In this document: one piece after another, positions 1-64,000 of the stretch
Layout of the letters: each line of letters begins with the position of its first letter
Numbering within the stretch: position 1 is the first letter of the stretch
Source of the DNA: Lysobacter antibioticus
Lineage (GTDB): Bacteria > Pseudomonadota > Gammaproteobacteria > Xanthomonadales > Xanthomonadaceae
DNA length: 64,000 nucleotides
Assembly: GCF_001442535.1 (NCBI RefSeq)
Contig: NZ_CP013141.1
Location: forward strand, 4,045,894-4,109,893
Direction: 5' to 3'
Position numbers and translations under genes: made by a program
The notes under the pieces: generated by a model
The model's database searches: none
The model's input: the letters and a program-made list of their open reading frames with translations, nothing else
Told to the model about the DNA's origin: nothing

Positions 1-1
1 G

Positions 2-2002
2 CGATTCCCCGTGTCCGCGAAAGGCACAACCCTCCAGCGATTGATTGAAATAGCCGGAGAACTAAAACTCCGAGGCAGGGCGCTGAGGCTGGATCTGTCC
101 CAACTCCCGCGCCTCGCGCTGCCCTGTGTACTGCATTGGGATTTGAACCACTTCGTCGTGTTAACGGATCTCTCGTCGCGTCATGCGGTCGTACTTGATC
201 CCGCAGTGGGAAGGCGACGGTTGCCACTGTCCGCCCTATCGCAGCACTTCACGGGTGTAGCCCTGGAGTTGGCACCGGCAAGTGACTTCACCCGCGCCCC
301 GCCGAAACCTACGGTGACATTTAGGCAGCTAACGGGCCCGATTACCGGCCTAAAGCGCTCGCTCGGACTAGTGCTCCTGCTCTCTCTGGTGCTCCAGCTG
401 TTTGTGGCGATCGCACCGTTCTATATTCAATGGGTCGTCGATCAAGTCCTCGTTTCGGCAGACCGGAACCTACTCTTCGTTCTAGCGATTGGCTTCACGT
501 TAGCGCTAGTCGTCCAAAGTGCCGTTGTCTGGCTTCGCGGTACCACGGTCGTGCTGCTGTCTACTCGCTTAGGCCTCCAGTGGGTCGGAAATCTTCATGC
601 CCATCTGCTGAAACTTCCGTTGGAGTTCTTCGAGAAGCGCCACGTGGGCGATGTGACTTCGCGCATGGGGGCGGCACAATCGATCCAGAAGACGCTAACC
701 GTCAGCACCGTCGAGGCGCTGGTCGATGGCCTCATGGCTGCGGTCACCCTCGCGATGATGGCGGTATACAGCGTCAAGCTAATGGTGGTCAGCCTCGCCG
801 CGGTCGGCCTGTACCTTGGAGCTCGGATAGTCGCCTACAGCTACACCAGGGAGCGGACCGAGCATCAGCTAATCGTTGCCGCGAAGCAACAAAGCCACCT
901 ACTCGAATCTCTGCGCGGCATCCAGAGTCTCAAGGTGGCTAATCGGGAGACGATGCGCGGCGCGGTATACGAGAACCTCATGGTGGTTACGGCCAACCAC
1001 GACATCTGGCTGGCTCGCGCCGGCATCGCTTTTGCCAGCGTCAACCAGTTGGTGTTCGGGATCGAACGTATCGTCGTCGTGTTGATCGCAGCGTCCATGG
1101 CGCTGGATAGTACATTCTCGGTGGGCATGCTCGTCGCCTATCTCGCCTATCGAGAGCTATTCGCACAGCGCGTCGCGGCTTTGATCGATAAGGGTGTCGA
1201 GTTCCGGATGCTGCGACTGTTTGGCGAGCGACTGGCCGACATCGCGCTAACCCCACCCGAGCGAGCGTCGGTCGGCCCACAGGGCGACATCGACCTAAGA
1301 GACGCCCACATTGTGGTCGAGCATCTGTCCTTCCGGTACGCCGATGACGAGCCCTGGGTCATACACGATTGCAGTTTTCGGATCGAAGCCGGTGAATCTG
1401 TCGCCATCACCGGCCCTTCTGGTTGTGGCAAGACGACCCTAATGAAGTTGCTTTTAGGACTCCTAACTCCCACCAGCGGTTCGATCTCTATCGGCGGCCA
1501 AGATATGTCGAAGATAGCTCCGCCGCAGGCGCGTGCGCACTTTGGCGCGGTACTGCAGGATGATCAACTGTTTGCCGGAACGATCGCCGAGAACATCAGC
1601 TTCTTCGACGAGAGCAATGATCCGACACAAGTAGTAGGCGCGGCGATCCTGGCCGGCATTCACGACGAAATTGACGCGATGCCGATGCGCTACCAGACGG
1701 TCATCGGCGACATGGGGAACACCCTCTCCGGAGGCCAGAAGCAGCGCATCATTCTGGCACGCGCTCTGTTTCGGCGCCCCCGCATCTTGTTCTTGGACGA
1801 GGCGACCAGCCACCTGGATGTCGACCGGGAGCGTCTTGTCAACGAGGCAGTGCGGTCACTCGCGATCACCAAGGTGATTGTTGCTCACCGGCCGGAGACG
1901 GTCGCTAGTGCAGACCGGACGCTGATCCTGCAACGCGGCTCCGTTGTATCTGGACACGGAACTGAGGGCTCGTCGGCCCACAGAGCCAGCCATCGATTCT
2001 AG
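2..2002 (+). CDS. C39-peptidase ABC exporter, 3' part (partial)
   Basis: This is the carboxy-terminal part of a peptidase-containing ABC transporter of the bacteriocin/RTX export type; its 5' end lies outside the window. The first ~70 residues hold the His and Asp region of a C39 peptidase (HWDLNHFVVL, then DPAVG); the catalytic Cys must lie upstream. A six-helix membrane domain follows, then an ATPase with Walker A GPSGCGKTT, signature LSGGQ and Walker B ILFLDEA. Such proteins cleave a double-Gly leader from a small peptide and export it across the inner membrane. The GTG at 11 is probably internal. No precursor peptide gene is visible downstream; the next gene encodes a large Rhs protein with its own signal peptide. 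Confidence 0.9.
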   Translation, partial: RFPVSAKGTTLQRLIEIAGELKLRGRALRLDLSQLPRLALPCVLHWDLNHFVVLTDLSSRHAVVLDPAVGRRRLPLSALSQHFTGVALELAPASDFTRAPPKPTVTFRQLTGPITGLKRSLGLVLLLSLVLQLFVAIAPFYIQWVVDQVLVSADRNLLFVLAIGFTLALVVQSAVVWLRGTTVVLLSTRLGLQWVGNLHAHLLKLPLEFFEKRHVGDVTSRMGAAQSIQKTLTVSTVEALVDGLMAAVTLAMMAVYSVKLMVVSLAAVGLYLGARIVAYSYTRERTEHQLIVAAKQQSHLLESLRGIQSLKVANRETMRGAVYENLMVVTANHDIWLARAGIAFASVNQLVFGIERIVVVLIAASMALDSTFSVGMLVAYLAYRELFAQRVAALIDKGVEFRMLRLFGERLADIALTPPERASVGPQGDIDLRDAHIVVEHLSFRYADDEPWVIHDCSFRIEAGESVAITGPSGCGKTTLMKLLLGLLTPTSGSISIGGQDMSKIAPPQARAHFGAVLQDDQLFAGTIAENISFFDESNDPTQVVGAAILAGIHDEIDAMPMRYQTVIGDMGNTLSGGQKQRIILARALFRRPRILFLDEATSHLDVDRERLVNEAVRSLAITKVIVAHRPETVASADRTLILQRGSVVSGHGTEGSSAHRASHRF

Positions 2003-2117
2003 CCGCGACATCTCAGATCGAGAGACGCCTTTGCTCAAGACTGGCCAAGAATATGATTCGCTGCGGCGTCACGGCGAGCATGGCCAAAGACAAAAACCAC
2101 ACTTCTAAGGAATGAAG

Positions 2118-5100
2118 ATGCTCGTTGGGAAAAGACCAAATCCGCTAGCAGCAAGCTTGGCTGTCGCGCTGACTGCCCTGGCCCCCTTCTCGGCCATGGC
2201 CGCGTTCCCGGTTGAGACCGGCCAGGCACTTCCGGGGGGGCATGCGCCTGGCCCAGTTTGGATCGGCGCATGGCCGAGCACCTACACACTTCGTGAGGCG
2301 ATGGCAGCTTGCGAGCGACACAAGATCGACCGTGCCGAGGACTTGATTGAGTACCCGCCGCTGCAGGACGGATTCAACCAAAGGACATGGACCATCACCG
2401 ACTGCAAGAAGGCGGTCATCGCGCCCGAGGCGACAGGTGGTTTGCTCACCATCCATCTGGAGATGGCCAATCGATACGATCTACCGCCTTCTATAGATCC
2501 GCCAGTGGACCACTATGCCTACTATTACGGGACCACTAATGCGTTCTGGCCATTGAAAGAGCGCGAGGAAGACACCGGCAAGAACCTGGGCCGAAGCGAC
2601 TGCAGCAACAATTGCATCGGAAATCCAATCGTCGTTAACGCCGCAAATAAATTCCAGGACGAGACCGATTACGCAGGCAATGGCGGTCGGGGCTTGAAGT
2701 TCCATCGCTACTACAACAGCGCGCCCGAAGTCGGCTTGGCCGATCTCGGCGAGAGCTGGCGGCATACCTACAGCCGAAGCCTCGAGTTCAATTCGTTCTC
2801 GACCGAAAGTAAAGCCATCACCATCCACCGAGACGATGGGATGCAGATTCTGTTCCGAAGGGTGGATGGCGCCTGGTTGCCCAGTGCCGAGGTTAGGATG
2901 GTTTTGACCCCGGTGTTGGAAGCCGGCCTTCCCATTAGCTGGGAGCTGGCCAACGCCGCCGACGGCTCCGTCGAAACCTACGACGCAGAAGGCCGCTTGT
3001 TGGCCATCGACTACCTCGACGGCTATCACCTCACCCTGAATTACGTTGCCGGCCTGCTCAGCAAGGTGACCGACGCGCAAGGTCGGGTCTTGCAGATCGA
3101 TCATGACAGCAACGGCCTCATCTCGTCAGTGACCGATCCGACCGGCGTCAGGTATGACTACACCTATCTGAGTCCGAATTATCCGACCTTCCCGGACGAT
3201 ACAGAGCGGCGTCTGGAAAAGGTCGTGGCAACTTCAGGGTATAAGCGGGAGTACCAGTACTACGCAGGCACTGAATCCATGATGCGCGGCTTGCTGACCA
3301 GTGTCCTGGACGAGACCGGTTCGGTTAAAGCAAAGTTTGGTTACGACAACACGGGCAATCCCATCTCGACTGAGCACACCCAGGGAGCGGAGCGCTACGT
3401 CGTCGAAGGAGGGCAGTACGGCACCACAGACGTCGTATATTCGAACGGCCTTCGATACAAGTACAAGTTCACGACGATCAATGGGCGAAAGCTTACGACC
3501 GATGCGGAGCGGGTCTGTACGGACGGCTGCGCCAGTGCGACGGCCGTCTACACCTACGATGCCAACGGCTTTCCCGATCGGGTTGGTGACTTCGGGCGCA
3601 CGTCTGCGGATTACGATTACAACGCTCGCGGATTGGTGGCTCAGAAGCGCGAAGCTATCGGGAATCGAGAGGAGCGACTGACGCAGATTGATTGGCATCC
3701 GACGTTTGATGTTCCGACAGAGGAGCGCGTCTACAATCGTGACGGCGAGCTTTGGACGAAGCGCCATTGGACATATAACGGGCGTGGGCAGGAACTCACT
3801 GCAACAAAGATCGACCCACTGACGGGAGCCGCTCGCACTAGCGTAACGACTTATTGCGAGACAACCGATGTGCAGGCGGGCCACTGCCCGATCATTGGGC
3901 TGGTTACGCAGGTGGACGGGCCGCGCACGGACGTCAACGACAGCACGTACTTTGCCTACTACCTTCAGGATGAGGCTGGATGTGCCACGCCTACCGGCAG
4001 CTGCGGCCATCGGAAGGGCGACGTGTGGAAGGTGACCAATGCCATGGGTCAGGTCGAAGAGATTCTGAAGTATGACCCCAGCGGCCGAGCCGTCTCCAGT
4101 CGCGACGCCAATGGCGTCGTGACGGATCTCGAGTATCACCCCCGAGGCTGGCTGCTCCGGCAGATCGTTCGCGGAAGCGACAACGCGGCGGAAACGGATG
4201 ATGCAATTACGGTCATGGAGTACGACACTGTCGGACTCTTGAAGAAGACTACAGACCCCGATGGCGTCATTGCTCGCTTCGAATATGATCCGGCCGGTCG
4301 CCTGACGGATGTGATCAGCTCGACCGGCTCGCGAATCCACTACACCCTGGACAACGAAGGTCGCCCCGAGAAGACGGACATCAAAGACCCGGGCGGTGTC
4401 ATTCAGCGCACCCTGTCGACCTTGCGCAATCAAATGGGGCAAATCAAGTCCGTAAAGGACGCCTACGGACGGGCGACCAACTTCACGTACTGGGCCGCCG
4501 GAACGCCGAGCTATACGACCGATGCTTTAGGGCGACAAAGCACGGAAACAGCCAATTGGTTTCGCCAGACGGACCAAACTCGCGCCAATTTGGCCGGTCG
4601 CACGACAGGTTCCAATCATTTCTATGATGCCGCAGGCGAGCTAGCGTCGACCTATGACGGTGTAGGTCGCGAGACCGGCTACGATCGCAATCGCTTTGGC
4701 GAAATATTGACGCTGAGAAGCCCGGCAACCGGATCGAGTAGCTACGCCTACGACAGTGGTGGAAACCGTACGTCCGGGACCGACGCGGACGGACGGGTCA
4801 CTCAGCACACCTATGACGCACTCGACCGATCGTTGGCAACACTCTACCCGGCCGACCCCACCCTGAACGTAACTCGCTCTTACGACGTCCCGTCCGTGGC
4901 GTGTGCGGCTGATGAGAAGTTCGGCAAGGGCCGCCTGGCCCGCGTCACCGACTCGACCGGCTACACCGACTATTGCTATGGCCGTTACGGAAACATTGTC
5001 AGGAAGATCCAGGCGGTCAACGGAAAGACGTTCACTTCGCGATACGAATACACCAAGGGCGGTCGGCTTAAGTCAATCACGTACCCAAGCGGTACGCTGG

Positions 5101-6686
5101 TCGCGTACGGGGCTAACAGCGAGGGCAATGTCGCAAACATCACTGTGACCCGACCAGGCCAAGCCAGCCAGGCACTCCTGACTAGCATCACCTACTACCC
5201 GTTCGGCCCAGCCGGTGAGTTCGTCTTTGGTAATGGCCGCCGATTGCGCCGACAGTTCAACCTGAACTATCAGCCGACCAGCATTCAAGACACCGGAGTG
5301 GATGGTCTTTCAGCGGGCTTCGTTTTCAATGAGGTGGGGAATCTGGTCGAACTACGGAAGGGCGACCAGTCCACACCGGCCTTGCGAAAGTACGGGTATG
5401 ACGCGCTCAATCAGCTCACCGACGTCAAAACGGGAGCAGACGCTCCGCTCAAGACTTACCTTTACCATGACTTTACTCAGAACCGAACGACAGAGATCAC
5501 CAATGGTGCGACGAGCATTAGCTCGGTCTACACGGTGGACCGCCTGACGGAATGGAACGGCGTAGCACGTGCCTATGATTCCTCTGGAAACACGATCAGC
5601 ATCGGAGGCGCAGCCAAGGAGTTTGCCTATAACGCAGCTGGCCGCATGAGCACCGTGAAGGTGAACGGCCTGACTAAGGCCTCCTATCGCTATAGCGGTG
5701 TTGGAGAGCGGGTCCAGCGACAGCTCGGCTCTGTCGTGGACTATACAAACTACGACACGGTCGGTCGCTTCCTGGGCCGTTACGACGCTACCGGTGTTTC
5801 GACGCAGGAGGTAATTTGGCTGGGGGATCTGCCGGTCGGTATCGTAGCGGCTGGAAAGCTGCACTATATCGAAGCTGATCATCTGGGCACGCCACGAGTC
5901 ATTATCGATCCAGTCCGGCAGCGAGGAGTCTGGAAGTGGGACATGACAGGTGATGCTTTCGGCGCGTCTGCCCCAAGCCAAGACCCAGATCAGGATGGCA
6001 AGGCTTTCGTTTTCGACCTGCGATTCCCCGGACAACAATACGACGCGGTCAGCGGGACCCATTACAACATTCACCGCGACTATGATCCTCTGGCAGGCCG
6101 TTACCTTCAAAGCGATCCCATCGGATTACAAGGTGGCCTGAACACTTACAACTACGTTAGTAACTCGCCGATGCTATGGACAGATCCATTGGGACTATTG
6201 CAATGGTCGGAACGTCCATTACAAACATTGAATACATTGATTGCAGGCAACCCTGTCAGAACGTATCCAACCGCCCCGGTGACTCTATTCAAGGAAAATG
6301 GCCTGGGGCGCACAACTATGGACTGGTCCGCCGATACGAATTGCCTATGCGAGAATGGCCAGTACCGGCTTGATGAGTTTAAGGTCGATGTGGGTGTTCT
6401 AATGTATCTACGCCCAAGCTATGCCGACAGCATAAAGAAGTGGGACACGATCAAAGCAGAAAAGCAGCATGTGAAGGATTTGAATGCCTGGATGGCTGAT
6501 GCTCGCAAGGGCACGGAGTTTCTAGAGGGACGCTTGAGAAGCGATCTCTACTCTAGCGACCTTGAGTGCAAGGCAAAGAACCATCTAGAATTGAAGTTCT
6601 ATCTTTCGGCGAGCGCTGAGTTCGCGGCGTTCAAGTCCTGGCAGCGATGGGACGAGTCTAAAATCCATACGTATAAGGGAAAGTGA
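2118..6686 (+). CDS. Secreted Rhs/YD-repeat protein with variable C-terminal tip
   Basis: This ~1,520-residue protein has an N-terminal signal peptide (hydrophobic stretch ending near FSAMAA), a DUF6531-like N-terminal region, many YD repeats (Y-x-Y-D-x-x-G-R forms) and the Rhs core end GRYLQSDPIGLQGGLNTYNY followed by DPLGLL near residue 1,357. The ~165 residues after the core form a unique tip; in this family that position carries a toxin or effector. The tip has four Cys residues and an E-x-x-H in EKQHVKDL, but no toxin family is recognised. The ATG at 2118 is preferred over 2112 because AAGGA at 2107-2111 is then 6 nt upstream. The next gene overlaps its stop codon by one base. Confidence 0.9.
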   Translation: MLVGKRPNPLAASLAVALTALAPFSAMAAFPVETGQALPGGHAPGPVWIGAWPSTYTLREAMAACERHKIDRAEDLIEYPPLQDGFNQRTWTITDCKKAVIAPEATGGLLTIHLEMANRYDLPPSIDPPVDHYAYYYGTTNAFWPLKEREEDTGKNLGRSDCSNNCIGNPIVVNAANKFQDETDYAGNGGRGLKFHRYYNSAPEVGLADLGESWRHTYSRSLEFNSFSTESKAITIHRDDGMQILFRRVDGAWLPSAEVRMVLTPVLEAGLPISWELANAADGSVETYDAEGRLLAIDYLDGYHLTLNYVAGLLSKVTDAQGRVLQIDHDSNGLISSVTDPTGVRYDYTYLSPNYPTFPDDTERRLEKVVATSGYKREYQYYAGTESMMRGLLTSVLDETGSVKAKFGYDNTGNPISTEHTQGAERYVVEGGQYGTTDVVYSNGLRYKYKFTTINGRKLTTDAERVCTDGCASATAVYTYDANGFPDRVGDFGRTSADYDYNARGLVAQKREAIGNREERLTQIDWHPTFDVPTEERVYNRDGELWTKRHWTYNGRGQELTATKIDPLTGAARTSVTTYCETTDVQAGHCPIIGLVTQVDGPRTDVNDSTYFAYYLQDEAGCATPTGSCGHRKGDVWKVTNAMGQVEEILKYDPSGRAVSSRDANGVVTDLEYHPRGWLLRQIVRGSDNAAETDDAITVMEYDTVGLLKKTTDPDGVIARFEYDPAGRLTDVISSTGSRIHYTLDNEGRPEKTDIKDPGGVIQRTLSTLRNQMGQIKSVKDAYGRATNFTYWAAGTPSYTTDALGRQSTETANWFRQTDQTRANLAGRTTGSNHFYDAAGELASTYDGVGRETGYDRNRFGEILTLRSPATGSSSYAYDSGGNRTSGTDADGRVTQHTYDALDRSLATLYPADPTLNVTRSYDVPSVACAADEKFGKGRLARVTDSTGYTDYCYGRYGNIVRKIQAVNGKTFTSRYEYTKGGRLKSITYPSGTLVAYGANSEGNVANITVTRPGQASQALLTSITYYPFGPAGEFVFGNGRRLRRQFNLNYQPTSIQDTGVDGLSAGFVFNEVGNLVELRKGDQSTPALRKYGYDALNQLTDVKTGADAPLKTYLYHDFTQNRTTEITNGATSISSVYTVDRLTEWNGVARAYDSSGNTISIGGAAKEFAYNAAGRMSTVKVNGLTKASYRYSGVGERVQRQLGSVVDYTNYDTVGRFLGRYDATGVSTQEVIWLGDLPVGIVAAGKLHYIEADHLGTPRVIIDPVRQRGVWKWDMTGDAFGASAPSQDPDQDGKAFVFDLRFPGQQYDAVSGTHYNIHRDYDPLAGRYLQSDPIGLQGGLNTYNYVSNSPMLWTDPLGLLQWSERPLQTLNTLIAGNPVRTYPTAPVTLFKENGLGRTTMDWSADTNCLCENGQYRLDEFKVDVGVLMYLRPSYADSIKKWDTIKAEKQHVKDLNAWMADARKGTEFLEGRLRSDLYSSDLECKAKNHLELKFYLSASAEFAAFKSWQRWDESKIHTYKGK

Positions 6687-7180
6687 TGCTCATGAAGAGA
6701 CTTCTTCTCACTCTTGGCCTGTGCCTTTCTGCAATTCCGGCTACCTCTTACGCGCACCGATGCAGCAAGGAGAACGCGGCTGCGGAGACGGTAACCATCC
6801 GCTACCTTGGAAATGACGAGGCTCAGGCAAAAATATTCAGCCAGGAGGGGAGGTACGAACTGCGGAATCAGTCGCGGATTTCCCTCAGCTTCGCGGTGTA
6901 CACCAAGTACGCGTTGCCAGTCTTGTATCCAATGGACACGACCGTTCAAATCCAAAACACCGAAGGTGGTTGGTCAGACAACGTGCTTTCGTTGAGTCAC
7001 TACGAGGCTCCCGACAAAGTGCTACGCATCAAGCCGGGTGGTTCATTTCAGTTCTTCGCAGACACGCGCGATAGTGCCGACAAAGATTATCGTCTAGGCA
7101 TAAGAACTCCAAAAGGGTGCTGGTTTTATTCGGCTCCTTTTCGCTTTGAACATACAAAGCGAAAGGTTTCAGGAAGCTAA
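6686..7180 (+). CDS. Small exported protein, possible Rhs-tip immunity protein
   Basis: An exported protein of ~164 residues with a clear signal peptide (KRLLLTLGLCLSAIPA, cleavage after SYA). The ATG overlaps the rhs stop and is preceded by AAGGGA, so the two are probably translationally coupled. The mature part is beta-rich and shares a pattern with the gene at 7396: a Cys near the N-terminus, Y-x-L-x-N-x-S, a Y(P/K)-rich centre, GGWSD or DGWSD, P-G-x-x-x-F and a C-terminal G-C-W-x-x-S-x-P-F. Position suggests immunity to the Rhs tip in the periplasm, but this is inference and no family is recognised. Confidence 0.75.
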   Translation: MLMKRLLLTLGLCLSAIPATSYAHRCSKENAAAETVTIRYLGNDEAQAKIFSQEGRYELRNQSRISLSFAVYTKYALPVLYPMDTTVQIQNTEGGWSDNVLSLSHYEAPDKVLRIKPGGSFQFFADTRDSADKDYRLGIRTPKGCWFYSAPFRFEHTKRKVSGS

Positions 7181-7395
7181 CGCCTAGGCTGCTGCACCAA
7201 CCCATTTCTCTCCGGAAATTCCTTGCAGTTGACTCCTCGCTGCTCACGACAGGCTCTTACTAGTAAGCGAATGCTCAGAAAGAAGTCCAGGTGCGAACAC
7301 GGTCAGCGCCTCAGAACGAGGCGCGAATTTACGCAGAAGATATGCGGTCAGGACTATGTTGGTGGACATATTGAATATTAATCTGAGGACCAATT

Positions 7396-7881
7396 GTGAA
7401 TCTATTGGCCATGATTTTGCTGCCAGTTGCTCTCGTAATTCCCACCACATCGCATGCGAACGGTGACTGCGATAAGCCAATTGATGGGGTTCAGATCATC
7501 TACAGTGGGGTGGATGCTGATCGGGCTCGTGATTGGGGCTATGTATATGGAAAGTACGTGCTGATCAACGGTTCAAAGAAGACCTTGCGATTCGCCACGT
7601 ATAAGGGTGAGCGAGAGCCGGTTAAGTTGTACCCACTCGTTTTCACAATTGAAAAGCAGACAGTCGACGGGTGGAGCGACGACGTGACGGTTATCGATCA
7701 CCCGGAGGCCGCAACTGCAACAGTTACAGTTCCTCCGGGTGATCGGCTGACATTCCTAGGTCAGAGTAGACCCGCCGGGCCGGATACCTATCGCGCCAAG
7801 ATTCGGCAGATGCGCGGCTGCTGGCTGCCTTCAGAACCATTTCAGGTTTCGAATGCCACCGAATCTAGCGGGCCTCACTAG
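7396..7881 (+). CDS. Small exported protein, paralogue of the preceding gene
   Basis: A 161-residue protein with a signal peptide (ending near SHANG) and the same framework as the protein at 6686: early Cys, YVLINGSKK, LYPLVFTIEKQ, DGWSDDV, a PPGDRLTFLGQ segment and RGCWLPSEPF at the end. The GTG start has GAGGA at 7384-7388. It is separated from its paralogue by 215 bases with no evident gene, so it may have its own promoter. A tandem duplicate next to a polymorphic-toxin gene is the arrangement expected of an immunity gene family. Function otherwise unknown. Confidence 0.75.
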   Translation: MNLLAMILLPVALVIPTTSHANGDCDKPIDGVQIIYSGVDADRARDWGYVYGKYVLINGSKKTLRFATYKGEREPVKLYPLVFTIEKQTVDGWSDDVTVIDHPEAATATVTVPPGDRLTFLGQSRPAGPDTYRAKIRQMRGCWLPSEPFQVSNATESSGPH

Positions 7882-7910
7882 GCGGTCTCTCTGGAATTGT
7901 CCGATTGACG

Positions 7911-7938
7911 CTAAGAGGGCGCTTCAGCGCCCTCTTAG
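7911..7938. terminator. Strong hairpin terminator at the prophage left end
   Basis: A perfect 12-bp stem (CTAAGAGGGCGC, loop TTCA) lies between convergent genes. Downstream on plus is a T-rich stretch (TTCTTG). It probably terminates the plus-strand rhs group and separates it from the late phage genes that arrive on minus. Confidence 0.75.
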
Positions 7939-7945
7939 TTCTTGT

Positions 7946-8389
7946 CTACGGATCGGTAAAGAAGCCTATGCCATCTAGGGATAGCCAACCGAGTACGCCG
8001 GCACCCGGTTGCGATACCAGCACCTCGCCATTTGTTTTCACGTCGACACGTGCCTGAGCGCTCGAATCGCTCACGGCCGTATAGATCTGCTGCGCGGGCG
8101 GGCGGAAACCTGCCGGAAGCACGAAGATGACGGTTCCGCCAGCACCGGCCTTCACGAGCCCTCGCAACTGGACCCGGCCTCCATCGCGTCGGTAGCCGGC
8201 TGACGCGAAGACGTCGCCGTAGTTCGTCCACGGCGCATTGAGCGTTGGCGCCTGCCATGCGCCCTTACGGAGATCGGCAATCGCTGCCGCGCTCGTACTT
8301 CGCGTTTGCCCGCCCTGCACGACGGGTACAAGCTCGGCGCCGGTCAGCGCGCTGGCTGCAGGAAGTTGGGAGAGTTTCTGATTCGCCAT
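7946..8389 (-). CDS. Phage tail fibre/tail tip accessory protein
   Basis: The 147-residue product starts MANQKLSQLPAASALTGAELVPVVQGG, an N-terminal pattern common in phage tail fibre and head-binding tip proteins (xxLSxLPxAxxLxGxELxPVVQ). The rest is Gly- and beta-rich. It is the last gene of the late operon, directly after the 737-residue tail tip protein (2-nt gap), and ends at the left border hairpin. A receptor-binding role is likely from position and from this N-terminal pattern; no catalytic motif is seen. Confidence 0.75.
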   Translation of the reverse strand: MANQKLSQLPAASALTGAELVPVVQGGQTRSTSAAAIADLRKGAWQAPTLNAPWTNYGDVFASAGYRRDGGRVQLRGLVKAGAGGTVIFVLPAGFRPPAQQIYTAVSDSSAQARVDVKTNGEVLVSQPGAGVLGWLSLDGIGFFTDP

Positions 8390-8391
8390 AT

Positions 8392-10605
8392 TTACTCGAT
8401 GAGCAGGTAGTCGCCCGCCTCCGAGACCAGTTCATCGCCGGTCTCCGTGCGCAGCAATCCATTCTTGAAATCGAAGGTGTGAGTTGCCCTTTGCCAGCTC
8501 GTCAGACTGTCGCGGATCGATCCGACTTCGGCACGCAGCCGGAAGGCGCCCTTGAGGGGCGCGGCATAGCTGGTACCGGCCATCGCCATCGGGCTGTCCA
8601 GTACGCTCCCGGCGATGTCGTCAAGCAGCCGCAATACGTAGGTGGCTCCCGCCTCCGGGCCAATCGATCCTTGCCCGTGATCGACCAATTGGTCCGCTTG
8701 AAGCTTTCGGTCGCGGTGGACCCAGGACACCACCAGGTCGCCGTCGATCGACGGCGGATAGCGCAGACCGTTGAGCTTCAGGTCGCCGGGTGGATATGGC
8801 CGCGCCTGCCGCTGGGCCAGCTTGCCCGTGTCCACCGGCGCCAGCGCGGGATCGAGCTGCGCGCTGGAGGTCCGCGTCAGCAGTTTCGCTTGCACGGTTT
8901 CGCCGACGCTGTAGTCGGTCGGATCATTGGCTGCGAAATCATCGTAGAACCAAATGCGCGCACCGGCCGCGTGTGACACGGGCACCGTATCAGCGCACCC
9001 CCGCGCCAACGTGGCGGACTGCGCTTGCGGGTCGATGGCGACGACGCGGACGATCTCGTCCTCGACCAACGCGGCCGTGCCGGCCGTGATCTGATCCAGC
9101 CCTCGACCCGCGGCCAGTTGCATCGCCACCGTGGTGGCGGTCATTGCCTCGGCCAGCACAGCGGTCGGACACCAATCGCCGACGCCGGCCTCGCTGAACT
9201 CGCCGCTGCCGACACGGGTCGTCAGCACGTAGTTCAGCGCCAGGCCGCCCGCCTGTTCGGCCACCGCCAGAACGGCACCGGCATCAACCGGGACAGCCGC
9301 CAACTCCGTGGCATTGAGCATGCTGGCCAGGTCGCGGTAGCTGGCCTCGATCAACCGCCGATTCGGCGACGGCTGCGGGATGCGGTCCGGCGGCATCCAG
9401 ACCGGAGGTTGCGGCTCCAAATAGGCCGTCGTAGGCAAGCCGAACACGTCTTGCACTGCGGCGACTGTAATCGCCCCCTCGGCCAGCTTGCCGTCGTCAA
9501 ACGTCCCGACCCGCAAGACCAGGTTGTCCAGGCCGCGAAACGGCTCGCGAACACGGAAGACGCCGCCGGGCGCCAGGAGGCCGCCGCGGCGGTCGAAGCG
9601 CAGCTTCAACCGTTTGAGCCCGGAACAGGCAACGGTCAGGTCTCGCATGCCGACCCGCCCTGCCAGCTCTGCGGTCGGCAGGCCCTTATAGTCCGTCGTG
9701 CTGGAAGCCACGCCGCCGGCGGCTTGGATACCGGCCAAGTCCTCGACCCGGATCTGTCGCTCTTCGTCCTTGATCGGGTCGTACCACGTCACGATCAGTT
9801 GGTTGATCGCACCGTCTTGCGCCGCGCCCTCGTCCTCCTCGATAGCCAGCAGGCCCGACTCATAGTCGAACACTGGTAGGTCTTCGATCCGGTAGTCATC
9901 GCGCAGCAGCTTCAGCGTCAGCCTACCGGTCGAGCGATCCGTGTACTGAGCGGCACCGACATGGTCGATCACGACCTGCATGAAGTCGGCGATCGGCGAT
10001 TGTCGGTTCCAGCGCAGGCACAACCCAAACCCTTCGGCGTGCAGCGTGTCGGCGGCGGCGCGATAGCTGGGTTCATCCAGCACGCCCCGGTCCAGGCCTC
10101 GGCCCCAATCGCGGTTGGTCAAACACTCGACCAGGATGTGCGCAGGATTCATCGCCCGGATAGCGCCGTTGGCGAGCCAGATCACCGCCTTCTCGGGATA
10201 CCAGGGTGCGCCGTCCCATCCCGCCAGCGCGCGGCGCACGCGCATCTTCCAGGGCTTCGGGTACGGATTGTTGGCCGCGATCTGGCCGTCGAAGTATTGG
10301 GTGGTGACGTTGCGGAAGGCCGGCGTCGGGACGCCGTGCAGTGCGCCCAACGCAGGCAAGACCGCCTGGGCCGCTTCGCCCATTAGCACGTCCAACCACC
10401 CCTTGATTCCGCCTTCCCCCTTGTCGCCGCCGAACAGGTCAGGCTTGTTGATGAAGAAACGACTCGTTTTCGTGACCGAGCCTTTCCAGGCTTCGCGGTC
10501 GCCGACCCGGATCTCGACTAGCTCGTCCAGCGGGCCACGCGACAGGCCCATATGCAGTCCGAACAGATAGCGATGCCCGACCGTCTGCTTCTTACTGCTG
10601 CCCAC
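8392..10605 (-). CDS. Large tail tip / host-specificity-like protein
   Basis: A 737-residue tail protein of the type found near the distal end of siphophage tails; its N-terminus (SSKKQTVGHRYLFGLHMGL) and the NKPDLFGGDKGEGG segment are familiar from Pseudomonas, Xanthomonas and related phages. It probably forms part of the tail tip or hub, like lambda gpJ in position. The open frame extends upstream to 10773, but the GTG at 10605 has GGAGG 6 nt before it, and this removes a long low-complexity Arg/Ser/Thr stretch overlapping the previous gene. It overlaps that gene by 14 nt. Confidence 0.85.
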   Translation of the reverse strand: MGSSKKQTVGHRYLFGLHMGLSRGPLDELVEIRVGDREAWKGSVTKTSRFFINKPDLFGGDKGEGGIKGWLDVLMGEAAQAVLPALGALHGVPTPAFRNVTTQYFDGQIAANNPYPKPWKMRVRRALAGWDGAPWYPEKAVIWLANGAIRAMNPAHILVECLTNRDWGRGLDRGVLDEPSYRAAADTLHAEGFGLCLRWNRQSPIADFMQVVIDHVGAAQYTDRSTGRLTLKLLRDDYRIEDLPVFDYESGLLAIEEDEGAAQDGAINQLIVTWYDPIKDEERQIRVEDLAGIQAAGGVASSTTDYKGLPTAELAGRVGMRDLTVACSGLKRLKLRFDRRGGLLAPGGVFRVREPFRGLDNLVLRVGTFDDGKLAEGAITVAAVQDVFGLPTTAYLEPQPPVWMPPDRIPQPSPNRRLIEASYRDLASMLNATELAAVPVDAGAVLAVAEQAGGLALNYVLTTRVGSGEFSEAGVGDWCPTAVLAEAMTATTVAMQLAAGRGLDQITAGTAALVEDEIVRVVAIDPQAQSATLARGCADTVPVSHAAGARIWFYDDFAANDPTDYSVGETVQAKLLTRTSSAQLDPALAPVDTGKLAQRQARPYPPGDLKLNGLRYPPSIDGDLVVSWVHRDRKLQADQLVDHGQGSIGPEAGATYVLRLLDDIAGSVLDSPMAMAGTSYAAPLKGAFRLRAEVGSIRDSLTSWQRATHTFDFKNGLLRTETGDELVSEAGDYLLIE

Positions 10606-10813
10606 GCTCGGCCTCCGCGCGCGCGAACGCGACCAGGTGCAACCCCAATGCGTCGCCGGTCGCTTCGATGGTCTCGGCGTCGATGCCGTTGCGTAGGAAT
10701 GCGTTCCAGTCCAGGCCGTAGTAGGCAAACCACTCGCGTCCGCCCCGCGCACAGAAGCCCGGGCGGGGCCCAAAGCCCGGCGCGCGGCGTAGGTGATCGA
10801 GGGTCACGATCAC
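10592..10813 (-). CDS. Small tail-module protein of unknown function
   Basis: A 73-residue product starting at a GTG that overlaps the stop of the preceding gene as GTGA, a sign of translational coupling. It contains a conserved-looking block (FGPRPGFCARGGREWFAYYGLDW) followed by a short acidic-basic helix. It sits between a small tail gene and the tail tip gene, in the place of lambda K/I, and has one Cys and no other motif. Probably needed for tip assembly; no function can be assigned from sequence. Confidence 0.7.
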   Translation of the reverse strand: MIVTLDHLRRAPGFGPRPGFCARGGREWFAYYGLDWNAFLRNGIDAETIEATGDALGLHLVAFARAEAERGQQ

Positions 10814-11046
10814 TTCTTGCCGCCCTTTTGTTTGATCGGCTGGGTCCGGTACTGGCCGACGCCGAGCACCATCCAGTCCGGCGTCCACACATCGCCGAAC
10901 ACCACCGACTGCGGCGTGCCCTCGGTGCTTTGAGGGAACTGGAAGTCGCCGAACGCAGCGGGTTTGGGCTGCGGCGGTTTCGGCCGTGCGGCTGCCGAGA
11001 CGAAGTAGCTGCTGACCCAGATCGCAAGCTGGACCCAGATGTTCAT
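10810..11046 (-). CDS. Small tail-assembly-associated membrane-like protein
   Basis: A 78-residue product with a hydrophobic N-terminus (MNIWVQLAIWVSSYFVSAA), a Pro/Lys-rich linker, then a segment FGDFQFPQSTEGTPQSVVFG typical of small proteins just upstream of tail tip proteins in several siphophages. The frame is open further upstream, but the ATG at 11046 follows closely on the end of the previous gene (11063). The strongly basic C-terminus is KQKGGKK. Exact role unknown. Confidence 0.7.
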   Translation of the reverse strand: MNIWVQLAIWVSSYFVSAAARPKPPQPKPAAFGDFQFPQSTEGTPQSVVFGDVWTPDWMVLGVGQYRTQPIKQKGGKK

Positions 11047-11062
11047 GAGGAGATTCCGCGAA

Positions 11063-11878
11063 TCAGAAGAGGGGCGTGCCGTCGAACGGCGATTTACCGG
11101 GCAGGCCGGGTACGCCGCCGTAGTTGGGGGCGTTGTTGAACTTGCTATGGCAAATCGACATCGATCGGCCGCAGCCGGCATAGGCGACGACGGCCTGGCC
11201 GATACGCAGACCGTCACCCGCTCCGAGGAGGACCAAACGCTCGCCGACATGCGTACGGATGCCCCGCCGCTCCAAACCGGCCTCGCCCAGATCCCACGCC
11301 AGAAAGCCGCCGGCGAACCAGCCGTCCGGGTACTGACTGAAGATGCCGGCCGTAACGACGTTGCCGGCGAGCGTGGTCAGCGAGGCCGGAACGCGATGAG
11401 CCTCAGGGTTAACCCGGCAATTGCGGTCGTAGAGCGTGTACGGGCAACCGCGCGTCCAGGCCAGACGCAGGCCAGGCTGCCCGAGCGCGGCATCAAGCGA
11501 TTGGCACCGGACCTCGGTGCTTTCCAGCGACGGCCGGTTAACGCCCGCTACGCGGCCCATCCAGACCACGCGCGCATCGCCATCACCTTCGTGGACATCG
11601 CGGACGACAACGGCGACCTCGCTCGAAGGCGGCAGCCCGCGATAGAGACGGGCGACTTCAAAGTCGCCTGGCGCGGTGATCGTCAGCATGTCGCTGGCCG
11701 CATGCCCCGACTGGCGAATTCCATCATCCCGAACGGCGATGGCCCGATAGGTTTGGGTATCCAGCGCGAAGTCGCGATCGCCACCGGTGTAGCGCCAGCG
11801 CCGAGCGCCGCGCACGAACTCGTAAAGCCGCCGCGGGTTGCCCGCGGCAGTCGATCGTTCCAACTGTTCAAAGCTCAT
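11063..11878 (-). CDS. Phage tail protein, BR0599/DUF2163-like
   Basis: The 271-residue protein has the build of the BR0599/DUF2163 family found in siphophages and gene transfer agents: an N-terminal beta region with a GDFEVARLY-type segment, a central CPYTLYDRNCRVN Cys motif and a C-terminal CGRSMSICHSKFNNAPNYGG. The Cys residues (C-x6-C and C-x5-C) may bind a metal or iron-sulfur cluster. In gene transfer agents this family lies between the tape measure and the tip hub, as here. Its ATG overlaps the stop of the preceding gene by 4 nt. Confidence 0.85.
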   Translation of the reverse strand: MSFEQLERSTAAGNPRRLYEFVRGARRWRYTGGDRDFALDTQTYRAIAVRDDGIRQSGHAASDMLTITAPGDFEVARLYRGLPPSSEVAVVVRDVHEGDGDARVVWMGRVAGVNRPSLESTEVRCQSLDAALGQPGLRLAWTRGCPYTLYDRNCRVNPEAHRVPASLTTLAGNVVTAGIFSQYPDGWFAGGFLAWDLGEAGLERRGIRTHVGERLVLLGAGDGLRIGQAVVAYAGCGRSMSICHSKFNNAPNYGGVPGLPGKSPFDGTPLF

Positions 11879-13584
11879 GCCGGGGCGGGGCCGCTGTCGT
11901 CGCTATCGGGGTCGCGCACAGCGCGAAGGACTAGGGAGGCGTCGGCGGCGCCGTCGCTGTCGGTGTGGTGCTCGATTTCGGCCTCGTCGCTGTCGCCGCG
12001 GCTGAGCACCAGGAAGCTGATGCGTTGGACCGCTTGTGGACGAATGTCCACACCGATCGCGGTATCGATCGTCAGTCGCTCGATCTCGTCGTCCAGGGCC
12101 ACCGCTGCGGTGATCCGGCGGTGGATGGCTTGGCCGTTTCGCAACTCGATCCGCAAGTCGCGTCGGCCAGGTCGCAAGCCGGCGAACCGCGCCAGCCCTA
12201 CGTTCGCCACATCGAGCGCCGTGGCCGTGCCGGCGACGTTAGCGACCAGGACCAGGTCGTCGGCATGCGTTGGCCGCCAGACCGCACACTGGCGCCCGCG
12301 CAGGGTGTACAGCCAGGAGCGGACCGCCGACCGCTCGGCGCGACCGTGCATGCGCCAATGGTGGGCCTGCGAAACCGCCGCCCAGTCGGCCGGGTCCATC
12401 ACGAAGGGTCGGCCGAAATCGTTGTCCAGCGTCAATAGCACCCGCTGCCAGCCATTCGACAGGGCCTCGGTTTCATCCGGCCGCTGCGCCAACACGGGGT
12501 GTCCGCGATACATCGGCGCGTCCGCCACGGTCGGCCAGTCACAGGACTCGACGATGTCGAAGCGGGCGCTGATTGCCGCGGCTTGATCGGACAGCCGCGT
12601 CACCTTCGGCAGTTCGGCCAGTCGCGCTGTCCGCACCGGATACAGCCGAGTGCCGCGCGGCCACGCCTTCGTCGTCGGATGCCGCAGCGTGATCGAGATG
12701 GCGCCGATGGCCTCGACTTCGGCCACTTCGACCTCGAAGGCGGTCTTGCCGCACAACTGCACCAGGCCGCCCACACGGAAGTCGCGATGCGCTGGGTCGC
12801 AGGCAATGACCCGCACACCGAGTGCATGCTCGTTGGCCAGCCACTGCACATCGGGCCAGATCGGCAGCGCCCAGGTCCGTCCGCCCCAGCCGAATACGGC
12901 GAGGTCCAGCAGTACCCGTTCGCGGCCGTCCACGATCATCCTGGCCTCGAACGAACGGCGCGGCGCGGAACGTAAGCCGCGGCGCTGCTCGACCTGGGTC
13001 GGACTGGTCAGAATGTCGGTCTTCCACGCCAGCCGTTCGAGCACGCCGCGCGACCAATCCGGCGCAAACGCCCAGGCGACGATCCGTTGGCCGGTGATGA
13101 CGACTGGGATCGCGCCGAACCCGGCGAACTGAAAGGAAAGCGTTGCGGCAATGACCGGAGGGCCATCAGTGCCGACTGCGATTTGCCAGGTCCGCTCCGA
13201 CAGCGGAGCGAACGGTAGCGGCGTTGCGCCGGGGGCCGTGAGTACGATGCCTTCACCGGCCACCAGCGCGGCATCCGTCAGCGTCAGGGCTCGGGCGCGG
13301 TAGGCGTTCCAGACGCGCACAGCGCGCTGCTGGACGCTGCTGACGTTGCCCAGGTTGAGCACTCGCGGCTCGACGTGGATGCGGTCGAAGAAGTCTTCGC
13401 CGAACATCGCCTGCAGCGCGCCACGACGTTGGTCCGCGACGTGCTGAGGCACAGCCACAGAGCGTGCACCGAAGCGCGGCTCCGAGCCGAGCGCGCCACC
13501 GGCGCGACCGTCCCAGACCGGCGGCGAGGTGAAGTAGTCGCCCTGACCGCTGAAGGTCAGCGGCCACAGGGCGGTCCACGGCAT
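11875..13584 (-). CDS. Phage tail/tip structural protein (569 aa)
   Basis: A large acidic beta-rich protein encoded between the 311-residue structural gene and the BR0599-like gene, coupled to the latter by ATGA. It begins MPWTALWPLTFSGQGDYFTSPPVWDG and contains several W-rich blocks and repeated domain-like stretches, consistent with a distal tail or tip component. No enzyme motif is visible. The assignment rests on position in a continuous tail operon, not on recognised homology. Confidence 0.75.
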   Translation of the reverse strand: MPWTALWPLTFSGQGDYFTSPPVWDGRAGGALGSEPRFGARSVAVPQHVADQRRGALQAMFGEDFFDRIHVEPRVLNLGNVSSVQQRAVRVWNAYRARALTLTDAALVAGEGIVLTAPGATPLPFAPLSERTWQIAVGTDGPPVIAATLSFQFAGFGAIPVVITGQRIVAWAFAPDWSRGVLERLAWKTDILTSPTQVEQRRGLRSAPRRSFEARMIVDGRERVLLDLAVFGWGGRTWALPIWPDVQWLANEHALGVRVIACDPAHRDFRVGGLVQLCGKTAFEVEVAEVEAIGAISITLRHPTTKAWPRGTRLYPVRTARLAELPKVTRLSDQAAAISARFDIVESCDWPTVADAPMYRGHPVLAQRPDETEALSNGWQRVLLTLDNDFGRPFVMDPADWAAVSQAHHWRMHGRAERSAVRSWLYTLRGRQCAVWRPTHADDLVLVANVAGTATALDVANVGLARFAGLRPGRRDLRIELRNGQAIHRRITAAVALDDEIERLTIDTAIGVDIRPQAVQRISFLVLSRGDSDEAEIEHHTDSDGAADASLVLRAVRDPDSDDSGPAPA

Positions 13585-13594
13585 AGGGCTCGGC

Positions 13595-14530
13595 TCAGTC
13601 GGTGATGCGGTAGGCGTAGCCGTAGATGCCGCTGTTGGGGGTGCCGGCCGGTCCGTTCTTGCGATGGACCGGAAACAGCTTCCATCGGTCGCTGCCCAGT
13701 GTCAGCTCCTCGCCCGGGGCGTAGCTGTCCAAGCGGATGAAACGCAGATCCGGCGGATGGCCGACATCCGAGAACAATCCCGCCCCACGCGGCACCGCGC
13801 ACCACAGCGGTTGACCCGGCGCCCGGCCGGTAAGCGTGCTGTGTCCCAGATCCTTGAGTAGGTTGATCGGCGCAGCTCGACCGCGCCATCCGCACAGCAG
13901 TCGGCGTGTATCCGTGTCCGAATCGGAAACGGAATGCCAACGTGACGCAACGCCGTCGTAGTCGGCGCGCACACGGGTGACCGGCGAGACGAAGTTGTAC
14001 CAGGCATCGTCAAACGCCACGGCATGGCGTTGATCGTCCGGACTGTTGATGTGGTTAGCGTCGTAGAACCACTGACTGCCGTAGACGTACTGGCCGGTAT
14101 GAACGGCTCCCGCCGTGACCAAGCGCCCGGTGCCAAAGTGCTTGAACGTGCCAGCTTGTGTTTCCAGCACGATGTGCAGGTACGGCTGAGGCGCGACCTG
14201 GCTGAAGAAGTGGACGGCGCTGTACGGCCCCTGGGCGTAGTTGGTCCAGGCAATCGCGCTGGCTTCGTTCTGTACGTCGGCATTAGCGTTGGCGACGTAA
14301 CCGGTGTGGCCGAAGGCCCCTACGAACGGCGGCGGCCGATTGCCGTCCCCGCCGGTCAGCTCGGTCAGGAACGTTGCATACAGCGGACCTGCATGCAGGC
14401 TCAGCGCCCTCCCAGTCTTGGTCGTGCGATCACGCAGCCCATCGATGGCCCAGCCGTTGCCTTGGGCAAACAGGCGCAGCTTGTCGAGCAGCTCGTTAGG
14501 ATCGTTTGCTGCGGAGGTCGCGTACGCCAT
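13595..14530 (-). CDS. Phage structural protein (311 aa)
   Basis: The product begins with a helical segment (DPNELLDKLRLFAQGNGWAIDGL), then a beta-rich region with a HFFSQVAPQPYLHIVLE block and an SxGYxYR-type C-terminus. Similar N-terminal segments occur in the larger neighbouring protein encoded upstream (YFNFLNQLEAALCSEGHAWG), suggesting two related tip or decoration proteins. The ATG shares one base with the stop of that neighbour. Function unknown; structural role inferred from operon position. Confidence 0.75.
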   Translation of the reverse strand: MAYATSAANDPNELLDKLRLFAQGNGWAIDGLRDRTTKTGRALSLHAGPLYATFLTELTGGDGNRPPPFVGAFGHTGYVANANADVQNEASAIAWTNYAQGPYSAVHFFSQVAPQPYLHIVLETQAGTFKHFGTGRLVTAGAVHTGQYVYGSQWFYDANHINSPDDQRHAVAFDDAWYNFVSPVTRVRADYDGVASRWHSVSDSDTDTRRLLCGWRGRAAPINLLKDLGHSTLTGRAPGQPLWCAVPRGAGLFSDVGHPPDLRFIRLDSYAPGEELTLGSDRWKLFPVHRKNGPAGTPNSGIYGYAYRITD

Positions 14531-16107
14531 CAGTCCAGCTTCAAGGCAAAGTAGTTGTCGGGTGAGATGCGAAACGCGTTCTGGAACGCCATCCAGGCCG
14601 AACCGTCCTGGTCGATGCGGGACTCAGACGCGGTACTGAAGCCCGTGGTCCAGCCGCAGCCGTCGAACTCGCCCAGCGAATGCCGCGGATTGGAGCTGCC
14701 CAGGATCAGGGGAAGCACCGGCGAGGAACCGTCGAGGTTCTCGCGCAAGTACGCGCGATCGCCCGAGGTGGACATCGCGCTCGGGTAGACCTTGCCCGGC
14801 GTTTCGCTGTCGCCGTATTCATTCGCTCCGGAGGCGTAGCGGTTGGCGTGTATACGCCAAACGTTGTCCGGATAGTTCACCACCAAGCCATATCGACCGG
14901 GATCAAAGAAGCTGCGGAAGTTGGCATCGGTCGCATCCGGCGTCAGCGTCTCAGTGGACCCGCACGCACCGATCGCGAGTGGGTACTCGTGAATCGACGG
15001 CGGCTCGTAGGCGTTGACGAAGCCCAGGTAAGCGCTGACGTAGACCGTGCCGATTCGGGCGACGATGGCGACGCGCTGGCCGTTGATGGCCAGCCAGTAG
15101 GTAAATGGGCCGTTGCGGAGCGGCAAGCAGCGCAGCCCGCTGACGTTGATCTGGGTACGCAGGCTGCGCAGCGGGTTGTGAGAGCGGAAACCGTACCAAT
15201 TGAGGTTGTAGGCAGCACGAGCGGCATCTTCGTACAGCTCGGCGCCGATGTAGATCGCCTTCTGCCCGTCCAGGCCCGGCGCCTGCACGATCCACTGCGC
15301 CCGGTCCTCCAGCTCGAAGTCGGCATTGAGATCGGTGTGGAAGCTGACGTCGTTCACTTCCAGCGGATCACCCCCCGCTGCCGCGGTGATCATCACCCTC
15401 CAGAACCGTGCAGACGGTGCCGCGCTTGTAATCGGGTACGTGCGCCGCATCTTGGCGGTCGGCCACGTCTGCCCCGACCAGGCTTGCACGGACGCCCAAG
15501 TCGCGCCGTCATCGGAGCGTTGCAGCGCGAACGCGGCCGGGCCGCGCGCGCCGCTGTCGCCGATACCGAGTGTCATCGCCTTGACGGAAGCCGGTCCGAT
15601 CATTTCGATCGTCGCGTGTGCCGGCAGATCCGCGACCGGACGCGTAGCTGTGGTGTCCATGCGGTTGTCGAAGACGGCGGTCGGATTGACGAAGTTCGTA
15701 GTCCGTGTGTTGGTGCTACGACAACCATAGCGTCGCACCAACGTCCAAGCCGGCGAGGTGTTCAGGGTGAAGCGGTCGCCCGCGACAAATGGGACGGAAC
15801 CCGGGTTGATCCGGAATCGTAGCCGGTCCGTTTCAAAGGGTTGGCCGACCCGCGCGGTGCCGAGATCGCCCGCGGCGGTGCCGATCACTTGGAAGCGCTC
15901 GGTGTCGAGCGCGGTGACGTTGAAGGCTTCGGCGACCGACGCCGCTCCGCCGCGGTAGCCACCGGTTGTACCGTCCAGGCCAGTCAGCGAGCCGTTGCCC
16001 ACTCCGGTGTACAGCAAACCCCAGGCGTGACCCTCGCTACACAGTGCGGCCTCAAGCTGATTGAGGAAATTGAAGTAGTCGGTCGCAATACCGGTACGAA
16101 GTGTCAT
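14530..16107 (-). CDS. Phage structural protein with discoidin-like region (525 aa)
   Basis: A Gly/Ala-rich beta protein. Residues ~150-250 contain the pattern of a galactose-binding/discoidin-type jelly roll (FVNPTAVFDNRMDTTATR, then STARFWRVMITA-like strands), a fold used for carbohydrate binding on virions. ATG 16107 is preferred over the TTG at 16119 because the residues after it (MTLRTGIATDYFNF) start the conserved helix; no clear Shine-Dalgarno site precedes it. It follows the unusual hairpin-rich gap and is the first tail gene after the tape measure. Confidence 0.75.
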   Translation of the reverse strand: MTLRTGIATDYFNFLNQLEAALCSEGHAWGLLYTGVGNGSLTGLDGTTGGYRGGAASVAEAFNVTALDTERFQVIGTAAGDLGTARVGQPFETDRLRFRINPGSVPFVAGDRFTLNTSPAWTLVRRYGCRSTNTRTTNFVNPTAVFDNRMDTTATRPVADLPAHATIEMIGPASVKAMTLGIGDSGARGPAAFALQRSDDGATWASVQAWSGQTWPTAKMRRTYPITSAAPSARFWRVMITAAAGGDPLEVNDVSFHTDLNADFELEDRAQWIVQAPGLDGQKAIYIGAELYEDAARAAYNLNWYGFRSHNPLRSLRTQINVSGLRCLPLRNGPFTYWLAINGQRVAIVARIGTVYVSAYLGFVNAYEPPSIHEYPLAIGACGSTETLTPDATDANFRSFFDPGRYGLVVNYPDNVWRIHANRYASGANEYGDSETPGKVYPSAMSTSGDRAYLRENLDGSSPVLPLILGSSNPRHSLGEFDGCGWTTGFSTASESRIDQDGSAWMAFQNAFRISPDNYFALKLD

Positions 16108-16125
16108 CTGATCACGCAAAGAAGA

Positions 16126-16792
16126 ATGCGACCGGCCCGAGGAGCCGATCGCATTGGGTAAGTAGGAGTTGCACTAACAGTGCAGAGCGAGCTGTGCAAA
16201 AAGAACGCCGCTCTCTGGAGCGGCGTCAAAGTTCGTTACACAGCTCCGAGTAAGAGCGGGGGAGCTTGCTGTGGGACAAGCCCCTCCCGCAGACGGACGT
16301 GCCGAGGGCCTCTGGGGAGAGTGTCCGTCTTCAGAATCAGTTTTATCGTTCCGGCCAGTGTGCTTTCAAGCAGGCGTAAATGTGCTTGATGAATATGTTC
16401 AACGAAGCCAAAGACAAAAATGAAAACGCGATCGGCGTGTGCTCCGATCGCGTGGGGTTGAACCTCCTGGGGAAGCAGCAACCTTCCGCCCAGGCTATCA
16501 ATCGCCTGAAGAAAGAGAAATGTGGTTCAGTCGGCACGCTTGGCCACAGGCCACTGGCGGATTCACTCGACAGCTGAGTCGAGCGTAAACATCCAACAAA
16601 AGGGAGGGGGCGCGCAGCGACGCGCCCCTCCCCAGTCGGACAGCCTCGTAGGCCCTTAACGGAGGGTGGGGACCGTCTGCCCGAGTGCAATGCTGCTCCG
16701 GAATTTGCGCCGAAAACTCGACCGAGACCCGGAGAAACGAAGTCGCAGCCTAAAAAGCGGAGGCGGCTTGTTCACGGAGACAAGCCGCCTCC
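16126..16792 (-). other. Gene-free interval with five same-strand terminator-like hairpins
   Basis: No convincing gene lies between 16108 and 16870. Five stem-loops are seen, each followed on minus by a T-rich run: 16759-16792 (12-bp stem GGAGGCGGCTTG, then CTTTTTA), 16601-16633 (GGGAGGGG..CGCG stem, then TTTTG), 16426-16452 (ACGCGATCGG, then TTTTCATTTTTG), 16205-16226 (ACGCCGCTC, then TTCTTTTTG) and 16126-16154 (ATGCGATCGG with one G-U pair, then TTCTTCTTT). Two stems share GCGATCGG. Further small inverted repeats lie between (for example CTCGAC/GTCGAG at 16567-16583). The first is a normal terminator for the tape measure gene; the others are unexplained. Confidence 0.7.
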
Positions 16793-16870
16793 TCAGGCGA
16801 TGCGCTCTAGGGGAAGAAGCACGTCGGCCTTGACCCCTATTTATCATGAAAATTGCGACGTTCATCACGT

Positions 16871-19800
16871 TCAATAGAGGTCCTGACGAACGGTCGGCGC
16901 ATTCGCTCGAATGGTCGAGAGGATGATCTGGCGACCGGCCTGGGTGCTCATGACGTTCACGATCTCGCGGGGGTCGAGGTAGAGCACGTTGGTGATCTGC
17001 GATCGCCCGCCTTCGCTGTCCGCCGAACGCCCGGGTCGTTCGGCAATGGGACCGCGTGCCGGTGCTGACGTGTGGGGCGCTGGACTGACGAATCCGCCAG
17101 TGGCGTACCCGCGCAGCCCGTCAAGCGCGGCCATACCAAGCCGGTTGAACCGTTCCAGGAAGGACCGCGCACCAGGCTGTCGCACGACTTCGCGTCGGTG
17201 GACGAACTCGCCGCGGTGAACGACCCCGGCCGGTGAGTACTTCGGGCCGATGCCGGTGAAGCCGCCACTCGAGTATCCCGTTATCGACTTGGTCGCTTTG
17301 GCCGCCAACATCGTCGTCGCTGCGGCCTGCATCGCGATCGCGGCCTTCATCACCACCGCACCCGCTGCACCGAGCGCGACCGAGGCCCCGGTGATCGGCA
17401 CGGCGTAGGCGGCGCCGGCCGCGGCGGCCTGCACCGGATCGGGCTGCGCGAGATCCGGGGTGTTCTTGCCGCCGGCCAGTTTGCCGACAACCGACATCAG
17501 CTTGGCAGTCGCCATCGCCGCCAGCTGCTGCGCCGCTAACTGCGCCAACGACTTCGCCATGTCCTGCACCAGGCCGGTCAGGGCTTGCCGCAGGGTCAGC
17601 GTACCGGTCGCCAAACCTTCGAGCGCATTGCTGAGTCCCGACTCGAAGCCGCTGGTCAGGGTGACCACCAGTTCGTTCGATTGGACTTTGAGCGCAGCCA
17701 CTTGCGCCGTCAGATCCTTAACCCGCTCGATCGACTCGGGTGAGCCGGTTCGGGCTGCGGCGGCGTCCAGCAGCGGTAGGAGTTGGCCGACCTCGGCGGC
17801 GGTGCGCGCATGCAGGTCCACCAGCTCGCGCCGAGCGCCTAGCTCGCTCAGCAATCCGGCTTGCTGGCGCGTTTGAATCGACTGTTCCTGTCTCGATTGT
17901 TCTCCGAAAACCCGATCTACCTGACTTTGGAGATCTTCGAGTTCGGCCTTGGCTACGTCCGTATCGATGCGCAACCTGATCTTCAGTTCGTCGGCGCTGT
18001 TTCCTTTCGCACGTAGGTCCGCCAGGGCTTGCTTGTACTCCTCGTTGAGTTCGGCACGTCGGGCCGCAGCCCCCTGCCCACGGTTGCGCATGAGGGAGAT
18101 CTCGGCATCCTTCACCGTGCGCGCTAACGTGTCGTCGCTCTTTTGCTCCTGCGCCTTCAGCTTCGCCTGCTCGGCGGCATCGCGCTTTTGTTGAGCCGCA
18201 AGTGCCTTTTGGTGCCGTGCCGCGTCTCGCTCGCCGCGGATTCTGGCTCTGCCAGCATCGACTGCCGACTGAGCCGCTTGTCGCTCGCGAACCTGCTCGT
18301 CGATCGCCTCGCGCGTGTTCTTGGGCAATTGCGCTGCGTCCTTGAGTCCTGCCGCCTTTACGGCTTGATACTCCAGTGCAGCCCGCAGGCCCTTCTCGCG
18401 CTCGATGCGCTCAATCTTGAGCTTCTCGTTTTGCTCGCCCAGCGCCTTAGTGAAGTCGGCCGTCTGCTGGGTGACTTGCTGTTGTGTCCGGCCACCCTTG
18501 GCCTGAGCGCTCCGCAGGTCGGTCAACGATTGGCGAACATCCTCAAACTCCTTGTTCGTTCGTGCCAGTTGGGTCCGAACACGTTTGAGTTCACCGTCCA
18601 GGTCGTCCCCGAACAAGAACCGGCCGGCGCTCTGCCCGCCGTTGGTCTGCGAACCGCCCCAGCCGGCCTTGATCCATTCCAGGTCCGAGAGCTCTTTCTG
18701 CAACTGCTCGCGCTGGGCGATCAAGCGCTTGCCAACATCTACACCGCTGTCGATGTCCTGCTGGTCGCGGAAGCGCTGCGCCGCTTTGATCGTCCCCTCG
18801 AACTCGATTCGGGCCGCTTTCGCGTTCTCGCTCGCCGTCGCGAAGGCGAGCGCCAGCAAGGTCACGCCGGTAATGGCCAGGCCCAACGGCCCACCCATCA
18901 AGGTCAGCACCGATGACAGGCCTCGAACCGCCAAGGCTTTGGCGCCCACTGCCGCGGTGGCCGCCTGAGTGGCAGCGGCGGTGCGCGTCTGCGCTGCTGC
19001 CAAGGCCGCCTCGGCGGCGGTCGCCCGCGTCGTGCCGGCGCCGGCAGTGGCCAATGCACGGACGCGGGCCAGCTCGGCCTGCGCTGCGGTCTCGGCAGCG
19101 CGCGCCTGGGCCAATTCCTCCAAAGCGAGCTGCCGGGCCTCGCGCATGGCCTTGACCTTGGCCGTGCCGGCCTGGATCAGGTTCGCTATCAGGCGACCCA
19201 ACGCAGCCACTACGACAATACCGGCCATGTTGGCCAGGCCCTCGAAGTTCTGGGACAACCCTCGGATCGACTGGGCCACGGCCGTTGAGGTGCCCACCGC
19301 CTGATCGCGCTGACCGATGAATCGCGTAAATGCATTGTCGAGCTGGATCATGCTCCGCTCGATGGTCAACGGCAGCTGCGAGAACTCGGCCGCGATCTTC
19401 TGCGCCTGCTCACCGGAGAAAGCGATGCGCAACTGCTCGCTGGTGAGCTTGCCCGCCTCGGCCAGCTTGCGCAGCTGCCCGACCGACACGCCCATGCTGT
19501 CGGCCAACGCCTTCATCAGGCGCGGCGCCGCATCGTTGACCGAATTGAACTCGTCGCCGCGCAAGGTGCCGGAGGCGAACGCTTGACTGAGCTGCAGGAT
19601 CGTCGACGCGGTTTCTGCGCCCGTGGCACCCGAGACCGCCAAGGCCTTGTTGATCGTTTCGGTCAGGCCGAGCACTTCGCGCTGCGACGTCCCCTGCTCC
19701 TTCAGGGCCGCATTCAAACGACCGAACAGCGACGCGGTCGAGTCGAGCGCTGTCGACGTTCGTTGTGCGATTGCGAAGACTGCATATTCGGCTTGGTTGA

Positions 19801-20125
19801 AACCCGCCTGCGAGTTGGTGGCGAGCCTGATCTTTGCCGTCAGGTTGGCATAGCTGTCGGCGGCGCGGACCAAACCGCCGATCGCTTCACCGGCTTGCTG
19901 CAAGCCTACGATTGCGACCAGCTGCGTTCTCGCCTGGCTCAGTTGTCGGGCGATCGCCTCAACGCTCAGTCGCGAGTGGTCGAATCCGTCCTTCGCCCGG
20001 CGTCCGGCACGCTCGGCATCGGCGCCGAAGACGCGCGCGCGCATTCCGGCTTGCTCCAGGACCTGATTAAGCTGTGCGGCGTTGGCCTTGATCAGCAGCG
20101 TGATAGTGGTGTTGCGGTTAGCCAT
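16871..20125 (-). CDS. Tail tape measure protein
   Basis: A 1,084-residue tape measure protein that sets tail length and forms a rod inside the tail tube. The N-terminal third carries the TIGR02675-type signature (SGTLRGDEFNSVNDAAPRLM, then KLAEAGKLTSEQLR). Coiled coils follow (Ala/Gln/Arg-rich, about residues 350-430 and 570-760), along with a hydrophobic patch near 430-450. The C-terminal region has the typical YSSGGFTGIGPKYSPAGVVH and GYATGGF motifs. ATG 20125 gives MANRNTTITLL; a GTG 18 nt upstream has GGAG at better spacing and may be the true start. A strong terminator follows at 16759-16792. Confidence 0.92.
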   Translation of the reverse strand: MANRNTTITLLIKANAAQLNQVLEQAGMRARVFGADAERAGRRAKDGFDHSRLSVEAIARQLSQARTQLVAIVGLQQAGEAIGGLVRAADSYANLTAKIRLATNSQAGFNQAEYAVFAIAQRTSTALDSTASLFGRLNAALKEQGTSQREVLGLTETINKALAVSGATGAETASTILQLSQAFASGTLRGDEFNSVNDAAPRLMKALADSMGVSVGQLRKLAEAGKLTSEQLRIAFSGEQAQKIAAEFSQLPLTIERSMIQLDNAFTRFIGQRDQAVGTSTAVAQSIRGLSQNFEGLANMAGIVVVAALGRLIANLIQAGTAKVKAMREARQLALEELAQARAAETAAQAELARVRALATAGAGTTRATAAEAALAAAQTRTAAATQAATAAVGAKALAVRGLSSVLTLMGGPLGLAITGVTLLALAFATASENAKAARIEFEGTIKAAQRFRDQQDIDSGVDVGKRLIAQREQLQKELSDLEWIKAGWGGSQTNGGQSAGRFLFGDDLDGELKRVRTQLARTNKEFEDVRQSLTDLRSAQAKGGRTQQQVTQQTADFTKALGEQNEKLKIERIEREKGLRAALEYQAVKAAGLKDAAQLPKNTREAIDEQVRERQAAQSAVDAGRARIRGERDAARHQKALAAQQKRDAAEQAKLKAQEQKSDDTLARTVKDAEISLMRNRGQGAAARRAELNEEYKQALADLRAKGNSADELKIRLRIDTDVAKAELEDLQSQVDRVFGEQSRQEQSIQTRQQAGLLSELGARRELVDLHARTAAEVGQLLPLLDAAAARTGSPESIERVKDLTAQVAALKVQSNELVVTLTSGFESGLSNALEGLATGTLTLRQALTGLVQDMAKSLAQLAAQQLAAMATAKLMSVVGKLAGGKNTPDLAQPDPVQAAAAGAAYAVPITGASVALGAAGAVVMKAAIAMQAAATTMLAAKATKSITGYSSGGFTGIGPKYSPAGVVHRGEFVHRREVVRQPGARSFLERFNRLGMAALDGLRGYATGGFVSPAPHTSAPARGPIAERPGRSADSEGGRSQITNVLYLDPREIVNVMSTQAGRQIILSTIRANAPTVRQDLY

Positions 20126-20298
20126 CAAGAGTTCGCGCACAGGAAAGCGCTCCGGTCGCGTCGGCGACCAGAGCACGAGAGGCAGGGATTGAATGAACGC
20201 GGTGAGCGTCAAAAATTGTTGCTGCCGCCTCGACTACGTCTCAGCGGAACAACAAAACGACAGCGACTTACCAGTAGCGCGGGTTTGGACGTCCAACC

Positions 20299-20466
20299 CT
20301 ACTTGGTGTCGGCGACCGCAGCCGATTCAACGAGAATGCGCTGCGCTTGAGCACCCGCCGCTTTCGCACTGGCATCGACAAGGTTCGGCGGCGTCGGCAC
20401 CTCACAGCCGGCGCAGAACAACAGGCCGAACATAACGAGTACCGCAGCGATTCTGTGAAGTTTCAT
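20299..20466 (-). CDS. 55-aa lipoprotein in the late operon
   Basis: A short gene encodes MKLHRIAAVLVMFGLLFCAG followed by a Cys (residue 21), then a hydrophilic Ala-rich tail ending ADTK and a TAG stop. The start ATG has AGGGG 7 nt upstream. The Lys/Arg n-region, hydrophobic core and A-G-C at residues 19-21 fit a lipoprotein signal, though the -3 residue is Cys rather than Leu. It lies between the diguanylate cyclase and the tape measure gene. It could be a superinfection-exclusion lipoprotein or lysis accessory; the o-spanin role is already filled at 23031. Confidence 0.65.
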   Translation of the reverse strand: MKLHRIAAVLVMFGLLFCAGCEVPTPPNLVDASAKAAGAQAQRILVESAAVADTK

Positions 20467-20562
20467 GGCAAAGCCCCTATGGATTGGCGGATAAGTGCGG
20501 CCGTGTGTCTTTGGCCGCTCCCCAATCTAGCCCGCGTCGACCCAGGCTCCGGTGCCGTTGCG

Positions 20563-22290
20563 CTAGAGATTGATGCCTTTCACAGATTCGGGCGATAGTC
20601 TCCGAGCCGCAGGGGGCTGAGAGGAAGTGTCCACCACGGCACTATGGGCAGTGACTCGATTTCGCCCATTCATCTTGCTTTGGTAGAGCGCAGCATCTGC
20701 CCGATTCAGCAAATCGGTCAGGGTATCGCCCGCCTGCAGATCCGCGACCCCCATGCTGAGGGTGACGGGCAACTGGAGTCCCTGCATCGACATGGGATGT
20801 AGGGTCACGGCCATGCGCAAACTTTCGGCGACCTCGACGGCCGCGCGTTGATCTTGGCCATACAGCACCACGAGCATCTCGTCGCCACCATAGCGCGCGA
20901 TCAAATGCTCCGCGCGGAGCCAGTTTCGTGCGCGCATCGCCACGATACGGATGGCGTCATCCCCGACCACGTGACCGTAGCGGTCATTGATCTCTTTGAA
21001 ACGATCAATGTCGATGAAGATGACGGCCAGTGGCTGTCGATAGCGAACAGCGCGCTTCATCTGCTCCAGAAGCATGACTTCAACCGCGTCGCGCGTGATG
21101 ACGCCCGTCAGTCTGTCGAACGTCCATCGTTGCTGCGCGGCGTCGCGGTCTTTTCGCAGCTGACGAAGGCGGTCGGTCAATCCAAGAAACAGACCGAAGC
21201 CGCTAAAAGCGAGACCGGCAGGTAAAGACGATTCGATCCAATCGGTCATGGGCCACCAAGCTTGATAGCCCCCCACGACCGCGACCAGAATGGCCATCAC
21301 TGGCGCCCAAGCGATGAGCAAGTACAACGCTTCGCGTTGGTGCCGCCGCAGTGCTCGAAGTCCAGCAATGGCGACTATGCTGAAAGCCGCGAGCATTACA
21401 GTGTTGCCGAAGTAAGCGCTAATCGGCCAGACCTGAATCACCGAAATCAATAGCAGTCCGCCCAGGAGGGCGCTGCAGACATTTAATGCACGTGCGATAC
21501 GAGGTTGATGTTGGGATAGACCGAGGAAGAAGGCGATGAACCGGATTCCCGTCAGCACGGCGGCTGTACTGATCACGATGCCCGCCCTTCGATCAGCCGC
21601 CATCTCGGCAAGCCAGGGCCACTGAGCAATTTCGCCGCCGTCGATCATTAGCTTGCTCAGCTGAGCCGCCAAAGTCAGGCCCAAGTAGACATAGCCGCGC
21701 TCGCTCAACGCTATGAAGTAGCCAAACGCCAGCACCGATATCAGCGCCAGGGCTACCAACACAGACGTCCGGTAGCGGACATGAGCAAGCTCCGCTTCGT
21801 ATACATCTGCCAACGGAACGATCGAAAGAACGGACGGTGTTCGGGTTTTCGAGGTCACCCTGAGGTACAGGACATCCCCGGCCTGGAGATCTGGCTCCAG
21901 GCCGAAAACATGAAAGCGCGTGGATCGAGCTCCCCGACTTTGGGGATCGTGCGAGGCACGTCGAAACGGCGCCGAGGCTCCAGGCTGCCAAAGCTCGATA
22001 GTCTTGCGGCTCGGGTGGGTGAAAACCAACTGGGGCAGTTCCGTGTCCGCGACCGAACGCAGCAAGGTCACCCGCCACCACCGTGGGGCTCCAGTCGGAT
22101 TGACCAGTTCGGCTGTGCCGACCGAACGAAAATCGCTGTCACGGGCACCGGCAACGATTTGCTCCGGTGGTAAAGCGCTGGACGCATCCAAGCGTTCCAA
22201 GCGGAAGTCTGCCGCCCAGCCGCCTGTCGCGAATGTCCACAGCGCTACCAGCGCTAGCACCCGACCAATTTGCCTTCGGAATCCTTCCAT
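20563..22290 (-). CDS. Membrane diguanylate cyclase (7TMR-DISM + GGDEF)
   Basis: A 575-residue inner-membrane protein predicted to make cyclic di-GMP from two GTP. It has a signal peptide (ending near GGWAADF), a periplasmic beta-sandwich of the 7TMR-DISM type (about 30-170), seven or eight membrane helices (about 180-380), a short coiled linker and a C-terminal GGDEF domain. The active site reads RYGGDEM, with Met at the last position; the DxxDxFKxxND GTP-binding block (IDIDRFKEIND) is intact. The usual RxxD inhibitory site five residues upstream reads RAEH, so product inhibition may be lost. ATG 22290 is chosen for GGAGGG 7 nt before it. Its location inside a phage late region is unusual. 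Confidence 0.9.
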   Translation of the reverse strand: MEGFRRQIGRVLALVALWTFATGGWAADFRLERLDASSALPPEQIVAGARDSDFRSVGTAELVNPTGAPRWWRVTLLRSVADTELPQLVFTHPSRKTIELWQPGASAPFRRASHDPQSRGARSTRFHVFGLEPDLQAGDVLYLRVTSKTRTPSVLSIVPLADVYEAELAHVRYRTSVLVALALISVLAFGYFIALSERGYVYLGLTLAAQLSKLMIDGGEIAQWPWLAEMAADRRAGIVISTAAVLTGIRFIAFFLGLSQHQPRIARALNVCSALLGGLLLISVIQVWPISAYFGNTVMLAAFSIVAIAGLRALRRHQREALYLLIAWAPVMAILVAVVGGYQAWWPMTDWIESSLPAGLAFSGFGLFLGLTDRLRQLRKDRDAAQQRWTFDRLTGVITRDAVEVMLLEQMKRAVRYRQPLAVIFIDIDRFKEINDRYGHVVGDDAIRIVAMRARNWLRAEHLIARYGGDEMLVVLYGQDQRAAVEVAESLRMAVTLHPMSMQGLQLPVTLSMGVADLQAGDTLTDLLNRADAALYQSKMNGRNRVTAHSAVVDTSSQPPAARRLSPESVKGINL

Positions 22291-22553
22291 CCACAGCCCT
22301 CCAGGCCTAACCCAGAATACCGAGGGCGCCGGTAAGCGGACGGTGAGGCGGGTCACGGTTCTTCGCTGAAAACCCCCTCCTTAAACCACAGCGAGAGACT
22401 CAAAGTCAGAAACGATCCCGAGAGTGTGCCGCACGGTAATGTGCTTTCTCCTCGGCCTATTTGCGGCGCGCGTAAAATCCTCGCCCTAACAGCTAGGTTC
22501 GGTTCCGATAGACTCCCCGGATTCGATACAGCGTTCAAGGACGACAAAATCTC

Positions 22554-23018
22554 ATGAGCATAGATACGCCGGGGCCTTCCAATGAAACCGAACGACGTGT
22601 GATCAAAGGGTTTCTTGGGTTAAGTCTGCTCGCCTTCATCGTGTGCCTGGTGTTGCCGGCATATACGGTGGGGTCGGCCAGCAGCGAGATGCATAGCGGC
22701 CTTTCCTACGAGAAACTGCTCATGGGGTTCCTCGGCCCGCTCATCGGTGTCTTTGAGTGGTATGCCAATCCAGCTTTGCTGCTTTCTTGGCTGCTGCTCT
22801 GGAAGAAGCATTTTATCGCTGGAGCAATTTTTGCAGCGGTCGCATTGGTTACCGGCGGCGCCTTCCTATTTCGCCACGAGATAATCATCAACGAGGCTGG
22901 TCACTCCGGCACGATTCTCTCCAAAGATGTCGGCTACTGGCTCTGGATCGCGAGCATGGCGATTGCGCTTATTGGAAATGCGACGTGCTCCTTCCGCGCC
23001 CGCATGAATCCAACTTGA
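22554..23018 (+). CDS. Small four-helix membrane protein (prophage cargo)
   Basis: A 154-residue protein with four predicted membrane helices (about residues 19-37, 60-82, 88-106 and 127-145) and a short basic C-terminus. It is on plus, against the direction of the surrounding late genes, and shares a ~260-base divergent intergenic region with the diguanylate cyclase gene. Both look like independently expressed lysogenic conversion genes. No family recognised. It ends only 12 bases before the end of the o-spanin gene, so the two are convergent. Confidence 0.75.
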   Translation: MSIDTPGPSNETERRVIKGFLGLSLLAFIVCLVLPAYTVGSASSEMHSGLSYEKLLMGFLGPLIGVFEWYANPALLLSWLLLWKKHFIAGAIFAAVALVTGGAFLFRHEIIINEAGHSGTILSKDVGYWLWIASMAIALIGNATCSFRARMNPT

Positions 23019-23030
23019 TCCTCAATCTCA

Positions 23031-23288
23031 TCATTCTGATCGTAACGGTAGATTCGCAGCGGATTTCCATTTGCAGAGGCGACGACCGGCCTCGTTGTGA
23101 GCCAGGATTTGCCGTGCTGTCGCATCACTCAGGACGTCTTGCTTCGAGATATAGATGGGGCGTGTCCACTCACACCCTGAAGTGCTCGACTCAATCACGC
23201 GACCATTCGTCGCGCAGCCGAGCGGCGGCAGAGTCAGCAGCAGCATCGCCCACCGGCACCGCGTCGGCGGAAGGTAATTGCAGGACAA
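23031..23288 (-). CDS. Rz1-like outer-membrane spanin lipoprotein
   Basis: An 85-residue lipoprotein whose 5' part overlaps the Rz gene in another frame, the classic embedded Rz/Rz1 layout. The signal has Arg residues, a hydrophobic stretch (AMLLLTLPPLGC) and a lipobox ending in PLGC. The mature part contains CEWTRPIYISKQD and ARQILAHNEAGRRLC, a pattern common in o-spanin-like proteins of Xanthomonas-type phages. The TTG at 23288 gives a normal n-region; ATG 23249 would give a very short one. It would join with Rz to fuse inner and outer membranes at lysis. Confidence 0.75.
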   Translation of the reverse strand: MSCNYLPPTRCRWAMLLLTLPPLGCATNGRVIESSTSGCEWTRPIYISKQDVLSDATARQILAHNEAGRRLCKWKSAANLPLRSE

Positions 23289-23490
23289 GGGTATCGACCT
23301 CGGATCGAGTTTCGGAATGCTCGACGACGCGCTCGGCGTTCAAAGCCCGTTGTTCGCCGACGACGATCTGTTCTCGAGCCGACTTACGAGCGCGCTCGGC
23401 ACCGCGCCAGCGTCCCCAACCAAAGGCCACCAGCACCGCGGTGCAGACAGCAATTAGGGCGATGCCCCAGGCTTGAAGGCGGGCGATCAT
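23191..23490 (-). CDS. Rz-like inner-membrane spanin
   Basis: A 99-residue protein with one N-terminal membrane helix (LQAWGIALIAVCTAVLVAFGW) followed by a helical periplasmic domain rich in Ala, Arg and Glu, the build of a phage i-spanin. Its ATG overlaps the stop of the transglycosylase gene by 4 nt. The overlapping Rz1-like gene lies in another frame at its 3' end. The frame is open further upstream, but this start removes the part that overlaps the lysis enzyme. Confidence 0.85.
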   Translation of the reverse strand: MIARLQAWGIALIAVCTAVLVAFGWGRWRGAERARKSAREQIVVGEQRALNAERVVEHSETRSEVDTLVLQLPSADAVPVGDAAADSAAARLRDEWSRD

Positions 23491-23963
23491 GCCAATTGCC
23501 CGCCGGCCCGCTGGTATACGACCAGCAGCGATTCCAGGGGCAACTCGCGCTGGCCATAGCCGGCGTCGGGCAACGAGGCCCAGGTCTTGCGCGACTTTCG
23601 CACGGCCGAGCTGATCCAGCCCTTCTTGATGTCGGCCAGCGAACCGTTCTCGCGCAGCAGTTCGATGGCGGCGCGGTCCTGCGATGCAGGACCGAAGTCC
23701 GGCAGCTTCAATTCGTTGCGCAGGCTGTTCCAGGTGCGCCACAGGAACTGGTAGCGACCAGCCGCCGTCGAATGGATTCGGTACTTCGGCAACCACACCA
23801 GTCGGCGCGGATGCTCCGAGTAGCTGGTGAAGCGCCCCCCGCCCACCACTACGTCATAGCCACCGTGTTCACTGAACCGCTCAACTCCCTCGGCGTGGGC
23901 GATCATGTCGAGGAACGCGACGACATTCATGCCGCCGGCCGCTTCAGCCGAGAGGCGTGCCAT
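23487..23963 (-). CDS. Lambda gpR-like endolysin (lytic transglycosylase)
   Basis: A 158-residue endolysin close in plan to lambda R: AFLDMIAHAEGVERF with the catalytic Glu, then HGGYDVVVGGGRFTSYSEHP, STAAGRYQFLWRTW and a C-terminal TWASLPDAGYGQ. Lambda R cleaves the beta-1,4 glycosidic bond of murein without hydrolysis. The N-terminus has no signal sequence, so release depends on the holin encoded just upstream, with which it overlaps by 20 nt. Confidence 0.93.
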   Translation of the reverse strand: MARLSAEAAGGMNVVAFLDMIAHAEGVERFSEHGGYDVVVGGGRFTSYSEHPRRLVWLPKYRIHSTAAGRYQFLWRTWNSLRNELKLPDFGPASQDRAAIELLRENGSLADIKKGWISSAVRKSRKTWASLPDAGYGQRELPLESLLVVYQRAGGQLA

Positions 23964-24165
23964 CGGAACCTCGCTGCTGGAACAGGCGGCCGATCAGGCC
24001 GGTGATGAGAAGGAAGGCGGTCACGCTGGCCGCCACCCACAGCGGCACCTGCGCACGCAGGTCGTCGGGCAACGAGAGCCAGGTCGCCTGGACGGCCAAT
24101 GCGAGCGACATCGCCTGCACGCTCAGAAAGCGCCAGGCACAGCGCCAGTTATCGATCAGTTTCAT
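23944..24165 (-). CDS. Holin-like small membrane protein
   Basis: A 73-residue protein with two hydrophobic segments (AWRFLSVQAMSLALAVQATWL and VPLWVAASVTAFLLITGLIG) and a short charged C-terminus. This is the layout of a class II holin, and the MKLIDNWRxAWRFLSVQ start is often seen in proteobacterial phages. It lies immediately before the gpR-like endolysin and should form the membrane lesion that starts lysis. The ATG overlaps the end of the tail chaperone fusion by 4 nt. Confidence 0.85.
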   Translation of the reverse strand: MKLIDNWRCAWRFLSVQAMSLALAVQATWLSLPDDLRAQVPLWVAASVTAFLLITGLIGRLFQQRGSDGTPLG

Positions 24166-24781
24166 GGAGTCTCTCGAAGTTGTTTCAGAAAGCGGGCCAC
24201 ATCGCGCCCGCCGTTAAAGCCAGCATTCGTGTCTTCGATGCGGTCGGCCCGCGCGTTTCGCTCCCGCTCGGCGGCGGCGCGATAGAACAGGGACAGTTGT
24301 CGCGCAGTGGCGCGCTCGATCCACGACCAGTCGTGGCCGTGATCGATCAGGGTGGCGAGGACAAGGGGCCAGTCGCCCCCGGGGCGGCGTGCCGCAGCTC
24401 CAGCGCCGCGATCACGCGCTGCAGAAAAAAATCGGCGTTCACCGCCCAAAACGTCAGCAGCAGCAAGTCCCCCTGCGCGGCGTTGAGCGAATGCACGAAT
24501 TCGACCGATTGGTCGCTGACCTGTGCAAGCAATCTAATCGTGGCGTCCGGATGCTGGGCGCAGACCCGGTGCAGACGGCCCAGGTCGATGTTGCCGTCGT
24601 CGGTTCGCTCGACCAGGTCGGCGACGAGCGCGGCAATCTCGCTGTGCAGCCGCAAGCTCTCGAAGAACCCCAATTCGCGGACGGTCACGGTGCGTTCTCC
24701 GAGCGGCAGCACGCGGTTGGGCTGCAACACGGTCAGGTCATCGGCCGATAGCGCTTCGGGGCGTTTGATCCTGCGTGCCAT
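24162..24781 (-). CDS. Tail assembly chaperone, -1 frameshift product (GT-like)
   Basis: Reading the first 119 codons from 24781, slipping back one base at the T7 run and continuing to the stop at 24162 gives a fusion of about 206 residues. The second frame enters as SAARDRGAG and continues into GGDWPLVLATLIDHGHDWSWIERAT, a helical domain with its own conserved look and no good start codon of its own at the junction. Lambda makes gpGT in the same way and needs both forms in a fixed ratio. The second-frame open stretch runs 24449-24162. Confidence 0.8.
24347..24781 (-). CDS. Tail assembly chaperone, short form (G-like)
   Basis: A 144-residue cytoplasmic protein starting MARRIKRPEALSADDL, helical, in the position of lambda gpG between tail tube and tape measure. 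Such chaperones bind the tape measure protein and recruit tube subunits. The ATG at 24781 overlaps the tail tube stop. A seven-T run in codons 117-119 allows a -1 shift into a second frame that makes a longer product (see 24162-24781). Confidence 0.85.
   Translation of the reverse strand: MARRIKRPEALSADDLTVLQPNRVLPLGERTVTVRELGFFESLRLHSEIAALVADLVERTDDGNIDLGRLHRVCAQHPDATIRLLAQVSDQSVEFVHSLNAAQGDLLLLTFWAVNADFFLQRVIAALELRHAAPGATGPLSSPP
24425..24431 (-). other. Slippery T7 site for -1 frameshift
   Basis: On minus the frame-0 codons are GAT TTT TTT CTG, so the heptamer is T TTT TTT, an ideal X-XXY-YYZ slip site. A GC-rich stretch that can fold (GCGGCGCTGGAGCTGCGGCA) begins 13-15 nt downstream. Confidence 0.8.
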
Positions 24782-25539
24782 TACGCCCTCACCATCTCGA
24801 TCCGACCGAATCCGCCTAGGTTCGGATCGAGCGCGCGGGTTTCGTCGAACAGGGCTGCACCCGACAGTTGCAGGCTCCCCCACTCCTCGGAGATCAGGTC
24901 CAGTTGCTCGATGGGATTGAACGCGACGCGATAGAGCGTCACCTTCGCCCGGCGGCCATTAACCGTGTTGATGCCATCCAGAAACAGCATCCGCTCCGGC
25001 GGTGGGGTGTTGAACAGGGCGATGTTGACCGTCTCGCCGTGCTGATACGTAGCCTTGAATGGCTGCGTATGGCCATCGACCTTGCGCAGGCCAATCAGTC
25101 CCGACGACGCCGATTCGGTCCACCAGTTAGCCGGAGGAATTGTGACCGGGGGCGTGGCGCTGTCGGTCAACGACAGTTCGCTGATCCAGCCGCGGTCGAG
25201 GGCGATCACGTCGTTGGCCTTCAGACCGGGCGGCAGTAGCTCGTTGCTAATCGCGCCCGCCGGCAAGGTCGCCGGAATGGAGTACAGGCCTTCGGCCAGG
25301 TTCTCTGGGGTGGCCTCGTCCAGGGTCAGGTTGACGTTGGCGGTCTTGCTCTGGACCAGGCGGCCGTACAGCATGCGATTGCCGCTGAACGACTCGGTCT
25401 TGTCGGAGTTCTGCACCTCCAGCGCGAGCTGGAGCTGGGGTGCGTTGCCGACCCACCTCAGCGGGCCGGGCTTGCCGTTGGTGTGGCGTTGGGCAAGGTA
25501 GACCTTGCCCTGAAAGGAAAACAGATCCTGCGCGGCCAT
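24781..25539 (-). CDS. Major tail (tube) protein
   Basis: A 252-residue protein beginning MAAQDLFSFQGKVYLAQR, beta-rich, with the conserved segments TANVNLTLDEATPENLAEGL and GRRAKVTLYRVAFNP found in many siphophage tube proteins. It lies just before the G/GT chaperone, the place of lambda V. The ATG at 25539 is chosen over one 54 nt upstream because AGGAG lies 11 nt before it and the shorter N-terminus looks complete. It forms the tail tube hexamers. Confidence 0.85.
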   Translation of the reverse strand: MAAQDLFSFQGKVYLAQRHTNGKPGPLRWVGNAPQLQLALEVQNSDKTESFSGNRMLYGRLVQSKTANVNLTLDEATPENLAEGLYSIPATLPAGAISNELLPPGLKANDVIALDRGWISELSLTDSATPPVTIPPANWWTESASSGLIGLRKVDGHTQPFKATYQHGETVNIALFNTPPPERMLFLDGINTVNGRRAKVTLYRVAFNPIEQLDLISEEWGSLQLSGAALFDETRALDPNLGGFGRIEMVRA

Positions 25540-25589
25540 CGGGTCGCGTGCTCCTATATATAGTGTCGGGCGGCCAGACGGCCGCGGGT

Positions 25590-26138
25590 TCAACGGCGCA
25601 GCGAGCGCAGCAGCAGCCGATCGATCTCGGCGGTGATCACATCCAGGCCGGCTTGGCCCATGCGCTCGGGCCGGTCGCCCTTGCGCAGCATCTGCGCCAG
25701 CGACGGCCCGTACAGGCGACGGATTGGGGTGCGCGGCACCCGCTTCGGGCCTGCGATCGGAGTGCGTTCGAAAGCAATGTCGGCGCCGCCGTGGCGGCGA
25801 TGGAAGCCGGAACGCTTGAAGCTGCGCCGGCCGCGGACCGCGGTGTAGTCCAGACCGCGGTCATCGGCGCTGCGTTTGGAGGCGAAGTTCCGCAGACCGA
25901 CGCCGCGCGCGACGCCGACCAGTTCCATTCCGCTCGCGGTCGTTCGCACGCTCAAGCCTGCGCGGGTACGTGCGGCGGACAGGGTGTACTCGGCTTGGAT
26001 ATCGCGACGGGCGATCACCGGCCAACGGCGGCGCAACGTGCCCAAGGCTCGCCGCTGAGCCAGAGTGACCTTGGCCGGGATCGCGCTGATCCGCCTGGCG
26101 GCGTCGAGCACACCATCCGCATCGATAGACAGGTCCAT
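25590..26138 (-). CDS. Minor tail protein Z-like
   Basis: A 182-residue basic protein (many Arg, calculated strongly positive) with RRALGTLRRRWPVIARRDIQ and RTRAGLSVRTT segments resembling lambda gpZ, the tail completion protein needed for tail-to-head joining. It is coupled to the preceding gene by a TGATG overlap. The gap to the tail tube gene is about 50 nt with its Shine-Dalgarno site. Confidence 0.7.
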   Translation of the reverse strand: MDLSIDADGVLDAARRISAIPAKVTLAQRRALGTLRRRWPVIARRDIQAEYTLSAARTRAGLSVRTTASGMELVGVARGVGLRNFASKRSADDRGLDYTAVRGRRSFKRSGFHRRHGGADIAFERTPIAGPKRVPRTPIRRLYGPSLAQMLRKGDRPERMGQAGLDVITAEIDRLLLRSLRR

Positions 26139-26566
26139 CAGCGGCGATAGCGGATCGTCAGCGCGACCTGGACGGCGACCACCGGCAGCCCTTCGGGCCG
26201 ATCAAGGAACACGATGTCCTCGACCTGCACCGGCAGACCGTTCGGCAACGGTAGCCAGTCAGCCAGCGCGTCTTCGATGTCCGCAGCGATCGCATGCGAC
26301 CGGGCATGGGCGTCGACCAGCGACGCCGGCACGGTTGCTTCGACCAGCGCCTGTAGCAATCGATGCTGACCATGGGGTTTGCTGGCATCGCGCTGGATAG
26401 CCAAAGCCGCCAGGGTCAGGCCGAGCGCATCGTCGTCGGGATGTTGGGCCGGCTCCAGCGCGACCGCCGAACCGATGTTGGTTCGATAGTCGCGATCGGT
26501 ACGGATGTCGGTCAACCGTTCGGCGATCCGCTGCAACAAGGTCCAGCTGGAGGCGGGACTAGCCAT
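26138..26566 (-). CDS. Tail terminator/completion-like protein
   Basis: A 142-residue product starting MASPASSWTLLQRIAERLTD. A repeated-looking centre (LQALVEATVPASLV, IAADIEDALADWLPLPNG) is followed by a C-terminal beta strand (VVAVQVALTIRYR), the general plan of phage tail terminator proteins such as lambda gpU. The start at 26566 removes an out-of-family 41-residue extension and gives an 8-nt overlap with the upstream gene. Assignment depends mainly on order. Confidence 0.65.
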   Translation of the reverse strand: MASPASSWTLLQRIAERLTDIRTDRDYRTNIGSAVALEPAQHPDDDALGLTLAALAIQRDASKPHGQHRLLQALVEATVPASLVDAHARSHAIAADIEDALADWLPLPNGLPVQVEDIVFLDRPEGLPVVAVQVALTIRYRR

Positions 26567-26852
26567 GCAGGACGGCTTCGTTGACCAGGCCGTCGTCCTT
26601 GACCATCGCCTCGACCATCTGGGTACGATCGGATAGCGCGACGACGTCGCCGCGCCTGAACACCCACTCCCGATTCCGGGCCAGCACATGGCGGGATCGG
26701 CCGACGACCTGCTGGAACTCTCCGAGACGCTCGACGCCGTCGCGCACCAAAATATGCGATCTCACCGTGTGACCGCCATCGCGTTCAATCCGCGCGACGA
26801 CGCCGAGCGTCTCGAAGAGTACATCGTCCATTACCTCGAACGAAGACGTCAT
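26559..26852 (-). CDS. Head-tail connector (gpFII-like)
   Basis: A 97-residue protein directly after the capsid gene, coupled by ATGA at 26849-26852. It has a beta-rich build (SHILVRDGVERLGEF, RNREWVFRRGDVVAL) like small head-tail joining proteins related to lambda gpFII or the Gifsy-2 ATP-binding-sugar-transporter-like family. The frame is open to 26888 but the coupled ATG is preferred. Confidence 0.65.
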   Translation of the reverse strand: MTSSFEVMDDVLFETLGVVARIERDGGHTVRSHILVRDGVERLGEFQQVVGRSRHVLARNREWVFRRGDVVALSDRTQMVEAMVKDDGLVNEAVLHG

Positions 26853-27856
26853 GCTTTGAGCTTGGGCAGAAGCGCCGGACGATGACACATCGGCAGCGGG
26901 TTCGATTGGGTATGCAAGTCGGTGCCGCGGTCAAACTTGCGCGGTGCCTGCTTGCTGTAAAGCAATTGGCCCAGGGTATTGACGCTCTCGTTGAAGTCAG
27001 CCGGTGCCACGTAGGTCGCGAAGGTGTCCAAGGTGCCCAGCGGAAAGGCATGCGCCTCGCCCACTTCGATGAAGCGCCGGGTATTCCCCTCGGCATCGCT
27101 GGCTTCGCCGGCATATTCCTCGAATCGAACCCCGGCGAAGCGGAAGTCCGAGCGCATGTCGTCGCGCAGTGCGGCGCCTTCCTGCCAACGCTGGTAGGCC
27201 TCCTGCACTTTCGGGTGTGCGGTGAGCAAGTCATAGAACTCACTCGACACGAGCACATGGATGCCGCTCATGCGCTCGCCTTGAAGCGACTTGCTCATGT
27301 AGCGCTTCAGTTCGATGCACTTGGCGCGCACATCGGTCTTCGGATCAGCCAGTTGGAACTCGAACGTCTTCGGCGTGATATTGAAGATGTCGAACAGGTT
27401 TGCGAGCTCGCTGCCGTCCGCGTCGAGGATGACGCCCTTGAGCGCGCCGATCCGCAGGTGTTCGAGCGTGATCGAGTGCTTATTGCGCATTGTCTGGAGG
27501 TGGTCGGCCATCACACCCGCGACCGTTTGCAGCTCGCTCTCCGAGCCAAAGGCGCGAACGCCAATCACCTCTTCAGGCAACACCACGTCGTCATGCGGGA
27601 TATGCGGGACGTTGAAGGCGCGAAGGGCACGCTTGCCGCGCTTGCCGACCGTGCCCGGCGAGCCGACCGGCTGGGTGGGCAGCAGCGACAGCACGCCATT
27701 GCGCTCCTCGACCGTGACCTGCCGCGTGCGCACCGGCTTGACCGGGAACAGATTCAGTTCGTCCAGACGGCCGTACTGGTTCGGGAGGATGTTGATCGCG
27801 GTGGTCAGCGCGCTCATCGAGAACGCGGGGTTGTGGAACGGGTTATTCATCGACAT
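26849..27856 (-). CDS. Major capsid protein E family
   Basis: A 335-residue capsid protein of the lambda gpE/Phage_cap_E family. Family features include the N-terminal FSMSALTTAINILPNQYGRL, the central HSITLEHLRIGALKGVILDADG, and the C-terminal FVEVGEAHAFP-like stretch (here FIEVGEAHAFPLGT). Length and position, after the decoration protein, match lambda. It forms the T=7 head shell after proteolytic and scaffold-driven assembly. Confidence 0.93.
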   Translation of the reverse strand: MSMNNPFHNPAFSMSALTTAINILPNQYGRLDELNLFPVKPVRTRQVTVEERNGVLSLLPTQPVGSPGTVGKRGKRALRAFNVPHIPHDDVVLPEEVIGVRAFGSESELQTVAGVMADHLQTMRNKHSITLEHLRIGALKGVILDADGSELANLFDIFNITPKTFEFQLADPKTDVRAKCIELKRYMSKSLQGERMSGIHVLVSSEFYDLLTAHPKVQEAYQRWQEGAALRDDMRSDFRFAGVRFEEYAGEASDAEGNTRRFIEVGEAHAFPLGTLDTFATYVAPADFNESVNTLGQLLYSKQAPRKFDRGTDLHTQSNPLPMCHRPALLPKLKA

Positions 27857-27859
27857 GGA

Positions 27860-28252
27860 TCAGACTCCACGGCGCACGAGGACGCCGATACCGCGCAGCT
27901 GCGCAGTGGCGGCGGCGCGTTGTTCAGGGGTGGCTCGGATCGGCCAGACCAAGGCGTGGTCTGCGACCGTTGCGAGCCGGGCGACGATCAGGCCGTCCGG
28001 ACTCGGGTCGGTGGTGGTCGTAATCGGCACGATGGCGACACCGGCGGCGATCTCTCGGCCATCGGTGGCCAGCGGATCGAGCGCGGCAATCTCGCCGGTC
28101 GCAGTCAGGCGACCGACGACGTGACCGAGCTTGAGCACCTGATCCGCGGCGACGGTGACTTGGTCACGCGAATAGAGGTTGTCGGCTTCGAACTTGAGCA
28201 GATCGCCCAAGTTCTGACCCTCGTGGACCGGCGGGTACGTGGTCAGTCGCAT
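27860..28252 (-). CDS. Head decoration protein (gpD-like)
   Basis: A 130-residue protein beginning MRLTTYPPVHEGQNLGDLLKFE, with alternating strands and the GREIAAGVAIVP segment typical of the lambda gpD decoration family. These trimers bind the expanded head and stabilise it. It sits between the protease/scaffold gene and the capsid gene. The open frame extends 45 nt upstream into the protease gene; ATG 28252 just follows that gene's stop. Confidence 0.8.
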   Translation of the reverse strand: MRLTTYPPVHEGQNLGDLLKFEADNLYSRDQVTVAADQVLKLGHVVGRLTATGEIAALDPLATDGREIAAGVAIVPITTTTDPSPDGLIVARLATVADHALVWPIRATPEQRAAATAQLRGIGVLVRRGV

Positions 28253-28253
28253 C

Positions 28254-29438
28254 TCAGCGCTCCTTTCGCGCGGCTGCGGCGCGCGCCTTAACGGCATTGA
28301 TCAACGGGTTGTCGTCGAGCGAGACCGCAGTGGTCGCCATCGGCGCGCTCGGCGACAAGTGGCTGGTGATCTCTGCGGAATTGGCTTTGGCCGCGAGCAA
28401 GCGCTGGCGTGCGATGGCGGGGGTAACACCTTCGGCGAGCAGGGTCGCGGTCATCTGCGGCTGGCCGGCCAACTCGCACAGCTCGGCGATAGCCAGGGCG
28501 TCGCCGCGGACTTGTGCGTGGGCAGCGTCAAGATCAACGACGGCCGGCGCCGTCGCTTCGGGAGTGGACATCGTGGGGGTCTCCATGAAAGGAAGACGCG
28601 CGGTGGCGTCGAGTTCGGTGTGCATTTGCTGTACGGCATCGCTAAGCGTGCCGAGGCGATCGGCCAGGCCGACGTTGATGGCGTCCTGACCGAAGTACAG
28701 CGCCGCTTCGGTCTTGCGTACGGCCTCGGCGCTGAGACCGCGCTGGTCGGCGACGGTCAGGACAAACAGTTCGTGGAGGCGGTTGACCTCGGTCTGGATC
28801 GAGTTGCGGGCCTCATCGGTCAGCGGACCATGCGGGGTGCCGTCGTTCTTGCGCGCACCCGCGTGGATTGGGGTGAACTTCAACCCCGCGTTCGTATCCG
28901 ACTGCGACTGATCGACGTGCAAGGCGATGACGCCGATCGAACCGACACCGGCGGTGCGCGTCAGGAATACGCGGTCGGCGGCACTGGCGATCGCGTACGC
29001 AGCCGAGAAGGCGGCGTCGTTGGCCACGGCCCAGATCGGCTTGCGGGTTCGGGCCGCATGGATCTGGTCGGCCAGGTCGAACACGCCCGCGGCTTCGCCG
29101 CCGGGGCTGTCGATGTCGAGAACAATGCCGCGGACCGACTCGTCGGCCAACGCCGCATCTAACCGGCGTGCGATCGACTGGTAGCTGGTCAACCCAGACA
29201 GCGCGTCTAATCCAACGGTCCGCTGCACCAGGGTGCCGTGGACCGGAAGGACGAAAATGCCGTTCTGTGTCGGCAGGGTGGATGGAGGTGTCGGACCCGG
29301 CGGCGCCATTTGCGGGGGGGGCACCGTTTGCAACTCGAACTTCGGCGCCAGCACGCCCAGGATCACCTCTAACTTGGCGCGTTGAATGAGCAGCGGCGTG
29401 TTGAATACGCGCGCCGCTAGGTGGGGCAGTCCGGTCAT
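28254..29438 (-). CDS. S49 prohead protease with C-terminal scaffold (gpC/Nu3-like)
   Basis: A 394-residue head maturation protease. The SppA/S49 core has GIVLDIDSPGGEAAGVFDLA, a catalytic Ser in NDAAFSAAYAIAS and the general-base Lys in HAGARKNDG. After residue ~285 the sequence changes to an Ala-rich helical tail (scaffold-like) beginning near PTMSTPEATAP. In lambda, the tail is also made alone as Nu3 from an internal start; Met codons at about residues 285 and 290 could serve here. Overlaps the portal gene by 4 nt. Confidence 0.92.
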   Translation of the reverse strand: MTGLPHLAARVFNTPLLIQRAKLEVILGVLAPKFELQTVPPPQMAPPGPTPPSTLPTQNGIFVLPVHGTLVQRTVGLDALSGLTSYQSIARRLDAALADESVRGIVLDIDSPGGEAAGVFDLADQIHAARTRKPIWAVANDAAFSAAYAIASAADRVFLTRTAGVGSIGVIALHVDQSQSDTNAGLKFTPIHAGARKNDGTPHGPLTDEARNSIQTEVNRLHELFVLTVADQRGLSAEAVRKTEAALYFGQDAINVGLADRLGTLSDAVQQMHTELDATARLPFMETPTMSTPEATAPAVVDLDAAHAQVRGDALAIAELCELAGQPQMTATLLAEGVTPAIARQRLLAAKANSAEITSHLSPSAPMATTAVSLDDNPLINAVKARAAAARKER

Positions 29439-30931
29439 GGCGTAGGTTTCGATTCGAGGGCCGGCGTGTCAGCCGGCGGTAGGGCGTGCTTGACGCCGTT
29501 GCGGGCGACGACACGGGGATCGGTGTCGAAGACCAGGCCGAGCGCATCGGCCCGTTCCGCATCGGCGGCAATCTCGCGGTCGATGGTCTCGGCGTCGTAG
29601 CCGGAACTGGCGATGGCTTCGGAGCGCGAAAGGAGCCCCGCCCGGATGGCCAGGATCATCGCGTTGAACTCCTTCTCCGGATCGACCCAGCTCCAGCCCT
29701 GCGGCACCCATTTGCAGACGCGGTATTCGCGCTTACGCCGCCGGTAGCCGGGCAGTTCGATCGCACCCGACAGCACTGCCGCATCGACGAACGCATTCCA
29801 GATCGGCCGGCACAGCTGATAGACCAGCACCGCGTGCTGGACCATTTCGCAGCGGCGCCGAAATTCGAGTAGGCCGGCCCGGATCGACGAGTAGTTCACC
29901 CCCGACAGGTCGCCGGTCAGCTGCTCGTAGGTGATGCCAATCGCGGCGGCGACGGCGCGGAACTGGGCGCGCAGGAACGGGTCGTAGCTCGACCCCACAT
30001 CGGCCGGCTGCGAGAAAGTGACGTTCTCGCCGGCCTCCAGAATCTGTAACGTGCCCGGTTCCAAACCGAGCGGTGCATTGCCGGATTCGTCGGGCGGCCC
30101 GTCGCCGGGTAAGGGGTCTTCTGGGCCGTCTCGGGTGATGAAGCCGGCGAACATCGCGGCGGTCTTCTTGCGAACCAACTCGGCGTCGTCGTACTGGTCC
30201 AGCTCGTTGAGCTTGACCAGCGCGCGCGCCAACCACGGCTCTCCACGGATCTGCCCCGGGCGCAGCGGCCGGAAGATATGGAGGATCTCCGACGCCGGCA
30301 CCCGGAACGTTTCCATCCCGCCATGGCGCGACATCGGCGCCATCGCCCCGTCCTGCGGGTGTGACAGATACAGGTGGTACGCCACGCGTCGACCGAGCCG
30401 ATCGAACTCGATGCCGGCCCGGGTCAGGTTGCCGTTCGGCTCCTCCCGATTAAGCGACATCGGCAGGTGCTCGGGTTCGAGCACCTGCAATTGGAGCGGC
30501 ACGACCAGGCCGTCTTCGTCACGACGCGGACGCAAGCGCACCAGGCACTCGCCCCCCTCCAGCAGCGCGCGGCAGGCCAGGGCTTGCAGGCCATACAGAT
30601 CGGTCAGCCCGGCCGCATCGGCCTCGTCGCACCAATCCCGCCACAGCGCTTGCAACGCTTCGCGTTGCGGTTGATCAGCGAGCAAGGACTGCGGCTTGAT
30701 GCCCGTGCCGACCGCGTTTGCGACGAACGCTTCGACCGCGGCATTGGCCCAAGCGTTGCGGCGGACCAGGTCGCGCGAGCGCACCCGCAACGCGTCGCCG
30801 GTCGCCAGCAACGCAGCCACGGCACCCGGGTTGCTGGGTTGCCAGGCGGTCGAGCGACGGCCGTAGCCCGATGCTTCATGCACGGGCGAGCCTCCGAACA
30901 TCGAGGTTCGGAGGCGGGACCACCAACTCAT
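29435..30931 (-). CDS. Lambda-type portal protein
   Basis: A 498-residue portal (lambda gpB family), which forms the dodecameric DNA gate at one head vertex. Family segments include RDLVRRNAWANAAVEAFVAN, VGTGIKPQ, RTGIEFDRLGRR-like and QLTGDLSGVNYSSIRAGLLE (residues near 345-365). The ATG overlaps the gpW stop by one base, and its own stop overlaps the protease gene. Length matches the family. Confidence 0.93.
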   Translation of the reverse strand: MSWWSRLRTSMFGGSPVHEASGYGRRSTAWQPSNPGAVAALLATGDALRVRSRDLVRRNAWANAAVEAFVANAVGTGIKPQSLLADQPQREALQALWRDWCDEADAAGLTDLYGLQALACRALLEGGECLVRLRPRRDEDGLVVPLQLQVLEPEHLPMSLNREEPNGNLTRAGIEFDRLGRRVAYHLYLSHPQDGAMAPMSRHGGMETFRVPASEILHIFRPLRPGQIRGEPWLARALVKLNELDQYDDAELVRKKTAAMFAGFITRDGPEDPLPGDGPPDESGNAPLGLEPGTLQILEAGENVTFSQPADVGSSYDPFLRAQFRAVAAAIGITYEQLTGDLSGVNYSSIRAGLLEFRRRCEMVQHAVLVYQLCRPIWNAFVDAAVLSGAIELPGYRRRKREYRVCKWVPQGWSWVDPEKEFNAMILAIRAGLLSRSEAIASSGYDAETIDREIAADAERADALGLVFDTDPRVVARNGVKHALPPADTPALESKPTP

Positions 30932-31149
30932 CAGAATCCTTTGTTCGTGGTCACCCGCAAACGGCGGACGCGGCGTGGCTGGCTTTCGGTGCCGGCGAGC
31001 GCGGCTTCGATCTCGCGGATCGCGGCCAGCAGTTCATCGACGCTGCGGTACTCGACCAGGCGGTCGCCGAAGCTGACGCGGCGCTCGCCGCGGGCAAGCG
31101 CCGCCCTGAGCGCTTTGAGCTGCTCATGGGTATAGGGAAGATCAGACAT
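30931..31149 (-). CDS. gpW-like head-tail joining protein
   Basis: A 72-residue protein of the lambda gpW family: an amphipathic helix (THEQLKALRAALARGE), a short hairpin (RRVSFGDRLVEYRSVDEL), a second helix (LLAAIREIEAALAG) and the frequent ending RLRVTTNKGF. It plugs the portal channel and prepares it for tail joining. Its order between terminase and portal matches lambda A-W-B, apart from the 97-residue gene inserted between. Confidence 0.9.
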   Translation of the reverse strand: MSDLPYTHEQLKALRAALARGERRVSFGDRLVEYRSVDELLAAIREIEAALAGTESQPRRVRRLRVTTNKGF

Positions 31150-31249
31150 TGAGAAAATCGAGAGACAGAAACGACGAAGCCGCCCAGCGGGCGGCTTCTT
31201 TCATGAGGGGGTATTCGCGCCTCGACCGCAGGGTCGGGCTCCTCTCGCG

Positions 31250-31543
31250 CTACCGGACCGGCTGGCGGTTCAGGAGCTCATATCCACGAAGCAATGAGGC
31301 GCGCGCTTCGTTGAAGGTAAACAGATCCATATAGAACGCCACGCCGATTTCGGTATCGGGGTGATTGATGCTGGTGGCGGTGTTGTAGCCCCGCAGCCCT
31401 TCTCGTCTTAGCAGGGCGTCCAGCTCACTCAGACGCTTACGAACCTCAACCCGCCCGCCTTGAATCCCGATCAATCCGTCGTCCACCAGGTCTTGCAGCA
31501 TGTCCTTGACGTCGGTACTGCCCTTGAAGAATGTCGGGATCAT
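31250..31543 (-). CDS. Unknown 97-aa protein between terminase and gpW
   Basis: A small acidic-basic helical protein starting MIPTFFKGSTDVKDMLQDL, with no recognised family. The frame is open to 31615 but ATG 31543 follows a better context. Its stop is 100 nt before gpW, and that gap holds a GC-rich inverted repeat (AAGCCGCCC/GGGCGGCTT at about 31178-31198). An insertion here is unusual for the lambda order, so it may be a cargo gene or a terminase accessory factor. Confidence 0.6.
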   Translation of the reverse strand: MIPTFFKGSTDVKDMLQDLVDDGLIGIQGGRVEVRKRLSELDALLRREGLRGYNTATSINHPDTEIGVAFYMDLFTFNEARASLLRGYELLNRQPVR

Positions 31544-31607
31544 GAGTCCGCTCCTTGAGTATTCTATGTGCGCCGTCCTATCGGCTCCCGCCGATTGGCA
31601 CCACCCA

Positions 31608-33554
31608 TCATGCACCGAGCCATTGGCTTCGCACCAGCCTGCGCGATCGATGCCTGGATGCGACGGTACTGGCTCCTGTAATCGTGTGGCTATGGGGGAT
31701 ATCCCTCAACGGCTCAGTGTCCACTGATGCACAGTTCTTCACGATCTTTAGACTTCGCTCGAGCTCGACCCAATGCCGCTCCTCGAAGCGATCGACGCCC
31801 GCCTGCATAGCCGCGGCGCGTGCCATGACGTAGCAGTCCAACGCCTCGTTCCGATCCCGTCGCTTCTCCCACGTCCGAACGGGGTAGCCGTGGCGGTCCC
31901 GGCGGCTGATCAAGTGTTCGGCCGTCAACTGCTGCAAGAATTCGCCGTCGATCTTCGGCAGATGGACGTAGCCGGCCGGAAATGCCGGCTGCCCGTCCGG
32001 ACCGATCTCGATCGACAAACGCAGGGCGTTGTAGAACTCCAGTTTGGCGATGCCGCCCGCGACCGCGAACAGCTTCAGGCCACGGCGCAACCGCTTGCCC
32101 GGCACGCTGACGTCGACGGCGGTCGGAGTGCCGATCAATGCGGCGCCGCTGCCGACGCCTTTCATCGGCAACAGTCGCGGATCGCCGACACTGCGCGCGA
32201 AGGCATAGGCCTCCTGCGTTGCAAAGCCCGTATCCAGGCCCAGCCGGGTCAACGGCAGCAGCACGCCGCTGGCGTGGGTCCAGTGCTCCGACAGGATCGC
32301 GCCCAGCTGATTCCAGACCGCGGCGCGAGCGGTGTCGCCCATCAGCACCCGGTGCTCAACCAGCCAGGTCTCGCGACCCCGGCCAAAAGCCCAGACCGAC
32401 ACCTCGATCCGGTCCTTCTGGATGTCGGCGCCGCCGGTCAGCAACAAGCCACCCACGGGCACGGTACCGATCCGATACTCCTCACGGCGCTCCAGCAGGC
32501 GTTCCCAATCCGGGGCCTCGCCTTCTTCTTCCCAGGTCTCGCCGAGCTCGGTGTTCTTGAACGCCTTCAGCGCCGTCGCCGAACCTTGAGCCGACTCCCA
32601 GGCGGCGGCGATGTCGGCCCAGCTGCGCCAGCCCACCGGGGAGTACAGCGACGACAAGTGGTAGCCGGCGGTCTTGCCTTTGTTCTTCGGCGCCGTGGCG
32701 ATCCAGCGACCCGCCGCCAGCATTGCGGTCTTGTGATGCTCACCGATCGGCTGCTCGCAGGCCTCGCAGATATAGCGCGCAGACCGCGGGTCGCCCCAGG
32801 TCCAGCGCAGCTGCTCGAACCGCAGCCATTGCTCGTGGGCGCAGTGCGGACACGGCACAAAGTACCGGCGTTGGTCGGAGGCCAGGTACTCGCGTTCGAT
32901 GGTGCTGGCGCCGGCAATCGTCGGCGTCGAGACCAGCAGGATCTTGCGGCGGGTGAAGGTACGGGTACGGGCCTCGGCCAGCGCTACCGCATCGCCTTCG
33001 CCCTCGACGTCGCGCGGGTAGCCGTCCACTTCGTCCAGAAAGAGGTAGCGCACCGGCATGGAGCGCAGGCCGACCGCGCTGTTCGCCCCGGTCAGGACCA
33101 GGACGCCGCCGCGGAACTCCTTGGCCAGGATCGTGTTGCCGGCATCGCGCGCACGCGAGGGCGCGATACGCTCACGCAACGACGGCGATTCCTCGATCAG
33201 CGGGTCGATGCGCTGTTTCGAGTTGCGCTTGGCCATTTCGACCGTGGGCGCCACGGCCATCATCGGGCCTGGCGCGCAGGCGATGACGTAGCCGATCCAG
33301 TTATTGCCGCACTCGGTGCCGCCGACCTGCGCGCCCTTCATGAAGACAACGCGCTCCGTCGCCGAGGCCGGCGACAGGTCGTTCATGATGTCGCGCAGGT
33401 ACGGCGTGCGCGCGGTGCGCCAGCGACCCGGCTCCGACGACGAAGTGCTCGACAGCACCCGATCCCGGTCGGCCCAATCGGACACGTCTAGAAACGGATC
33501 GGGCGTCAAGCCATCGCGCCACGCCTTCTCAACGTGGTCGAAGCCGTCGTACAA
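31608..33554 (-). CDS. Terminase large subunit (gpA family)
   Basis: A 648-residue packaging motor of the lambda gpA family. The ATPase half has the P-loop variant FMKGAQVGGTE and the Walker B region RYLFLDEVDGYP; a zinc ribbon-like C-P-H-C and C-E-A-C pair follows. The nuclease half has GADIQKDRIEVSVWAFG and the Asp-rich LGLDTGF segment. The start is TTG at 33554, 3 nt after the small-subunit stop; no better ATG is near. The last ~60 residues are Arg/Ser/Thr-rich and look unconserved. Confidence 0.92.
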   Translation of the reverse strand: MYDGFDHVEKAWRDGLTPDPFLDVSDWADRDRVLSSTSSSEPGRWRTARTPYLRDIMNDLSPASATERVVFMKGAQVGGTECGNNWIGYVIACAPGPMMAVAPTVEMAKRNSKQRIDPLIEESPSLRERIAPSRARDAGNTILAKEFRGGVLVLTGANSAVGLRSMPVRYLFLDEVDGYPRDVEGEGDAVALAEARTRTFTRRKILLVSTPTIAGASTIEREYLASDQRRYFVPCPHCAHEQWLRFEQLRWTWGDPRSARYICEACEQPIGEHHKTAMLAAGRWIATAPKNKGKTAGYHLSSLYSPVGWRSWADIAAAWESAQGSATALKAFKNTELGETWEEEGEAPDWERLLERREEYRIGTVPVGGLLLTGGADIQKDRIEVSVWAFGRGRETWLVEHRVLMGDTARAAVWNQLGAILSEHWTHASGVLLPLTRLGLDTGFATQEAYAFARSVGDPRLLPMKGVGSGAALIGTPTAVDVSVPGKRLRRGLKLFAVAGGIAKLEFYNALRLSIEIGPDGQPAFPAGYVHLPKIDGEFLQQLTAEHLISRRDRHGYPVRTWEKRRDRNEALDCYVMARAAAMQAGVDRFEERHWVELERSLKIVKNCASVDTEPLRDIPHSHTITGASTVASRHRSRRLVRSQWLGA

Positions 33555-33557
33555 GAA

Positions 33558-34106
33558 TTAGTCCAATCGGGCGTTGAACTCCGCGAGTTCGGTCAGGTGC
33601 TGTCGCACTTCGCGCTCCAGCGCGACATGCATGGTGTGTGGGTCAATGCCCAGCTCTGCCGCGAGCATCGAGCTGATCCGCGCCGGCCAGTTCAGCCAGG
33701 CATCGCGCTCGGCCCGCGCCAGCGCGAACACCTGCGCCATCGCCTGTGCACGATCGATCAACTCACCCTTGAGCTGGGCGATGCGCAGCTTGTGGTGCTG
33801 CGCCTTGAGCACCTCATTGGCGGTGCGAGCCTGCGCGTAGGTGTTGCTGCCGCTCTTGGTACCTACCGGCGCCATGCCGGCCGTATCGTCCTCGGCGGCG
33901 GTTGCCGCGCGCGTCCGCGCCTGCCGCGCGGGCACGGCCAGGGGCGGGTCCGGCGCGCGGGTGCTAGCCGCCCACTCGGCGTCGGCGCGCGCGGGGTTGA
34001 TGGTGCCATCCGCCTCGGCGGTGATGCGGCCGGAGGTGATGGCTTTGCGTACCGCCGTGTCCGACACGCCCCGATGACGGCCGTAGGCGCGGATGGAAAT
34101 TCCCAC
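33558..34106 (-). CDS. Terminase small subunit (Nu1-like)
   Basis: A 182-residue DNA-recognition subunit with an N-terminal helix-turn-helix (ISIRAYGRHRGVSDTAVRKAITSGRI), an Ala/Arg-rich linker and a C-terminal helical region (ANEVLKAQHHKLRIAQLKGELID) that would bind the large subunit. GTG start at 34106. It opens the late operon; a shared-stem hairpin at 34174-34200 separates it from the small-gene array. Confidence 0.85.
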   Translation of the reverse strand: MGISIRAYGRHRGVSDTAVRKAITSGRITAEADGTINPARADAEWAASTRAPDPPLAVPARQARTRAATAAEDDTAGMAPVGTKSGSNTYAQARTANEVLKAQHHKLRIAQLKGELIDRAQAMAQVFALARAERDAWLNWPARISSMLAAELGIDPHTMHVALEREVRQHLTELAEFNARLD

Positions 34107-34173
34107 AATAGAAGCAGTCGAATCCGGTGCCCGCCGGGCCCGGCGCGGAGGTTAGTGAAGGCGAAGCACGCAA

Positions 34174-34200
34174 ACCCCAGCGCCCATGGGGCGCTGGGGT
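34174..34200. terminator. Hairpin after cassette 1, shared ACCCCAGCGCC stem
   Basis: Perfect 11-bp stem ACCCCAGCGCC/GGCGCTGGGGT. T-rich on both sides (TTTTCCC on plus, TTTGCG on minus). Lies 14 nt after the end of the 83-aa gene. Confidence 0.75.
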
Positions 34201-34214
34201 TTTCCCACTCCGCG

Positions 34215-34466
34215 TTAGGGAACCGCCGCCGCCTCGTTGACCTCGTCCAGAATCGCGAACCAATCGGGTTCGCTCGGCAGTTCAATACGCGCGTGCTCGC
34301 ACAGCATCTTCACGATTGCCCAGCAGCTAGACGCCATTGTTCGTGCCGCCAATAGGTCGTCCAACTCCAGCTGCAAGGTGTCGTCCCAGCGCAGTAACTC
34401 ATGCAGGCAAACCTCGAATCGCTCTAACTGCTTAGCCGTACTGCGAAAGTCCCGGTGTTCACTCAT
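34215..34466 (-). CDS. Array small protein F1-a (83 aa)
   Basis: A helical acidic protein, the second gene of cassette 1. It shares a framework with the products at 35279, 36441, 37536 and the first half of 38619: an F-R-x-T start, a helix with a central Cys/Leu, then A-A-x-x-(A/M)-A-x-x-(C/A)-x-(A/G)-I-x-x-(L/M)-(L/C/F)-E and an acidic end (here DWFAILDEVNEA). ATG 34466 has GAGG 9 nt upstream. The conserved leader ATG at 34508 is in frame, so an extended form starting MSSPHQRG is possible. Function unknown. Confidence 0.7.
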   Translation of the reverse strand: MSEHRDFRSTAKQLERFEVCLHELLRWDDTLQLELDDLLAARTMASSCWAIVKMLCEHARIELPSEPDWFAILDEVNEAAAVP

Positions 34467-34484
34467 AGTCGCGTGCCTCGTTGC

Positions 34485-34537
34485 GCCGCGTTGATGCGGC
34501 GACGACATGAACGCTTCATTCCGAGCAGAAGCCAAGC
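34485..34537 (-). promoter_or_regulatory. Conserved array leader element, copy a
   Basis: On minus: CTTGGCTTC, spacer, GAAGCGTTCATG, then a small GC hairpin (GCCGC/GCGGC at 34485-34500). The ATG at 34508 opens a leader peptide MSSPHQRGATRHAT, in frame with the gene at 34466. Confidence 0.7.
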
Positions 34538-34559
34538 AGTTTCGGGCGTTCTCGCGAAC

Positions 34560-35090
34560 TCAATTTCGCGGGGCGCATTCCGCACCCGAGATCGCCGTTT
34601 CCAAGTGACGCAGGGCTAACCTGAGCTTTGGCTGGTACTCGGCATCGATGACATCCCAGACCTGCATCAATCGGACCTCGCGCACGACGCGCCCGAGTTG
34701 ATGCACCGGCAGCGCCACATACTCCGGCTCCAGTCCTTCGAAGTACCGCTCGATGGTCGAGAGCAACCAGCGCAGGGTCATCTCGTCTTCGCCGATTTCG
34801 CTGGGCACAGGGCGCTTCGCCAGCCTGCCCTTCGCCTCATCACTATCCAACTCCAGCGGGGCCAACTCCTGCCGACAACCCTCCACCAACCGCTCAAGGA
34901 CATCGCCGCCGAGGCGGTTGGTCCGGAACGTGATGGTGCGTTCGGCGAGGGCGCTTGCGAGGCCGTAGCAGGCGAAGAGCGTCAGGCGGTTCTCGGCTTC
35001 CTCATGTGGCGTGATGGACAGCAGTATCCGTTCCAAACAATCGCTCAGGCTACGCAGCTGTGCTTCGGCGAAGGCTGCATTCTCGTTCAT
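34560..35090 (-). CDS. Array large protein F2-b (176 aa)
   Basis: First gene of cassette 1. A helical protein related to the product at 35720: LERILLS.., a CYGLASALAE segment, LVEGCRQELAPLE, EDEMTLRWLLSTIERY, LPVHQLGRVVREVRLMQVWDVIDAEY and a C-terminal helix. No membrane segment, signal or catalytic motif. ATG 35090 has AAGGA 8 nt upstream. In this copy the conserved leader ATG reads ATC; the leader frame nevertheless ends at the TGA that overlaps the gene ATG. Function unknown. Confidence 0.7.
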   Translation of the reverse strand: MNENAAFAEAQLRSLSDCLERILLSITPHEEAENRLTLFACYGLASALAERTITFRTNRLGGDVLERLVEGCRQELAPLELDSDEAKGRLAKRPVPSEIGEDEMTLRWLLSTIERYFEGLEPEYVALPVHQLGRVVREVRLMQVWDVIDAEYQPKLRLALRHLETAISGAECAPRN

Positions 35091-35107
35091 GGCTTTGTCC
35101 TTATCGA

Positions 35108-35160
35108 GCCGCGTCGGTGCGGCGTCGTGATGAACGCTTCCGTTCGGGAGGAAGCCAAGC
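35108..35160 (-). promoter_or_regulatory. Conserved array leader element, copy b (ATG changed to ATC)
   Basis: CTTGGCTTC, spacer, GGAAGCGTTCATC, hairpin GCCGC/GCGGC at 35108-35123. The frame ITTPHRRGSIRTKP ends in a TGA overlapping the gene start, but its first codon is ATC. Confidence 0.65.
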
Positions 35161-35230
35161 GCTTTCTGCACTGAAATCAATGGCGAGACAGCGGACGGAC
35201 AGGAAGCTGCTGAACTACGTTTTGGAAGAA

Positions 35231-35267
35231 CGAAGGCCCCAGCACCCGGTGGGCGCTGGGGCCTTCG
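35231..35267. terminator. Hairpin after cassette 2
   Basis: 13-bp stem CGAAGGCCCCAGC/GCTGGGGCCTTCG, followed on minus by TTCTTCC. The inner CCCCAGC matches the other array hairpins. Confidence 0.75.
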
Positions 35268-35278
35268 TTCTCCCGCAC

Positions 35279-35536
35279 TTACGGTGCAGCCGCTTCTCTA
35301 TTGAACTTCTCGACCAGTTTCGCCATGTCCGGCTCGTCGGCAATTTCTTCACCCCCGGCCTCGCACAACAAATACACGATGCCCAAGCAAGTCCTCGCCA
35401 GTTCTTTCGCGGCGGCCAGTTCCTCGCGGGACAGTGGGATCAGCGGCTCATCATGGATCAACGACTCCAGCGCCGATTGGCACTCGTTCAGATCCACGAG
35501 CGTGTTGCGAAACCGGCAGTACGACAGGTTCGGCAT
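35279..35536 (-). CDS. Array small protein F1-c (85 aa)
   Basis: Second gene of cassette 2. Starts MPNLSYCRFRNTLVDLNECQ, then PLSREELAAAKELARTCLGIVYLLCEAGG and an acidic end. It is closest to the product at 36441 (CRFQNT, DPPPLSEAELEAAHRLV). ATG 35536 has AAGGA 6 nt upstream. The leader ORF starting at 35577 (MTTPHRRGDAKETK...) overlaps the start of this gene in another frame by about 40 nt. Function unknown. Confidence 0.72.
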   Translation of the reverse strand: MPNLSYCRFRNTLVDLNECQSALESLIHDEPLIPLSREELAAAKELARTCLGIVYLLCEAGGEEIADEPDMAKLVEKFNREAAAP

Positions 35537-35552
35537 TTCGTTTCCTTGGCAT

Positions 35553-35606
35553 CGCCGCGTCGGTGCGGCGTCGTCATGAACGCTTCCGTTCGGGACAAAG
35601 CCAAGC
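35553..35606 (-). promoter_or_regulatory. Conserved array leader element, copy c
   Basis: CTTGGCTTT, spacer, GGAAGCGTTCATG (ATG 35577), hairpin CGCCGC/GCGGCG. Leader peptide MTTPHRRGDAKETK overlaps the gene. Confidence 0.7.
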
Positions 35607-35719
35607 GACTTGTTTGCTGACCGCAGGGACGAGACAGCCGACGGACAGGAAGCCACAGGCAAGCGTTTCAGAAGCGGGCCGGTCTAGCCCGCCATCGCAG
35701 GCATGTATGGATGGTCGAG

Positions 35720-36265
35720 CTACCCCCAATGTGGCGGTGAACCGAACGCCGCCCGCACCGCGCGTTTCAATCCCCTAATACTTGCTCGCAAGCCCTTCTC
35801 GTACTCCGCATCCGGTATGTCCCAAATCGTCAGCAACTCGGTCTGCCTCAGAAGACGTTCGAGTTGACGCACCGGCCGTGGCGTCGATTGCGGCTCCTGA
35901 TCGTCCAGGTAGCGGCCAATCGCGCTATGCAACCATCGAAGGACTACTTCGTCTTCGCAAAACTTGCCAGGGACGCGGCGCTTCTCAGACCCACCATTGC
36001 CCTCGCCGACGGGTTTCTCCAGTGGCTCCAGTTCGTCTCTACAAGCTCTTAGCAACCATTTCAGCGTTTCCGGGTCGAGCCGACTGGCCCGAAGGGAAGT
36101 GCAGTGGGCTGACAACGCGCTTGCGAGCGCATAGCACCCAACCAAGGGCGCGCGGCTAGGCCCTTCAAACATCCGGGCGTTGGATAGCAACAGTAGCTCG
36201 ATGCATCTGTGCATGCCCTGTAAGTGGGAATGCGCAACAATTTCGTCCACACAGACGTCTCTCAT
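35720..36265 (-). CDS. Array large protein F2-d (181 aa)
   Basis: First gene of cassette 2, clearly related to the product at 34560: CIELLLLS, VGCYALASALSAH, LLRACRDELEPLEKP, EDEVVLRWLHSAIGRY, RPVRQLERLLRQTELLTIWDIPDAEY and a final helix. The leader ATG at 36307 is in frame (MSSPHNAVNPWIHT); ATG 36265 itself lacks a good Shine-Dalgarno site, so the extended start may be used here. Function unknown. Confidence 0.7.
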   Translation of the reverse strand: MRDVCVDEIVAHSHLQGMHRCIELLLLSNARMFEGPSRAPLVGCYALASALSAHCTSLRASRLDPETLKWLLRACRDELEPLEKPVGEGNGGSEKRRVPGKFCEDEVVLRWLHSAIGRYLDDQEPQSTPRPVRQLERLLRQTELLTIWDIPDAEYEKGLRASIRGLKRAVRAAFGSPPHWG

Positions 36266-36285
36266 TGTATGTATCCATGGATTCA

Positions 36286-36330
36286 CCGCGTTGTGCGGCG
36301 ACGACATGAACGCTTCATCCCGCTGGAATA
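36286..36330 (-). promoter_or_regulatory. Conserved array leader element, copy d (diverged)
   Basis: GATGAAGCGTTCATG is kept (ATG 36307), but the CTTGGCTTC arm is changed to CTTGATATTC. In-frame leader MSSPHNAVNPWIHT. Confidence 0.6.
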
Positions 36331-36397
36331 TCAAGGTGTTCTGAGCGTATCGCCGACGCCGTACGGCGTGTGGACGGATAGGATTGGAAGAGGGAAC

Positions 36398-36424
36398 ACC
36401 CCAGCGCCGACTCGGCGCTGGGGT
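36398..36424. terminator. Hairpin after cassette 3
   Basis: 13-bp stem ACCCCAGCGCCGA/TCGGCGCTGGGGT at the end of the 82-aa gene. Only a short T run follows on minus (GTTCCC). Confidence 0.65.
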
Positions 36425-36440
36425 CTGCTCTCTCGCCGAA

Positions 36441-36689
36441 TCAGGTCGCTGCGTGGTTCAGATCATCGAGCACCATAGCGAGATCCATGTCGGGCTCAAA
36501 CTCCAACGATCCGCGTTCAGCCAACAGCCGCACGATGCTCAGGCAACTGGTGACCAAGCGGTGTGCCGCCTCCAACTCCGCTTCACTCAGCGGGGGTGGA
36601 TCGCCATCTGTCATGTCTTCCAAGGCCTGCACGCAGTCCGCCAGACCCGAGGCGGTGTTCTGGAATCTGCAATTGGACATACTCGCCAT
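36441..36689 (-). CDS. Array small protein F1-e (82 aa)
   Basis: Second gene of cassette 3: MASMSNCRFQNTASGLADCVQAL, then SEAELEAAHRLVTSCLSIVRLLAERG and DMDLAMVLDDLNHAAT. ATG 36689 follows AAGAGA; Met 4 (36680) is an alternative start. The leader peptide from 36732 (MWTPQRCGET) stops 11 nt before the gene. Function unknown; F1 family membership is clear by eye. Confidence 0.72.
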   Translation of the reverse strand: MASMSNCRFQNTASGLADCVQALEDMTDGDPPPLSEAELEAAHRLVTSCLSIVRLLAERGSLEFEPDMDLAMVLDDLNHAAT

Positions 36690-36708
36690 CGTCTCTCTCT
36701 TACGTTTC

Positions 36709-36760
36709 GCCGCATCGTTGCGGCGTCCACATGAACGCTTCCTTTTCAGCAGAAGCCAAT
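36709..36760 (-). promoter_or_regulatory. Conserved array leader element, copy e
   Basis: TTGGCTTC, spacer, GGAAGCGTTCATG (ATG 36732), hairpin GCCGCATC/GTTGCGGC region. Leader MWTPQRCGET ends before the gene. Confidence 0.7.
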
Positions 36761-36823
36761 AGCATGACGGCGCCGTTTCGACTTCAGACAGGTCTCCGAC
36801 AGGTTCGCACAGGCCATCTGCGT

Positions 36824-37336
36824 CTACTCCGGCAATTGGCCTAGCGCTTGCTCCAGTCCGCTGAGCGCGAAGCTGATTCCGTGCTGGTATTCGGCGTCGT
36901 CGGGCCGCCATTCGTGCAACCGCTCAGCCACCGCGAGTGCGTGTTCGAGCCACTGGCGCGGCGTCAGCGTCGGTCGGCACAGGAGGAAGCCATCGATCTG
37001 GTGGGCCGTTTGCACAAGGGCGCTGGCGACGGCCTCATTGCGCCGCTTGGGCCGACGTTTGATTGGGTTGAACCCGCTTCGTAACCGCTGCTCCCAGTCC
37101 CGAAGTTCGCTATCAGCCGCCGCCACGCGTGCACAGAGCTCGACGGGTTCCGTACGCCGCGCACGGTCGAGGCGGGTCCAGGGTTCGAGGAAACCGGCCA
37201 GCGCAGTACAAGCCTCTGTTCTGCTAAAGCCATTCCGCCATAGCGACTCCAGATCCGTCGGCGCCTGTTCCACCAACCATCGGATGCGACCGGGCAGCGT
37301 ACCCAGCGTAAAGAATGCTCGCTCTACGTCTTCCAT
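36824..37336 (-). CDS. Array large protein F2-f (170 aa, divergent)
   Basis: First gene of cassette 3, in the F2 position and of F2 length, but its sequence has drifted. The C-terminal EWRPDDAEYQHGISFALSGLEQAL matches the DAEY-x-x-x-(L/I)-x-x-(A/S)-(L/I) end of F2-b and F2-d; the N-terminal two thirds differ and have a basic patch (NPIKRRPKRRNEA). ATG 37336 has GGAAGGA upstream. The leader ORF from 37377 (MPSPRLAANGRTKK...) ends just inside this gene. Function unknown. Confidence 0.65.
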   Translation of the reverse strand: MEDVERAFFTLGTLPGRIRWLVEQAPTDLESLWRNGFSRTEACTALAGFLEPWTRLDRARRTEPVELCARVAAADSELRDWEQRLRSGFNPIKRRPKRRNEAVASALVQTAHQIDGFLLCRPTLTPRQWLEHALAVAERLHEWRPDDAEYQHGISFALSGLEQALGQLPE

Positions 37337-37353
37337 TTCTTTGTCCTTCCGTT

Positions 37354-37407
37354 CGCCGCCAAGCGCGGCGACGGCATGAACGCTTCCTTTCAAGGAAAAG
37401 CAAAGTG
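37354..37407 (-). promoter_or_regulatory. Conserved array leader element, copy f
   Basis: CTTTGCTTTTCC arm (partly diverged), GGAAGCGTTCATG (ATG 37377), hairpin CGCCGC/GCGGCG at 37354-37370. Confidence 0.65.
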
Positions 37408-37488
37408 CACTCCGTCCCAGTTCGCGTGTCGGCAGATGGACGGACAAAGTGGCTCGTTCATATCGCTTGCAGATCGCTAGAAGAGGGC

Positions 37489-37519
37489 ACACCCCAGCGC
37501 CCATAAGGCGCTGGGGTGT
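37489..37519. terminator. Hairpin after the solo F1 gene
   Basis: 13-bp stem ACACCCCAGCGCC/GGCGCTGGGGTGT, loop CATAA; same core stem as the cassette hairpins. Confidence 0.65.
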
Positions 37520-37535
37520 TCGCTCTCGGTCTGCG

Positions 37536-37793
37536 TCAGACGTCGGCTAGGTTGTTCAGATGCTCGATCGTCATGTCCATGTTTAGCTGAAGCGAAAGAT
37601 GCATCCCTTGCGCTTCGAACAAGCCCTCAATCAGACCCCAGGCCCCAGCCGCCAATTGCTTGGCCGCCGCCAATTCCTCGGCACACAGCGGCGGGGCGAG
37701 CTGCGTACCCATTTCCGCTAGCCGTTCTGCGCAAGCTTCGTGCAAGACCAAGGCGGTGCGAAACAGATGCGAGTCGGGGATTTCAATGTTCAT
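37536..37793 (-). CDS. Array small protein F1-g (85 aa)
   Basis: Solo F1 gene at the head of the minus-strand array: LFRTALVLHEACAERLAEMG, then CAEELAAAKQLAAGAWGLIEGLFEAQGM and an acidic-Asn end. The ATG overlaps the TGA of the leader peptide that starts at 37834 (MSLPRRRGQPGTTP), the clearest case of possible translational coupling on this strand. Function unknown. Confidence 0.72.
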   Translation of the reverse strand: MNIEIPDSHLFRTALVLHEACAERLAEMGTQLAPPLCAEELAAAKQLAAGAWGLIEGLFEAQGMHLSLQLNMDMTIEHLNNLADV

Positions 37794-37810
37794 GGTGTCG
37801 TTCCTGGTTG

Positions 37811-37864
37811 GCCGCGACGTCGCGGCAACGACATGAACGCTTCCTTCGGTCGGGAAGCCAAGTG
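37811..37864 (-). promoter_or_regulatory. Conserved array leader element, copy g
   Basis: CTTGGCTTC, spacer, GGAAGCGTTCATG (ATG 37834), hairpin GCCGCGAC/GTCGCGGC. Leader MSLPRRRGQPGTTP stops in ATGA with the gene. Confidence 0.72.
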
Positions 37865-37981
37865 GATGTTGAGAGAAGAATGACCATTCCCCCGTTCTGT
37901 TTAGCTACCAGACAATCAAACGGCCTCAGCTGTACCGCGGTTGTCTGGCGACGGTGGATACCTGGACATGGCGACGGGTTC

Positions 37982-38038
37982 GCTTGGCTTCCGGCGAAAC
38001 GGAAGCGTTCATGCGTGCACCCAACACGCACGGCCACG
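37982..38038 (+). promoter_or_regulatory. Conserved array leader element, copy h
   Basis: CTTGGCTTC, spacer, GGAAGCGTTCATG (ATG 38011), then CGTGC/GCACG arms and GGAGG, the Shine-Dalgarno site of the gene at 38048. With copy g it marks a divergent start of the minus and plus arrays. Confidence 0.72.
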
Positions 38039-38047
38039 GAGGCTGTC

Positions 38048-38437
38048 ATGAACAAGAAGACGCTCGCTACCATCGCGCAGCAGCACTTGGATGTAGCGAT
38101 ACTAGAGACACGCGGCAGCGACAGCCTGGACTTCCATAGCGTTTCGGTGTGGGGCATCGACGCCGCGCTGACCGCCGCCTACTTAGCAGGCTACGCGGCG
38201 GCGGTACGCGCGGCCAACGGCAGCCACGTCGACGCGCTTACCACGGAGCGACATACGATGCTGGGCGGCGTCTGGCTCGGAGAAGGCGAAGCCAGCGAGT
38301 GGTCGCTCGACCAGCGCGCCGAAACCGTGGTCACCTTGCCTATCCCGGAGGTCGAGCTGCTGGCATACCACTGGACTGAGCGAAAGGCCTGCGATTTGCT
38401 CATTCCGACCGCCATCCGGCAACGCCGTATCGCTTGA
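38048..38437 (+). CDS. DUF6900-like phage protein
   Basis: A 129-residue protein: MNKKTLATIAQQHLDVAILETRGSDSLDFHSVSVWGIDAAL, the pattern of DUF6900 domains seen in phages and mobile elements, then an acidic middle and a basic end. GGAGG lies 5 nt before the ATG. It is the first plus-strand gene of the array and has a decayed partial copy at 39124. Molecular function unknown. Confidence 0.75.
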   Translation: MNKKTLATIAQQHLDVAILETRGSDSLDFHSVSVWGIDAALTAAYLAGYAAAVRAANGSHVDALTTERHTMLGGVWLGEGEASEWSLDQRAETVVTLPIPEVELLAYHWTERKACDLLIPTAIRQRRIA

Positions 38438-38616
38438 CCTCATTCCCCGAAGCGCAACACATACGCCCCCAAGCGGGGCGTTTTCGTTCCTGTCCGGCGC
38501 AGCTGTCCGACACCTGTCTACGGCTGAGAACGATCGTTCTTTATCGCTGCTTTCGCTTGGCTTCGTCGGCGAAGGAAGCGTTCATGTCGCCACACCAACG
38601 ACGGCCACGGAGGCCA
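38286..38616 (+). repeat. Direct repeat, copy 1 (~330 bp)
   Basis: Contains the 3' part of the DUF6900-like gene, the following ~140 bases and the leader element before the fusion gene. Copy 2 is at 39124-39455 and is over 90% identical by eye. Confidence 0.8.
38556..38610 (+). promoter_or_regulatory. Conserved array leader element, copy i
   Basis: CTTGGCTTC, spacer, GGAAGCGTTCATG (ATG 38584). The leader peptide MSPHQRRPRRPP (38584-38622) ends in a TGA that overlaps the ATG of the next gene. Confidence 0.75.
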
Positions 38617-38618
38617 CC

Positions 38619-39017
38619 ATGAACGCAAACAACACCTTCCGGTTTCGCCACGCCCTGGCCGCCCTTACGGGATGCCGCACCGAGCTCGAAGCGCTCGTCA
38701 GCAGGGCGGGAATCGCGCTTACCGCCGACGAGCTCGATGCTGCGGGCGAGATTGCGGCCCATAGCATTGCAATCATCGAGATGCTCGCGGAGGCAGGCGC
38801 GCACGCGGTGCATCTGGCAGAGCTGGCACGCGATGTGCCTGAGATCCTCGACCTACTAAATGCTAGCGCGCCGATGCTAAAGCCCAACCTTGACGAGATG
38901 CTCGAAAGCATCGACGACCACCTACAAACCACCCCAGGAAACGCTGAGTACCGAATCGGCTTGAACCGCGCGCGTCGGGAACTCCACCTATCGAAAGAGG
39001 CCCTCAGCAGCCGGTGA
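38619..39017 (+). CDS. F1-F2 fusion protein of the array (132 aa)
   Basis: Residues 1-80 match the F1 family (FRFRHALAALTGCRTEL, ADELDAAGEIAAHSIAIIEMLAEAG). The remaining ~45 residues end NAEYRIGLNRARRELHL, resembling the DAEY-helix end of the F2 proteins. The fusion suggests that F1 and F2 proteins work together. GGAGG is 5 nt before the ATG, which overlaps the leader stop. It has its own short hairpin downstream (GGCGCC-rich, 39042-39060). No known domain recognised. Confidence 0.7.
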   Translation: MNANNTFRFRHALAALTGCRTELEALVSRAGIALTADELDAAGEIAAHSIAIIEMLAEAGAHAVHLAELARDVPEILDLLNASAPMLKPNLDEMLESIDDHLQTTPGNAEYRIGLNRARRELHLSKEALSSR

Positions 39018-39123
39018 TTCAGCCGAGCCGGAAGGCAGAAGGCGCCCATCGCGGCGCCTTTTGTGCTCGCGTCCCAATCAGATTGTCTGATGGGTGAACA
39101 CAATGGACTGCGCCCGATCCTTA

Positions 39124-39275
39124 GCGAAGCCCGCGAGTGGTCGCTCGACCAGCGCGCCGAGGCCCTGGTCACCTTGCCTATCCCGGATATCGAGCTGCTG
39201 GCATACCACTGGACTGAGTGAAAGGCCTGCGATTTGCTCATTCCGACCGCCATCCGGCAACGCCGTATCGCCTGA
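39124..39275 (+). pseudogene. Decayed partial copy of the DUF6900-like gene
   Basis: Copy of codons ~80-129 of the gene at 38048, lacking any start. One base change turns the ACT GAG CGA codons into ACT GAG TGA, a stop in the middle. It arose with the ~330-bp duplication. Confidence 0.75.
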
Positions 39276-39394
39276 CCTCATTCCCCGAAGCGCAGCACAT
39301 ACGCCCCCAAGCGGGGGCGTCTTCATTCCTGTCCGGCGCAGCTGTCCGACACCTGTCTAAGGCTGAGGACGATCGTTCTTTATCGCTGCATTCG

Positions 39395-39450
39395 CTTGGC
39401 TTCGTCGGCGAAGGAAGCGTTCATGTCGCCACACCAACGACGGCCACGGA
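39395..39450 (+). promoter_or_regulatory. Conserved array leader element, copy j
   Basis: Part of the duplicated segment. ATG 39423 opens MSPHQRRPRRP, here in frame with the gene at 39459. Confidence 0.72.
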
Positions 39451-39458
39451 GGCCAGAC

Positions 39459-39689
39459 ATGCAAGACGGAACGCAAACCCTGAAGGACTTCTTAAGCGGA
39501 ATGAAGACGGGCACCCCCTCGGCGCTGGCCCAACTCACGGTGCTGAAGGACTGGACAGAGGTAGCTCAGCGCGAGATCGAACGCCGCGCCACCTTCTTCC
39601 TCCAAAAGCTTCCCGACGACGTCATCTGCGCCATTGCCGAAGGCGAAATCGACGTCCGCAACGCCATCGGCGAAGTGCTCAGCGACTGA
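39459..39689 (+). CDS. Unknown 76-aa array protein
   Basis: A small helical protein (MQDGTQTLKDFLSGMKTG, then LKDWTEVAQREIERRATFFLQKLPDDVICAIAEGEI). GGAGG lies 6 nt before the ATG. The leader ATG at 39423 is in frame and would add 12 residues (MSPHQRRPRRPD). It is not visibly of the F1 or F2 family. Function unknown; lies before the DUF3489 gene. Confidence 0.65.
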   Translation: MQDGTQTLKDFLSGMKTGTPSALAQLTVLKDWTEVAQREIERRATFFLQKLPDDVICAIAEGEIDVRNAIGEVLSD

Positions 39690-39758
39690 TCTAACCGCGC
39701 GCCCTGCAATGACGGGGCGCGCCTATCCAGACACACCTCACTCACTAAGGAAACCATC

Positions 39759-40451
39759 ATGACCAAGATCGAATTGACCCCGAGCCAGCGTGCCATCCTT
39801 GAACTTGCCGTCGAGACCGACGGGCGCGTCGAAAGCTTCCCCAAGAACCTTGGTGGCGGTGCGCGCTCGGCGGTGATGCGCGGCCTGCTGCTCAACGGCC
39901 TCATCGCTGCCGAAGGCGCGGGCCACGCGCTGACCGATTTCGGCTACGAGGCGGTCGGCAAGCAGCCGCCGGCAGGGGCGGAAGCCGACAGCGATGCTGA
40001 CGACGCCGAGACTGAGACCGAAGCCGAGACTGTCGCCGAACGCGTCGTCGCCGACGAGCCGGTCGGTGCACCCGGCGATAGCCTGCCCGAGACCGGCGAC
40101 TGCACCAGCGACGGCGACACGAGCCTTGCGCCCGCTCCGAGCCCGGTCGCGGCTAAGGCGGCTAAAGCGGCTAAAGCGCCGAAACCGCCGAAGGAGCCGA
40201 AGGCCAACCGCGTCGAGCAAGTCGTCGCCATGTTGCTGCGGCCCGAAGGAGCCACCATCCCCCAAGTGATGGAGGTGACTGGCTGGTTGCCGCACTCCAC
40301 GCGCGGATTCTTTGCCGGTGCGCTCAAGAAGAAGGGGTACACGCTCGTCAGCGACAAGAGCGGCAAGGCCGACCGCGTGTATCGGATCGCGACGGAAGCC
40401 GGCACCGAAGCCGACGACGACCGGGCCGGCCGCAGCGACGAGGCCAAATGA
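39759..40451 (+). CDS. DUF3489-like DNA-associated protein
   Basis: A 230-residue protein with an N-terminal winged-helix-like part (LTPSQRAILELAVETDGRVE), an acidic and Ala/Lys/Pro linker, and a C-terminal DUF3489 domain (EQVVAMLLRPEGATIPQVME, then LPHSTRGFFAGALKKKGY). Both ends look like small DNA-binding domains, so a transcription regulator or nucleoid role is plausible. AAGGAAA precedes the ATG. It lacks the leader element carried by its neighbours. Confidence 0.8.
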   Translation: MTKIELTPSQRAILELAVETDGRVESFPKNLGGGARSAVMRGLLLNGLIAAEGAGHALTDFGYEAVGKQPPAGAEADSDADDAETETEAETVAERVVADEPVGAPGDSLPETGDCTSDGDTSLAPAPSPVAAKAAKAAKAPKPPKEPKANRVEQVVAMLLRPEGATIPQVMEVTGWLPHSTRGFFAGALKKKGYTLVSDKSGKADRVYRIATEAGTEADDDRAGRSDEAK

Positions 40452-40531
40452 CCTGATTGACGGCCGGGGATTGGCCCCGGCCGTCGCCACTTTCGGAAAC
40501 CGACGCCGACCCGCTGGAGTTCCCTGGTAGC

Positions 40532-40565
40532 GAAGCGTTCATGGGCTCCGCAATACGGAGACAAA
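40532..40565 (+). promoter_or_regulatory. Conserved array leader element, copy k (short)
   Basis: GCGAAGCGTTCATG with ATG 40541, without the CTTGGCTTC arm. The leader MGSAIRRQT is in frame with the next gene. Confidence 0.55.
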
Positions 40566-40567
40566 CG

Positions 40568-40930
40568 ATGCACCCACACGAAATCAAAGGCCCGGACCCT
40601 GTGTTCGCTTCACTGCCCGAACGAATTCTCGTTGTGGTCGAGGACGCCCTATCCAATGATGAGTCGTCCACCGACGCTGAGATGGCGCAGTACCTACTGG
40701 ATATCGGCCTGACCGACGAACAGGCCCGGCATGCGGTGAGCTACCGCGACGTGTACCGCCTCAACATGTGGATGGATTGCTACACACCTATTCGCAGCGC
40801 TGTCCGAGTTCGTTACAAACGGGGCCAGCGGCGAGTACGAAGTAACTTGAATCCTGCACCGCCGCCGACCGCGCGGCGGTTCTCTTCTCTCCGATTCAGC
40901 TGGCCGGGATGTGTGCCGCGTTTGTGTTGA
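40568..40930 (+). CDS. Unknown array protein, possible 3' frameshift (120 aa)
   Basis: The first ~70 residues are acidic and well ordered (DPVFASLPERILVVVEDALS, DAEMAQYLLDIGLTDEQARH, RDVYRLNMWMDCY). The rest becomes Arg/Pro/Ser-rich and runs through a hairpin (CCGCCG/CGGCGG near 40858-40881). In the next frame the same DNA reads HLFAALSEFVTNGASGEYEV and then stops at about 40850, a more natural end, so a single-base shift near 40780 is likely. Function unknown. Confidence 0.55.
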   Translation: MHPHEIKGPDPVFASLPERILVVVEDALSNDESSTDAEMAQYLLDIGLTDEQARHAVSYRDVYRLNMWMDCYTPIRSAVRVRYKRGQRRVRSNLNPAPPPTARRFSSLRFSWPGCVPRLC

Positions 40931-40994
40931 GAACGGCCGTTCTCGTCTGACACGTTAATGACTTGGAGTTTCAGCGAGATTCCGCAATTAATGA

Positions 40995-41050
40995 CTTGGC
41001 TTCCTCCGGGAATGAAGCGTTCATGTCCGCACGCCCACCACGGAAGACCG
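40995..41050 (+). promoter_or_regulatory. Conserved array leader element, copy l
   Basis: CTTGGCTTC, spacer, GAAGCGTTCATG (ATG 41023). The leader MSARPPRKTD is in frame with the gene at 41053. Confidence 0.68.
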
Positions 41051-41052
41051 AC

Positions 41053-41370
41053 ATGACCACGACGAGCATTGCGCCCCGCAACCAAATGGTCCGATTTACG
41101 CGCAAGGCCGAGAGCCTGTATTGGGTACAGCGGGAACTGGGCGACCTCAACGTCCGAGCCGAGCTTGCCTTGGTCGTCGCGGTCAAGGAGCTGACCGCCG
41201 AGGAATACGACGCGTTCGCCAAACGGCTGCTGCGCGCGCGAGACTGGCTGGCCAACTTCGACGGTATCTGCCACGAGGTACTGGAAGTGCGGTGCCCGGG
41301 CCGCCCGACGCTCTACGTGAAGTCGAAGGGAACCAACTACGCCCACACCGTTGGGCTGGCGGCGGAGTAA
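41053..41370 (+). CDS. Unknown array protein (105 aa)
   Basis: Last plus-strand array gene. A mixed alpha/beta product (MVRFTRKAESLYWVQRELGD, LTAEEYDAFAKRLLRARDWLANF, CPGRPTLYVKSKGTNYAH). The leader ATG at 41023 would add MSARPPRKTD in frame. It ends convergent with the methyltransferase block. No family recognised. Confidence 0.68.
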   Translation: MTTTSIAPRNQMVRFTRKAESLYWVQRELGDLNVRAELALVVAVKELTAEEYDAFAKRLLRARDWLANFDGICHEVLEVRCPGRPTLYVKSKGTNYAHTVGLAAE

Positions 41371-41400
41371 GCCGAGTCCGCGTCTGACACCTTACCCGCG

Positions 41401-42120
41401 CTACGCCGGCCTCGCGAGCACCGACTGAGCCAAGCCGCTGCTGGCGTCGCCCCCGGGCGCGGCGTCAGCCGCGCAGGGCACGGAGGATTTCGGCGGCGAC
41501 CTGTGGGACGATCGCATTGCCGGCGGCGCGCAGCTTAGGAATTCGGGCGGATATCCCATCAGCCAGAAGACGAATTCCGGATTCAGGTACCCGGCGACCG
41601 GCGAGGGTTTGACTTGTCTGCCAAGCATCCCATTCTCCGGTGCGCTGCCAATGCTCGACGCGTCCTTGTGATCCCGCGTCGTCGGCGTCGCCCAGACCGC
41701 CTGCGCCGCCAACGGTCGGGTCGACCCACTGCCGAACTGCTGATTCGGACCGCCCTTCTCGCCGTCGCTCGCGCGCGGCGTGCTCCAGACTGCCTTCACG
41801 ACTCCCGGTAGGCCATTGCGTCGCTCGGCCGCAAAGTCGCCGCGCTTCTCTGGATCGTTCGCCGTCGCGGTCGGCCAGACCAATTTTGCCGCCACTTGCA
41901 AACTCGTAATCGTCCGTCGCTGCCCGCCTCGCATCCTCGACTTCATGGCCAGATGCGCCTCGGGCGACTTGTTGTCGTCGTTCGCTACGGCAGTCGGCCA
42001 AACGGCGACCGACGATCCAGACGCGCTCGCGTCGATGCGGGGCGTTGACGGCGCAAGCTGGAACAACAACCGCCCGGCCGGCGTAGCCTTCGGCTTCCAG
42101 GTCAGCAAGAACTCCATCGA
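41401..42120 (-). CDS. Overlapping-frame WPT-motif protein within the C5-methyltransferase gene
   Basis: A second frame through the 3' half of the methyltransferase gene encodes up to 239 residues from ATG 42120 (EFLLTWKPKATPAGRLLFQL). It has repeated WPT/STP motifs (VWPTAVANDDNKS, VWPTATANDPEKRG, STPRASDGEKGGPN, VWATPTTRDHKD) and the ending LNPEFVFWLMGYPPEF. These motifs are usual in phage proteins encoded with or beside Dcm-type enzymes. The frame stays open well beyond the methyltransferase stop. It may be expressed from the internal start or by frameshift. Confidence 0.55.
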   Translation of the reverse strand, partial: SMEFLLTWKPKATPAGRLLFQLAPSTPRIDASASGSSVAVWPTAVANDDNKSPEAHLAMKSRMRGGQRRTITSLQVAAKLVWPTATANDPEKRGDFAAERRNGLPGVVKAVWSTPRASDGEKGGPNQQFGSGSTRPLAAQAVWATPTTRDHKDASSIGSAPENGMLGRQVKPSPVAGYLNPEFVFWLMGYPPEFLSCAPPAMRSSHRSPPKSSVPCAADAAPGGDASSGLAQSVLARPA

Positions 42121-42505
42121 GCCCCAACGCGATGAGGCCAGCAACGTTCTCGCCCACGAATAGAGCGGGTCGCGCCGATGCAATAAGGCGGCGCAGTTCC
42201 GGCCAGAGGTGGCGGTCGTCCGCTTGCGCGCGCTGGCGGCCTGCAACGCTGAACGGCTGGCAGGGGAAGCCGCCAGTCCAGATCGAGTCGTCGTCCGGCC
42301 AGCCCGCGAGCCGACAGGCATAAGCGAATCCGCCGATGCCGGCGAAGAAGTGGCATTGGCCGTAGCCGCGCAGGTCGTCTGCGCGAACAGATCGGATGTC
42401 TCGGTCATCGACGTCGCCAGGGGGAATCAGGTCGGCCGCAATGAGATTGCGCAGCCAACCGCAAAGGTAGGAATCACTTTCGTTGTAGTAGGCGGGCCGG
42501 GTCAT
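41465..42505 (-). CDS. DNA (cytosine-5) methyltransferase
   Basis: A 346-residue C5-methyltransferase that methylates cytosine in DNA, probably to protect phage DNA. Motif I is FFAGIGGFAYACRLAGW, motif IV GGFPCQPFSVAGRQR with the catalytic Cys, motif VI ENVAGL, motif VIII RRERVWIVG and motif X AGNAIVPQVAAEIL. Between VIII and X the sequence is Arg/Gly-rich with LADRDGE and GLGDADD repeats, typical of the variable target region. The ATG overlaps the stop of the upstream methyltransferase gene. Confidence 0.9.
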   Translation of the reverse strand: MTRPAYYNESDSYLCGWLRNLIAADLIPPGDVDDRDIRSVRADDLRGYGQCHFFAGIGGFAYACRLAGWPDDDSIWTGGFPCQPFSVAGRQRAQADDRHLWPELRRLIASARPALFVGENVAGLIALGLDGVLADLEAEGYAGRAVVVPACAVNAPHRRERVWIVGRRLADCRSERRQQVARGASGHEVEDARRAATDDYEFASGGKIGLADRDGERSREARRLCGRATQWPTGSREGSLEHAARERRREGRSESAVRQWVDPTVGGAGGLGDADDAGSQGRVEHWQRTGEWDAWQTSQTLAGRRVPESGIRLLADGISARIPKLRAAGNAIVPQVAAEILRALRG

Positions 42506-43758
42506 GCGAGCGCGGTCTTTGTTTCGGCCTCAGCATCGCGCGCTGCATGCTCGAATAGGACGCCATCCGATTGCCTGGTGGCCGCCTGGCCGGTGTGGTC
42601 TTGCCAGCGCCGGACGATCACGTCCGCGTACTTCGGGTCCAGTTCGATCAGGCGCGCGCGGCGGCCGGTCTTCTCGCAGGCGATCATCGTCGTGCCCGAA
42701 CCGCCGAACGGATCGAGGATGAGATCGCGACTCTTGCTGCTATTGCGGATCGCCCGTTCGACCAACGCCACTGGCTTCATGGTCGGGTGAAGGTCGTTCT
42801 TGCTGGTGCGGTCGATGAACCAGACGTCGCCCTGGTCACGGGCGCCGCACCAGAACCGGTCGTTGCCGTCCCGCCAGCCATAGAGAATGGGTTCGTACTG
42901 CCGTTGGTAATCGGCATGCCCCATCGTGAACTTGTTCTTGGCCCAGATGATGAAGGTGGACCAGCGACCGCCCGCTGCACGGAAGGCCTCCTGCAAGCGG
43001 TCCAGCTCAGACGAGGACATCGCCATGTAGACCGCGCCCTTGGTCGCCGTCAGGATTTGCTGACAGGCGGCCTGGAGGAATACGCCGAAGTCCGAGCCCA
43101 AGTTGTCGTTGAGGATTGGGCGGTGCTTGCCGCGCAGCTTGTCCTTGGGGTTGTTGGCGTAATCGACGTTGTAAGGCGGATCAGTGAACGTCATGTCCAC
43201 CAGCTCATCGCCGAGCAGGGCGGCGTAATCGTCGCTGCTGGTGGCATCGCCGCACAGCACCTTGTGGCCACCACAGATCCAGACGTCTCCGGGGCGCGAA
43301 ACCGGATGCTCGGTCGGCTCCGGCACCTCGTCATCATCGGTTAGACCGGCCTGGTCATCGATCAGCAGGTCATCCAGCTCGTCTTCGGTGAAGCCCAACA
43401 GATCCAGATCGAACTCCGCGTCGCGAAGCTCGGCCAACTCCAGCTTCAGCAGTTCCTCGTCCCAACCAGCATTCTCAGCCAACCGGTTATCGGCGATGAC
43501 GTAGGCGCGTTTCTGTGCCGGGGTTAGGTGTGCCAGTTCGATCACCGGCACCTGCGCAAGTCCGAGTTGGCGTGCGGCAAGCAGTCGACCGTGGCCGGCG
43601 ATGATGCCACTGGTTCCATCGACCAGGATCGGATTGGTCCAGCCGAACTCCACGATGCTGGCGGCAATCTGCGCGACCTGCGCGTCGGAGTGCGTTCGTG
43701 CGTTCCGCGCAAATGGAATGAGCGCCTCGATCGGGCGCTGTTCGATCTGAAGGCTCAA
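42502..43758 (-). CDS. ParB-like domain plus N6-adenine/N4-cytosine methyltransferase
   Basis: A 418-residue two-domain protein. Residues 1-110 are ParB/Sulfiredoxin-like (FARNARTHSDAQVAQIAASI, GIIAGHGRLLAARQLGL). A permuted (beta-class) DNA methyltransferase follows, with motif IV DPPYN at ~194 and motif I DPFGGSGTT at ~349. Such proteins are common in phage early regions and usually modify adenine. The acidic linker (DDQAGLTDDDEVPEPTEHP) joins the domains. It lies upstream of, and overlaps by 4 nt, the C5-methyltransferase. Confidence 0.9.
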   Translation of the reverse strand: MSLQIEQRPIEALIPFARNARTHSDAQVAQIAASIVEFGWTNPILVDGTSGIIAGHGRLLAARQLGLAQVPVIELAHLTPAQKRAYVIADNRLAENAGWDEELLKLELAELRDAEFDLDLLGFTEDELDDLLIDDQAGLTDDDEVPEPTEHPVSRPGDVWICGGHKVLCGDATSSDDYAALLGDELVDMTFTDPPYNVDYANNPKDKLRGKHRPILNDNLGSDFGVFLQAACQQILTATKGAVYMAMSSSELDRLQEAFRAAGGRWSTFIIWAKNKFTMGHADYQRQYEPILYGWRDGNDRFWCGARDQGDVWFIDRTSKNDLHPTMKPVALVERAIRNSSKSRDLILDPFGGSGTTMIACEKTGRRARLIELDPKYADVIVRRWQDHTGQAATRQSDGVLFEHAARDAEAETKTALA

Positions 43759-44068
43759 GGGAGGTCCGAATGCGAACCGGGTTGCAGGGGCTGCAAACCC
43801 GAATGAAAGGATTGACGCTAGCGGGGTTTTGCGGCTTGGCCCCCCGCTTCAGGAATCGCTCAGGAAGGACCCGCGATTTCTGGCCGAAAGGCGCAACGTG
43901 CAGCCCGACGTGGGCAGCGGACGGTGGAGGCTGGGGCCCCGTGGGCAGAGATACGTGAGCCGTGTGTGCTCGACGTGTGCGCCTTCGGCGCCTGCCTCAA
44001 AGATTGAAAGCAAGGCGGTATTCTATTGCCTCATTGCTCAGCGGTACTAACTAGAAACAGGTGATTCA
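43759..44068. other. Divergent intergenic region
   Basis: 310 bases between the minus-strand methyltransferase and the plus-strand DUF2971 gene. Contains GC-rich inverted repeats (GGGTTGCAGGGGCTGCAAACCC at about 43779-43800) but no gene. It should hold promoters for one or both sides; no clear -35/-10 pair was identified. Confidence 0.45.
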
Positions 44069-45010
44069 ATGTCCTGGCAGGACGAATTTGCGACCTTGCT
44101 TTGCTCAATCAATAGCGATCTTAATGATCTACAGAAAGCCTACCAACTGAAGCACGACAATCTTCCCATTTCGATATTCAAGTATCGGAGTGTGGATAGT
44201 CGGTCATTGCAAAACCTTCGCGAGGGAACGGTTTGGCTTGCCGATCCAGCAACCCTGAACGACCCTTACGAATGCTCATTGTTGATTGATCCAGCGAGAT
44301 TGCGACTTGATCTCACGAAGGTTTTGCCGGACGGGATTATTGAGCGCCTGGTTCGAGGTGGATTCCCCGAGGAGCTACTCGCTGCGTGTGATGATACGCA
44401 GGAAACACGTTCGGCCAAGATCGATGCGCTCTATGCCGGCCACTCAGTCGAGGAGCGAGAGAAGTTGAAGCCATTGCTACTTCGCTTCCTCGACGAGAAC
44501 AACGAGTCTTTGGCACGCGAGTTTTCGGTGGCCCTACGAAGTTCTTTCAAGCTCTGCTCGTTCTCGGAACGTGTTGATTCGACACTGATGTGGTCACATT
44601 ACGCGGATAGCCACAAAGGCTTCTGCATCGAGTACGACGTTCGATCTCTTCCAGAATCTGACCTGAGAGCGCGGTCCTTGTACCCGGTCCTTTACTCCGA
44701 TGACATATTCGATGCCACGGAATTCTTCCAGCGTGATGCCGCAGAGCGAAATATTTGTCACTCAATTCTCGCTGGCCTTCTCAAGGCCAAGGACTGGAGC
44801 TATGAGCGCGAATGGCGACTGATGTTTCCGCATGGCCTTCTAGATTCCGCACGACCGTTCCGAATGCCTAGTCCGATCGGCGTTTATCTGGGAGCGCGCA
44901 TCAGCAATGAAAGTGAAGCTTCCGTGCGAGAGGCATGTGAATCATTGGGTGTCCCGGTATGGAACATGCAGCATTCGGCACGTCGGTTTCAGATCGAGGT
45001 CGCTAGGTAG
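44069..45010 (+). CDS. DUF2971 protein, prophage cargo
   Basis: A 313-residue protein with DUF2971 features: LPISIFKYRSVDSRSLQNL, GTVWLADPATLNDPYEC, FKLCSFSERVDSTLMWSHYA, HKGFCIEYD and KDWSYEREWRLMF. The family is widespread near mobile elements and sometimes in defence islands; its biochemical activity is not settled. AGGTGA precedes the ATG. It is transcribed against the early operon and interrupts it, and its base composition is less GC-rich than its neighbours, so recent acquisition is likely. Confidence 0.82.
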   Translation: MSWQDEFATLLCSINSDLNDLQKAYQLKHDNLPISIFKYRSVDSRSLQNLREGTVWLADPATLNDPYECSLLIDPARLRLDLTKVLPDGIIERLVRGGFPEELLAACDDTQETRSAKIDALYAGHSVEEREKLKPLLLRFLDENNESLAREFSVALRSSFKLCSFSERVDSTLMWSHYADSHKGFCIEYDVRSLPESDLRARSLYPVLYSDDIFDATEFFQRDAAERNICHSILAGLLKAKDWSYEREWRLMFPHGLLDSARPFRMPSPIGVYLGARISNESEASVREACESLGVPVWNMQHSARRFQIEVAR

Positions 45011-45140
45011 TCCCTAACAGCATCGGGTGACCAGCTTGCGCAACGCACCGCGATCAGCATGCCGACTAGGCTAGGGCAAAACCGGGGTAGTTGGGACACC
45101 CCGATTTCGCAACCTTGGGGACACGAGGTGACATGCGGTG

Positions 45141-45569
45141 TCAGCAGGACAAAGGCACCGCCGATACTTCCAACGACGCCGTAGAGAAGCGGGGCAGCGG
45201 CCCATTGAGGTGAACGGTCACCAGCACCAGGGCGTGTTGCCAACGACGCCACGCCGTCTTGCGGATCAGCCCCGTGCGTGTGCAGACTTCGCGCCACGGC
45301 ACCTGCTGGGCCCGCAGCCAGACCAGGCGTCGTTGCTCCTCGTCCAGCCACCGCAGCCACCGCACGGTCTCGCCGAATCGGTCGATCGCCGCAGGCGATG
45401 CGGCGAAGCGCAGGACAATCCGTTCGTCGGCATAGCCCTCCCACGATTGTCGCTGGATGTCCGGCCAGTACGATGCATAGCCCTGCACCTTCGCCGCCGG
45501 CAACCTGCGGGCCGTGATGGCGGCTTCTTGGAACTGATCTGCGACTTTCTGCACGGTCCACTCAGTCAT
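45141..45569 (-). CDS. DUF6362-like phage protein
   Basis: A 142-residue helical protein starting MTEWTVQKVADQFQEAAIT, with the conserved blocks RRLPAAKVQGYASYWPDIQR and RWLRWLDEEQRRLVWLRAQ and a helix-turn-helix-like WREVCTRTGLIRKTAWRRWQ. This resembles DUF6362, common in alphaproteobacterial and xanthomonad phages at the end of early operons. A DNA-binding or late-switch role is possible. Overlaps the next upstream gene by 8 nt. Confidence 0.75.
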   Translation of the reverse strand: MTEWTVQKVADQFQEAAITARRLPAAKVQGYASYWPDIQRQSWEGYADERIVLRFAASPAAIDRFGETVRWLRWLDEEQRRLVWLRAQQVPWREVCTRTGLIRKTAWRRWQHALVLVTVHLNGPLPRFSTASLEVSAVPLSC

Positions 45570-45771
45570 GCGCCTTCTCCCGCTTTCCGTACAGGCGCTC
45601 GGCAATCTGGCTCAGTAGTTGCCGCTCCACCCAGTCCAGGCGTGTGTCCTCGGCCGATACGACGAGCAAGCCTTGGTCGCGCCAGCCCTCTCGCTTAAGC
45701 CGATCCAGATCCAGCGTCTGCGGCACGAAGCGCCCCAGCGGCGAACGGTATCGGAACTCGGACACGATCAT
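45562..45771 (-). CDS. Unknown 69-aa protein
   Basis: A small protein (MIVSEFRYRSPLGRF, then LDLDRLKREGWRDQGLLVVS and a C-terminal helix). Its ATG overlaps the resolvase stop by 4 nt and its 3' end overlaps the DUF6362-like gene, so it is a tight operon member. No family recognised. Confidence 0.65.
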   Translation of the reverse strand: MIVSEFRYRSPLGRFVPQTLDLDRLKREGWRDQGLLVVSAEDTRLDWVERQLLSQIAERLYGKREKAHD

Positions 45772-46370
45772 GCCGTCGCCTCCTGCGCGATAGCCCAATG
45801 CAGCAGCGCGAGGGCGTCGGCTTCGTTGTCATCCTCCGGCCGATGGCCCCAACGTTTCGCCGCTTCGATCATCGCCGCCTTGTCGGCATTGCCCTTTCCG
45901 GTGGCGAACTTCTTGATCGTGCCGACCGGCACGCCCTGGTACGGAATGGCGTGACGCTCACACCACGCGGTGAGCTGCGCCAGGAAGCCGCCGTAGACGT
46001 GCGCGGCATCGACGCCGCGGTGGCGACGCACCTCCTCGAAGTAGAGCGTCGAGGGCGGGCCTGCGAAGCGCCACAGATCATCGAGCCATCGGACGAAGCG
46101 GAGGTAACGCATGCCGCCGCCCTCGAAGCGGCCGACCTTGAAGTGCTCGGTGCCGCTCATGGCCTGACCGGATAGGCGCAGCGCCCAACCCAGCGTCGTG
46201 CCCAAGTCGAGCGCCACCAGTGTCGGCGAGGTGTCCCCGACGACCTGGGTGGCGGATGGGGCAGGGTTGCCGGTCAATGCGCGTGTGTGCGCGCGCACGC
46301 ACACATGAGAGGGAACCGGCATCTCTGCCCCATCCGCCACCCTCTCGCATAAGTCATTGATTTTAGCCAC
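45768..46370 (-). CDS. RuvC-like Holliday junction resolvase
   Basis: A 200-residue phage resolvase of the RuvC/RNase H fold. Acidic catalytic positions are seen in VALDLGTTLGWAL (Asp near 54), YFEEVRRHRGVDAAHVYGG (Glu) and PEDDNEADALALLHWA (Asp pair near 185). The KKFATGKGNADKAAMIEAAK segment is also typical. Such enzymes resolve branched DNA before packaging. The GTG start overlaps the primase-helicase stop by 8 nt. Codons 30-36 fall in a long alternating purine-pyrimidine stretch. Confidence 0.85.
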   Translation of the reverse strand: MAKINDLCERVADGAEMPVPSHVCVRAHTRALTGNPAPSATQVVGDTSPTLVALDLGTTLGWALRLSGQAMSGTEHFKVGRFEGGGMRYLRFVRWLDDLWRFAGPPSTLYFEEVRRHRGVDAAHVYGGFLAQLTAWCERHAIPYQGVPVGTIKKFATGKGNADKAAMIEAAKRWGHRPEDDNEADALALLHWAIAQEATA

Positions 46371-48660
46371 GGCTCACGCCTCCGAACTGTGTGAAGGATT
46401 TCGGCTTCAAACTCAAGCCGGCGAAATAGCGCGCCCCCTTGCCGCCCTTGTACTTGGTGAACTGACGCGTGGTGAGAAGATCCGAGAAGCGCTTGACCGA
46501 GCCCACGAACTCACCGCTGCCTTCGGCCCAATCGCGCCAGTCGGCGAACAGATCGGCGACGAGCGCCTTCGACTGCGCATGCACAAAGCAGCGCTCTTCG
46601 ATCCAATGTCCGAGCGCGTCCTCGCCTTCGAAATACTCCTCGGTGGCATCGACCACGCACTGCGGCGGGCGCAGACCGACCCCCTGCCATTGCAGGCAGC
46701 CATCAACGGCCCAGGTCATGATCCCGTCGCGCTCGGCCAGCAGTTTCTCGGTCAGACGCTTGTCTCGCCGCTCGGGCGGGATGGTGACGGTGAACGGCAC
46801 CAGGTGTAGGCGGCGCTTCATTGCCTCGTCGGCATTGCGGATCGCTGGCTTGTGATTGCCGGCCACCACCAGCTTGAACTGCGGCGTGTACTCGAAAAAG
46901 TCCTGCCGCATGAATCGCGCACTGACGGTATCGCCGCCGGTAATCGACTTGAGCTTGGACTCGTTCCAGCGCCGGCCCTGCTCAGTCTCGCTGGCGGACA
47001 CGAAGCGCGCACCACGCAGGCCGGCCAGTTCGGTCGGATGGCGGTCGTGACGCGATTCCATGAACGTGTCCATCGGCGCGTTCGTCCCGTAGTCGCCGAG
47101 AATCGTCGCCAGCACGTTCACGAACACAGACTTGCCGTTAGCCCCGGTGCCGTACAGGAAGAACAGCGCGTGCTCGCGGGTTACACCGGTCAGGCAGTAG
47201 CCGGCAACCCGTTGCAAGTACGAGGCCAATTCGACATCGCCGCCGGTCGCATCGTCCAGGAAGTTCCGCCAAGTCGGGCAGTCTCCCTGCGGACTCGCCG
47301 TGGTTAGCTTAGTCATATGCTCGCCCCGGGCATGTCGACGCAACGTTCCATCCCGCAGATCCACGATCCCTCGCGGCGTGTTTAGCGCCCACAAATCGCT
47401 GTCCCAATCCTCGGCCCGAGAGGCGTGACGGGGATCGCTACGGGCCAAGCGCTCAACGCCGCTCACGGTCGAAGCCGACGCCAGCTTTGAACGCTGCGAG
47501 GGCTTGTCGGAGAACGCTTGCGCTGCTCGGCAGACGCCGCGCACGAGATGCTGCAGGACCAACGCCCGATCCGGATTCCAACGCGTGCCGGTCCAGCTAA
47601 GCCACTGACCCCAGGCCGCGCAGTAGGACCAATCATCGGCATAGCGTCGGGTGAAGGCCAGGCCAAGGCCGTCGTCGCTGCTCCAATCCAGGCCGTCGAA
47701 GTCGATCGGCGGCGGTGCGTCGTCGTTGCCGGGCGAAAGGAAGGTGCGCTCGCCCGCGCGCAGGAACCCGTCGATGTCGAAGCCGTCCTGGGCAGCGTCG
47801 GCCGCGTCCCAAGCCAGCGGTTTGTCGTCGGGCGGGTGCAGCAACGCGCACGAGTCGGCGCCGGCCTTGAACGCCGCTTGCGCGGCCTGCATCGCATACT
47901 CCCAGCCCGGCTTGTCTTTGTCGGGCCAGATCAGTACGTGCTTGCCGCAGAGCGGCGACCAGTCGGTCTTCTCGATCGGTGCATTCGCGCCGTTCATAGA
48001 GGTCGTGGCGCAGGCGCCGCGCTCGATCAACGCATCGGCCGATTTCTCGCCTTCGACCAGGACGACCTCGGTCGCCGCGGCGACGCCGGGCTGGTTGTAG
48101 AGCGGCCGTGGCATCGGTGCCTGGTGCTTGCGACGCTTCGCGTCCCACGGCCGGTATTGCTTTCCCTCCGGTGGATCGTAGCGATATACGCACGCGATCA
48201 GTTCGCCGTCCGAACTCAGATAATCCCAACGCCCCGTATGCGGGCCAAGTTCGTCCAGCGCGGGCTCCGACCGGCGTCGATTGGGCGACGAGTCGGCCGC
48301 TGGCGCTGGAACATGGCCTGCCAGGTCGGCTGCGCGATCGAGCACCGCGGCGAAGTCCTGCCGCGCGTCGAGCCCGGCTTGCGCAGCGATCAAGTCGAAA
48401 ATGTCGCCGCCCTCGCCGGTGGCGTGATCATTCCACAACCCGGCCTTGTCGCCCGTTAGCGCGATCTCAAGGCTGTCTCCGGTCGCGCCGTGGACATCAC
48501 CGATAGTGAATCTGCCGCGCCGCGACTTGCCGTCGGGAAATAGCGCCGCTAGCAACGCCTCCAGCCGCAGCAGAAGCGCCGATCTCACCTCTGCTCGTCG
48601 GGTTTGACCGTTTGGTGCGGACGCCGGCTCAGCGTCGTTGAAATCGTTCCATGTACTCAA
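46363..48660 (-). CDS. P4-type primase-helicase
   Basis: A 765-residue replication protein. The N-terminal part has a primase/Toprim-like region (VVLVEGEKSADALIERGA, IWPDKDKPGWEYA), a D5-type N-terminal domain and an SF3 helicase with Walker A YGTGANGKS near 500, then QGRRWNESKLKSITGGDT and the arginine-finger region LVVAGNHKPAIRNADEAMKR. It should unwind and prime phage DNA. The first residues MSTWNDFNDAE recur in the protein at 50080, pointing to a shared partner. Confidence 0.92.
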   Translation of the reverse strand: MSTWNDFNDAEPASAPNGQTRRAEVRSALLLRLEALLAALFPDGKSRRGRFTIGDVHGATGDSLEIALTGDKAGLWNDHATGEGGDIFDLIAAQAGLDARQDFAAVLDRAADLAGHVPAPAADSSPNRRRSEPALDELGPHTGRWDYLSSDGELIACVYRYDPPEGKQYRPWDAKRRKHQAPMPRPLYNQPGVAAATEVVLVEGEKSADALIERGACATTSMNGANAPIEKTDWSPLCGKHVLIWPDKDKPGWEYAMQAAQAAFKAGADSCALLHPPDDKPLAWDAADAAQDGFDIDGFLRAGERTFLSPGNDDAPPPIDFDGLDWSSDDGLGLAFTRRYADDWSYCAAWGQWLSWTGTRWNPDRALVLQHLVRGVCRAAQAFSDKPSQRSKLASASTVSGVERLARSDPRHASRAEDWDSDLWALNTPRGIVDLRDGTLRRHARGEHMTKLTTASPQGDCPTWRNFLDDATGGDVELASYLQRVAGYCLTGVTREHALFFLYGTGANGKSVFVNVLATILGDYGTNAPMDTFMESRHDRHPTELAGLRGARFVSASETEQGRRWNESKLKSITGGDTVSARFMRQDFFEYTPQFKLVVAGNHKPAIRNADEAMKRRLHLVPFTVTIPPERRDKRLTEKLLAERDGIMTWAVDGCLQWQGVGLRPPQCVVDATEEYFEGEDALGHWIEERCFVHAQSKALVADLFADWRDWAEGSGEFVGSVKRFSDLLTTRQFTKYKGGKGARYFAGLSLKPKSFTQFGGVSRG

Positions 48661-49391
48661 TGGGGCAGGCTCCAGCAGCGGTCCTGCCAGGGACAGTACC
48701 GACAGGTTTGATGGGTGGGGGTTGTGCTGATTCGGGGCAGGAGCTCCGCGGTGTCGCAGGCGCGTAGGATGTTTACGGCTCGGTCGGATGCGCGTTGTGC
48801 CAGGCCGCGGTCAAAGTTGACCCGTTCGGCATAGATCGCCATGTCGTCGGCGCAGATCGCCGTGAAGAGCGCCGGATGCTCGTGGAGTCCGAGGTACGCC
48901 TGGTAGAGCGCTACCTGGGTCGCGTAGACCGGGCGGCTGGCGGCGAGCCGCTTCTTCCGAAGTTCCCGAAACGTCTGGGTGCCGACCGCCTTGTTTTCCC
49001 AAAGCATCGGATAGCAGAAGCCGCTGGGACCGGCGACGATCACGCCATCGGCGTGACCGCGCATCCGACCGTCGACAGCGGTGAAACCGAACTGCTCGCC
49101 GTGCTCGTTACGAGCACGCAAGTCGAAGCCGGCCAGGCGCAACCAGTCCGCCATCCAGTCTTCGACCCGGTGGCCGCGGGCAAACACGCGAAGTACACGG
49201 CCGGGAAAGTGCCGACCTGCATCTTTCGGGGTATTGAAGTACTGGAACTGCAGGCGACGGGTGCAGTCTTCGCCAAGACTGGATGCACCGAGGTAGGCAC
49301 GCGGTGGCAGCAAATCCGCCTCGCGCTCCATGGCTTTATCGACCAGAGTTCCGACATGTTCGGACAGGTCATGCGTGTTGAAATCAAGCAT
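48657..49391 (-). CDS. Fe-S PD-(D/E)XK nuclease (Cas4/AddB-like)
   Basis: A 244-residue nuclease with VDGRMRGHADGVIVAG (catalytic Asp) and MLWENKAVG (the E-x-K motif), plus Cys residues placed for a 4Fe-4S cluster: one in GEDCTRRLQF near the N-terminus and C-x2-C-x5-C at the C-terminus (CRYCPWQDRC). The family processes DNA ends in recombination, and phage versions act with a single-strand annealing or RecA-like protein; here a Sak4-like ATPase is three genes upstream. Confidence 0.85.
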   Translation of the reverse strand: MLDFNTHDLSEHVGTLVDKAMEREADLLPPRAYLGASSLGEDCTRRLQFQYFNTPKDAGRHFPGRVLRVFARGHRVEDWMADWLRLAGFDLRARNEHGEQFGFTAVDGRMRGHADGVIVAGPSGFCYPMLWENKAVGTQTFRELRKKRLAASRPVYATQVALYQAYLGLHEHPALFTAICADDMAIYAERVNFDRGLAQRASDRAVNILRACDTAELLPRISTTPTHQTCRYCPWQDRCWSLPH

Positions 49392-49444
49392 AGGTTCGAC
49401 GTCGAAAGTGCCAAATGCCAGAAAGAAGATGGCAATGCCAAAAT

Positions 49445-49873
49445 TCAGAATGGAATCGTGTCGTTCTCAAATCCGTCGAGTGGCGGCGCCACCTTGTAGC
49501 CGATCGGATGGGACTGCGCTCGAATCGAAGCCTCGTAAGCCTGGGTGATCGACTCGATGACTTCGGTTGCTTGCGCCTGGTTGTAGTAGCCGAGTGGAGT
49601 GTCGAAACCGATTCGACCGGCGACGGAGGCAAGCGCTCTCAGGCACGCGCGCTGCGCTTCAGGGGACAATGGGTGTGTCACAGGCAATAGTTCCTCCATC
49701 GACGCCGGATCGCTCCGGCGTCGGGTGTCGTAGAGTTGGTGGAAGGCGTTCTGGCACGTCGTCGAACAGAACGCCCAACGGTACGGAGTACGCCGCGGAT
49801 CACCGATCCGGCGGCGCACGTCCAGATGGCCGAAGCCGCGAGCGGGCTTTCCGCAGGCCCAGCACGGCGTCAT
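49445..49873 (-). CDS. Zinc-finger phage protein, DUF6511-like
   Basis: A 142-residue protein with an N-terminal zinc-binding pair (CWACGKPARGFGHLD and WAFCSTTCQNAFH) and a helical C-terminal part. This resembles DUF6511, frequent in phage early regions. It overlaps the next upstream gene by ATGA. DNA or RNA binding is likely; no further role can be stated. Confidence 0.75.
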   Translation of the reverse strand: MTPCWACGKPARGFGHLDVRRRIGDPRRTPYRWAFCSTTCQNAFHQLYDTRRRSDPASMEELLPVTHPLSPEAQRACLRALASVAGRIGFDTPLGYYNQAQATEVIESITQAYEASIRAQSHPIGYKVAPPLDGFENDTIPF

Positions 49874-50067
49874 CGGCCATGGCGGGAATGGTCGAACACC
49901 CGGTTGCGGTACTCGATCAGCGCCTCAGCGTGTCGATCGTGTTCGCGAGCCAGCGCTCGGTAGTTTTGGATCTGTGAATCCAGATCGGCGCTGGACAGCA
50001 GACGTAACTCCGTATAGATGCCGTCGCCGTTTGGATAGCGTTCTAGCAGCCGTGGGGTGTGTGACAT
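49870..50067 (-). CDS. Unknown 65-aa protein
   Basis: A small basic-helical protein (MSHTPRLLERYPNGDGIYTELRLL, then DLDSQIQNYRALAREHDRHAEALIEYR). Coupled to the zinc-finger gene by ATGA. No family recognised. Confidence 0.65.
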   Translation of the reverse strand: MSHTPRLLERYPNGDGIYTELRLLSSADLDSQIQNYRALAREHDRHAEALIEYRNRVFDHSRHGR

Positions 50068-50079
50068 CGATGCGCCGCC

Positions 50080-50694
50080 TTACTGAGCCCACGCTGGGCG
50101 AGCGGCAGCCGGCGCCGCTGCGGCTTGCGCAGCGTGCGCGACGTTCACCGGTAACGGCGCCGACAACGGGCTGCAGCCGTTGATCGATGCAGCTACCGAT
50201 CCCATAGCTTCTTTATACTGGGGGTGATCGGGCATGACCGGGATCTTGATGACGGCCTTGTCTTCGCCGTAGCTGTCCTTCTCCCAGTCGACTTTTCCGA
50301 CGAACACCAAGCCGTCGAGATCGGCGAAGCTCTCGATGCAACGTCCGGCTTGGGCGGCTGCGCTCATGTCGTCAGGGTGTAGGCCGTGCGCGGAATTGAG
50401 TGCGCCCTTGATGAAGCCGCGGCCCATCTGGCCCCAGGTTGGTCCTTTCGAGCTCTGCAGACCGATTAGCGACCACAGTTTGCGACGCGCATATTTGCCT
50501 TCGAGTACTACGAACTCGCCGTTGAGATAGACGGCGCCGGTGTCACCGCGAGTCGCCCAGCCGTGCAGCCAACCCTGGGTCGGGTCGTTGTAGCCACCGG
50601 GTTTGATGGTCATGCGGACCTTGACCAAGGTGCCTTTGGGGATGAGGGAGAACGACGGACTCTCGGCGTCGTTGAAGTTGTTCCAGACCGACAT
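50080..50694 (-). CDS. Putative ssDNA-binding/recombination-associated protein
   Basis: A 204-residue protein beginning MSVWNNFNDAESPSFSLIPK, with KVRMTIKPGGYNDPTQGWLHGW, EFVVLEGKYARRKLWSLIGL and DLDGLVFVGKVDWEKDSYGED. It has the beta-rich plan of DUF669-like proteins encoded next to Sak4 ATPases in phages, which are thought to bind ssDNA, and ends in an Ala/Pro-rich tail with W near the terminus, like many SSBs. The assignment is by analogy and context. The N-terminus is shared with the primase-helicase. Confidence 0.7.
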   Translation of the reverse strand: MSVWNNFNDAESPSFSLIPKGTLVKVRMTIKPGGYNDPTQGWLHGWATRGDTGAVYLNGEFVVLEGKYARRKLWSLIGLQSSKGPTWGQMGRGFIKGALNSAHGLHPDDMSAAAQAGRCIESFADLDGLVFVGKVDWEKDSYGEDKAVIKIPVMPDHPQYKEAMGSVAASINGCSPLSAPLPVNVAHAAQAAAAPAAARPAWAQ

Positions 50695-50709
50695 GAGGTT
50701 TCCTGCGAA

Positions 50710-51537
50710 CTAATGGAGGGGAGGAGGATTGGGGGCTGCCGCCTCGGGCGCGCCAAGCTTGCGCATGAGCAAGCCCAGGTCCGGAGGCTCGACCAAGTCC
50801 AGGCGGCCGGATCGGTCCTTGGCGGGGAACCCCCAGGGATTAGCGGTGTGGCAGACGAATGCGCGATACGGTGGGCCATCCCCGGTGGTGACCTCGGCGA
50901 GCGTGATCACCTCATCGACGATGCCCGGCAGTTCCAGACCGGTCTTGGAGCCGTCGATCTGCAATTCGTAGAACTTGCGGTTGAACTCGTCGGTGCGCTG
51001 GTCGAGGATGCCGACGAACCAGATGTGCCTATCTCGGGTGTGCTGGATGTGGGTCAGCCAGGCCACCATCTCTTGACCCATCAGGCCGTAAGCCCCACGC
51101 GTGTCGGGCTTGTTGGCTCTGTCCGAGAACCCCTGGGGTTGGCCTTTGCACCACTGCAGACACAGCCGGCCGGCGACGGTAATGGAATCGAGGAAGATCG
51201 TCCGGTACTTCTCCAGCCCGGCGGGATCGCCATACCGCTGACGCGCGCGATCGTAGTGATCCTGGCTGAACGGCTGACCGTCGCGCAGTGCCGGGTTCGG
51301 ACCGCCGAGCAGCACAGCGATGTCGCGGCATTCCTCCCAGGTGCGAGGGCGCAGGCTATCGCCGGGCCAGCTCTTTACGGCTAGGTCCCCGGCCTCGATA
51401 TCTACGAACAGAGTCGTGCTCGGATTGAGCGTCCACAGTTGGAAGGTCTTGCCCAGGCCCCATCGGCCGACGAGGACACCTTTGACGCCGCGGACCTCGG
51501 TCAGGCGCTGATCCGCGGTGATGATCGGCAGGGTCAT
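50710..51537 (-). CDS. Sak4-like RecA-fold ATPase
   Basis: A 275-residue ATPase with Walker A GRWGLGKT (Lys 30), a Walker B-like YRTIFLDSITV and a conserved GLMGQEMVAWLTHIQ. Phage Sak4 proteins are single-domain RecA-like recombinases that help single-strand annealing. ATG 51537 shares the TGATG overlap with the upstream 77-aa gene; an ATG 39 nt further up would add an unlikely extension. It lies just before the ssDNA-binding-like gene. Confidence 0.82.
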   Translation of the reverse strand: MTLPIITADQRLTEVRGVKGVLVGRWGLGKTFQLWTLNPSTTLFVDIEAGDLAVKSWPGDSLRPRTWEECRDIAVLLGGPNPALRDGQPFSQDHYDRARQRYGDPAGLEKYRTIFLDSITVAGRLCLQWCKGQPQGFSDRANKPDTRGAYGLMGQEMVAWLTHIQHTRDRHIWFVGILDQRTDEFNRKFYELQIDGSKTGLELPGIVDEVITLAEVTTGDGPPYRAFVCHTANPWGFPAKDRSGRLDLVEPPDLGLLMRKLGAPEAAAPNPPPLH

Positions 51538-51770
51538 CAACGGCCTCCCGAGAGCTTGCACACCAGGTCGTTGCATGGATCGCCAGTCGGAGCGAGGGAA
51601 ATGGACGGGGCGCGGGCGGGTGCAGGCATCGACTTTCGATCTCTAGCGCGAGGAGCGTGTGCGGCGGAAAGGCCGCGTGCGCTACAGAGCAGCCAAATGC
51701 AGGCTTCGTGGTCGCTCGCAACGCGGAGGGCCAAGATGCGGTCGCAACTTAAAATAGTGATTTCCGTCAC
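51537..51770 (-). CDS. Unknown 77-aa protein coupled on both sides
   Basis: Starts at GTG 51770 overlapping the upstream stop (GTGA) and ends in TGATG with the Sak4-like gene. It has three Cys and a Pro/Ala/Arg-rich middle. The perfect coupling supports a real gene; no function can be given. Confidence 0.6.
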   Translation of the reverse strand: MTEITILSCDRILALRVASDHEACIWLLCSARGLSAAHAPRARDRKSMPAPARAPSISLAPTGDPCNDLVCKLSGGR

Positions 51771-52237
51771 GTTTCGTCCCCGGGCGAGGACAGACGGAAG
51801 ATCGGCTTACCGGTCTTGAGCGTGCGGGCGGCGTCGAAGGACGTGCGCAGTGAGGCTGGCCAGGCGTTGTACCTGGTCTCGCTAATCCGGTAGGTGACCT
51901 CTACGAATTCAACGGGATCTTTGCCGGCGGCGCGGATGCGCTCGACGATGCGCGAGAGCTGCGCCTGGTCCCATTCGACTTTCTTCGGCAATTCGACGCT
52001 GACGCGGATGTCACTGTCGGTAAAGGTCACCGTGCCGGTGTCCTTGTCGGCGGCCAGCCGTTGCTGCGCCGCGATATGGCTGTACCTCAGGTCCAGCGCT
52101 CGGTCGATCCAATCGACGTTCGCCTTCGCGGTCGCGAGGGCCTCGGACGCTTCCTTCTTCAGGTCGAACAGCATCTCGGGCGAATAGTCCGCCAGTTCGG
52201 AGGCAAGCCGACCAAGGCATCGTTCCAAAAGCGTCAT
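51767..52237 (-). CDS. Unknown helical early protein (156 aa)
   Basis: MTLLERCLGRLASELADYSPEMLFDLKKEASEAL, then RALDLRYSHIAAQQRLAADKDTGTVTFTDSDIRVSV and KKVEWDQAQLSRIVERIRAAGKDP. The plan (helix, beta hairpin, helices) is common in phage proteins beside recombination genes. ATG 52237 overlaps the stop of the HTH gene. No enzyme motif. Confidence 0.68.
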   Translation of the reverse strand: MTLLERCLGRLASELADYSPEMLFDLKKEASEALATAKANVDWIDRALDLRYSHIAAQQRLAADKDTGTVTFTDSDIRVSVELPKKVEWDQAQLSRIVERIRAAGKDPVEFVEVTYRISETRYNAWPASLRTSFDAARTLKTGKPIFRLSSPGDET

Positions 52238-52437
52238 GCGGCTTCCCCGGCGGCCTGCGGGGCGGCACTCGGCGCGCGGCACTCAAAGTGCTCAACGTCG
52301 TCCAGCCGGTATCGGACGACCTGGCCGACTTTGAACGAGCGCGGGCCGATGCCTTCGCTGCGCCATCGCTTGATGGTGCGCGTGGTGACGCTCCAGCGAT
52401 CAGCAAGTTCTTCGGTGGAAAGGTTGGGCTGGCTCAC
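52234..52437 (-). CDS. Small HTH/excisionase-like DNA-binding protein
   Basis: A 67-residue winged-helix protein: LSTEELADRWSVTTRTIKRW is the helix-turn-helix and VGQVVRYRLDDVEHFE the wing, as in MerR/excisionase-type HTH_17 proteins. GTG 52437 is chosen for GAGGAG 8 nt before it; ATG 52455 is an alternative. First gene of the early operon, so it may act as regulator of that operon or as recombination directionality factor for the integrase at 55443. Confidence 0.78.
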   Translation of the reverse strand: MSQPNLSTEELADRWSVTTRTIKRWRSEGIGPRSFKVGQVVRYRLDDVEHFECRAPSAAPQAAGEAA

Positions 52438-52500
52438 TGCAACAACTCCTCTCATGCGATGGCACCAATGTGCTTTCGCGGAGAAGCGTCGTACAAAGCC

Positions 52501-52566
52501 GGCTAGAACCGAAAGATGGAAACGACTAGATCGAAGACTAGATCCAACTAGAAACAACTAGAAGCC
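52501..52566 (-). promoter_or_regulatory. Phased CTAGA repeats upstream of the early operon
   Basis: Four ACTAGA copies at 52524, 52537, 52547 and 52558 (spacing 13, 10, 11) plus CTAGAA at 52503. Near one helical turn apart and 70-130 nt upstream of the first early gene; operator or iteron-like. Confidence 0.55.
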
Positions 52567-52659
52567 GAGAACAGAGAATGACGTTCGGATGCTTCAATCC
52601 AAACGAGGCATGAACCAAAACTGGATTGTGCGGTTTGGCACGGATCGGAATGCACTTGT

Positions 52660-52674
52660 GATATTGCGCAAATC
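52660..52674. promoter_or_regulatory. Dyad operator candidate in the divergent region
   Basis: GATATTGCGCAAATC is a near-perfect palindrome around TTGCGCAA, between the early operon and the plus-strand genes starting at 53003. Confidence 0.45.
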
Positions 52675-52744
52675 ATGAACGGCGCGATAGGCTTTGATTC
52701 AGTTCCAGCCACAACTCGAAGTGGTCTGCTTCAAAGGACCCACT

Positions 52745-52912
52745 ATGAACAACGGATTCGTTCGCAACACCTGCTCTGTGCGCCTCTCCGGCGCGCTTCT
52801 CCCTCTCATGCACGGCGGCATTCCGGCCTGCAGTGAATCGCTGATAGCGACCGCCAACGCTCTATTCGTGCAAAAACTAGACGATTCAGTGGTATCGGCT
52901 TCGCCGATTTGA
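52745..52912 (+). CDS. Doubtful short ORF (55 aa)
   Basis: ATG with AGGACC upstream, product MNNGFVRNTCSVRLSGALLP and on. Contains a stretch resembling a weak signal but no other support; it may be leader sequence. Confidence 0.25.
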   Translation: MNNGFVRNTCSVRLSGALLPLMHGGIPACSESLIATANALFVQKLDDSVVSASPI

Positions 52913-53002
52913 TCGTTCACTAACGAAGAGAATTCCATCGGGCCGGCGACGGCCTGCACGGGGCCTTATGTCCGCGATTCGTCGCGGTAAGGAAGCTTTA
53001 CT

Positions 53003-53911
53003 GTGCTCCAGAAATACCTCGACCGGTTCAACAATGAGCCGTATGGCCCGCTGTTGCCTGCGAATAACAGTCGATTCTTCAAAACCCTGGTTTCGATCGG
53101 TGCGTTGTTCCCGGCAAAGCGCGCCGTTCGCAGTCAGTGCAAGGTCTGCGCCGCTGAACTGCTTCGCCACGCCTGGACCTACGACGATCAAAGTCTCATC
53201 TGCCTCAAGTGCGGCGGAAAAGTTGAGCTTTGGCAGCCGCTTGCGGCAGCGCGAGTGCGCGAGGACTGGCTGCCTACTCAGCTGTCGGCGCAACTCGCCG
53301 ACGCAGAGCCGGTATGCCTGGTGCCGAATCGTCTATGGCGCTTGGCGGCAGTTTCCATGGGGCAGAAGAACGTCTCCGTGTACCTGTTCCGCTACATCTG
53401 GACCGATGAAGTGGACCAGACCATCGCGGCGCTCGATGCAGACGCTGCCGAGCGACAGGTGCTGCTCACGACGAAACGGATCGTGCCGGCGGAGCTGAGC
53501 GGAAAAGGGCGAATGGCTATCCCACTGGTCAAGGTCGCGAGGATTGAGCGCGAGGGACTGGTGACCAGCGTTGAGCAGCTGGAAAGCGCAATCGCTTCGC
53601 TTGACCCGAGCCCGGAGAAGCCAATCCATGCTGGTAGATGGTTCGAGCTCAGCGACGATGGATCTGTCTTGCGCGTGCAGGGAGAAGAACTGTCACTTCA
53701 AAGGAAGCAGCGGGCGTTCGTGCTTGCCATTGCAGAAGCGCATGACGCCGGCCAGCCTCGGCCCAGACAAAGCTGGGTGCTGCGCCGGGCAGGCTACAGC
53801 AACAAGAACACCAGTCTTTCGCAGATTTGTAGTCGCAAGGAGTTCCCGAGATTCATCGACTGGAAAAACGGCGAAGTCGCTATACGCAGGCAGCTGCTGC
53901 CATCGGAATGA
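53003..53911 (+). CDS. Unknown protein with zinc ribbon (302 aa)
   Basis: First gene of the plus-strand right-end operon, GTG start. Residues ~45-72 form a zinc ribbon (CKVCAAELLRHAW, then ICLKCGG). The middle is alpha/beta; the C-terminal part (QRAFVLAIAEAH, SWVLRRAGYSNKNTSLSQI) looks like a helix-turn-helix. The build suggests a DNA-binding regulator encoded beside the integrase operon. GGTAAGGAAG precedes the start. No family recognised. Confidence 0.65.
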   Translation: MLQKYLDRFNNEPYGPLLPANNSRFFKTLVSIGALFPAKRAVRSQCKVCAAELLRHAWTYDDQSLICLKCGGKVELWQPLAAARVREDWLPTQLSAQLADAEPVCLVPNRLWRLAAVSMGQKNVSVYLFRYIWTDEVDQTIAALDADAAERQVLLTTKRIVPAELSGKGRMAIPLVKVARIEREGLVTSVEQLESAIASLDPSPEKPIHAGRWFELSDDGSVLRVQGEELSLQRKQRAFVLAIAEAHDAGQPRPRQSWVLRRAGYSNKNTSLSQICSRKEFPRFIDWKNGEVAIRRQLLPSE

Positions 53912-54135
53912 CCGAAAGGAAAGGGCATCCAATGACAAACAACTATAGAAGCGACCCATCAAACGACTCGGAGGAACGGGTGAAGCAGATCGGTGATCTG
54001 GTCGTCACTGCATTGCGGCGTGTGCAATCGAAGGATCAGCGCGCGCGTGGTTTCTCCGGACCGGTTGGGCTTGATAAGACGGGCGAAACGAGGGTGTATG
54101 ACGACCCCTTGGAGAGCCGTGGAGGCCGACTGTGA
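53908..54135 (+). CDS. Unknown 75-aa protein
   Basis: Start overlaps the previous stop as ATGA; Met 9 (53932) is an alternative. A charged product (NDSEERVKQIGDLVVTALRR, then GLDKTGETRVYDDPLE). Overlaps the DUF2924 gene at its 3' end. No family recognised. Confidence 0.6.
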   Translation: MTERKGHPMTNNYRSDPSNDSEERVKQIGDLVVTALRRVQSKDQRARGFSGPVGLDKTGETRVYDDPLESRGGRL

Positions 54136-54614
54136 TCGAGAAAAGTGTCGCGCAGAAAACCCTTGCCGCTCAGGTGGCGGCGCTGCCGCACCTGACGTGG
54201 AAGGAAATCAAAGTGAAGTGGGTGGAGTACTTCGGTGAACCGCCTGGCGTAAACAATCGCCGGTACGCGGTACGTCGCTTGGCTCATCGCCTGCAAGAAG
54301 AAGCATATCGATCGGATGCTAACCCTCTCATTGAGAGAAATACCAAACGCATTAATCGTCTGGTCGAAACCGGCAAGGTGACTCGCCGTGCATCAGCGCA
54401 AGCGCCGACACCGGGCGTCGTCCTAACACGGGAGCACGACGGTCGACTTCATCGGGTGACGGTACTGCAGGACGGTGGGTTCGACTACGACGGAAGGCGC
54501 TACGACAGCCTGTCGAAGATCGCTAGGGAAATCACAGGGACGCGCTGGTCGGGTCCCGCATTCTTCGGGCTGCGACCGCAGTCCAGTAGGAAGGGAGAAA
54601 GGCATGAGCCGTGA
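54132..54614 (+). CDS. DUF2924 recombinase-associated protein
   Basis: A 160-residue protein with the DUF2924 blocks VNNRRYAVRRLAHRLQEEAY, PTPGVVLTREHDGRLHRVTV and DGRRYDSLSKIAREITGTRWSGPAFFGL. Genes of this family are often found directly beside serine recombinases in proteobacterial prophages and may act as accessory DNA-binding factors. Overlaps both neighbours. Confidence 0.85.
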   Translation: MIEKSVAQKTLAAQVAALPHLTWKEIKVKWVEYFGEPPGVNNRRYAVRRLAHRLQEEAYRSDANPLIERNTKRINRLVETGKVTRRASAQAPTPGVVLTREHDGRLHRVTVLQDGGFDYDGRRYDSLSKIAREITGTRWSGPAFFGLRPQSSRKGERHEP

Positions 54615-55068
54615 GGAGAAAATTGGCAACGTCGTGATCTATGCGCGCTCGGACGTGCCAGATCCCGCCGCCATCTTGCAGCAGTACGCGCAGGCCCAGC
54701 GTGCAGCGGAGGAAGTGTTCGGCGAATCGGCGACGGTCACCTACTGCGACGACGGCATGGCGGGATCAACGGTCAGGCGCCCGGGTTTGCAATCAATGCT
54801 TCGGCACATGGACGCAGGCTTCGTCAGAGCCATTGTTGTCGCATCCGATGACCGGCTGACACGATCGTACATGGACGACCTGCGGCTTAGGGTTCGATTT
54901 GAGATCGCCGGTGTACCGCTGATCGTGGCGAAGGGGCAGGCAGCTGAGGCGCTAGCAGCAGATAGAGGCCTCGCCGACGAGAGAGTTAGGCACCAGGAAC
55001 CCCAGAACGGACTTCCCGCACCCTGGCTGGCGCGAGCGCTGTCGGTCCTGCGTATCAAAAGAGACTGA
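54604..55068 (+). CDS. Stand-alone resolvase-like catalytic domain 1 (154 aa)
   Basis: Contains the N-terminal serine recombinase fold only: VVIYARSDVPDPAAI (Ser at the catalytic place), FGESATVTYCDDGMAGSTVRRPGLQSML and RAIVVASDDRLTRSYMDDL with the conserved DRLTR. The Cys-rich and DNA-binding domains of large integrases are missing. ATG 54604 overlaps the DUF2924 stop. Whether it is active or a regulator of the integrase at 55443 is not known. Confidence 0.78.
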   Translation: MSREEKIGNVVIYARSDVPDPAAILQQYAQAQRAAEEVFGESATVTYCDDGMAGSTVRRPGLQSMLRHMDAGFVRAIVVASDDRLTRSYMDDLRLRVRFEIAGVPLIVAKGQAAEALAADRGLADERVRHQEPQNGLPAPWLARALSVLRIKRD

Positions 55069-55077
55069 GGAGTTCAT

Positions 55078-55446
55078 ATGTTGAACCTTACCAATCCCGT
55101 GCGCGTTGCCATCTACTGCTATTCCGAAGGCGTCGATTCAGATTTCATCGCCTATCAGCGCTACGTCGTGCAGCAGGACCTTGCCGGAAGACTCGACCGT
55201 ACGCCGGTCGTCTCCCACTATGCGGACGACGGCGTCTGCAGTCGAACCGAAGTCAGGCCGAACTTTCAGCGACTTCTTATAGAGGTTGCGGCCGGCGCAG
55301 TCGATTGTGTGGCCGTCACCGAAATGGATCGACTGTCGAATGATCTTGATGGCGCGTCGCACCTAGCTCGATTCTTCCAGCGGCATGGTGTCCTCGTGGT
55401 CGAGTGCCTCCCCTCAAAGGGTATCCCGGTTAGGGCGGCCGCATGA
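55078..55446 (+). CDS. Stand-alone resolvase-like domain 2 (122 aa, degenerate)
   Basis: A shorter relative: VRVAIYCYSEGVDSDFI where the Y-A-R-K-S motif is expected, HYADDGVCSRTEVRPNFQRLL, then CVAVTEMDRLSNDLDGASHL. The Arg of the first motif is replaced, so catalysis is doubtful. It starts 10 nt after the previous gene and ends in a 4-nt overlap with the large integrase. Confidence 0.72.
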   Translation: MLNLTNPVRVAIYCYSEGVDSDFIAYQRYVVQQDLAGRLDRTPVVSHYADDGVCSRTEVRPNFQRLLIEVAAGAVDCVAVTEMDRLSNDLDGASHLARFFQRHGVLVVECLPSKGIPVRAAA

Positions 55447-56798
55447 ACGTCCAAGCACCCGGGCTAAATGCTCAGCCACCTGTCACCCGCTGTGCCATCT
55501 ATGCGCGAAAATCCACAAGGAAGGGCCTTGAGCGGGAGTACAACACCATCGAGGCTCAGCGCGATGCCGCGCTGGCGTACATAGCCAGCCAGCGTGGGCG
55601 AGGTTGGGTGCCCATCGCAACCGTCTATGACGACCCGGGCTGGTCGGCCGCTACCATGATCCGTCCGGGTTTGCAGAGACTGATGGCGGATGTCCGGGCA
55701 GGTCTGGTTGACGTCATCGTGGCCTATAAGATTGATCGCATTTCCCGCTCCATACGCGACTTCCAAGAGCTCTTAAAGGTGCTTGAAGAGAAGGAAGTCG
55801 CGTTCGTGTCGGTAACCCAGAGCTTCAATACCGCCGATACCGTGGGCCGCCTGACGGTGAACATCTTGATGTCGTTTGCCGAGTACGACCGCGACCTCGA
55901 TGTCGAGAGGGCCATCGATAAGATGATCGCAAGTAAGGCGAAAGGGCTCTGGATGCACGGTATCCCCCCGCTGGGGTACTTCATCAAGGATCGGAGACTT
56001 GCGATCGACCATCTTGAAGCAGCGCAAGTTCGCTTCATCTTCCAGCGACTGATCGAAACGGAATCTATTCAGGCGGTGGTCCGTGACGCAACCGGCATGG
56101 GTTACAAAAGCAAGGCGTGGACCACCCGTGCCGGCCGCGTCCGAACGCCCCAGCCGCACGACAAGAGCACGATTCATAAGATCCTGCACAACCGAACGTA
56201 CTTGGGAGAGCTGAAGCATCGGGACCAGTACTTTACCGATTGCCATCCTCCAATCATTGATCGTGCCGTCTGGGAGAAGGTCCAGGCCATTCTGGCGAGC
56301 AACGCAGCGGCAAGAGGGAACGCGAGCCGGGCCAAGGTGCCGTTCCTGCTAAAGGGATTAATCATTGGACCGGACCGGCGAGCCATGACGCCCTACCACA
56401 CGGTTAAGAGCAATGGTCGGATGTACCGGTACTACATCAGCACCGCGCAAATTCATGAGGGCGCGGCGGCGGCGAAGTTCCCCCGGCTTCCAGCCGCCGA
56501 ACTGGAGGGAATTGTGGTGGGCTATGTACGACAGATGCTGAACACGCCGGAGATGCTCTCGGCGATTGTCGCGCAGGCGGCAACCTCAGGCGCTGGGCTG
56601 GACGAGGCTATGATCGTGGTTGGGATACGGCAGTTTGATCAGGTTTGGGATGCACTGTTTCCGGCCGAGCAGCAGCGACTCCTTCGGCTGCTGATCGAGC
56701 AGGTCGTGGTGAATCTTGATGCCATGGAGATCAGGTTTCACCCAAACGGTGTGCTGTCTCTGGCGGACGAGTTGGGTCGTGAAGGGATTGCAGCATGA
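55443..56798 (+). CDS. Large serine recombinase (phage integrase)
   Basis: A 451-residue integrase with RCAIYARKSTRKGLEREYNT (catalytic Ser), TVYDDPGWSAATMIRPGLQRL, YKIDRISRSIRDF, a long alpha-E helix, then a recombinase domain (PPLGYFIKDRR, STIHKILHNRTYLGELKH) and C-terminal helical part. The zinc Cys ribbon of longer family members is reduced. It should join attP and attB for prophage insertion at one end of the element. Preceded by two partial relatives and followed by the usual small partner. Confidence 0.93.
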   Translation: MNVQAPGLNAQPPVTRCAIYARKSTRKGLEREYNTIEAQRDAALAYIASQRGRGWVPIATVYDDPGWSAATMIRPGLQRLMADVRAGLVDVIVAYKIDRISRSIRDFQELLKVLEEKEVAFVSVTQSFNTADTVGRLTVNILMSFAEYDRDLDVERAIDKMIASKAKGLWMHGIPPLGYFIKDRRLAIDHLEAAQVRFIFQRLIETESIQAVVRDATGMGYKSKAWTTRAGRVRTPQPHDKSTIHKILHNRTYLGELKHRDQYFTDCHPPIIDRAVWEKVQAILASNAAARGNASRAKVPFLLKGLIIGPDRRAMTPYHTVKSNGRMYRYYISTAQIHEGAAAAKFPRLPAAELEGIVVGYVRQMLNTPEMLSAIVAQAATSGAGLDEAMIVVGIRQFDQVWDALFPAEQQRLLRLLIEQVVVNLDAMEIRFHPNGVLSLADELGREGIAA

Positions 56799-57226
56799 GG
56801 CCCGTAGTCGATACGGCCGGCGCACCGCGCGTCGTACGAACAAGCGACGGCGCGCTGACCGTGATCGTGCCGCTCGCTATTAGTCGCCGCGCCGGCCGGC
56901 GGCGCTACGGTCAGGCTAAGGACTGCGACGCTGCAACGAGCGGGTCCCAATTGACCTCGCTGCAACGCGCGCTCGCCAAGGGATACCGCTGGCGGGGAAT
57001 GCTGGAGCGCGGCGAGATAGCCTCGATGAAAGAGCTGGCCGAAAGCGAATCCACCGACAACAGCTACGTTGGTCGAATCATCAACCTGACCTTGCTAGCC
57101 CCAGAGATCATTGCCGGGATCTTGGATGACACCATTCCGGATGTGCAGATCGATCGTCTTGGCATTAGCCCGCCGTTGCTATGGTCCGAGCAGCGACGGT
57201 TGGTTGGCATTGATGTGTCTTCTTAG
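56795..57226 (+). CDS. Recombinase-associated HTH protein
   Basis: A 143-residue protein overlapping the integrase by ATGA. Its centre (GYRWRGMLERGEIASMKELA, then STDNSYVGRIINLTLLAPEI) is the ParB-like HTH found in small proteins encoded after serine recombinases of proteobacterial prophages. A DNA-binding accessory role is likely. The right prophage border should lie close downstream. Confidence 0.82.
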   Translation: MRPVVDTAGAPRVVRTSDGALTVIVPLAISRRAGRRRYGQAKDCDAATSGSQLTSLQRALAKGYRWRGMLERGEIASMKELAESESTDNSYVGRIINLTLLAPEIIAGILDDTIPDVQIDRLGISPPLLWSEQRRLVGIDVSS

Positions 57227-57306
57227 CTCTTCCACGCAAAACCGCAAGAATTGGTCGCCGGTAGTGCGATCGTCTACTCTGAGTCCTCAACCATAAGGAA
57301 GATCGC

Positions 57307-57834
57307 ATGCCAAACATCGCTTCGATATTGAAGGAAGAGATCATTCGCTTGACCCGAAAGGAGTTCCGACAGCAGGTCGAGCCGCTGAAGAAGCAGATAC
57401 TGGCGCAGCGTAAGCAGCTGACCTCGTTGAAGCAGGAGCTTGAAACACTCCGGCGTGCTGTCAAGGCGGGTTCTAAGGGGGCTCGCCAGGCCGATCCGGC
57501 CAAGAAGGACCCGACTGCTCCGGCAGCTGCGATTCGATACTCGGCCGCCGGCCTTCGGAAGCTGCGCGAACGACTTGGCCTCAGTCGTGACGCCTTCGCC
57601 CCATTGCTGGGGGCTAGCTCGCAGGCGATCTATAACTGGGAGCAGACGGATACTCGGCCACGGCAAGAATTCTTGGAGAAGATCGCTTCCTTGCGAGGCC
57701 TGAGTAAGAAGCAGGTTGACGCACTTCTCGAACAAGAGGCGTCGAAGAAGGCGGCACGCAAGCCAGTGGCAACTAAGAAGAGTGCGCGCAAGCCCGGGAC
57801 CGCGAAGAAGTCGGGCGCCAGCCCCGACGCTTAG
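57307..57834 (+). CDS. XRE-type HTH regulator with basic tail
   Basis: A 175-residue protein: N-terminal coiled coil (EEIIRLTRKEFRQQVEPLKK and on), a central XRE HTH (LRKLRERLGLSRDAFAPLLGASSQAIYNWEQ) and a Lys/Ala-rich tail (KKAARKPVATKKSARKPG). The plan matches transcription regulators of the HTH_3 group with histone-like tails in gammaproteobacteria. A weak hairpin follows at 57931-57958. Probably a host gene just outside the prophage, since it is separated from the integrase operon by 80 nt. Confidence 0.82.
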   Translation: MPNIASILKEEIIRLTRKEFRQQVEPLKKQILAQRKQLTSLKQELETLRRAVKAGSKGARQADPAKKDPTAPAAAIRYSAAGLRKLRERLGLSRDAFAPLLGASSQAIYNWEQTDTRPRQEFLEKIASLRGLSKKQVDALLEQEASKKAARKPVATKKSARKPGTAKKSGASPDA

Positions 57835-57930
57835 TCGCTCGGGCTGGCTCGACCAGCCGAAGCGAGTCTCGTTATGCGAGTCGGGCCCGAACTGGCTTTC
57901 GCTATGTGGACGCCAGTTCGCCCTTGAAGA

Positions 57931-57968
57931 GCCTGCCTCCCGGCTTCCGCTGGCAGGCGCTATTTTCT
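57931..57968 (+). terminator. Terminator candidate after the XRE gene
   Basis: Stem GCCTGCC/GGCAGGC with a 14-nt loop, followed by GCTATTTTC. Modest stem, moderate T run. Confidence 0.45.
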
Positions 57969-58140
57969 GGCTCAATCCCTACCGCAGGATCTGGTCGCGC
58001 GTTGTCGATGATCCAGGCTCCGTGAGCCGAGCATAGCGACCTTAGCTTAGCGGAATGGGGGGCGGCTCTGACCCTCCCTTTCTCTTAACTTGACCCGCCG
58101 CCGTATGCCGCTTGAATCCCGAATGATGCGGGCTTCAAGA

Positions 58141-58653
58141 TTATGTAGCTGACTGGCGTGCCTCATGCTCGGATGCGGCCTTCAGGACTGACTTCAGGAA
58201 GCAGCCGCCGCTGAAGAAGGTTGCCGCAAAGAATGCTGCGAGGCCGAAGAACCGGCCCCAACCCGGATCCTGGGTCGCTTCAAGGTAGACGCCACCTGCG
58301 AGAGCGACCGCCGTCAAATTCGCACCGAAGAAGTACATCGTACGCGGGAGTTCATCGATTACCGCGTCCGCGATGCGATAAATCATCCCGCCGCGCTTGT
58401 AGCGGAGGAGCAACCCAATGGGCGAATAGACGATGAAAAGGGCAAGGATGGTGTACCCAAGATCAGATACCGTATTCCCCTGAAGTTTCGACATCAGCAC
58501 GCGATTCACCGATTCCTCGGTGCTAAGTTGGTTCGTGGAAAGCCAGATTAGGAGGTAAAGGCTAGCAACAGAAGCTAGGAATATTCCGCCTTCCGTACCT
58601 ATGAACTGCAATGTTGACACATCTTTCTTTGACTTCAGTTCACTCTTTTCCAT
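58141..58653 (-). CDS. Unknown multi-helix membrane protein (170 aa)
   Basis: After a charged N-terminus (MEKSELKSKKD) there are about four membrane helices (GGIFLASVASLYLLIWL, LGYTILALFIVYSPIGLLL, FFGANLTAVALAGGVYL, FFGLAAFFAATFFSGG) and a short tail. No family recognised. Transcribed opposite to the XRE gene, with a ~300-nt gap that holds no gene. Confidence 0.7.
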   Translation of the reverse strand: MEKSELKSKKDVSTLQFIGTEGGIFLASVASLYLLIWLSTNQLSTEESVNRVLMSKLQGNTVSDLGYTILALFIVYSPIGLLLRYKRGGMIYRIADAVIDELPRTMYFFGANLTAVALAGGVYLEATQDPGWGRFFGLAAFFAATFFSGGCFLKSVLKAASEHEARQSAT

Positions 58654-59136
58654 GGCGTTCCTCAGTGTTCTGTCGCGTCCTACGTAAGGAGTGTTACCAA
58701 TCACCCCTTCCGGCCCGTTTGGCTAAGATTTCGTTGTTCGTCTTGTGTGGTTCTGCAGCGTTCCCTGCTCCGCTCTCTGTGCCGGCCGACGGCATCGCCC
58801 TCGTCGACCATCCCTGAAGGCCTGAGTATCGCTGAACTGCGAGAGATCAGCGTCAGACTTTTCCGACACTGGCGTCGGATAAGTCCGCAGCTTGTTAGGA
58901 ACATGGCTGCCCGTGCCGGTTCCATGCCGGTGCCAGAGGGGCTCGTTTAAGAGCAGCCACTGCTGAATCAATCACAAAGCACACTAAATAGATTGCGTGA
59001 GAAGCTGGCTCTGCTAATTGTTTCGCGCGCTGCCCGCGTGCCAGTATCGATTGCCTGATGTGATCCGCGCCTGACCTGATCGACCGCGGCAGGTTCCTGA
59101 TTGCACCCGGGCCCTCATCGACCAAAGGAGTAATCC
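58654..59136. other. Intergenic stretch without a supported gene
   Basis: 483 bases between divergent genes. Short open frames on both strands lack Shine-Dalgarno sites and family features. No tRNA or strong terminator seen. Confidence 0.5.
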
Positions 59137-59466
59137 ATGGCAGCACGTTACGTACTCAGCCGTTCCGGCTCGCAGTTTCGTTTTGTCCTGAAGGCAGGCA
59201 ACCACGAGACCATTCTCACTAGCGAGCTCTATAACGCGAAGAGTAGCGCGGAGGATGGCATAGAGTCGGTAAAGAAGAACTCTGCGCTTGATGAACGCTA
59301 CGAGCGAAAGGACTCAAGCAATGGAAAGCCGATGTTCAATCTCAAGGCATCGAATGGCCAGGTCATCGGAACGAGCGAGCTGTATTCGAGCGAGTCGGCT
59401 CGGGATGGTGGCATTGCGTCGGTGAAGGCGAACGGGCCGACGGCAGAAGTCGACGATCAGACCTAA
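59137..59466 (+). CDS. YegP/DUF1508 family protein
   Basis: A 109-residue protein made of two tandem DUF1508 repeats: FRFVLKAGNHETILTSELY with SAEDGIESVKKN, then PMFNLKASNGQVIGTSELYS with ARDGGIASVKAN. YegP-type proteins are common stress-linked small proteins of unknown biochemical role. AAAGGAG precedes the ATG and a strong terminator follows. Confidence 0.92.
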   Translation: MAARYVLSRSGSQFRFVLKAGNHETILTSELYNAKSSAEDGIESVKKNSALDERYERKDSSNGKPMFNLKASNGQVIGTSELYSSESARDGGIASVKANGPTAEVDDQT

Positions 59467-59479
59467 ATTGAAGTCCCTG

Positions 59480-59509
59480 GATCGAGGGGGCGCCCCTCGA
59501 TCTTTTTTT
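59480..59509 (+). terminator. Rho-independent terminator of the YegP gene
   Basis: 10-bp stem GATCGAGGGG/CCCCTCGATC followed by TTTTTTTA. Confidence 0.9.
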
Positions 59510-59733
59510 ACGCCAGATATTGGTCGTGAAGCGGCTTCGACATGAATGATTGCTAGGCCCTACTGGTCGGCGTGAATTCGGCTGCTAGCCTGCTCAGCGA
59601 CCGAGCGGTACGCCGGAAAGATACTTGTAAGACGCGATGCAGTATCGGCGATAAATAGTGGCCTCAATAGCCGATGCAAGCTCCCGGAGCTACTCGTAGT
59701 CAGCCCATAGATGGCGGCCAACTTACCTAGCGG

Positions 59734-61047
59734 TCAGTTAGGAGCCGGCTGGTGCCATGCCGGCTCTTCACCCAATTCGACGCCATCTACAAACAGTCTT
59801 GGATCTTCCAGCAGTTGCTCTGGCATCGCGGACGCGTAATCGGCCGTTTCGTCTATAGTCCAGGAGGTCGTCTCAGCCGTGTGCGTCAACAGATAATGGG
59901 AGTGGAGACTCACGACTCGTGACTTGAACTGGAAAGTCCTGATCTGCTCCCGATTGCGATCACGGCGGAGATCGGAAGCTGCAGCGTCTCGCTCCGCATC
60001 TAGCACGATGTGCGCCACACCGAGATGACAGCCCCCAAGCTGAGCGTCTATCTCGGCGAGTTTGGAGCGAACATGGCGCGCGCGAGTCGATACCGAGCCG
60101 GGGTTCTCGGTATCCCAACTAAGTAGCGCTACGGACGTAAAATTATCTAGATAGCGTGGATCTTCCTCGAGACTTGTTCCTTCGACACCCATCAACACTC
60201 GTTGCGAGGGCACGATCTTATGAGTAAAGAGCCGGAATAGTTTAGGCCCGACAAGAAGGCATGTATCTTGAGTGTCGGCACGCAGTCCGTCCATGTCGCC
60301 TTGCGTGACGGTGCCTCTTCCAAAATCGTCAGACCATTCATGTTGGATAGGCGATCGACTTAGAGCGAACTCGGCATGGCAGCGAAGGTAGTCTTCCGGA
60401 ATGGAATCGAGTGGGGCCGCGAAGGTAACATCTAGGTGGACACCAGCGAGCTTCGTTGCGACGAGTTCGCATGCCTTGGCGAACATCGCTCTCACCTTAA
60501 TGCCTTCATTTCGCTCAAAAAGACTAGGACGCAGCCTTTTGCACTCGATCTGTATATTCGTGCCACCAAGTGCCACTTCCATGTCTGGGCTCCTCTTATC
60601 CGACTCTGGAACAAACCTAACGTCGTACCCCTCGTTCAAATAGCGGGCGGCAACGGCTAGTTCAAGCAGAGTGCCTTCAGGATGATCATTTTTCTTCTCG
60701 AGCAATTTGTTTACTCGATCAACGGTGCCTTCGACAAGGTGCAATGTGGGTAGGGCACTGCCGATCAGCTTGAGAAAGGGAATGTAGCGGGAGCCAAGCC
60801 TCGCATCGAAAAAACGTCGGTCATCGACTAGTGCGTAAGCCTGTAGAATGATTCCGGACGCGGGGTCAGCGGGAGGGAGGAGGTCCACGGGGTCGGGCCA
60901 GAGTATCGAGCCAGCCGGTGGCGAACTTGTACGAGTGAAGTGTTCCTTGGCGTCTTGGAGGCGTTCAAGAAGTTCGTGGCCCGCAATTCCGTGGAGCCAG
61001 GCAAGCGTCCGCTCAACTTCGAGGTCACGCTCTATACCAATGGTCAT
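59734..61047 (-). CDS. Unknown protein with PD-(D/E)XK-like core (437 aa)
   Basis: Mostly helical N-terminal part, then GTLLELAVAARYLNEGYDVRF, RSPDMEVALGG and IQIECKRLRP, the spacing of a PD-(D/E)XK nuclease core (Glu, Asp, E-x-K) at about residues 125-175. The C-terminal half is alpha/beta without a clear motif. It is alone on minus, ~410 bases from the next gene. Restriction-like or defence nuclease is one reading, a structural remnant of the fold another. Confidence 0.65.
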   Translation of the reverse strand: MTIGIERDLEVERTLAWLHGIAGHELLERLQDAKEHFTRTSSPPAGSILWPDPVDLLPPADPASGIILQAYALVDDRRFFDARLGSRYIPFLKLIGSALPTLHLVEGTVDRVNKLLEKKNDHPEGTLLELAVAARYLNEGYDVRFVPESDKRSPDMEVALGGTNIQIECKRLRPSLFERNEGIKVRAMFAKACELVATKLAGVHLDVTFAAPLDSIPEDYLRCHAEFALSRSPIQHEWSDDFGRGTVTQGDMDGLRADTQDTCLLVGPKLFRLFTHKIVPSQRVLMGVEGTSLEEDPRYLDNFTSVALLSWDTENPGSVSTRARHVRSKLAEIDAQLGGCHLGVAHIVLDAERDAAASDLRRDRNREQIRTFQFKSRVVSLHSHYLLTHTAETTSWTIDETADYASAMPEQLLEDPRLFVDGVELGEEPAWHQPAPN

Positions 61048-61463
61048 CGACGGGTGCCTCTACTGGTCGCCAGGATCATAGAGCGCCGATGGCCTGACGC
61101 AATACGAGTCGTCGCAAGTTTCGTAGATGAAGTTGGCGTGCCACCCGGGGCTATTGTGATATTCATCTTCAATAATTTGGTTCGCATAGCTCCACAAACC
61201 TACGATCTCGTCCGCGCTCTTGGTCACGTCAAACAGGGGGTGTCAGAATTGGGCCTCGTATTCTGCTTTCGTAAGCTCGTAAGAGTCGATCATGGAGCCT
61301 TGCACCCAATTGGTCCGAGCCGCGAAGCGGCTTAGACTGTGGTGTTGGATATCAGGTGTCTACGAGGCCCTGCGCGATTCAGCCCGGGTCGACCGCGGGA
61401 TGCATTGAGCCTGGATAGCTCGGAGTCGCCGATCCTCGTTGTCAACCTAAGTCCAGCATGTGC
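61048..61463. other. Intergenic stretch without a supported gene
   Basis: 416 bases. The open frame on plus (60940-61335) overlaps the nuclease-like gene antisense and has no Shine-Dalgarno site or family feature. Nothing else seen. Confidence 0.5.
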
Positions 61464-61943
61464 TCAGGCAACCTTCCGCAACGGCTGCTGCAATTCGGCC
61501 ACGTCAAGCGTGAAATCCAGGGGGATCTGAATCGGTTCGACCGGAACGCGCTTGTCGTTGTAGACATCCACGTCAGTCTTTAACTGTACACAATCCCCAA
61601 CGATCTGCTGGCGACGTTGAGCGAATGAGCGCACGAAGTGGCTGTGCGGTGCGTTGGGGTCGTCCAGATCAGCCCATAGCGAAAGGGTCTTGGTTCCCTG
61701 TTTGTGGGTCGCAGCATGGTTTGCCCGATACCGGCGACCATGTACGTCAGTCCGATATTCCTCTCGGAATACCTGAGCGATGTCGGCAGCGATGGCGTCG
61801 ATCACGGTCTTGGCGTTGGGCTTGTGCAAGCCATTACGCCAAGCCCAGGATGCTACTTCATGCAAGTCCATGGGGCCTTCAATGCCATTCTCGGCCTTGT
61901 AGCGCTCAATGTACTCTTTCACTTGGTTGGAATAGGCAGACAT
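61464..61943 (-). CDS. Third gene of the HigBA-ImmA locus (159 aa)
   Basis: Starts MSAYSNQVKEYIERYKAENG; contains MDLHEVASWAWRNGLHKPNA, HKQGTKTLSLWADLDDPNAP and FVRSFAQRRQQIVGDCVQLK. Proteins of this type are encoded directly after fused HigA-ImmA genes in several proteobacteria, so it is probably part of the module. It begins 16 nt after the antitoxin gene. Function unknown. Confidence 0.7.
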   Translation of the reverse strand: MSAYSNQVKEYIERYKAENGIEGPMDLHEVASWAWRNGLHKPNAKTVIDAIAADIAQVFREEYRTDVHGRRYRANHAATHKQGTKTLSLWADLDDPNAPHSHFVRSFAQRRQQIVGDCVQLKTDVDVYNDKRVPVEPIQIPLDFTLDVAELQQPLRKVA

Positions 61944-61959
61944 TGGGGGAATATCTCTC

Positions 61960-63075
61960 TTAGTCGGTGTGAACCACGCCCCATCCATCGGTACGGGCGG
62001 AGCTGGTGACGAACGAACGTACTTTCACCTGGTGCTTGCGGAACAAGTCATAGCGACGCAGGCGTCGCTGCAATTGACCAACCACTAGGCCCGGGTGGAT
62101 CCTCAGGCGCTGGGCGAACAACAACACACGTTCTTCCTTGAAGAAGGGAGAAACTCGGGAGACGAACCCCATCAGCTCAGCTTGGTCCACGCAAAACTCG
62201 GTGCCAGCCGCATTGGCAATCCTTTCCTCTTCGTTGATCTGGTCGACTGATTCGGACTCGATTTCTTGATCTAGGATGTAGCCCTGATCACGCCCATGGC
62301 GTAGCAGTACATGCTCCAATTCGTGACGCAACACAAACCAGAAGTTATCGATCCGATCCAGACGCAGGGTCATGGCTACTACTGGCTTATCGTCGGCCAG
62401 CCAGAAGCAGGCGCCATCAATTTTGGTGCCCGCGATTGGCTCTACAATTACGAAACGCACGCCGCATTCGTCCAAGATCCGGGGGACGTGCCGGGTTTCC
62501 TCGGGGGCGGTTCTGAGCGCTGACAGGCGCGGCAATGCTTGGCGCAACTTCGGCTCGCTGTAAGGGCCCGTAATCAGCTCGCTGGCCGCTTGCCAAGCTC
62601 GGTGCAGCCACGCTAGTTGCAAACTGGACGCTGCGGCGTCGGCATCGGTCTTCTTAGCCGCATGGAAAAAGATCATCGGATCGTTCAACTGCTTGAGGCC
62701 AAAAAACTCAAGAAACTGCTGTTCGAGTACATCGATGTTCTTGGACGCAGTAATCCAGCCGCGTTTAATCATTTCGCGGACTGGGAATCGATTGTATAGC
62801 TCTGCTCGGCGCGCGATCAGGTCATCGGCGCTGCGGACCTTGGAGAGCTGGTACTGGCTCTCCAAATTCATCCACACCTCCGGGCCTGTACCTAGCGAAT
62901 CACCCAGCTGGACTGCAGTCTCCGGGGTGATGCTCTTCTTTCCGGCAATGATCTCGTTGATCAGGCGCACCGGGCGACCGATGATTTCGGCCAGTTCAGT
63001 CTGCGTCCAATTACGCGCCTCCAGTTCCTCGCGGAGGAACTCGCCCGGTGGAAAGATTTCGGCGAACGTGTTCAT
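61960..63075 (-). CDS. HigA-type antitoxin fused to ImmA/IrrE-like metalloprotease
   Basis: A 371-residue fusion. Residues 1-95 are a HigA-type HTH (PPGEFLREELEARNWTQTELA, GKKSITPETAVQLGDSLGTGPEVW). The C-terminal half has the zinc protease motif LRHELEHVLLRHG near 250 with downstream Glu-rich EEERIANAAGTEF, as in ImmA/IrrE (COG2856). The HTH part would repress the promoter and bind HigB; the protease part may sense damage or cleave a repressor. Starts 15 nt after higB. Confidence 0.88.
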   Translation of the reverse strand: MNTFAEIFPPGEFLREELEARNWTQTELAEIIGRPVRLINEIIAGKKSITPETAVQLGDSLGTGPEVWMNLESQYQLSKVRSADDLIARRAELYNRFPVREMIKRGWITASKNIDVLEQQFLEFFGLKQLNDPMIFFHAAKKTDADAAASSLQLAWLHRAWQAASELITGPYSEPKLRQALPRLSALRTAPEETRHVPRILDECGVRFVIVEPIAGTKIDGACFWLADDKPVVAMTLRLDRIDNFWFVLRHELEHVLLRHGRDQGYILDQEIESESVDQINEEERIANAAGTEFCVDQAELMGFVSRVSPFFKEERVLLFAQRLRIHPGLVVGQLQRRLRRYDLFRKHQVKVRSFVTSSARTDGWGVVHTD

Positions 63076-63089
63076 GGCGTGTCCTTGGG

Positions 63090-63386
63090 TCAGTGGTAAT
63101 CGGCGATTGAGACAATGACGACCAGTTTCCCTTTGTCATCCTCTTCTAAGCGCAGCAGCAGGCGCCATTGGTCGTTCAAGCGCATAGAGCGTTGGCCAAC
63201 TAGGTCGCCTTTGAGTTTTTCGTAATGCAGTGACTTCATGGCATAGAACGCACGCTCGTCGGGCGATGCTCGTATGAATTGCATGCGCCTGCGGAAGATC
63301 TTCACCAACGCGGCATCAAGGCCTGCTGTGTACTTCGGATCCGTCTCCAGTCGCTCCAACGATGGGTCTTCAAACTGGACTTCCAT
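63090..63386 (-). CDS. higB: HigB/RelE-type toxin
   Basis: A 98-residue ribosome-dependent mRNA interferase family member: LDAALVKIFRRRMQFIRAS, RAFYAMKSLHYEKLKGD and RSMRLNDQWRLLLRLEEDD, with a C-terminal VVIVSIADYH as in HigB proteins. Toxin before antitoxin is the usual hig order. A perfect 15-nt palindrome lies 29 nt upstream of the start and is the likely HigA operator. Confidence 0.9.
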   Translation of the reverse strand: MEVQFEDPSLERLETDPKYTAGLDAALVKIFRRRMQFIRASPDERAFYAMKSLHYEKLKGDLVGQRSMRLNDQWRLLLRLEEDDKGKLVVIVSIADYH

Positions 63387-63414
63387 GCGGCTCTACAGCC
63401 TCTGTATGTGTCTT

Positions 63415-63429
63415 TTACACTTAGTGTAA
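63415..63429. promoter_or_regulatory. Palindromic operator candidate for higBA
   Basis: TTACACTTAGTGTAA, a perfect 7-1-7 inverted repeat upstream of higB on minus. Confidence 0.7.
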
Positions 63430-63662
63430 TAGAGGTTGTTTTGGCCCGCAAGTGACCAGCGATGGATGTGGTGAAAAGCTCGACCGGGGCGGCCGGACAT
63501 TGGACCGCGATCCCGCGGCCGGACCCGCGTAGATCGATTCCAGGGCACGCTCAGCCGCTGCCTCGGGGCTTTCACTGGGAAGCACAGCGTGGGATTTGGC
63601 GACGTTGGGTGATCGGACTCGCCGGAATTAGATTAATAAAATCAATAGCTTAATGCATCATG

Positions 63663-63679
63663 TGTCCCATATTGGGACA
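63663..63679. promoter_or_regulatory. Palindrome upstream of the AbrB-like gene
   Basis: TGTCCCATATTGGGACA, perfect 7-bp arms and a 3-bp centre, in an AT-rich stretch about 140 nt before the ATG at 63818. Confidence 0.55.
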
Positions 63680-63817
63680 GCCAGTAGACAATCCAGCACT
63701 AGATGAACGTAGTCAGGATGCGAAGCTAGATTGCATCTTTTCAAGTTGCGCTGGGCGCAACCGGGCGCTAATATTTGCTCCACGTAAAACACGGTGCAAG
63801 CTGAGGAGGGTCTCGAA

Positions 63818-64000
63818 ATGACCATCGCCGTTCTCCGCCGCACTGGCGGCTCCATCACCCTCTCGATCCCGAAGGCTATCGCTCAAACGATGGGCGTCGA
63901 CGCATCTTCAAGTGTCAGCCTGTCGGTGACTGGCCGCACTTTGTCAGTGACTCCGGCGTATTCGATCGAAACGCTGTTAGCGGGCTTGTCCGTCGAGAAC
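63818..64000 (+). CDS. AbrB/MazE-like antitoxin (partial, runs off the window)
   Basis: First 61 codons of a SpoVT-AbrB fold protein: LRRTGGSITLSIPKAIAQTM, then VSLSVTGRTLSVTPAYSIETLL. GAGGAGGG lies 8 nt before the ATG. Such antitoxins pair with PIN or MazF toxins, expected just to the right. Confidence 0.85.
   Translation, partial: MTIAVLRRTGGSITLSIPKAIAQTMGVDASSSVSLSVTGRTLSVTPAYSIETLLAGLSVEN

Follow-up and report, generated by a model that had tools for sequence, protein, structure and literature searches.

A repeated two-part element that looks like a noncanonical promoter of temperate phages precedes small genes of a Lysobacter prophage

A two-part DNA element that stands before twelve genes of a Lysobacter prophage is, in our assessment, likely to be a noncanonical promoter module used throughout one broad lineage of temperate phages, and not a leader peptide or an RNA switch. 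The array is part of a lambda-like prophage of a Lysobacter-type genome, and this prophage is related to Acidithiobacillus phage AcaML1. The full element, CTTGGCTTY-N13-GCGTTCAT, is larger than first noted, lies about 46 nt before the start codon and is also present in phages of other bacterial classes; the host labels of the lineage are Gammaproteobacteria, Betaproteobacteria and Acidithiobacillia. An initial annotation of the array had proposed a single regulatory system for a whole gene set, and this proposal is supported. The element is conserved well beyond recent duplications.

In the window, by which we mean the whole 64,000-nt stretch analysed, an exact search recovered all twelve copies of GAAGCGTTCAT(G/C) that had been reported (34506-41025; seven on the minus and five on the plus strand) and none in the rest of the window. 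A first-order Markov model predicts 0.025 copies per window versus the 12 observed, and the maximum in 200 simulated windows was 2. The upstream half had been placed 7–13 nt before GAAGCGTTCAT; it is indeed present, but always exactly 10 nt before it. It reads exactly CTTGGCTTC in 7 of the 12 copies, has one or two mismatches in three (35586, 36741 and 37386), is CTTGATATT in the copy at 36316, a form that also occurs in another locus (L180), and is degenerate at 40532. The whole 5.77-Mb genome has four additional exact copies of GAAGCGTTCAT(G/C), two without the upstream half and a third matching it at 6 of 9 bases; the fourth is not among the copies with at least 6 of these 9 bases. All ten matches to the element with at most one mismatch in this genome sit inside the prophage. 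Outside it every match has two mismatches or more, and eight scattered ones have exactly two, versus one for a reversed-sequence control; a regulon of host genes was therefore rejected.

The seven minus-strand copies each precede a gene on that strand. Copy 1 (34498..34536; −35 half CTTGGCTTC, −10-like GTTCAT; predicted transcription start 34500) precedes a small gene of 83 aa (34215..34466); copy 2 (35121..35159, with ATC replacing ATG; predicted start 35123) one of 176 aa (34560..35090); copy 3 (35567..35605, CTTGGCTTT; predicted start 35569) a small gene of 85 aa (35279..35536); copy 4 (36297..36335, variant −35 CTTGATATT; predicted start 36299) one of 181 aa (35720..36265); copy 5 (36722..36760, ATTGGCTTC; predicted start 36724) a small gene of 82 aa (36441..36689); copy 6 (37367..37405, CTTTGCTTT; predicted start 37369) one of 170 aa (36824..37336); and copy 7 (37824..37862; predicted start 37826) a small gene of 85 aa (37536..37793). 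Copy 8 (37983..38021; predicted start 38019) is divergent to copy 7 and opens the plus-strand series with a DUF6900 gene of 129 aa (38048..38437; Pfam PF21841, E = 1.9e-21). It is followed by copy 9 (38556..38594; predicted start 38592) before a gene of 132 aa (38619..39017), and by copy 10 (39395..39433; predicted start 39431) before a small gene of 76 aa (39459..39689) and then the gene of a 230-aa DUF3489 protein, a candidate regulator (39759..40451; PF11994, E = 2.5e-21), in which model and structural matches predict two winged-helix domains. Copy 11 (40513..40551, upstream half degenerate, GCTGGAGTT) precedes a gene of 94 aa (40568..40852) and copy 12 (40995..41033; predicted start 41031) one of 105 aa (41053..41370). 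Copies 9 and 10 (at 38575 and 39414) arose by a recent duplication (94–95% identity over 151–193 nt). The array proteins, where related at all, share 27–41% identity; the core is nonetheless unchanged. Between units, folding indicates a strong, terminator-like GC hairpin on the minus strand (37480..37528; repeat family D6), with sister copies at 34163-34211, 35225-35273 and 36387-36435; a terminator scan gave the 37480..37528 hairpin no score as an intrinsic terminator.

The internal geometry of the element is nearly fixed across phages. In loci fetched only by their DUF3489 protein, with gaps of 5–25 nt allowed, CTTGGCTTY and GCGTTCAT are 13 nt apart in all 112 of 112 cases; the same gap occurs in 48 of 52 matches of an open pattern in 60 genomes and in 407 of 424 over all loci, many of which were selected by fixed-gap patterns. 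The loci fetched contain 332 redundancy-reduced copies, and the distance from element to start codon has a median of 46 nt (35–54 nt in 202 of 219 redundancy-reduced copies). Such constancy bears on whether the element might be a recombination linker, a boundary sequence in common at which phages could exchange cassettes of small genes. Different phages do carry very different genes behind the same element, but a linker predicts neither the fixed internal spacing nor the near-constant start-codon distance nor the phased A-tracts described below, and we regard it as the least probable of the explanations considered.

The initial annotation had read the ATG in the element as the start of a short leader peptide that is coupled to, and controls the translation of, the downstream gene. 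In the window this has some appeal: in 11 of the 12 copies GAAG lies 5 nt before an ATG, and two of the leader reading frames stop in ATGA at the gene start. Across the family, the reading fails. The codon at this place is ATG in only 114 of 219 redundancy-reduced copies (otherwise ATA in 60, ATC in 30, CTA in 11 and ATT in 4) and in only 21 of the 78 copies from protein-fetched loci; its frame relative to the gene is near uniform (45/40/29); and stop–start coupling shows no excess with the ATG (18 of 69) over copies without it (26 of 70). The leader frames at 37834 and 38584 do overlap their genes in ATGA, but the family as a whole shows no enrichment of overlaps of this kind. A coupled peptide is thus very improbable, and the tiny leader frame is probably a coincidence of the element sequence.

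An RNA element, either a 5′-leader hairpin or a protein-binding site that controls translation or stability, is also unlikely, if somewhat less so. The proposed pairing of GCTTC with GAAGC is impossible in the AGC variant, the commonest (77 of 153 copies; mean z of +0.6 versus −0.7 in the GAA class), it is broken without compensation in the variants CTTGATGTT, CTTGCGATG and CTTGCTATC, and no covarying helix appears among 156 diverse copies. Some local structure does exist: left-hand window copies have a GC hairpin directly after the core (GCCGC...GCGGC), the Shine–Dalgarno site of some right-hand genes lies within GGCC-ACGGA-GGCC, and within the GAA class folding after the core is in part stronger than that of shuffled sequences (mean z of −0.86, with 32% below −1.5). 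In the AGC class, however, after-core folding is close to that of shuffles (mean z of −0.09), and the phased upstream A-tracts are a feature of DNA. A known Rfam RNA was rejected, as the window has no match at the gathering score and the only hits obtained were sub-threshold.

The conserved positions instead resemble those of a promoter. Among the protein-fetched copies (78 after redundancy reduction, detected with a profile), TTG stands at −35 in 77, a T closes the −10 box in 77, and the predicted start coincides with a pyrimidine–purine step in 72. That step is present in 73% of the 156 diverse copies; other downstream steps are pyrimidine–purine in 4–38%, save one (positions 19/20) at 60%. 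The −10-like box is GTTCAT in 130 of the 156, GTTACT in 7 and GTGAAT in 6. The −10 boxes of sigma-70 promoters need A at position 2, which GTTCAT lacks, so an additional factor must be invoked. A consensus scan found no sigma-70-like promoter in the window region (1.1 expected). Upstream of the −35 box, AAA is most frequent at −25, −36 and −47 from the core, a period of about 11 bp as in UP elements, in two classes of 190 and 113 copies; none of 300 rotations was equally strong in either class. Two further observations count against a promoter. The window's own class, GAA, has weak A-tracts (AAA in at most 12% per position), visible in few window copies; and positions 16–19 are conserved as YRYC beyond what a start site needs.

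These boxes might alternatively be only an operator, to which a repressor or an activator binds, each leader having its promoter at another place. The long invariant boxes would suit this, as would TGTC in the GAA class near −60 (40 of 113) and −71 (26 of 113), separated by roughly one turn, as would fit a bound regulator. Against it, TATAAT-like hexamers are nowhere concentrated from −68 to +40 (3 in 156 copies, where a rough estimate predicts about 14), the preceding reading frame at one locus (L073) stops directly before the element, and the A-tract phase keeps a fixed distance from the −35 box of the element. We consider an operator alone unlikely.

On the favoured promoter reading, a bacterial-type multisubunit polymerase would bind CTTG, which is usually part of CTTGGCTTY, as its −35 box and, after a spacer of exactly 17 bp, the noncanonical −10-like box (GTTCAT, more rarely GTTACT or GTGAAT, with GC before it), while its alpha subunit may contact the phased upstream A-tracts. 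Transcription would begin at the conserved pyrimidine–purine step 7 nt past the −10-like box and yield an untranslated leader of about 20–35 nt with its own Shine–Dalgarno site, so that each small gene or short gene run would form a separate transcription unit under control common to all. Firing probably depends on a phage factor, because such a −10 box suits sigma-70 badly and every copy found in the host chromosome outside the prophage has at least two mismatches.

The leading candidate for this factor, as activator or autorepressor, is the double winged-helix DUF3489 protein from the gene set, because it accompanies the element: 41 of the 42 chosen records with the element encode it, and the element is present in 80 of 80 viral loci fetched by DUF3489. 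The DUF3489 gene may be only a target and a marker of the lineage; in 61 of the 80 loci an element stands directly before it. The protein is absent from 3 of 21 chosen genomes, the element occurs without it in one record (G074) and one genome (G235, whose island looks degraded), and 3 of 9 DUF3489 loci of cellular genomes are without the element. A less favoured candidate for the reader protein is DUF2924. Its gene adjoins the serine integrase, is often preceded by its own element and is found in 35 of the 42 records and, within a selection of 18 genomes or records, in 16; among viral records it occurs less regularly than DUF3489, but these are possibly cut before the integrase. We tentatively suggest, as a possibility short of an even chance, that the lineage runs dedicated promoters of this kind, with A-tract-docked host polymerase turned to GTTCAT-type −10 boxes by a phage factor, most likely DUF3489, making unrelated accessory genes one plug-in regulon.

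The two-part signal has the look of a promoter type not described before. Among the matches listed in open-access PMC searches for sequence strings, DUF3489/DUF2924, AcaML1, Lysobacter prophage and phage promoters (including PMC5567305 and PMC3826726), we recognised no description of it in the text they offered. If it is a promoter, it adds to those of phages a class that violates the sigma-70 rule in its −10 box. It would also allow a widespread phage regulon to be predicted from sequence, locate start sites for hundreds of small uncharacterised genes (332 redundancy-reduced copies) and offer a concrete way of testing the domain of unknown function DUF3489. Should the reader protein be the phage's own, the pair would be a candidate orthogonal expression system.

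Like a sigma-70 promoter with an UP element, the element has TTG at −35, a spacer of 17 bp, a T at the end of the −10 box and phased A-tracts upstream; it differs in that GTTCAT, GTTACT or GTGAAT takes the place of TATAAT and in that its invariant −35 region, CTTGGCTTY, is longer. The Mu C/Mor and P2 Ogr promoters are likewise a dedicated class, served by host polymerase with a phage activator such as we propose here, although their site sequences differ from the element. Identity with the 13-bp start-associated sequence of cluster K mycobacteriophages, GGGATAGGAGCCC, was rejected: it is not found near the start codons and is not enriched in the window (3 matches at two mismatches, 1.45 expected), with none in the array. 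In these temperate phages, an extended element, ESAS, is repeated upstream of many genes; it is described in the cited passages as having an imperfect inverted repeat of 15–17 bp and, in Adephagia, as a putative promoter with SigA-like −35 and −10 hexamers 17–18 bp apart (PMC3203893, PMC11373665, PMC12699233). Compared with ESAS as presented there, our element differs in sequence, host phylum and phage lineage, its consensus has no such repeat that we could see and its −10 box is noncanonical. The likeness in spirit to cluster K that had been suggested for the array nevertheless holds, as far as those passages describe ESAS: in both, a promoter-like element is repeated before many genes of one temperate-phage lineage.

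All 12 exact copies of the core GAAGCGTTCAT(G/C) lie where the initial annotation placed them, and no other exact copy occurs within the 64-kb window, for which a first-order Markov model predicts 0.025 copies. Four further exact cores occur in the whole 5.77-Mb genome, a single contig: two lack the upstream half, and of the other two, one retains 6/9 upstream-half bases and one is absent from the list of sites with at least 6/9. The upstream half, previously placed 7–13 nt away, is separated from the core by exactly 10 nt in 12/12 copies; it is exactly CTTGGCTTC in seven, has 1–2 mismatches in three, reads CTTGATATT in the copy at 36316 and is degenerate in that at 40532. The earlier observation stands, and the element is larger than first described.

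Across all loci gathered, the gap between CTTGGCTTY and GCGTTCAT is 13 nt in 407/424 matches, a count biased by three contributing scans that used fixed-gap patterns. An open pattern gave an equal gap in 48/52 matches from 60 genomes. Looser IMG/VR scans added many further loci, from which counts refer to the matches listed; among these, loci first found by a scan allowing gaps of 10–16 nt had a gap of 13 in 53/70, with the remaining 17 scattered among five other lengths, as expected by chance. Our pattern-independent set consists of viral loci fetched solely by the DUF3489 protein, which the array encodes between copies 10 and 11 (best 80 of 553, with some contigs shared with earlier scans): the gap was 13 nt in 112/112, and at least one element of at least 15 bits was present in 80/80. 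Among 153 redundancy-reduced copies, the variants are AGC (77), GAA (62; the class of the window copies), AGA (10) and others (4). A profile scan also recovers looser forms: their first half mostly retains CTTG, with several alternatives for the five bases after it, and GCGTTACT or GCGTGAAT can take the place of the usual second half.

At the DNA level, the element reads TTGGCT–17 bp–GTTCAT, and it is probably best understood as a noncanonical, lineage-specific promoter, a reading that the corrected counts, spacing above all, support. Of 156 copies, 134 have TTGGCT as the first hexamer; the second is GTTCAT in 130, GTTACT in 7 and GTGAAT in 6. A pyrimidine–purine step lies 6/7 nt past the last T in 73% of these copies; the remaining steps at 11–45 range from 4 to 38%, except for 19/20 (60%). 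The step occurs at the predicted start in 72/78 copies of the protein-fetched set. Upstream of the core, the frequency of AAA has maxima at −25, −36 and −47, separated by troughs near zero; these maxima are highest in the AGC class (32, 20 and 15%) and lower in the GAA class (12, 7–8 and 6–8%). The periodic power of AAA was matched by 0/300 rotations in either class. With the predicted start at +17, the A-tract centres fall near −41, −52 and −63, the known UP-element contact places of the alpha C-terminal domain. TATAAT-like hexamers are rarer around the element than expected (3 versus about 14, a rough estimate), and a consensus scan of 33900–41500 found no sigma-70-like promoters (1.1 expected). 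Because the start codon lies at a median of 46 nt downstream of the element, the predicted leader is about 29 nt long.

The initial annotation had instead proposed a coupled leader peptide and a GCTTC/GAAGC RNA stem. For the former, 464 copies were reduced to 230 by removal of near-duplicates and then to 219 by requiring a confidently assigned gene start, which excluded 11. At the putative leader start codon, the triplet is ATG in 114, ATA in 60, ATC in 30, CTA in 11 and ATT in 4, and in the protein-fetched set (78 copies) ATG is rarer than ATC (21 versus 25). Downstream genes of ATG copies are spread over the three frames (45/40/29), and the leader stop overlaps the gene start in 18/69 out-of-frame ATG copies versus 26/70 out-of-frame copies without ATG. 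We therefore regard ATG as mainly a habit of some branches, including Lysobacter, and reject the leader peptide, given the variable start codon, the spread of frames and the lack of a coupling excess with ATG. The stem fares no better: its region folds slightly better than shuffled sequence among GAA copies (mean z −0.7) and less well than shuffled sequence among AGC copies (+0.6), first-half variants disrupt it without a matching change in the second half, and no run of covarying pairs appears among the top-ranked positions in 156 diverse copies. It was rejected on these grounds. A hairpin after the core is frequent in the window's left half and is not family-wide (mean z −0.86 in GAA, −0.09 in AGC), and Rfam gave no match at gathering score. 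Separately, the Shine–Dalgarno sites before right-hand genes at 38030–38050, 38601–38621 and 39440–39462 lie within a small hairpin, GGCC-ACGGA-GGCC, which in a related locus (L063) reads AGCC...GGCT with matching changes; this is a possible separate translational control.

The left-hand array looks like a tandem duplication of an element–large gene–element–small gene–hairpin cassette. Four strong sister GC hairpins (CCCCAGCGCC...GGCGCTGGGG) follow its small genes at 34163–34211, 35225–35273, 36387–36435 and 37480–37528. A hairpin of this group ends 78–100 nt upstream of copies 2, 4 and 6; another strong hairpin ends 44 nt upstream of copy 11. If these hairpins terminate transcription, copies 2, 4, 6 and 11 would need a nearby promoter. 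The sister hairpins failed an intrinsic-terminator scan, which returned 5 sites in total versus 7.1 expected. A recent duplication (38286–38616 and 39124–39455, 94–95% identical) carries copy 9 and copy 10, together with the 3′ end of the DUF6900 gene.

The GAA class carries TGTC starting at −62 to −60 in 40/113 copies and at −73 to −71 in 26/113, compared with 0–5 in other equal-width windows, save two that overlap the peak places; the corresponding counts in the AGC class are 2/190 and 1/190. Seven window copies have the site at −60/−61. This second, branch-specific signal fits regulator sites spaced by roughly one turn of the helix. An inverted repeat at 37908–37948 (CCAGACAA...TTGTCTGG), between two divergent elements, is a possible operator.

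The array sits inside a lambda-like prophage with terminase (31608–33554), portal, protease and capsid genes, a ParB-like domain fused to an N6/N4 DNA methyltransferase (42502–43758; 66% identical to its counterpart in the Acidithiobacillus phage AcaML1), primase (46363–48660), and DUF2924 (54132–54614) with a serine integrase (55443–56798). Gene order is largely co-linear with AcaML1, except for the small terminase subunit. AcaML1 has three elements of its own, preceding short reading frames, with AGCGCGTTCATA where the window has GAAGCGTTCATG. A small HTH_17 (MerR/BldC-like) regulator at 52234–52557, common to AcaML1 (gp9), is a further regulator candidate that might act, for instance, at the TGTC sites. 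The motif search proposed earlier for related genomes recovered the paired form in 9/19 other genomes of the genus; the tally of 11/60 genomes includes the window's own genome and G054, a match without flanking boxes. Eight loci (L048, L049, L058, L070, L073, L078, L079 and L084) have a single near-identical element before a gene of the DUF2924 type; at L073, a serine recombinase comes next, and the preceding reading frame stops directly before the element.

DUF3489 is a plausible candidate regulator of the element. It is encoded in 41/42 element-bearing records, all at least 34 kb and hand-chosen, with some others that long (for example, those of loci L122 and L146) left out, and in 18/21 genomes, mostly MAGs, that stand behind 22 chosen loci out of 38. 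Within the genus it is intact in 9/9 element-bearing genomes, and the 10 others have a match in G002 only, which carries two stops. Among 143 genomes sampled evenly across the class, 7 have the exact pattern (reversed control, 1), 6 have DUF3489 (one below the cut-off) and 4 share both; of the three with the pattern and no DUF3489, G202 scores as chance, G107 has an element without DUF2924 behind it and G235 has a DUF2924 island with an apparently degraded recombinase. Nine DUF3489 matches in the cellular-genome sample, including the own genome, comprise five loci with a clear element, one marginal (15.3 bits) and three with none, one of these three below the Pfam cut-off. In the structure model of DUF3489, two winged-helix domains are predicted with confidence (residues ~1–70 and 150–212; mean pLDDT 75.8, pTM 0.39). 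Because the DUF3489 gene is itself directly behind an element in 61/80 loci (best 80 of 553), neighbour association is no proof of regulation.

Among known systems, the closest to this element is the ESAS of cluster K mycobacteriophages, to whose start-associated sequences the element had already been likened. The Adephagia ESAS contains promoter hexamers 17–18 bp apart (PMC11373665, PMC3203893, PMC12699233). The likeness holds: both are repeated elements with promoter-type hexamers, here 17 bp apart.
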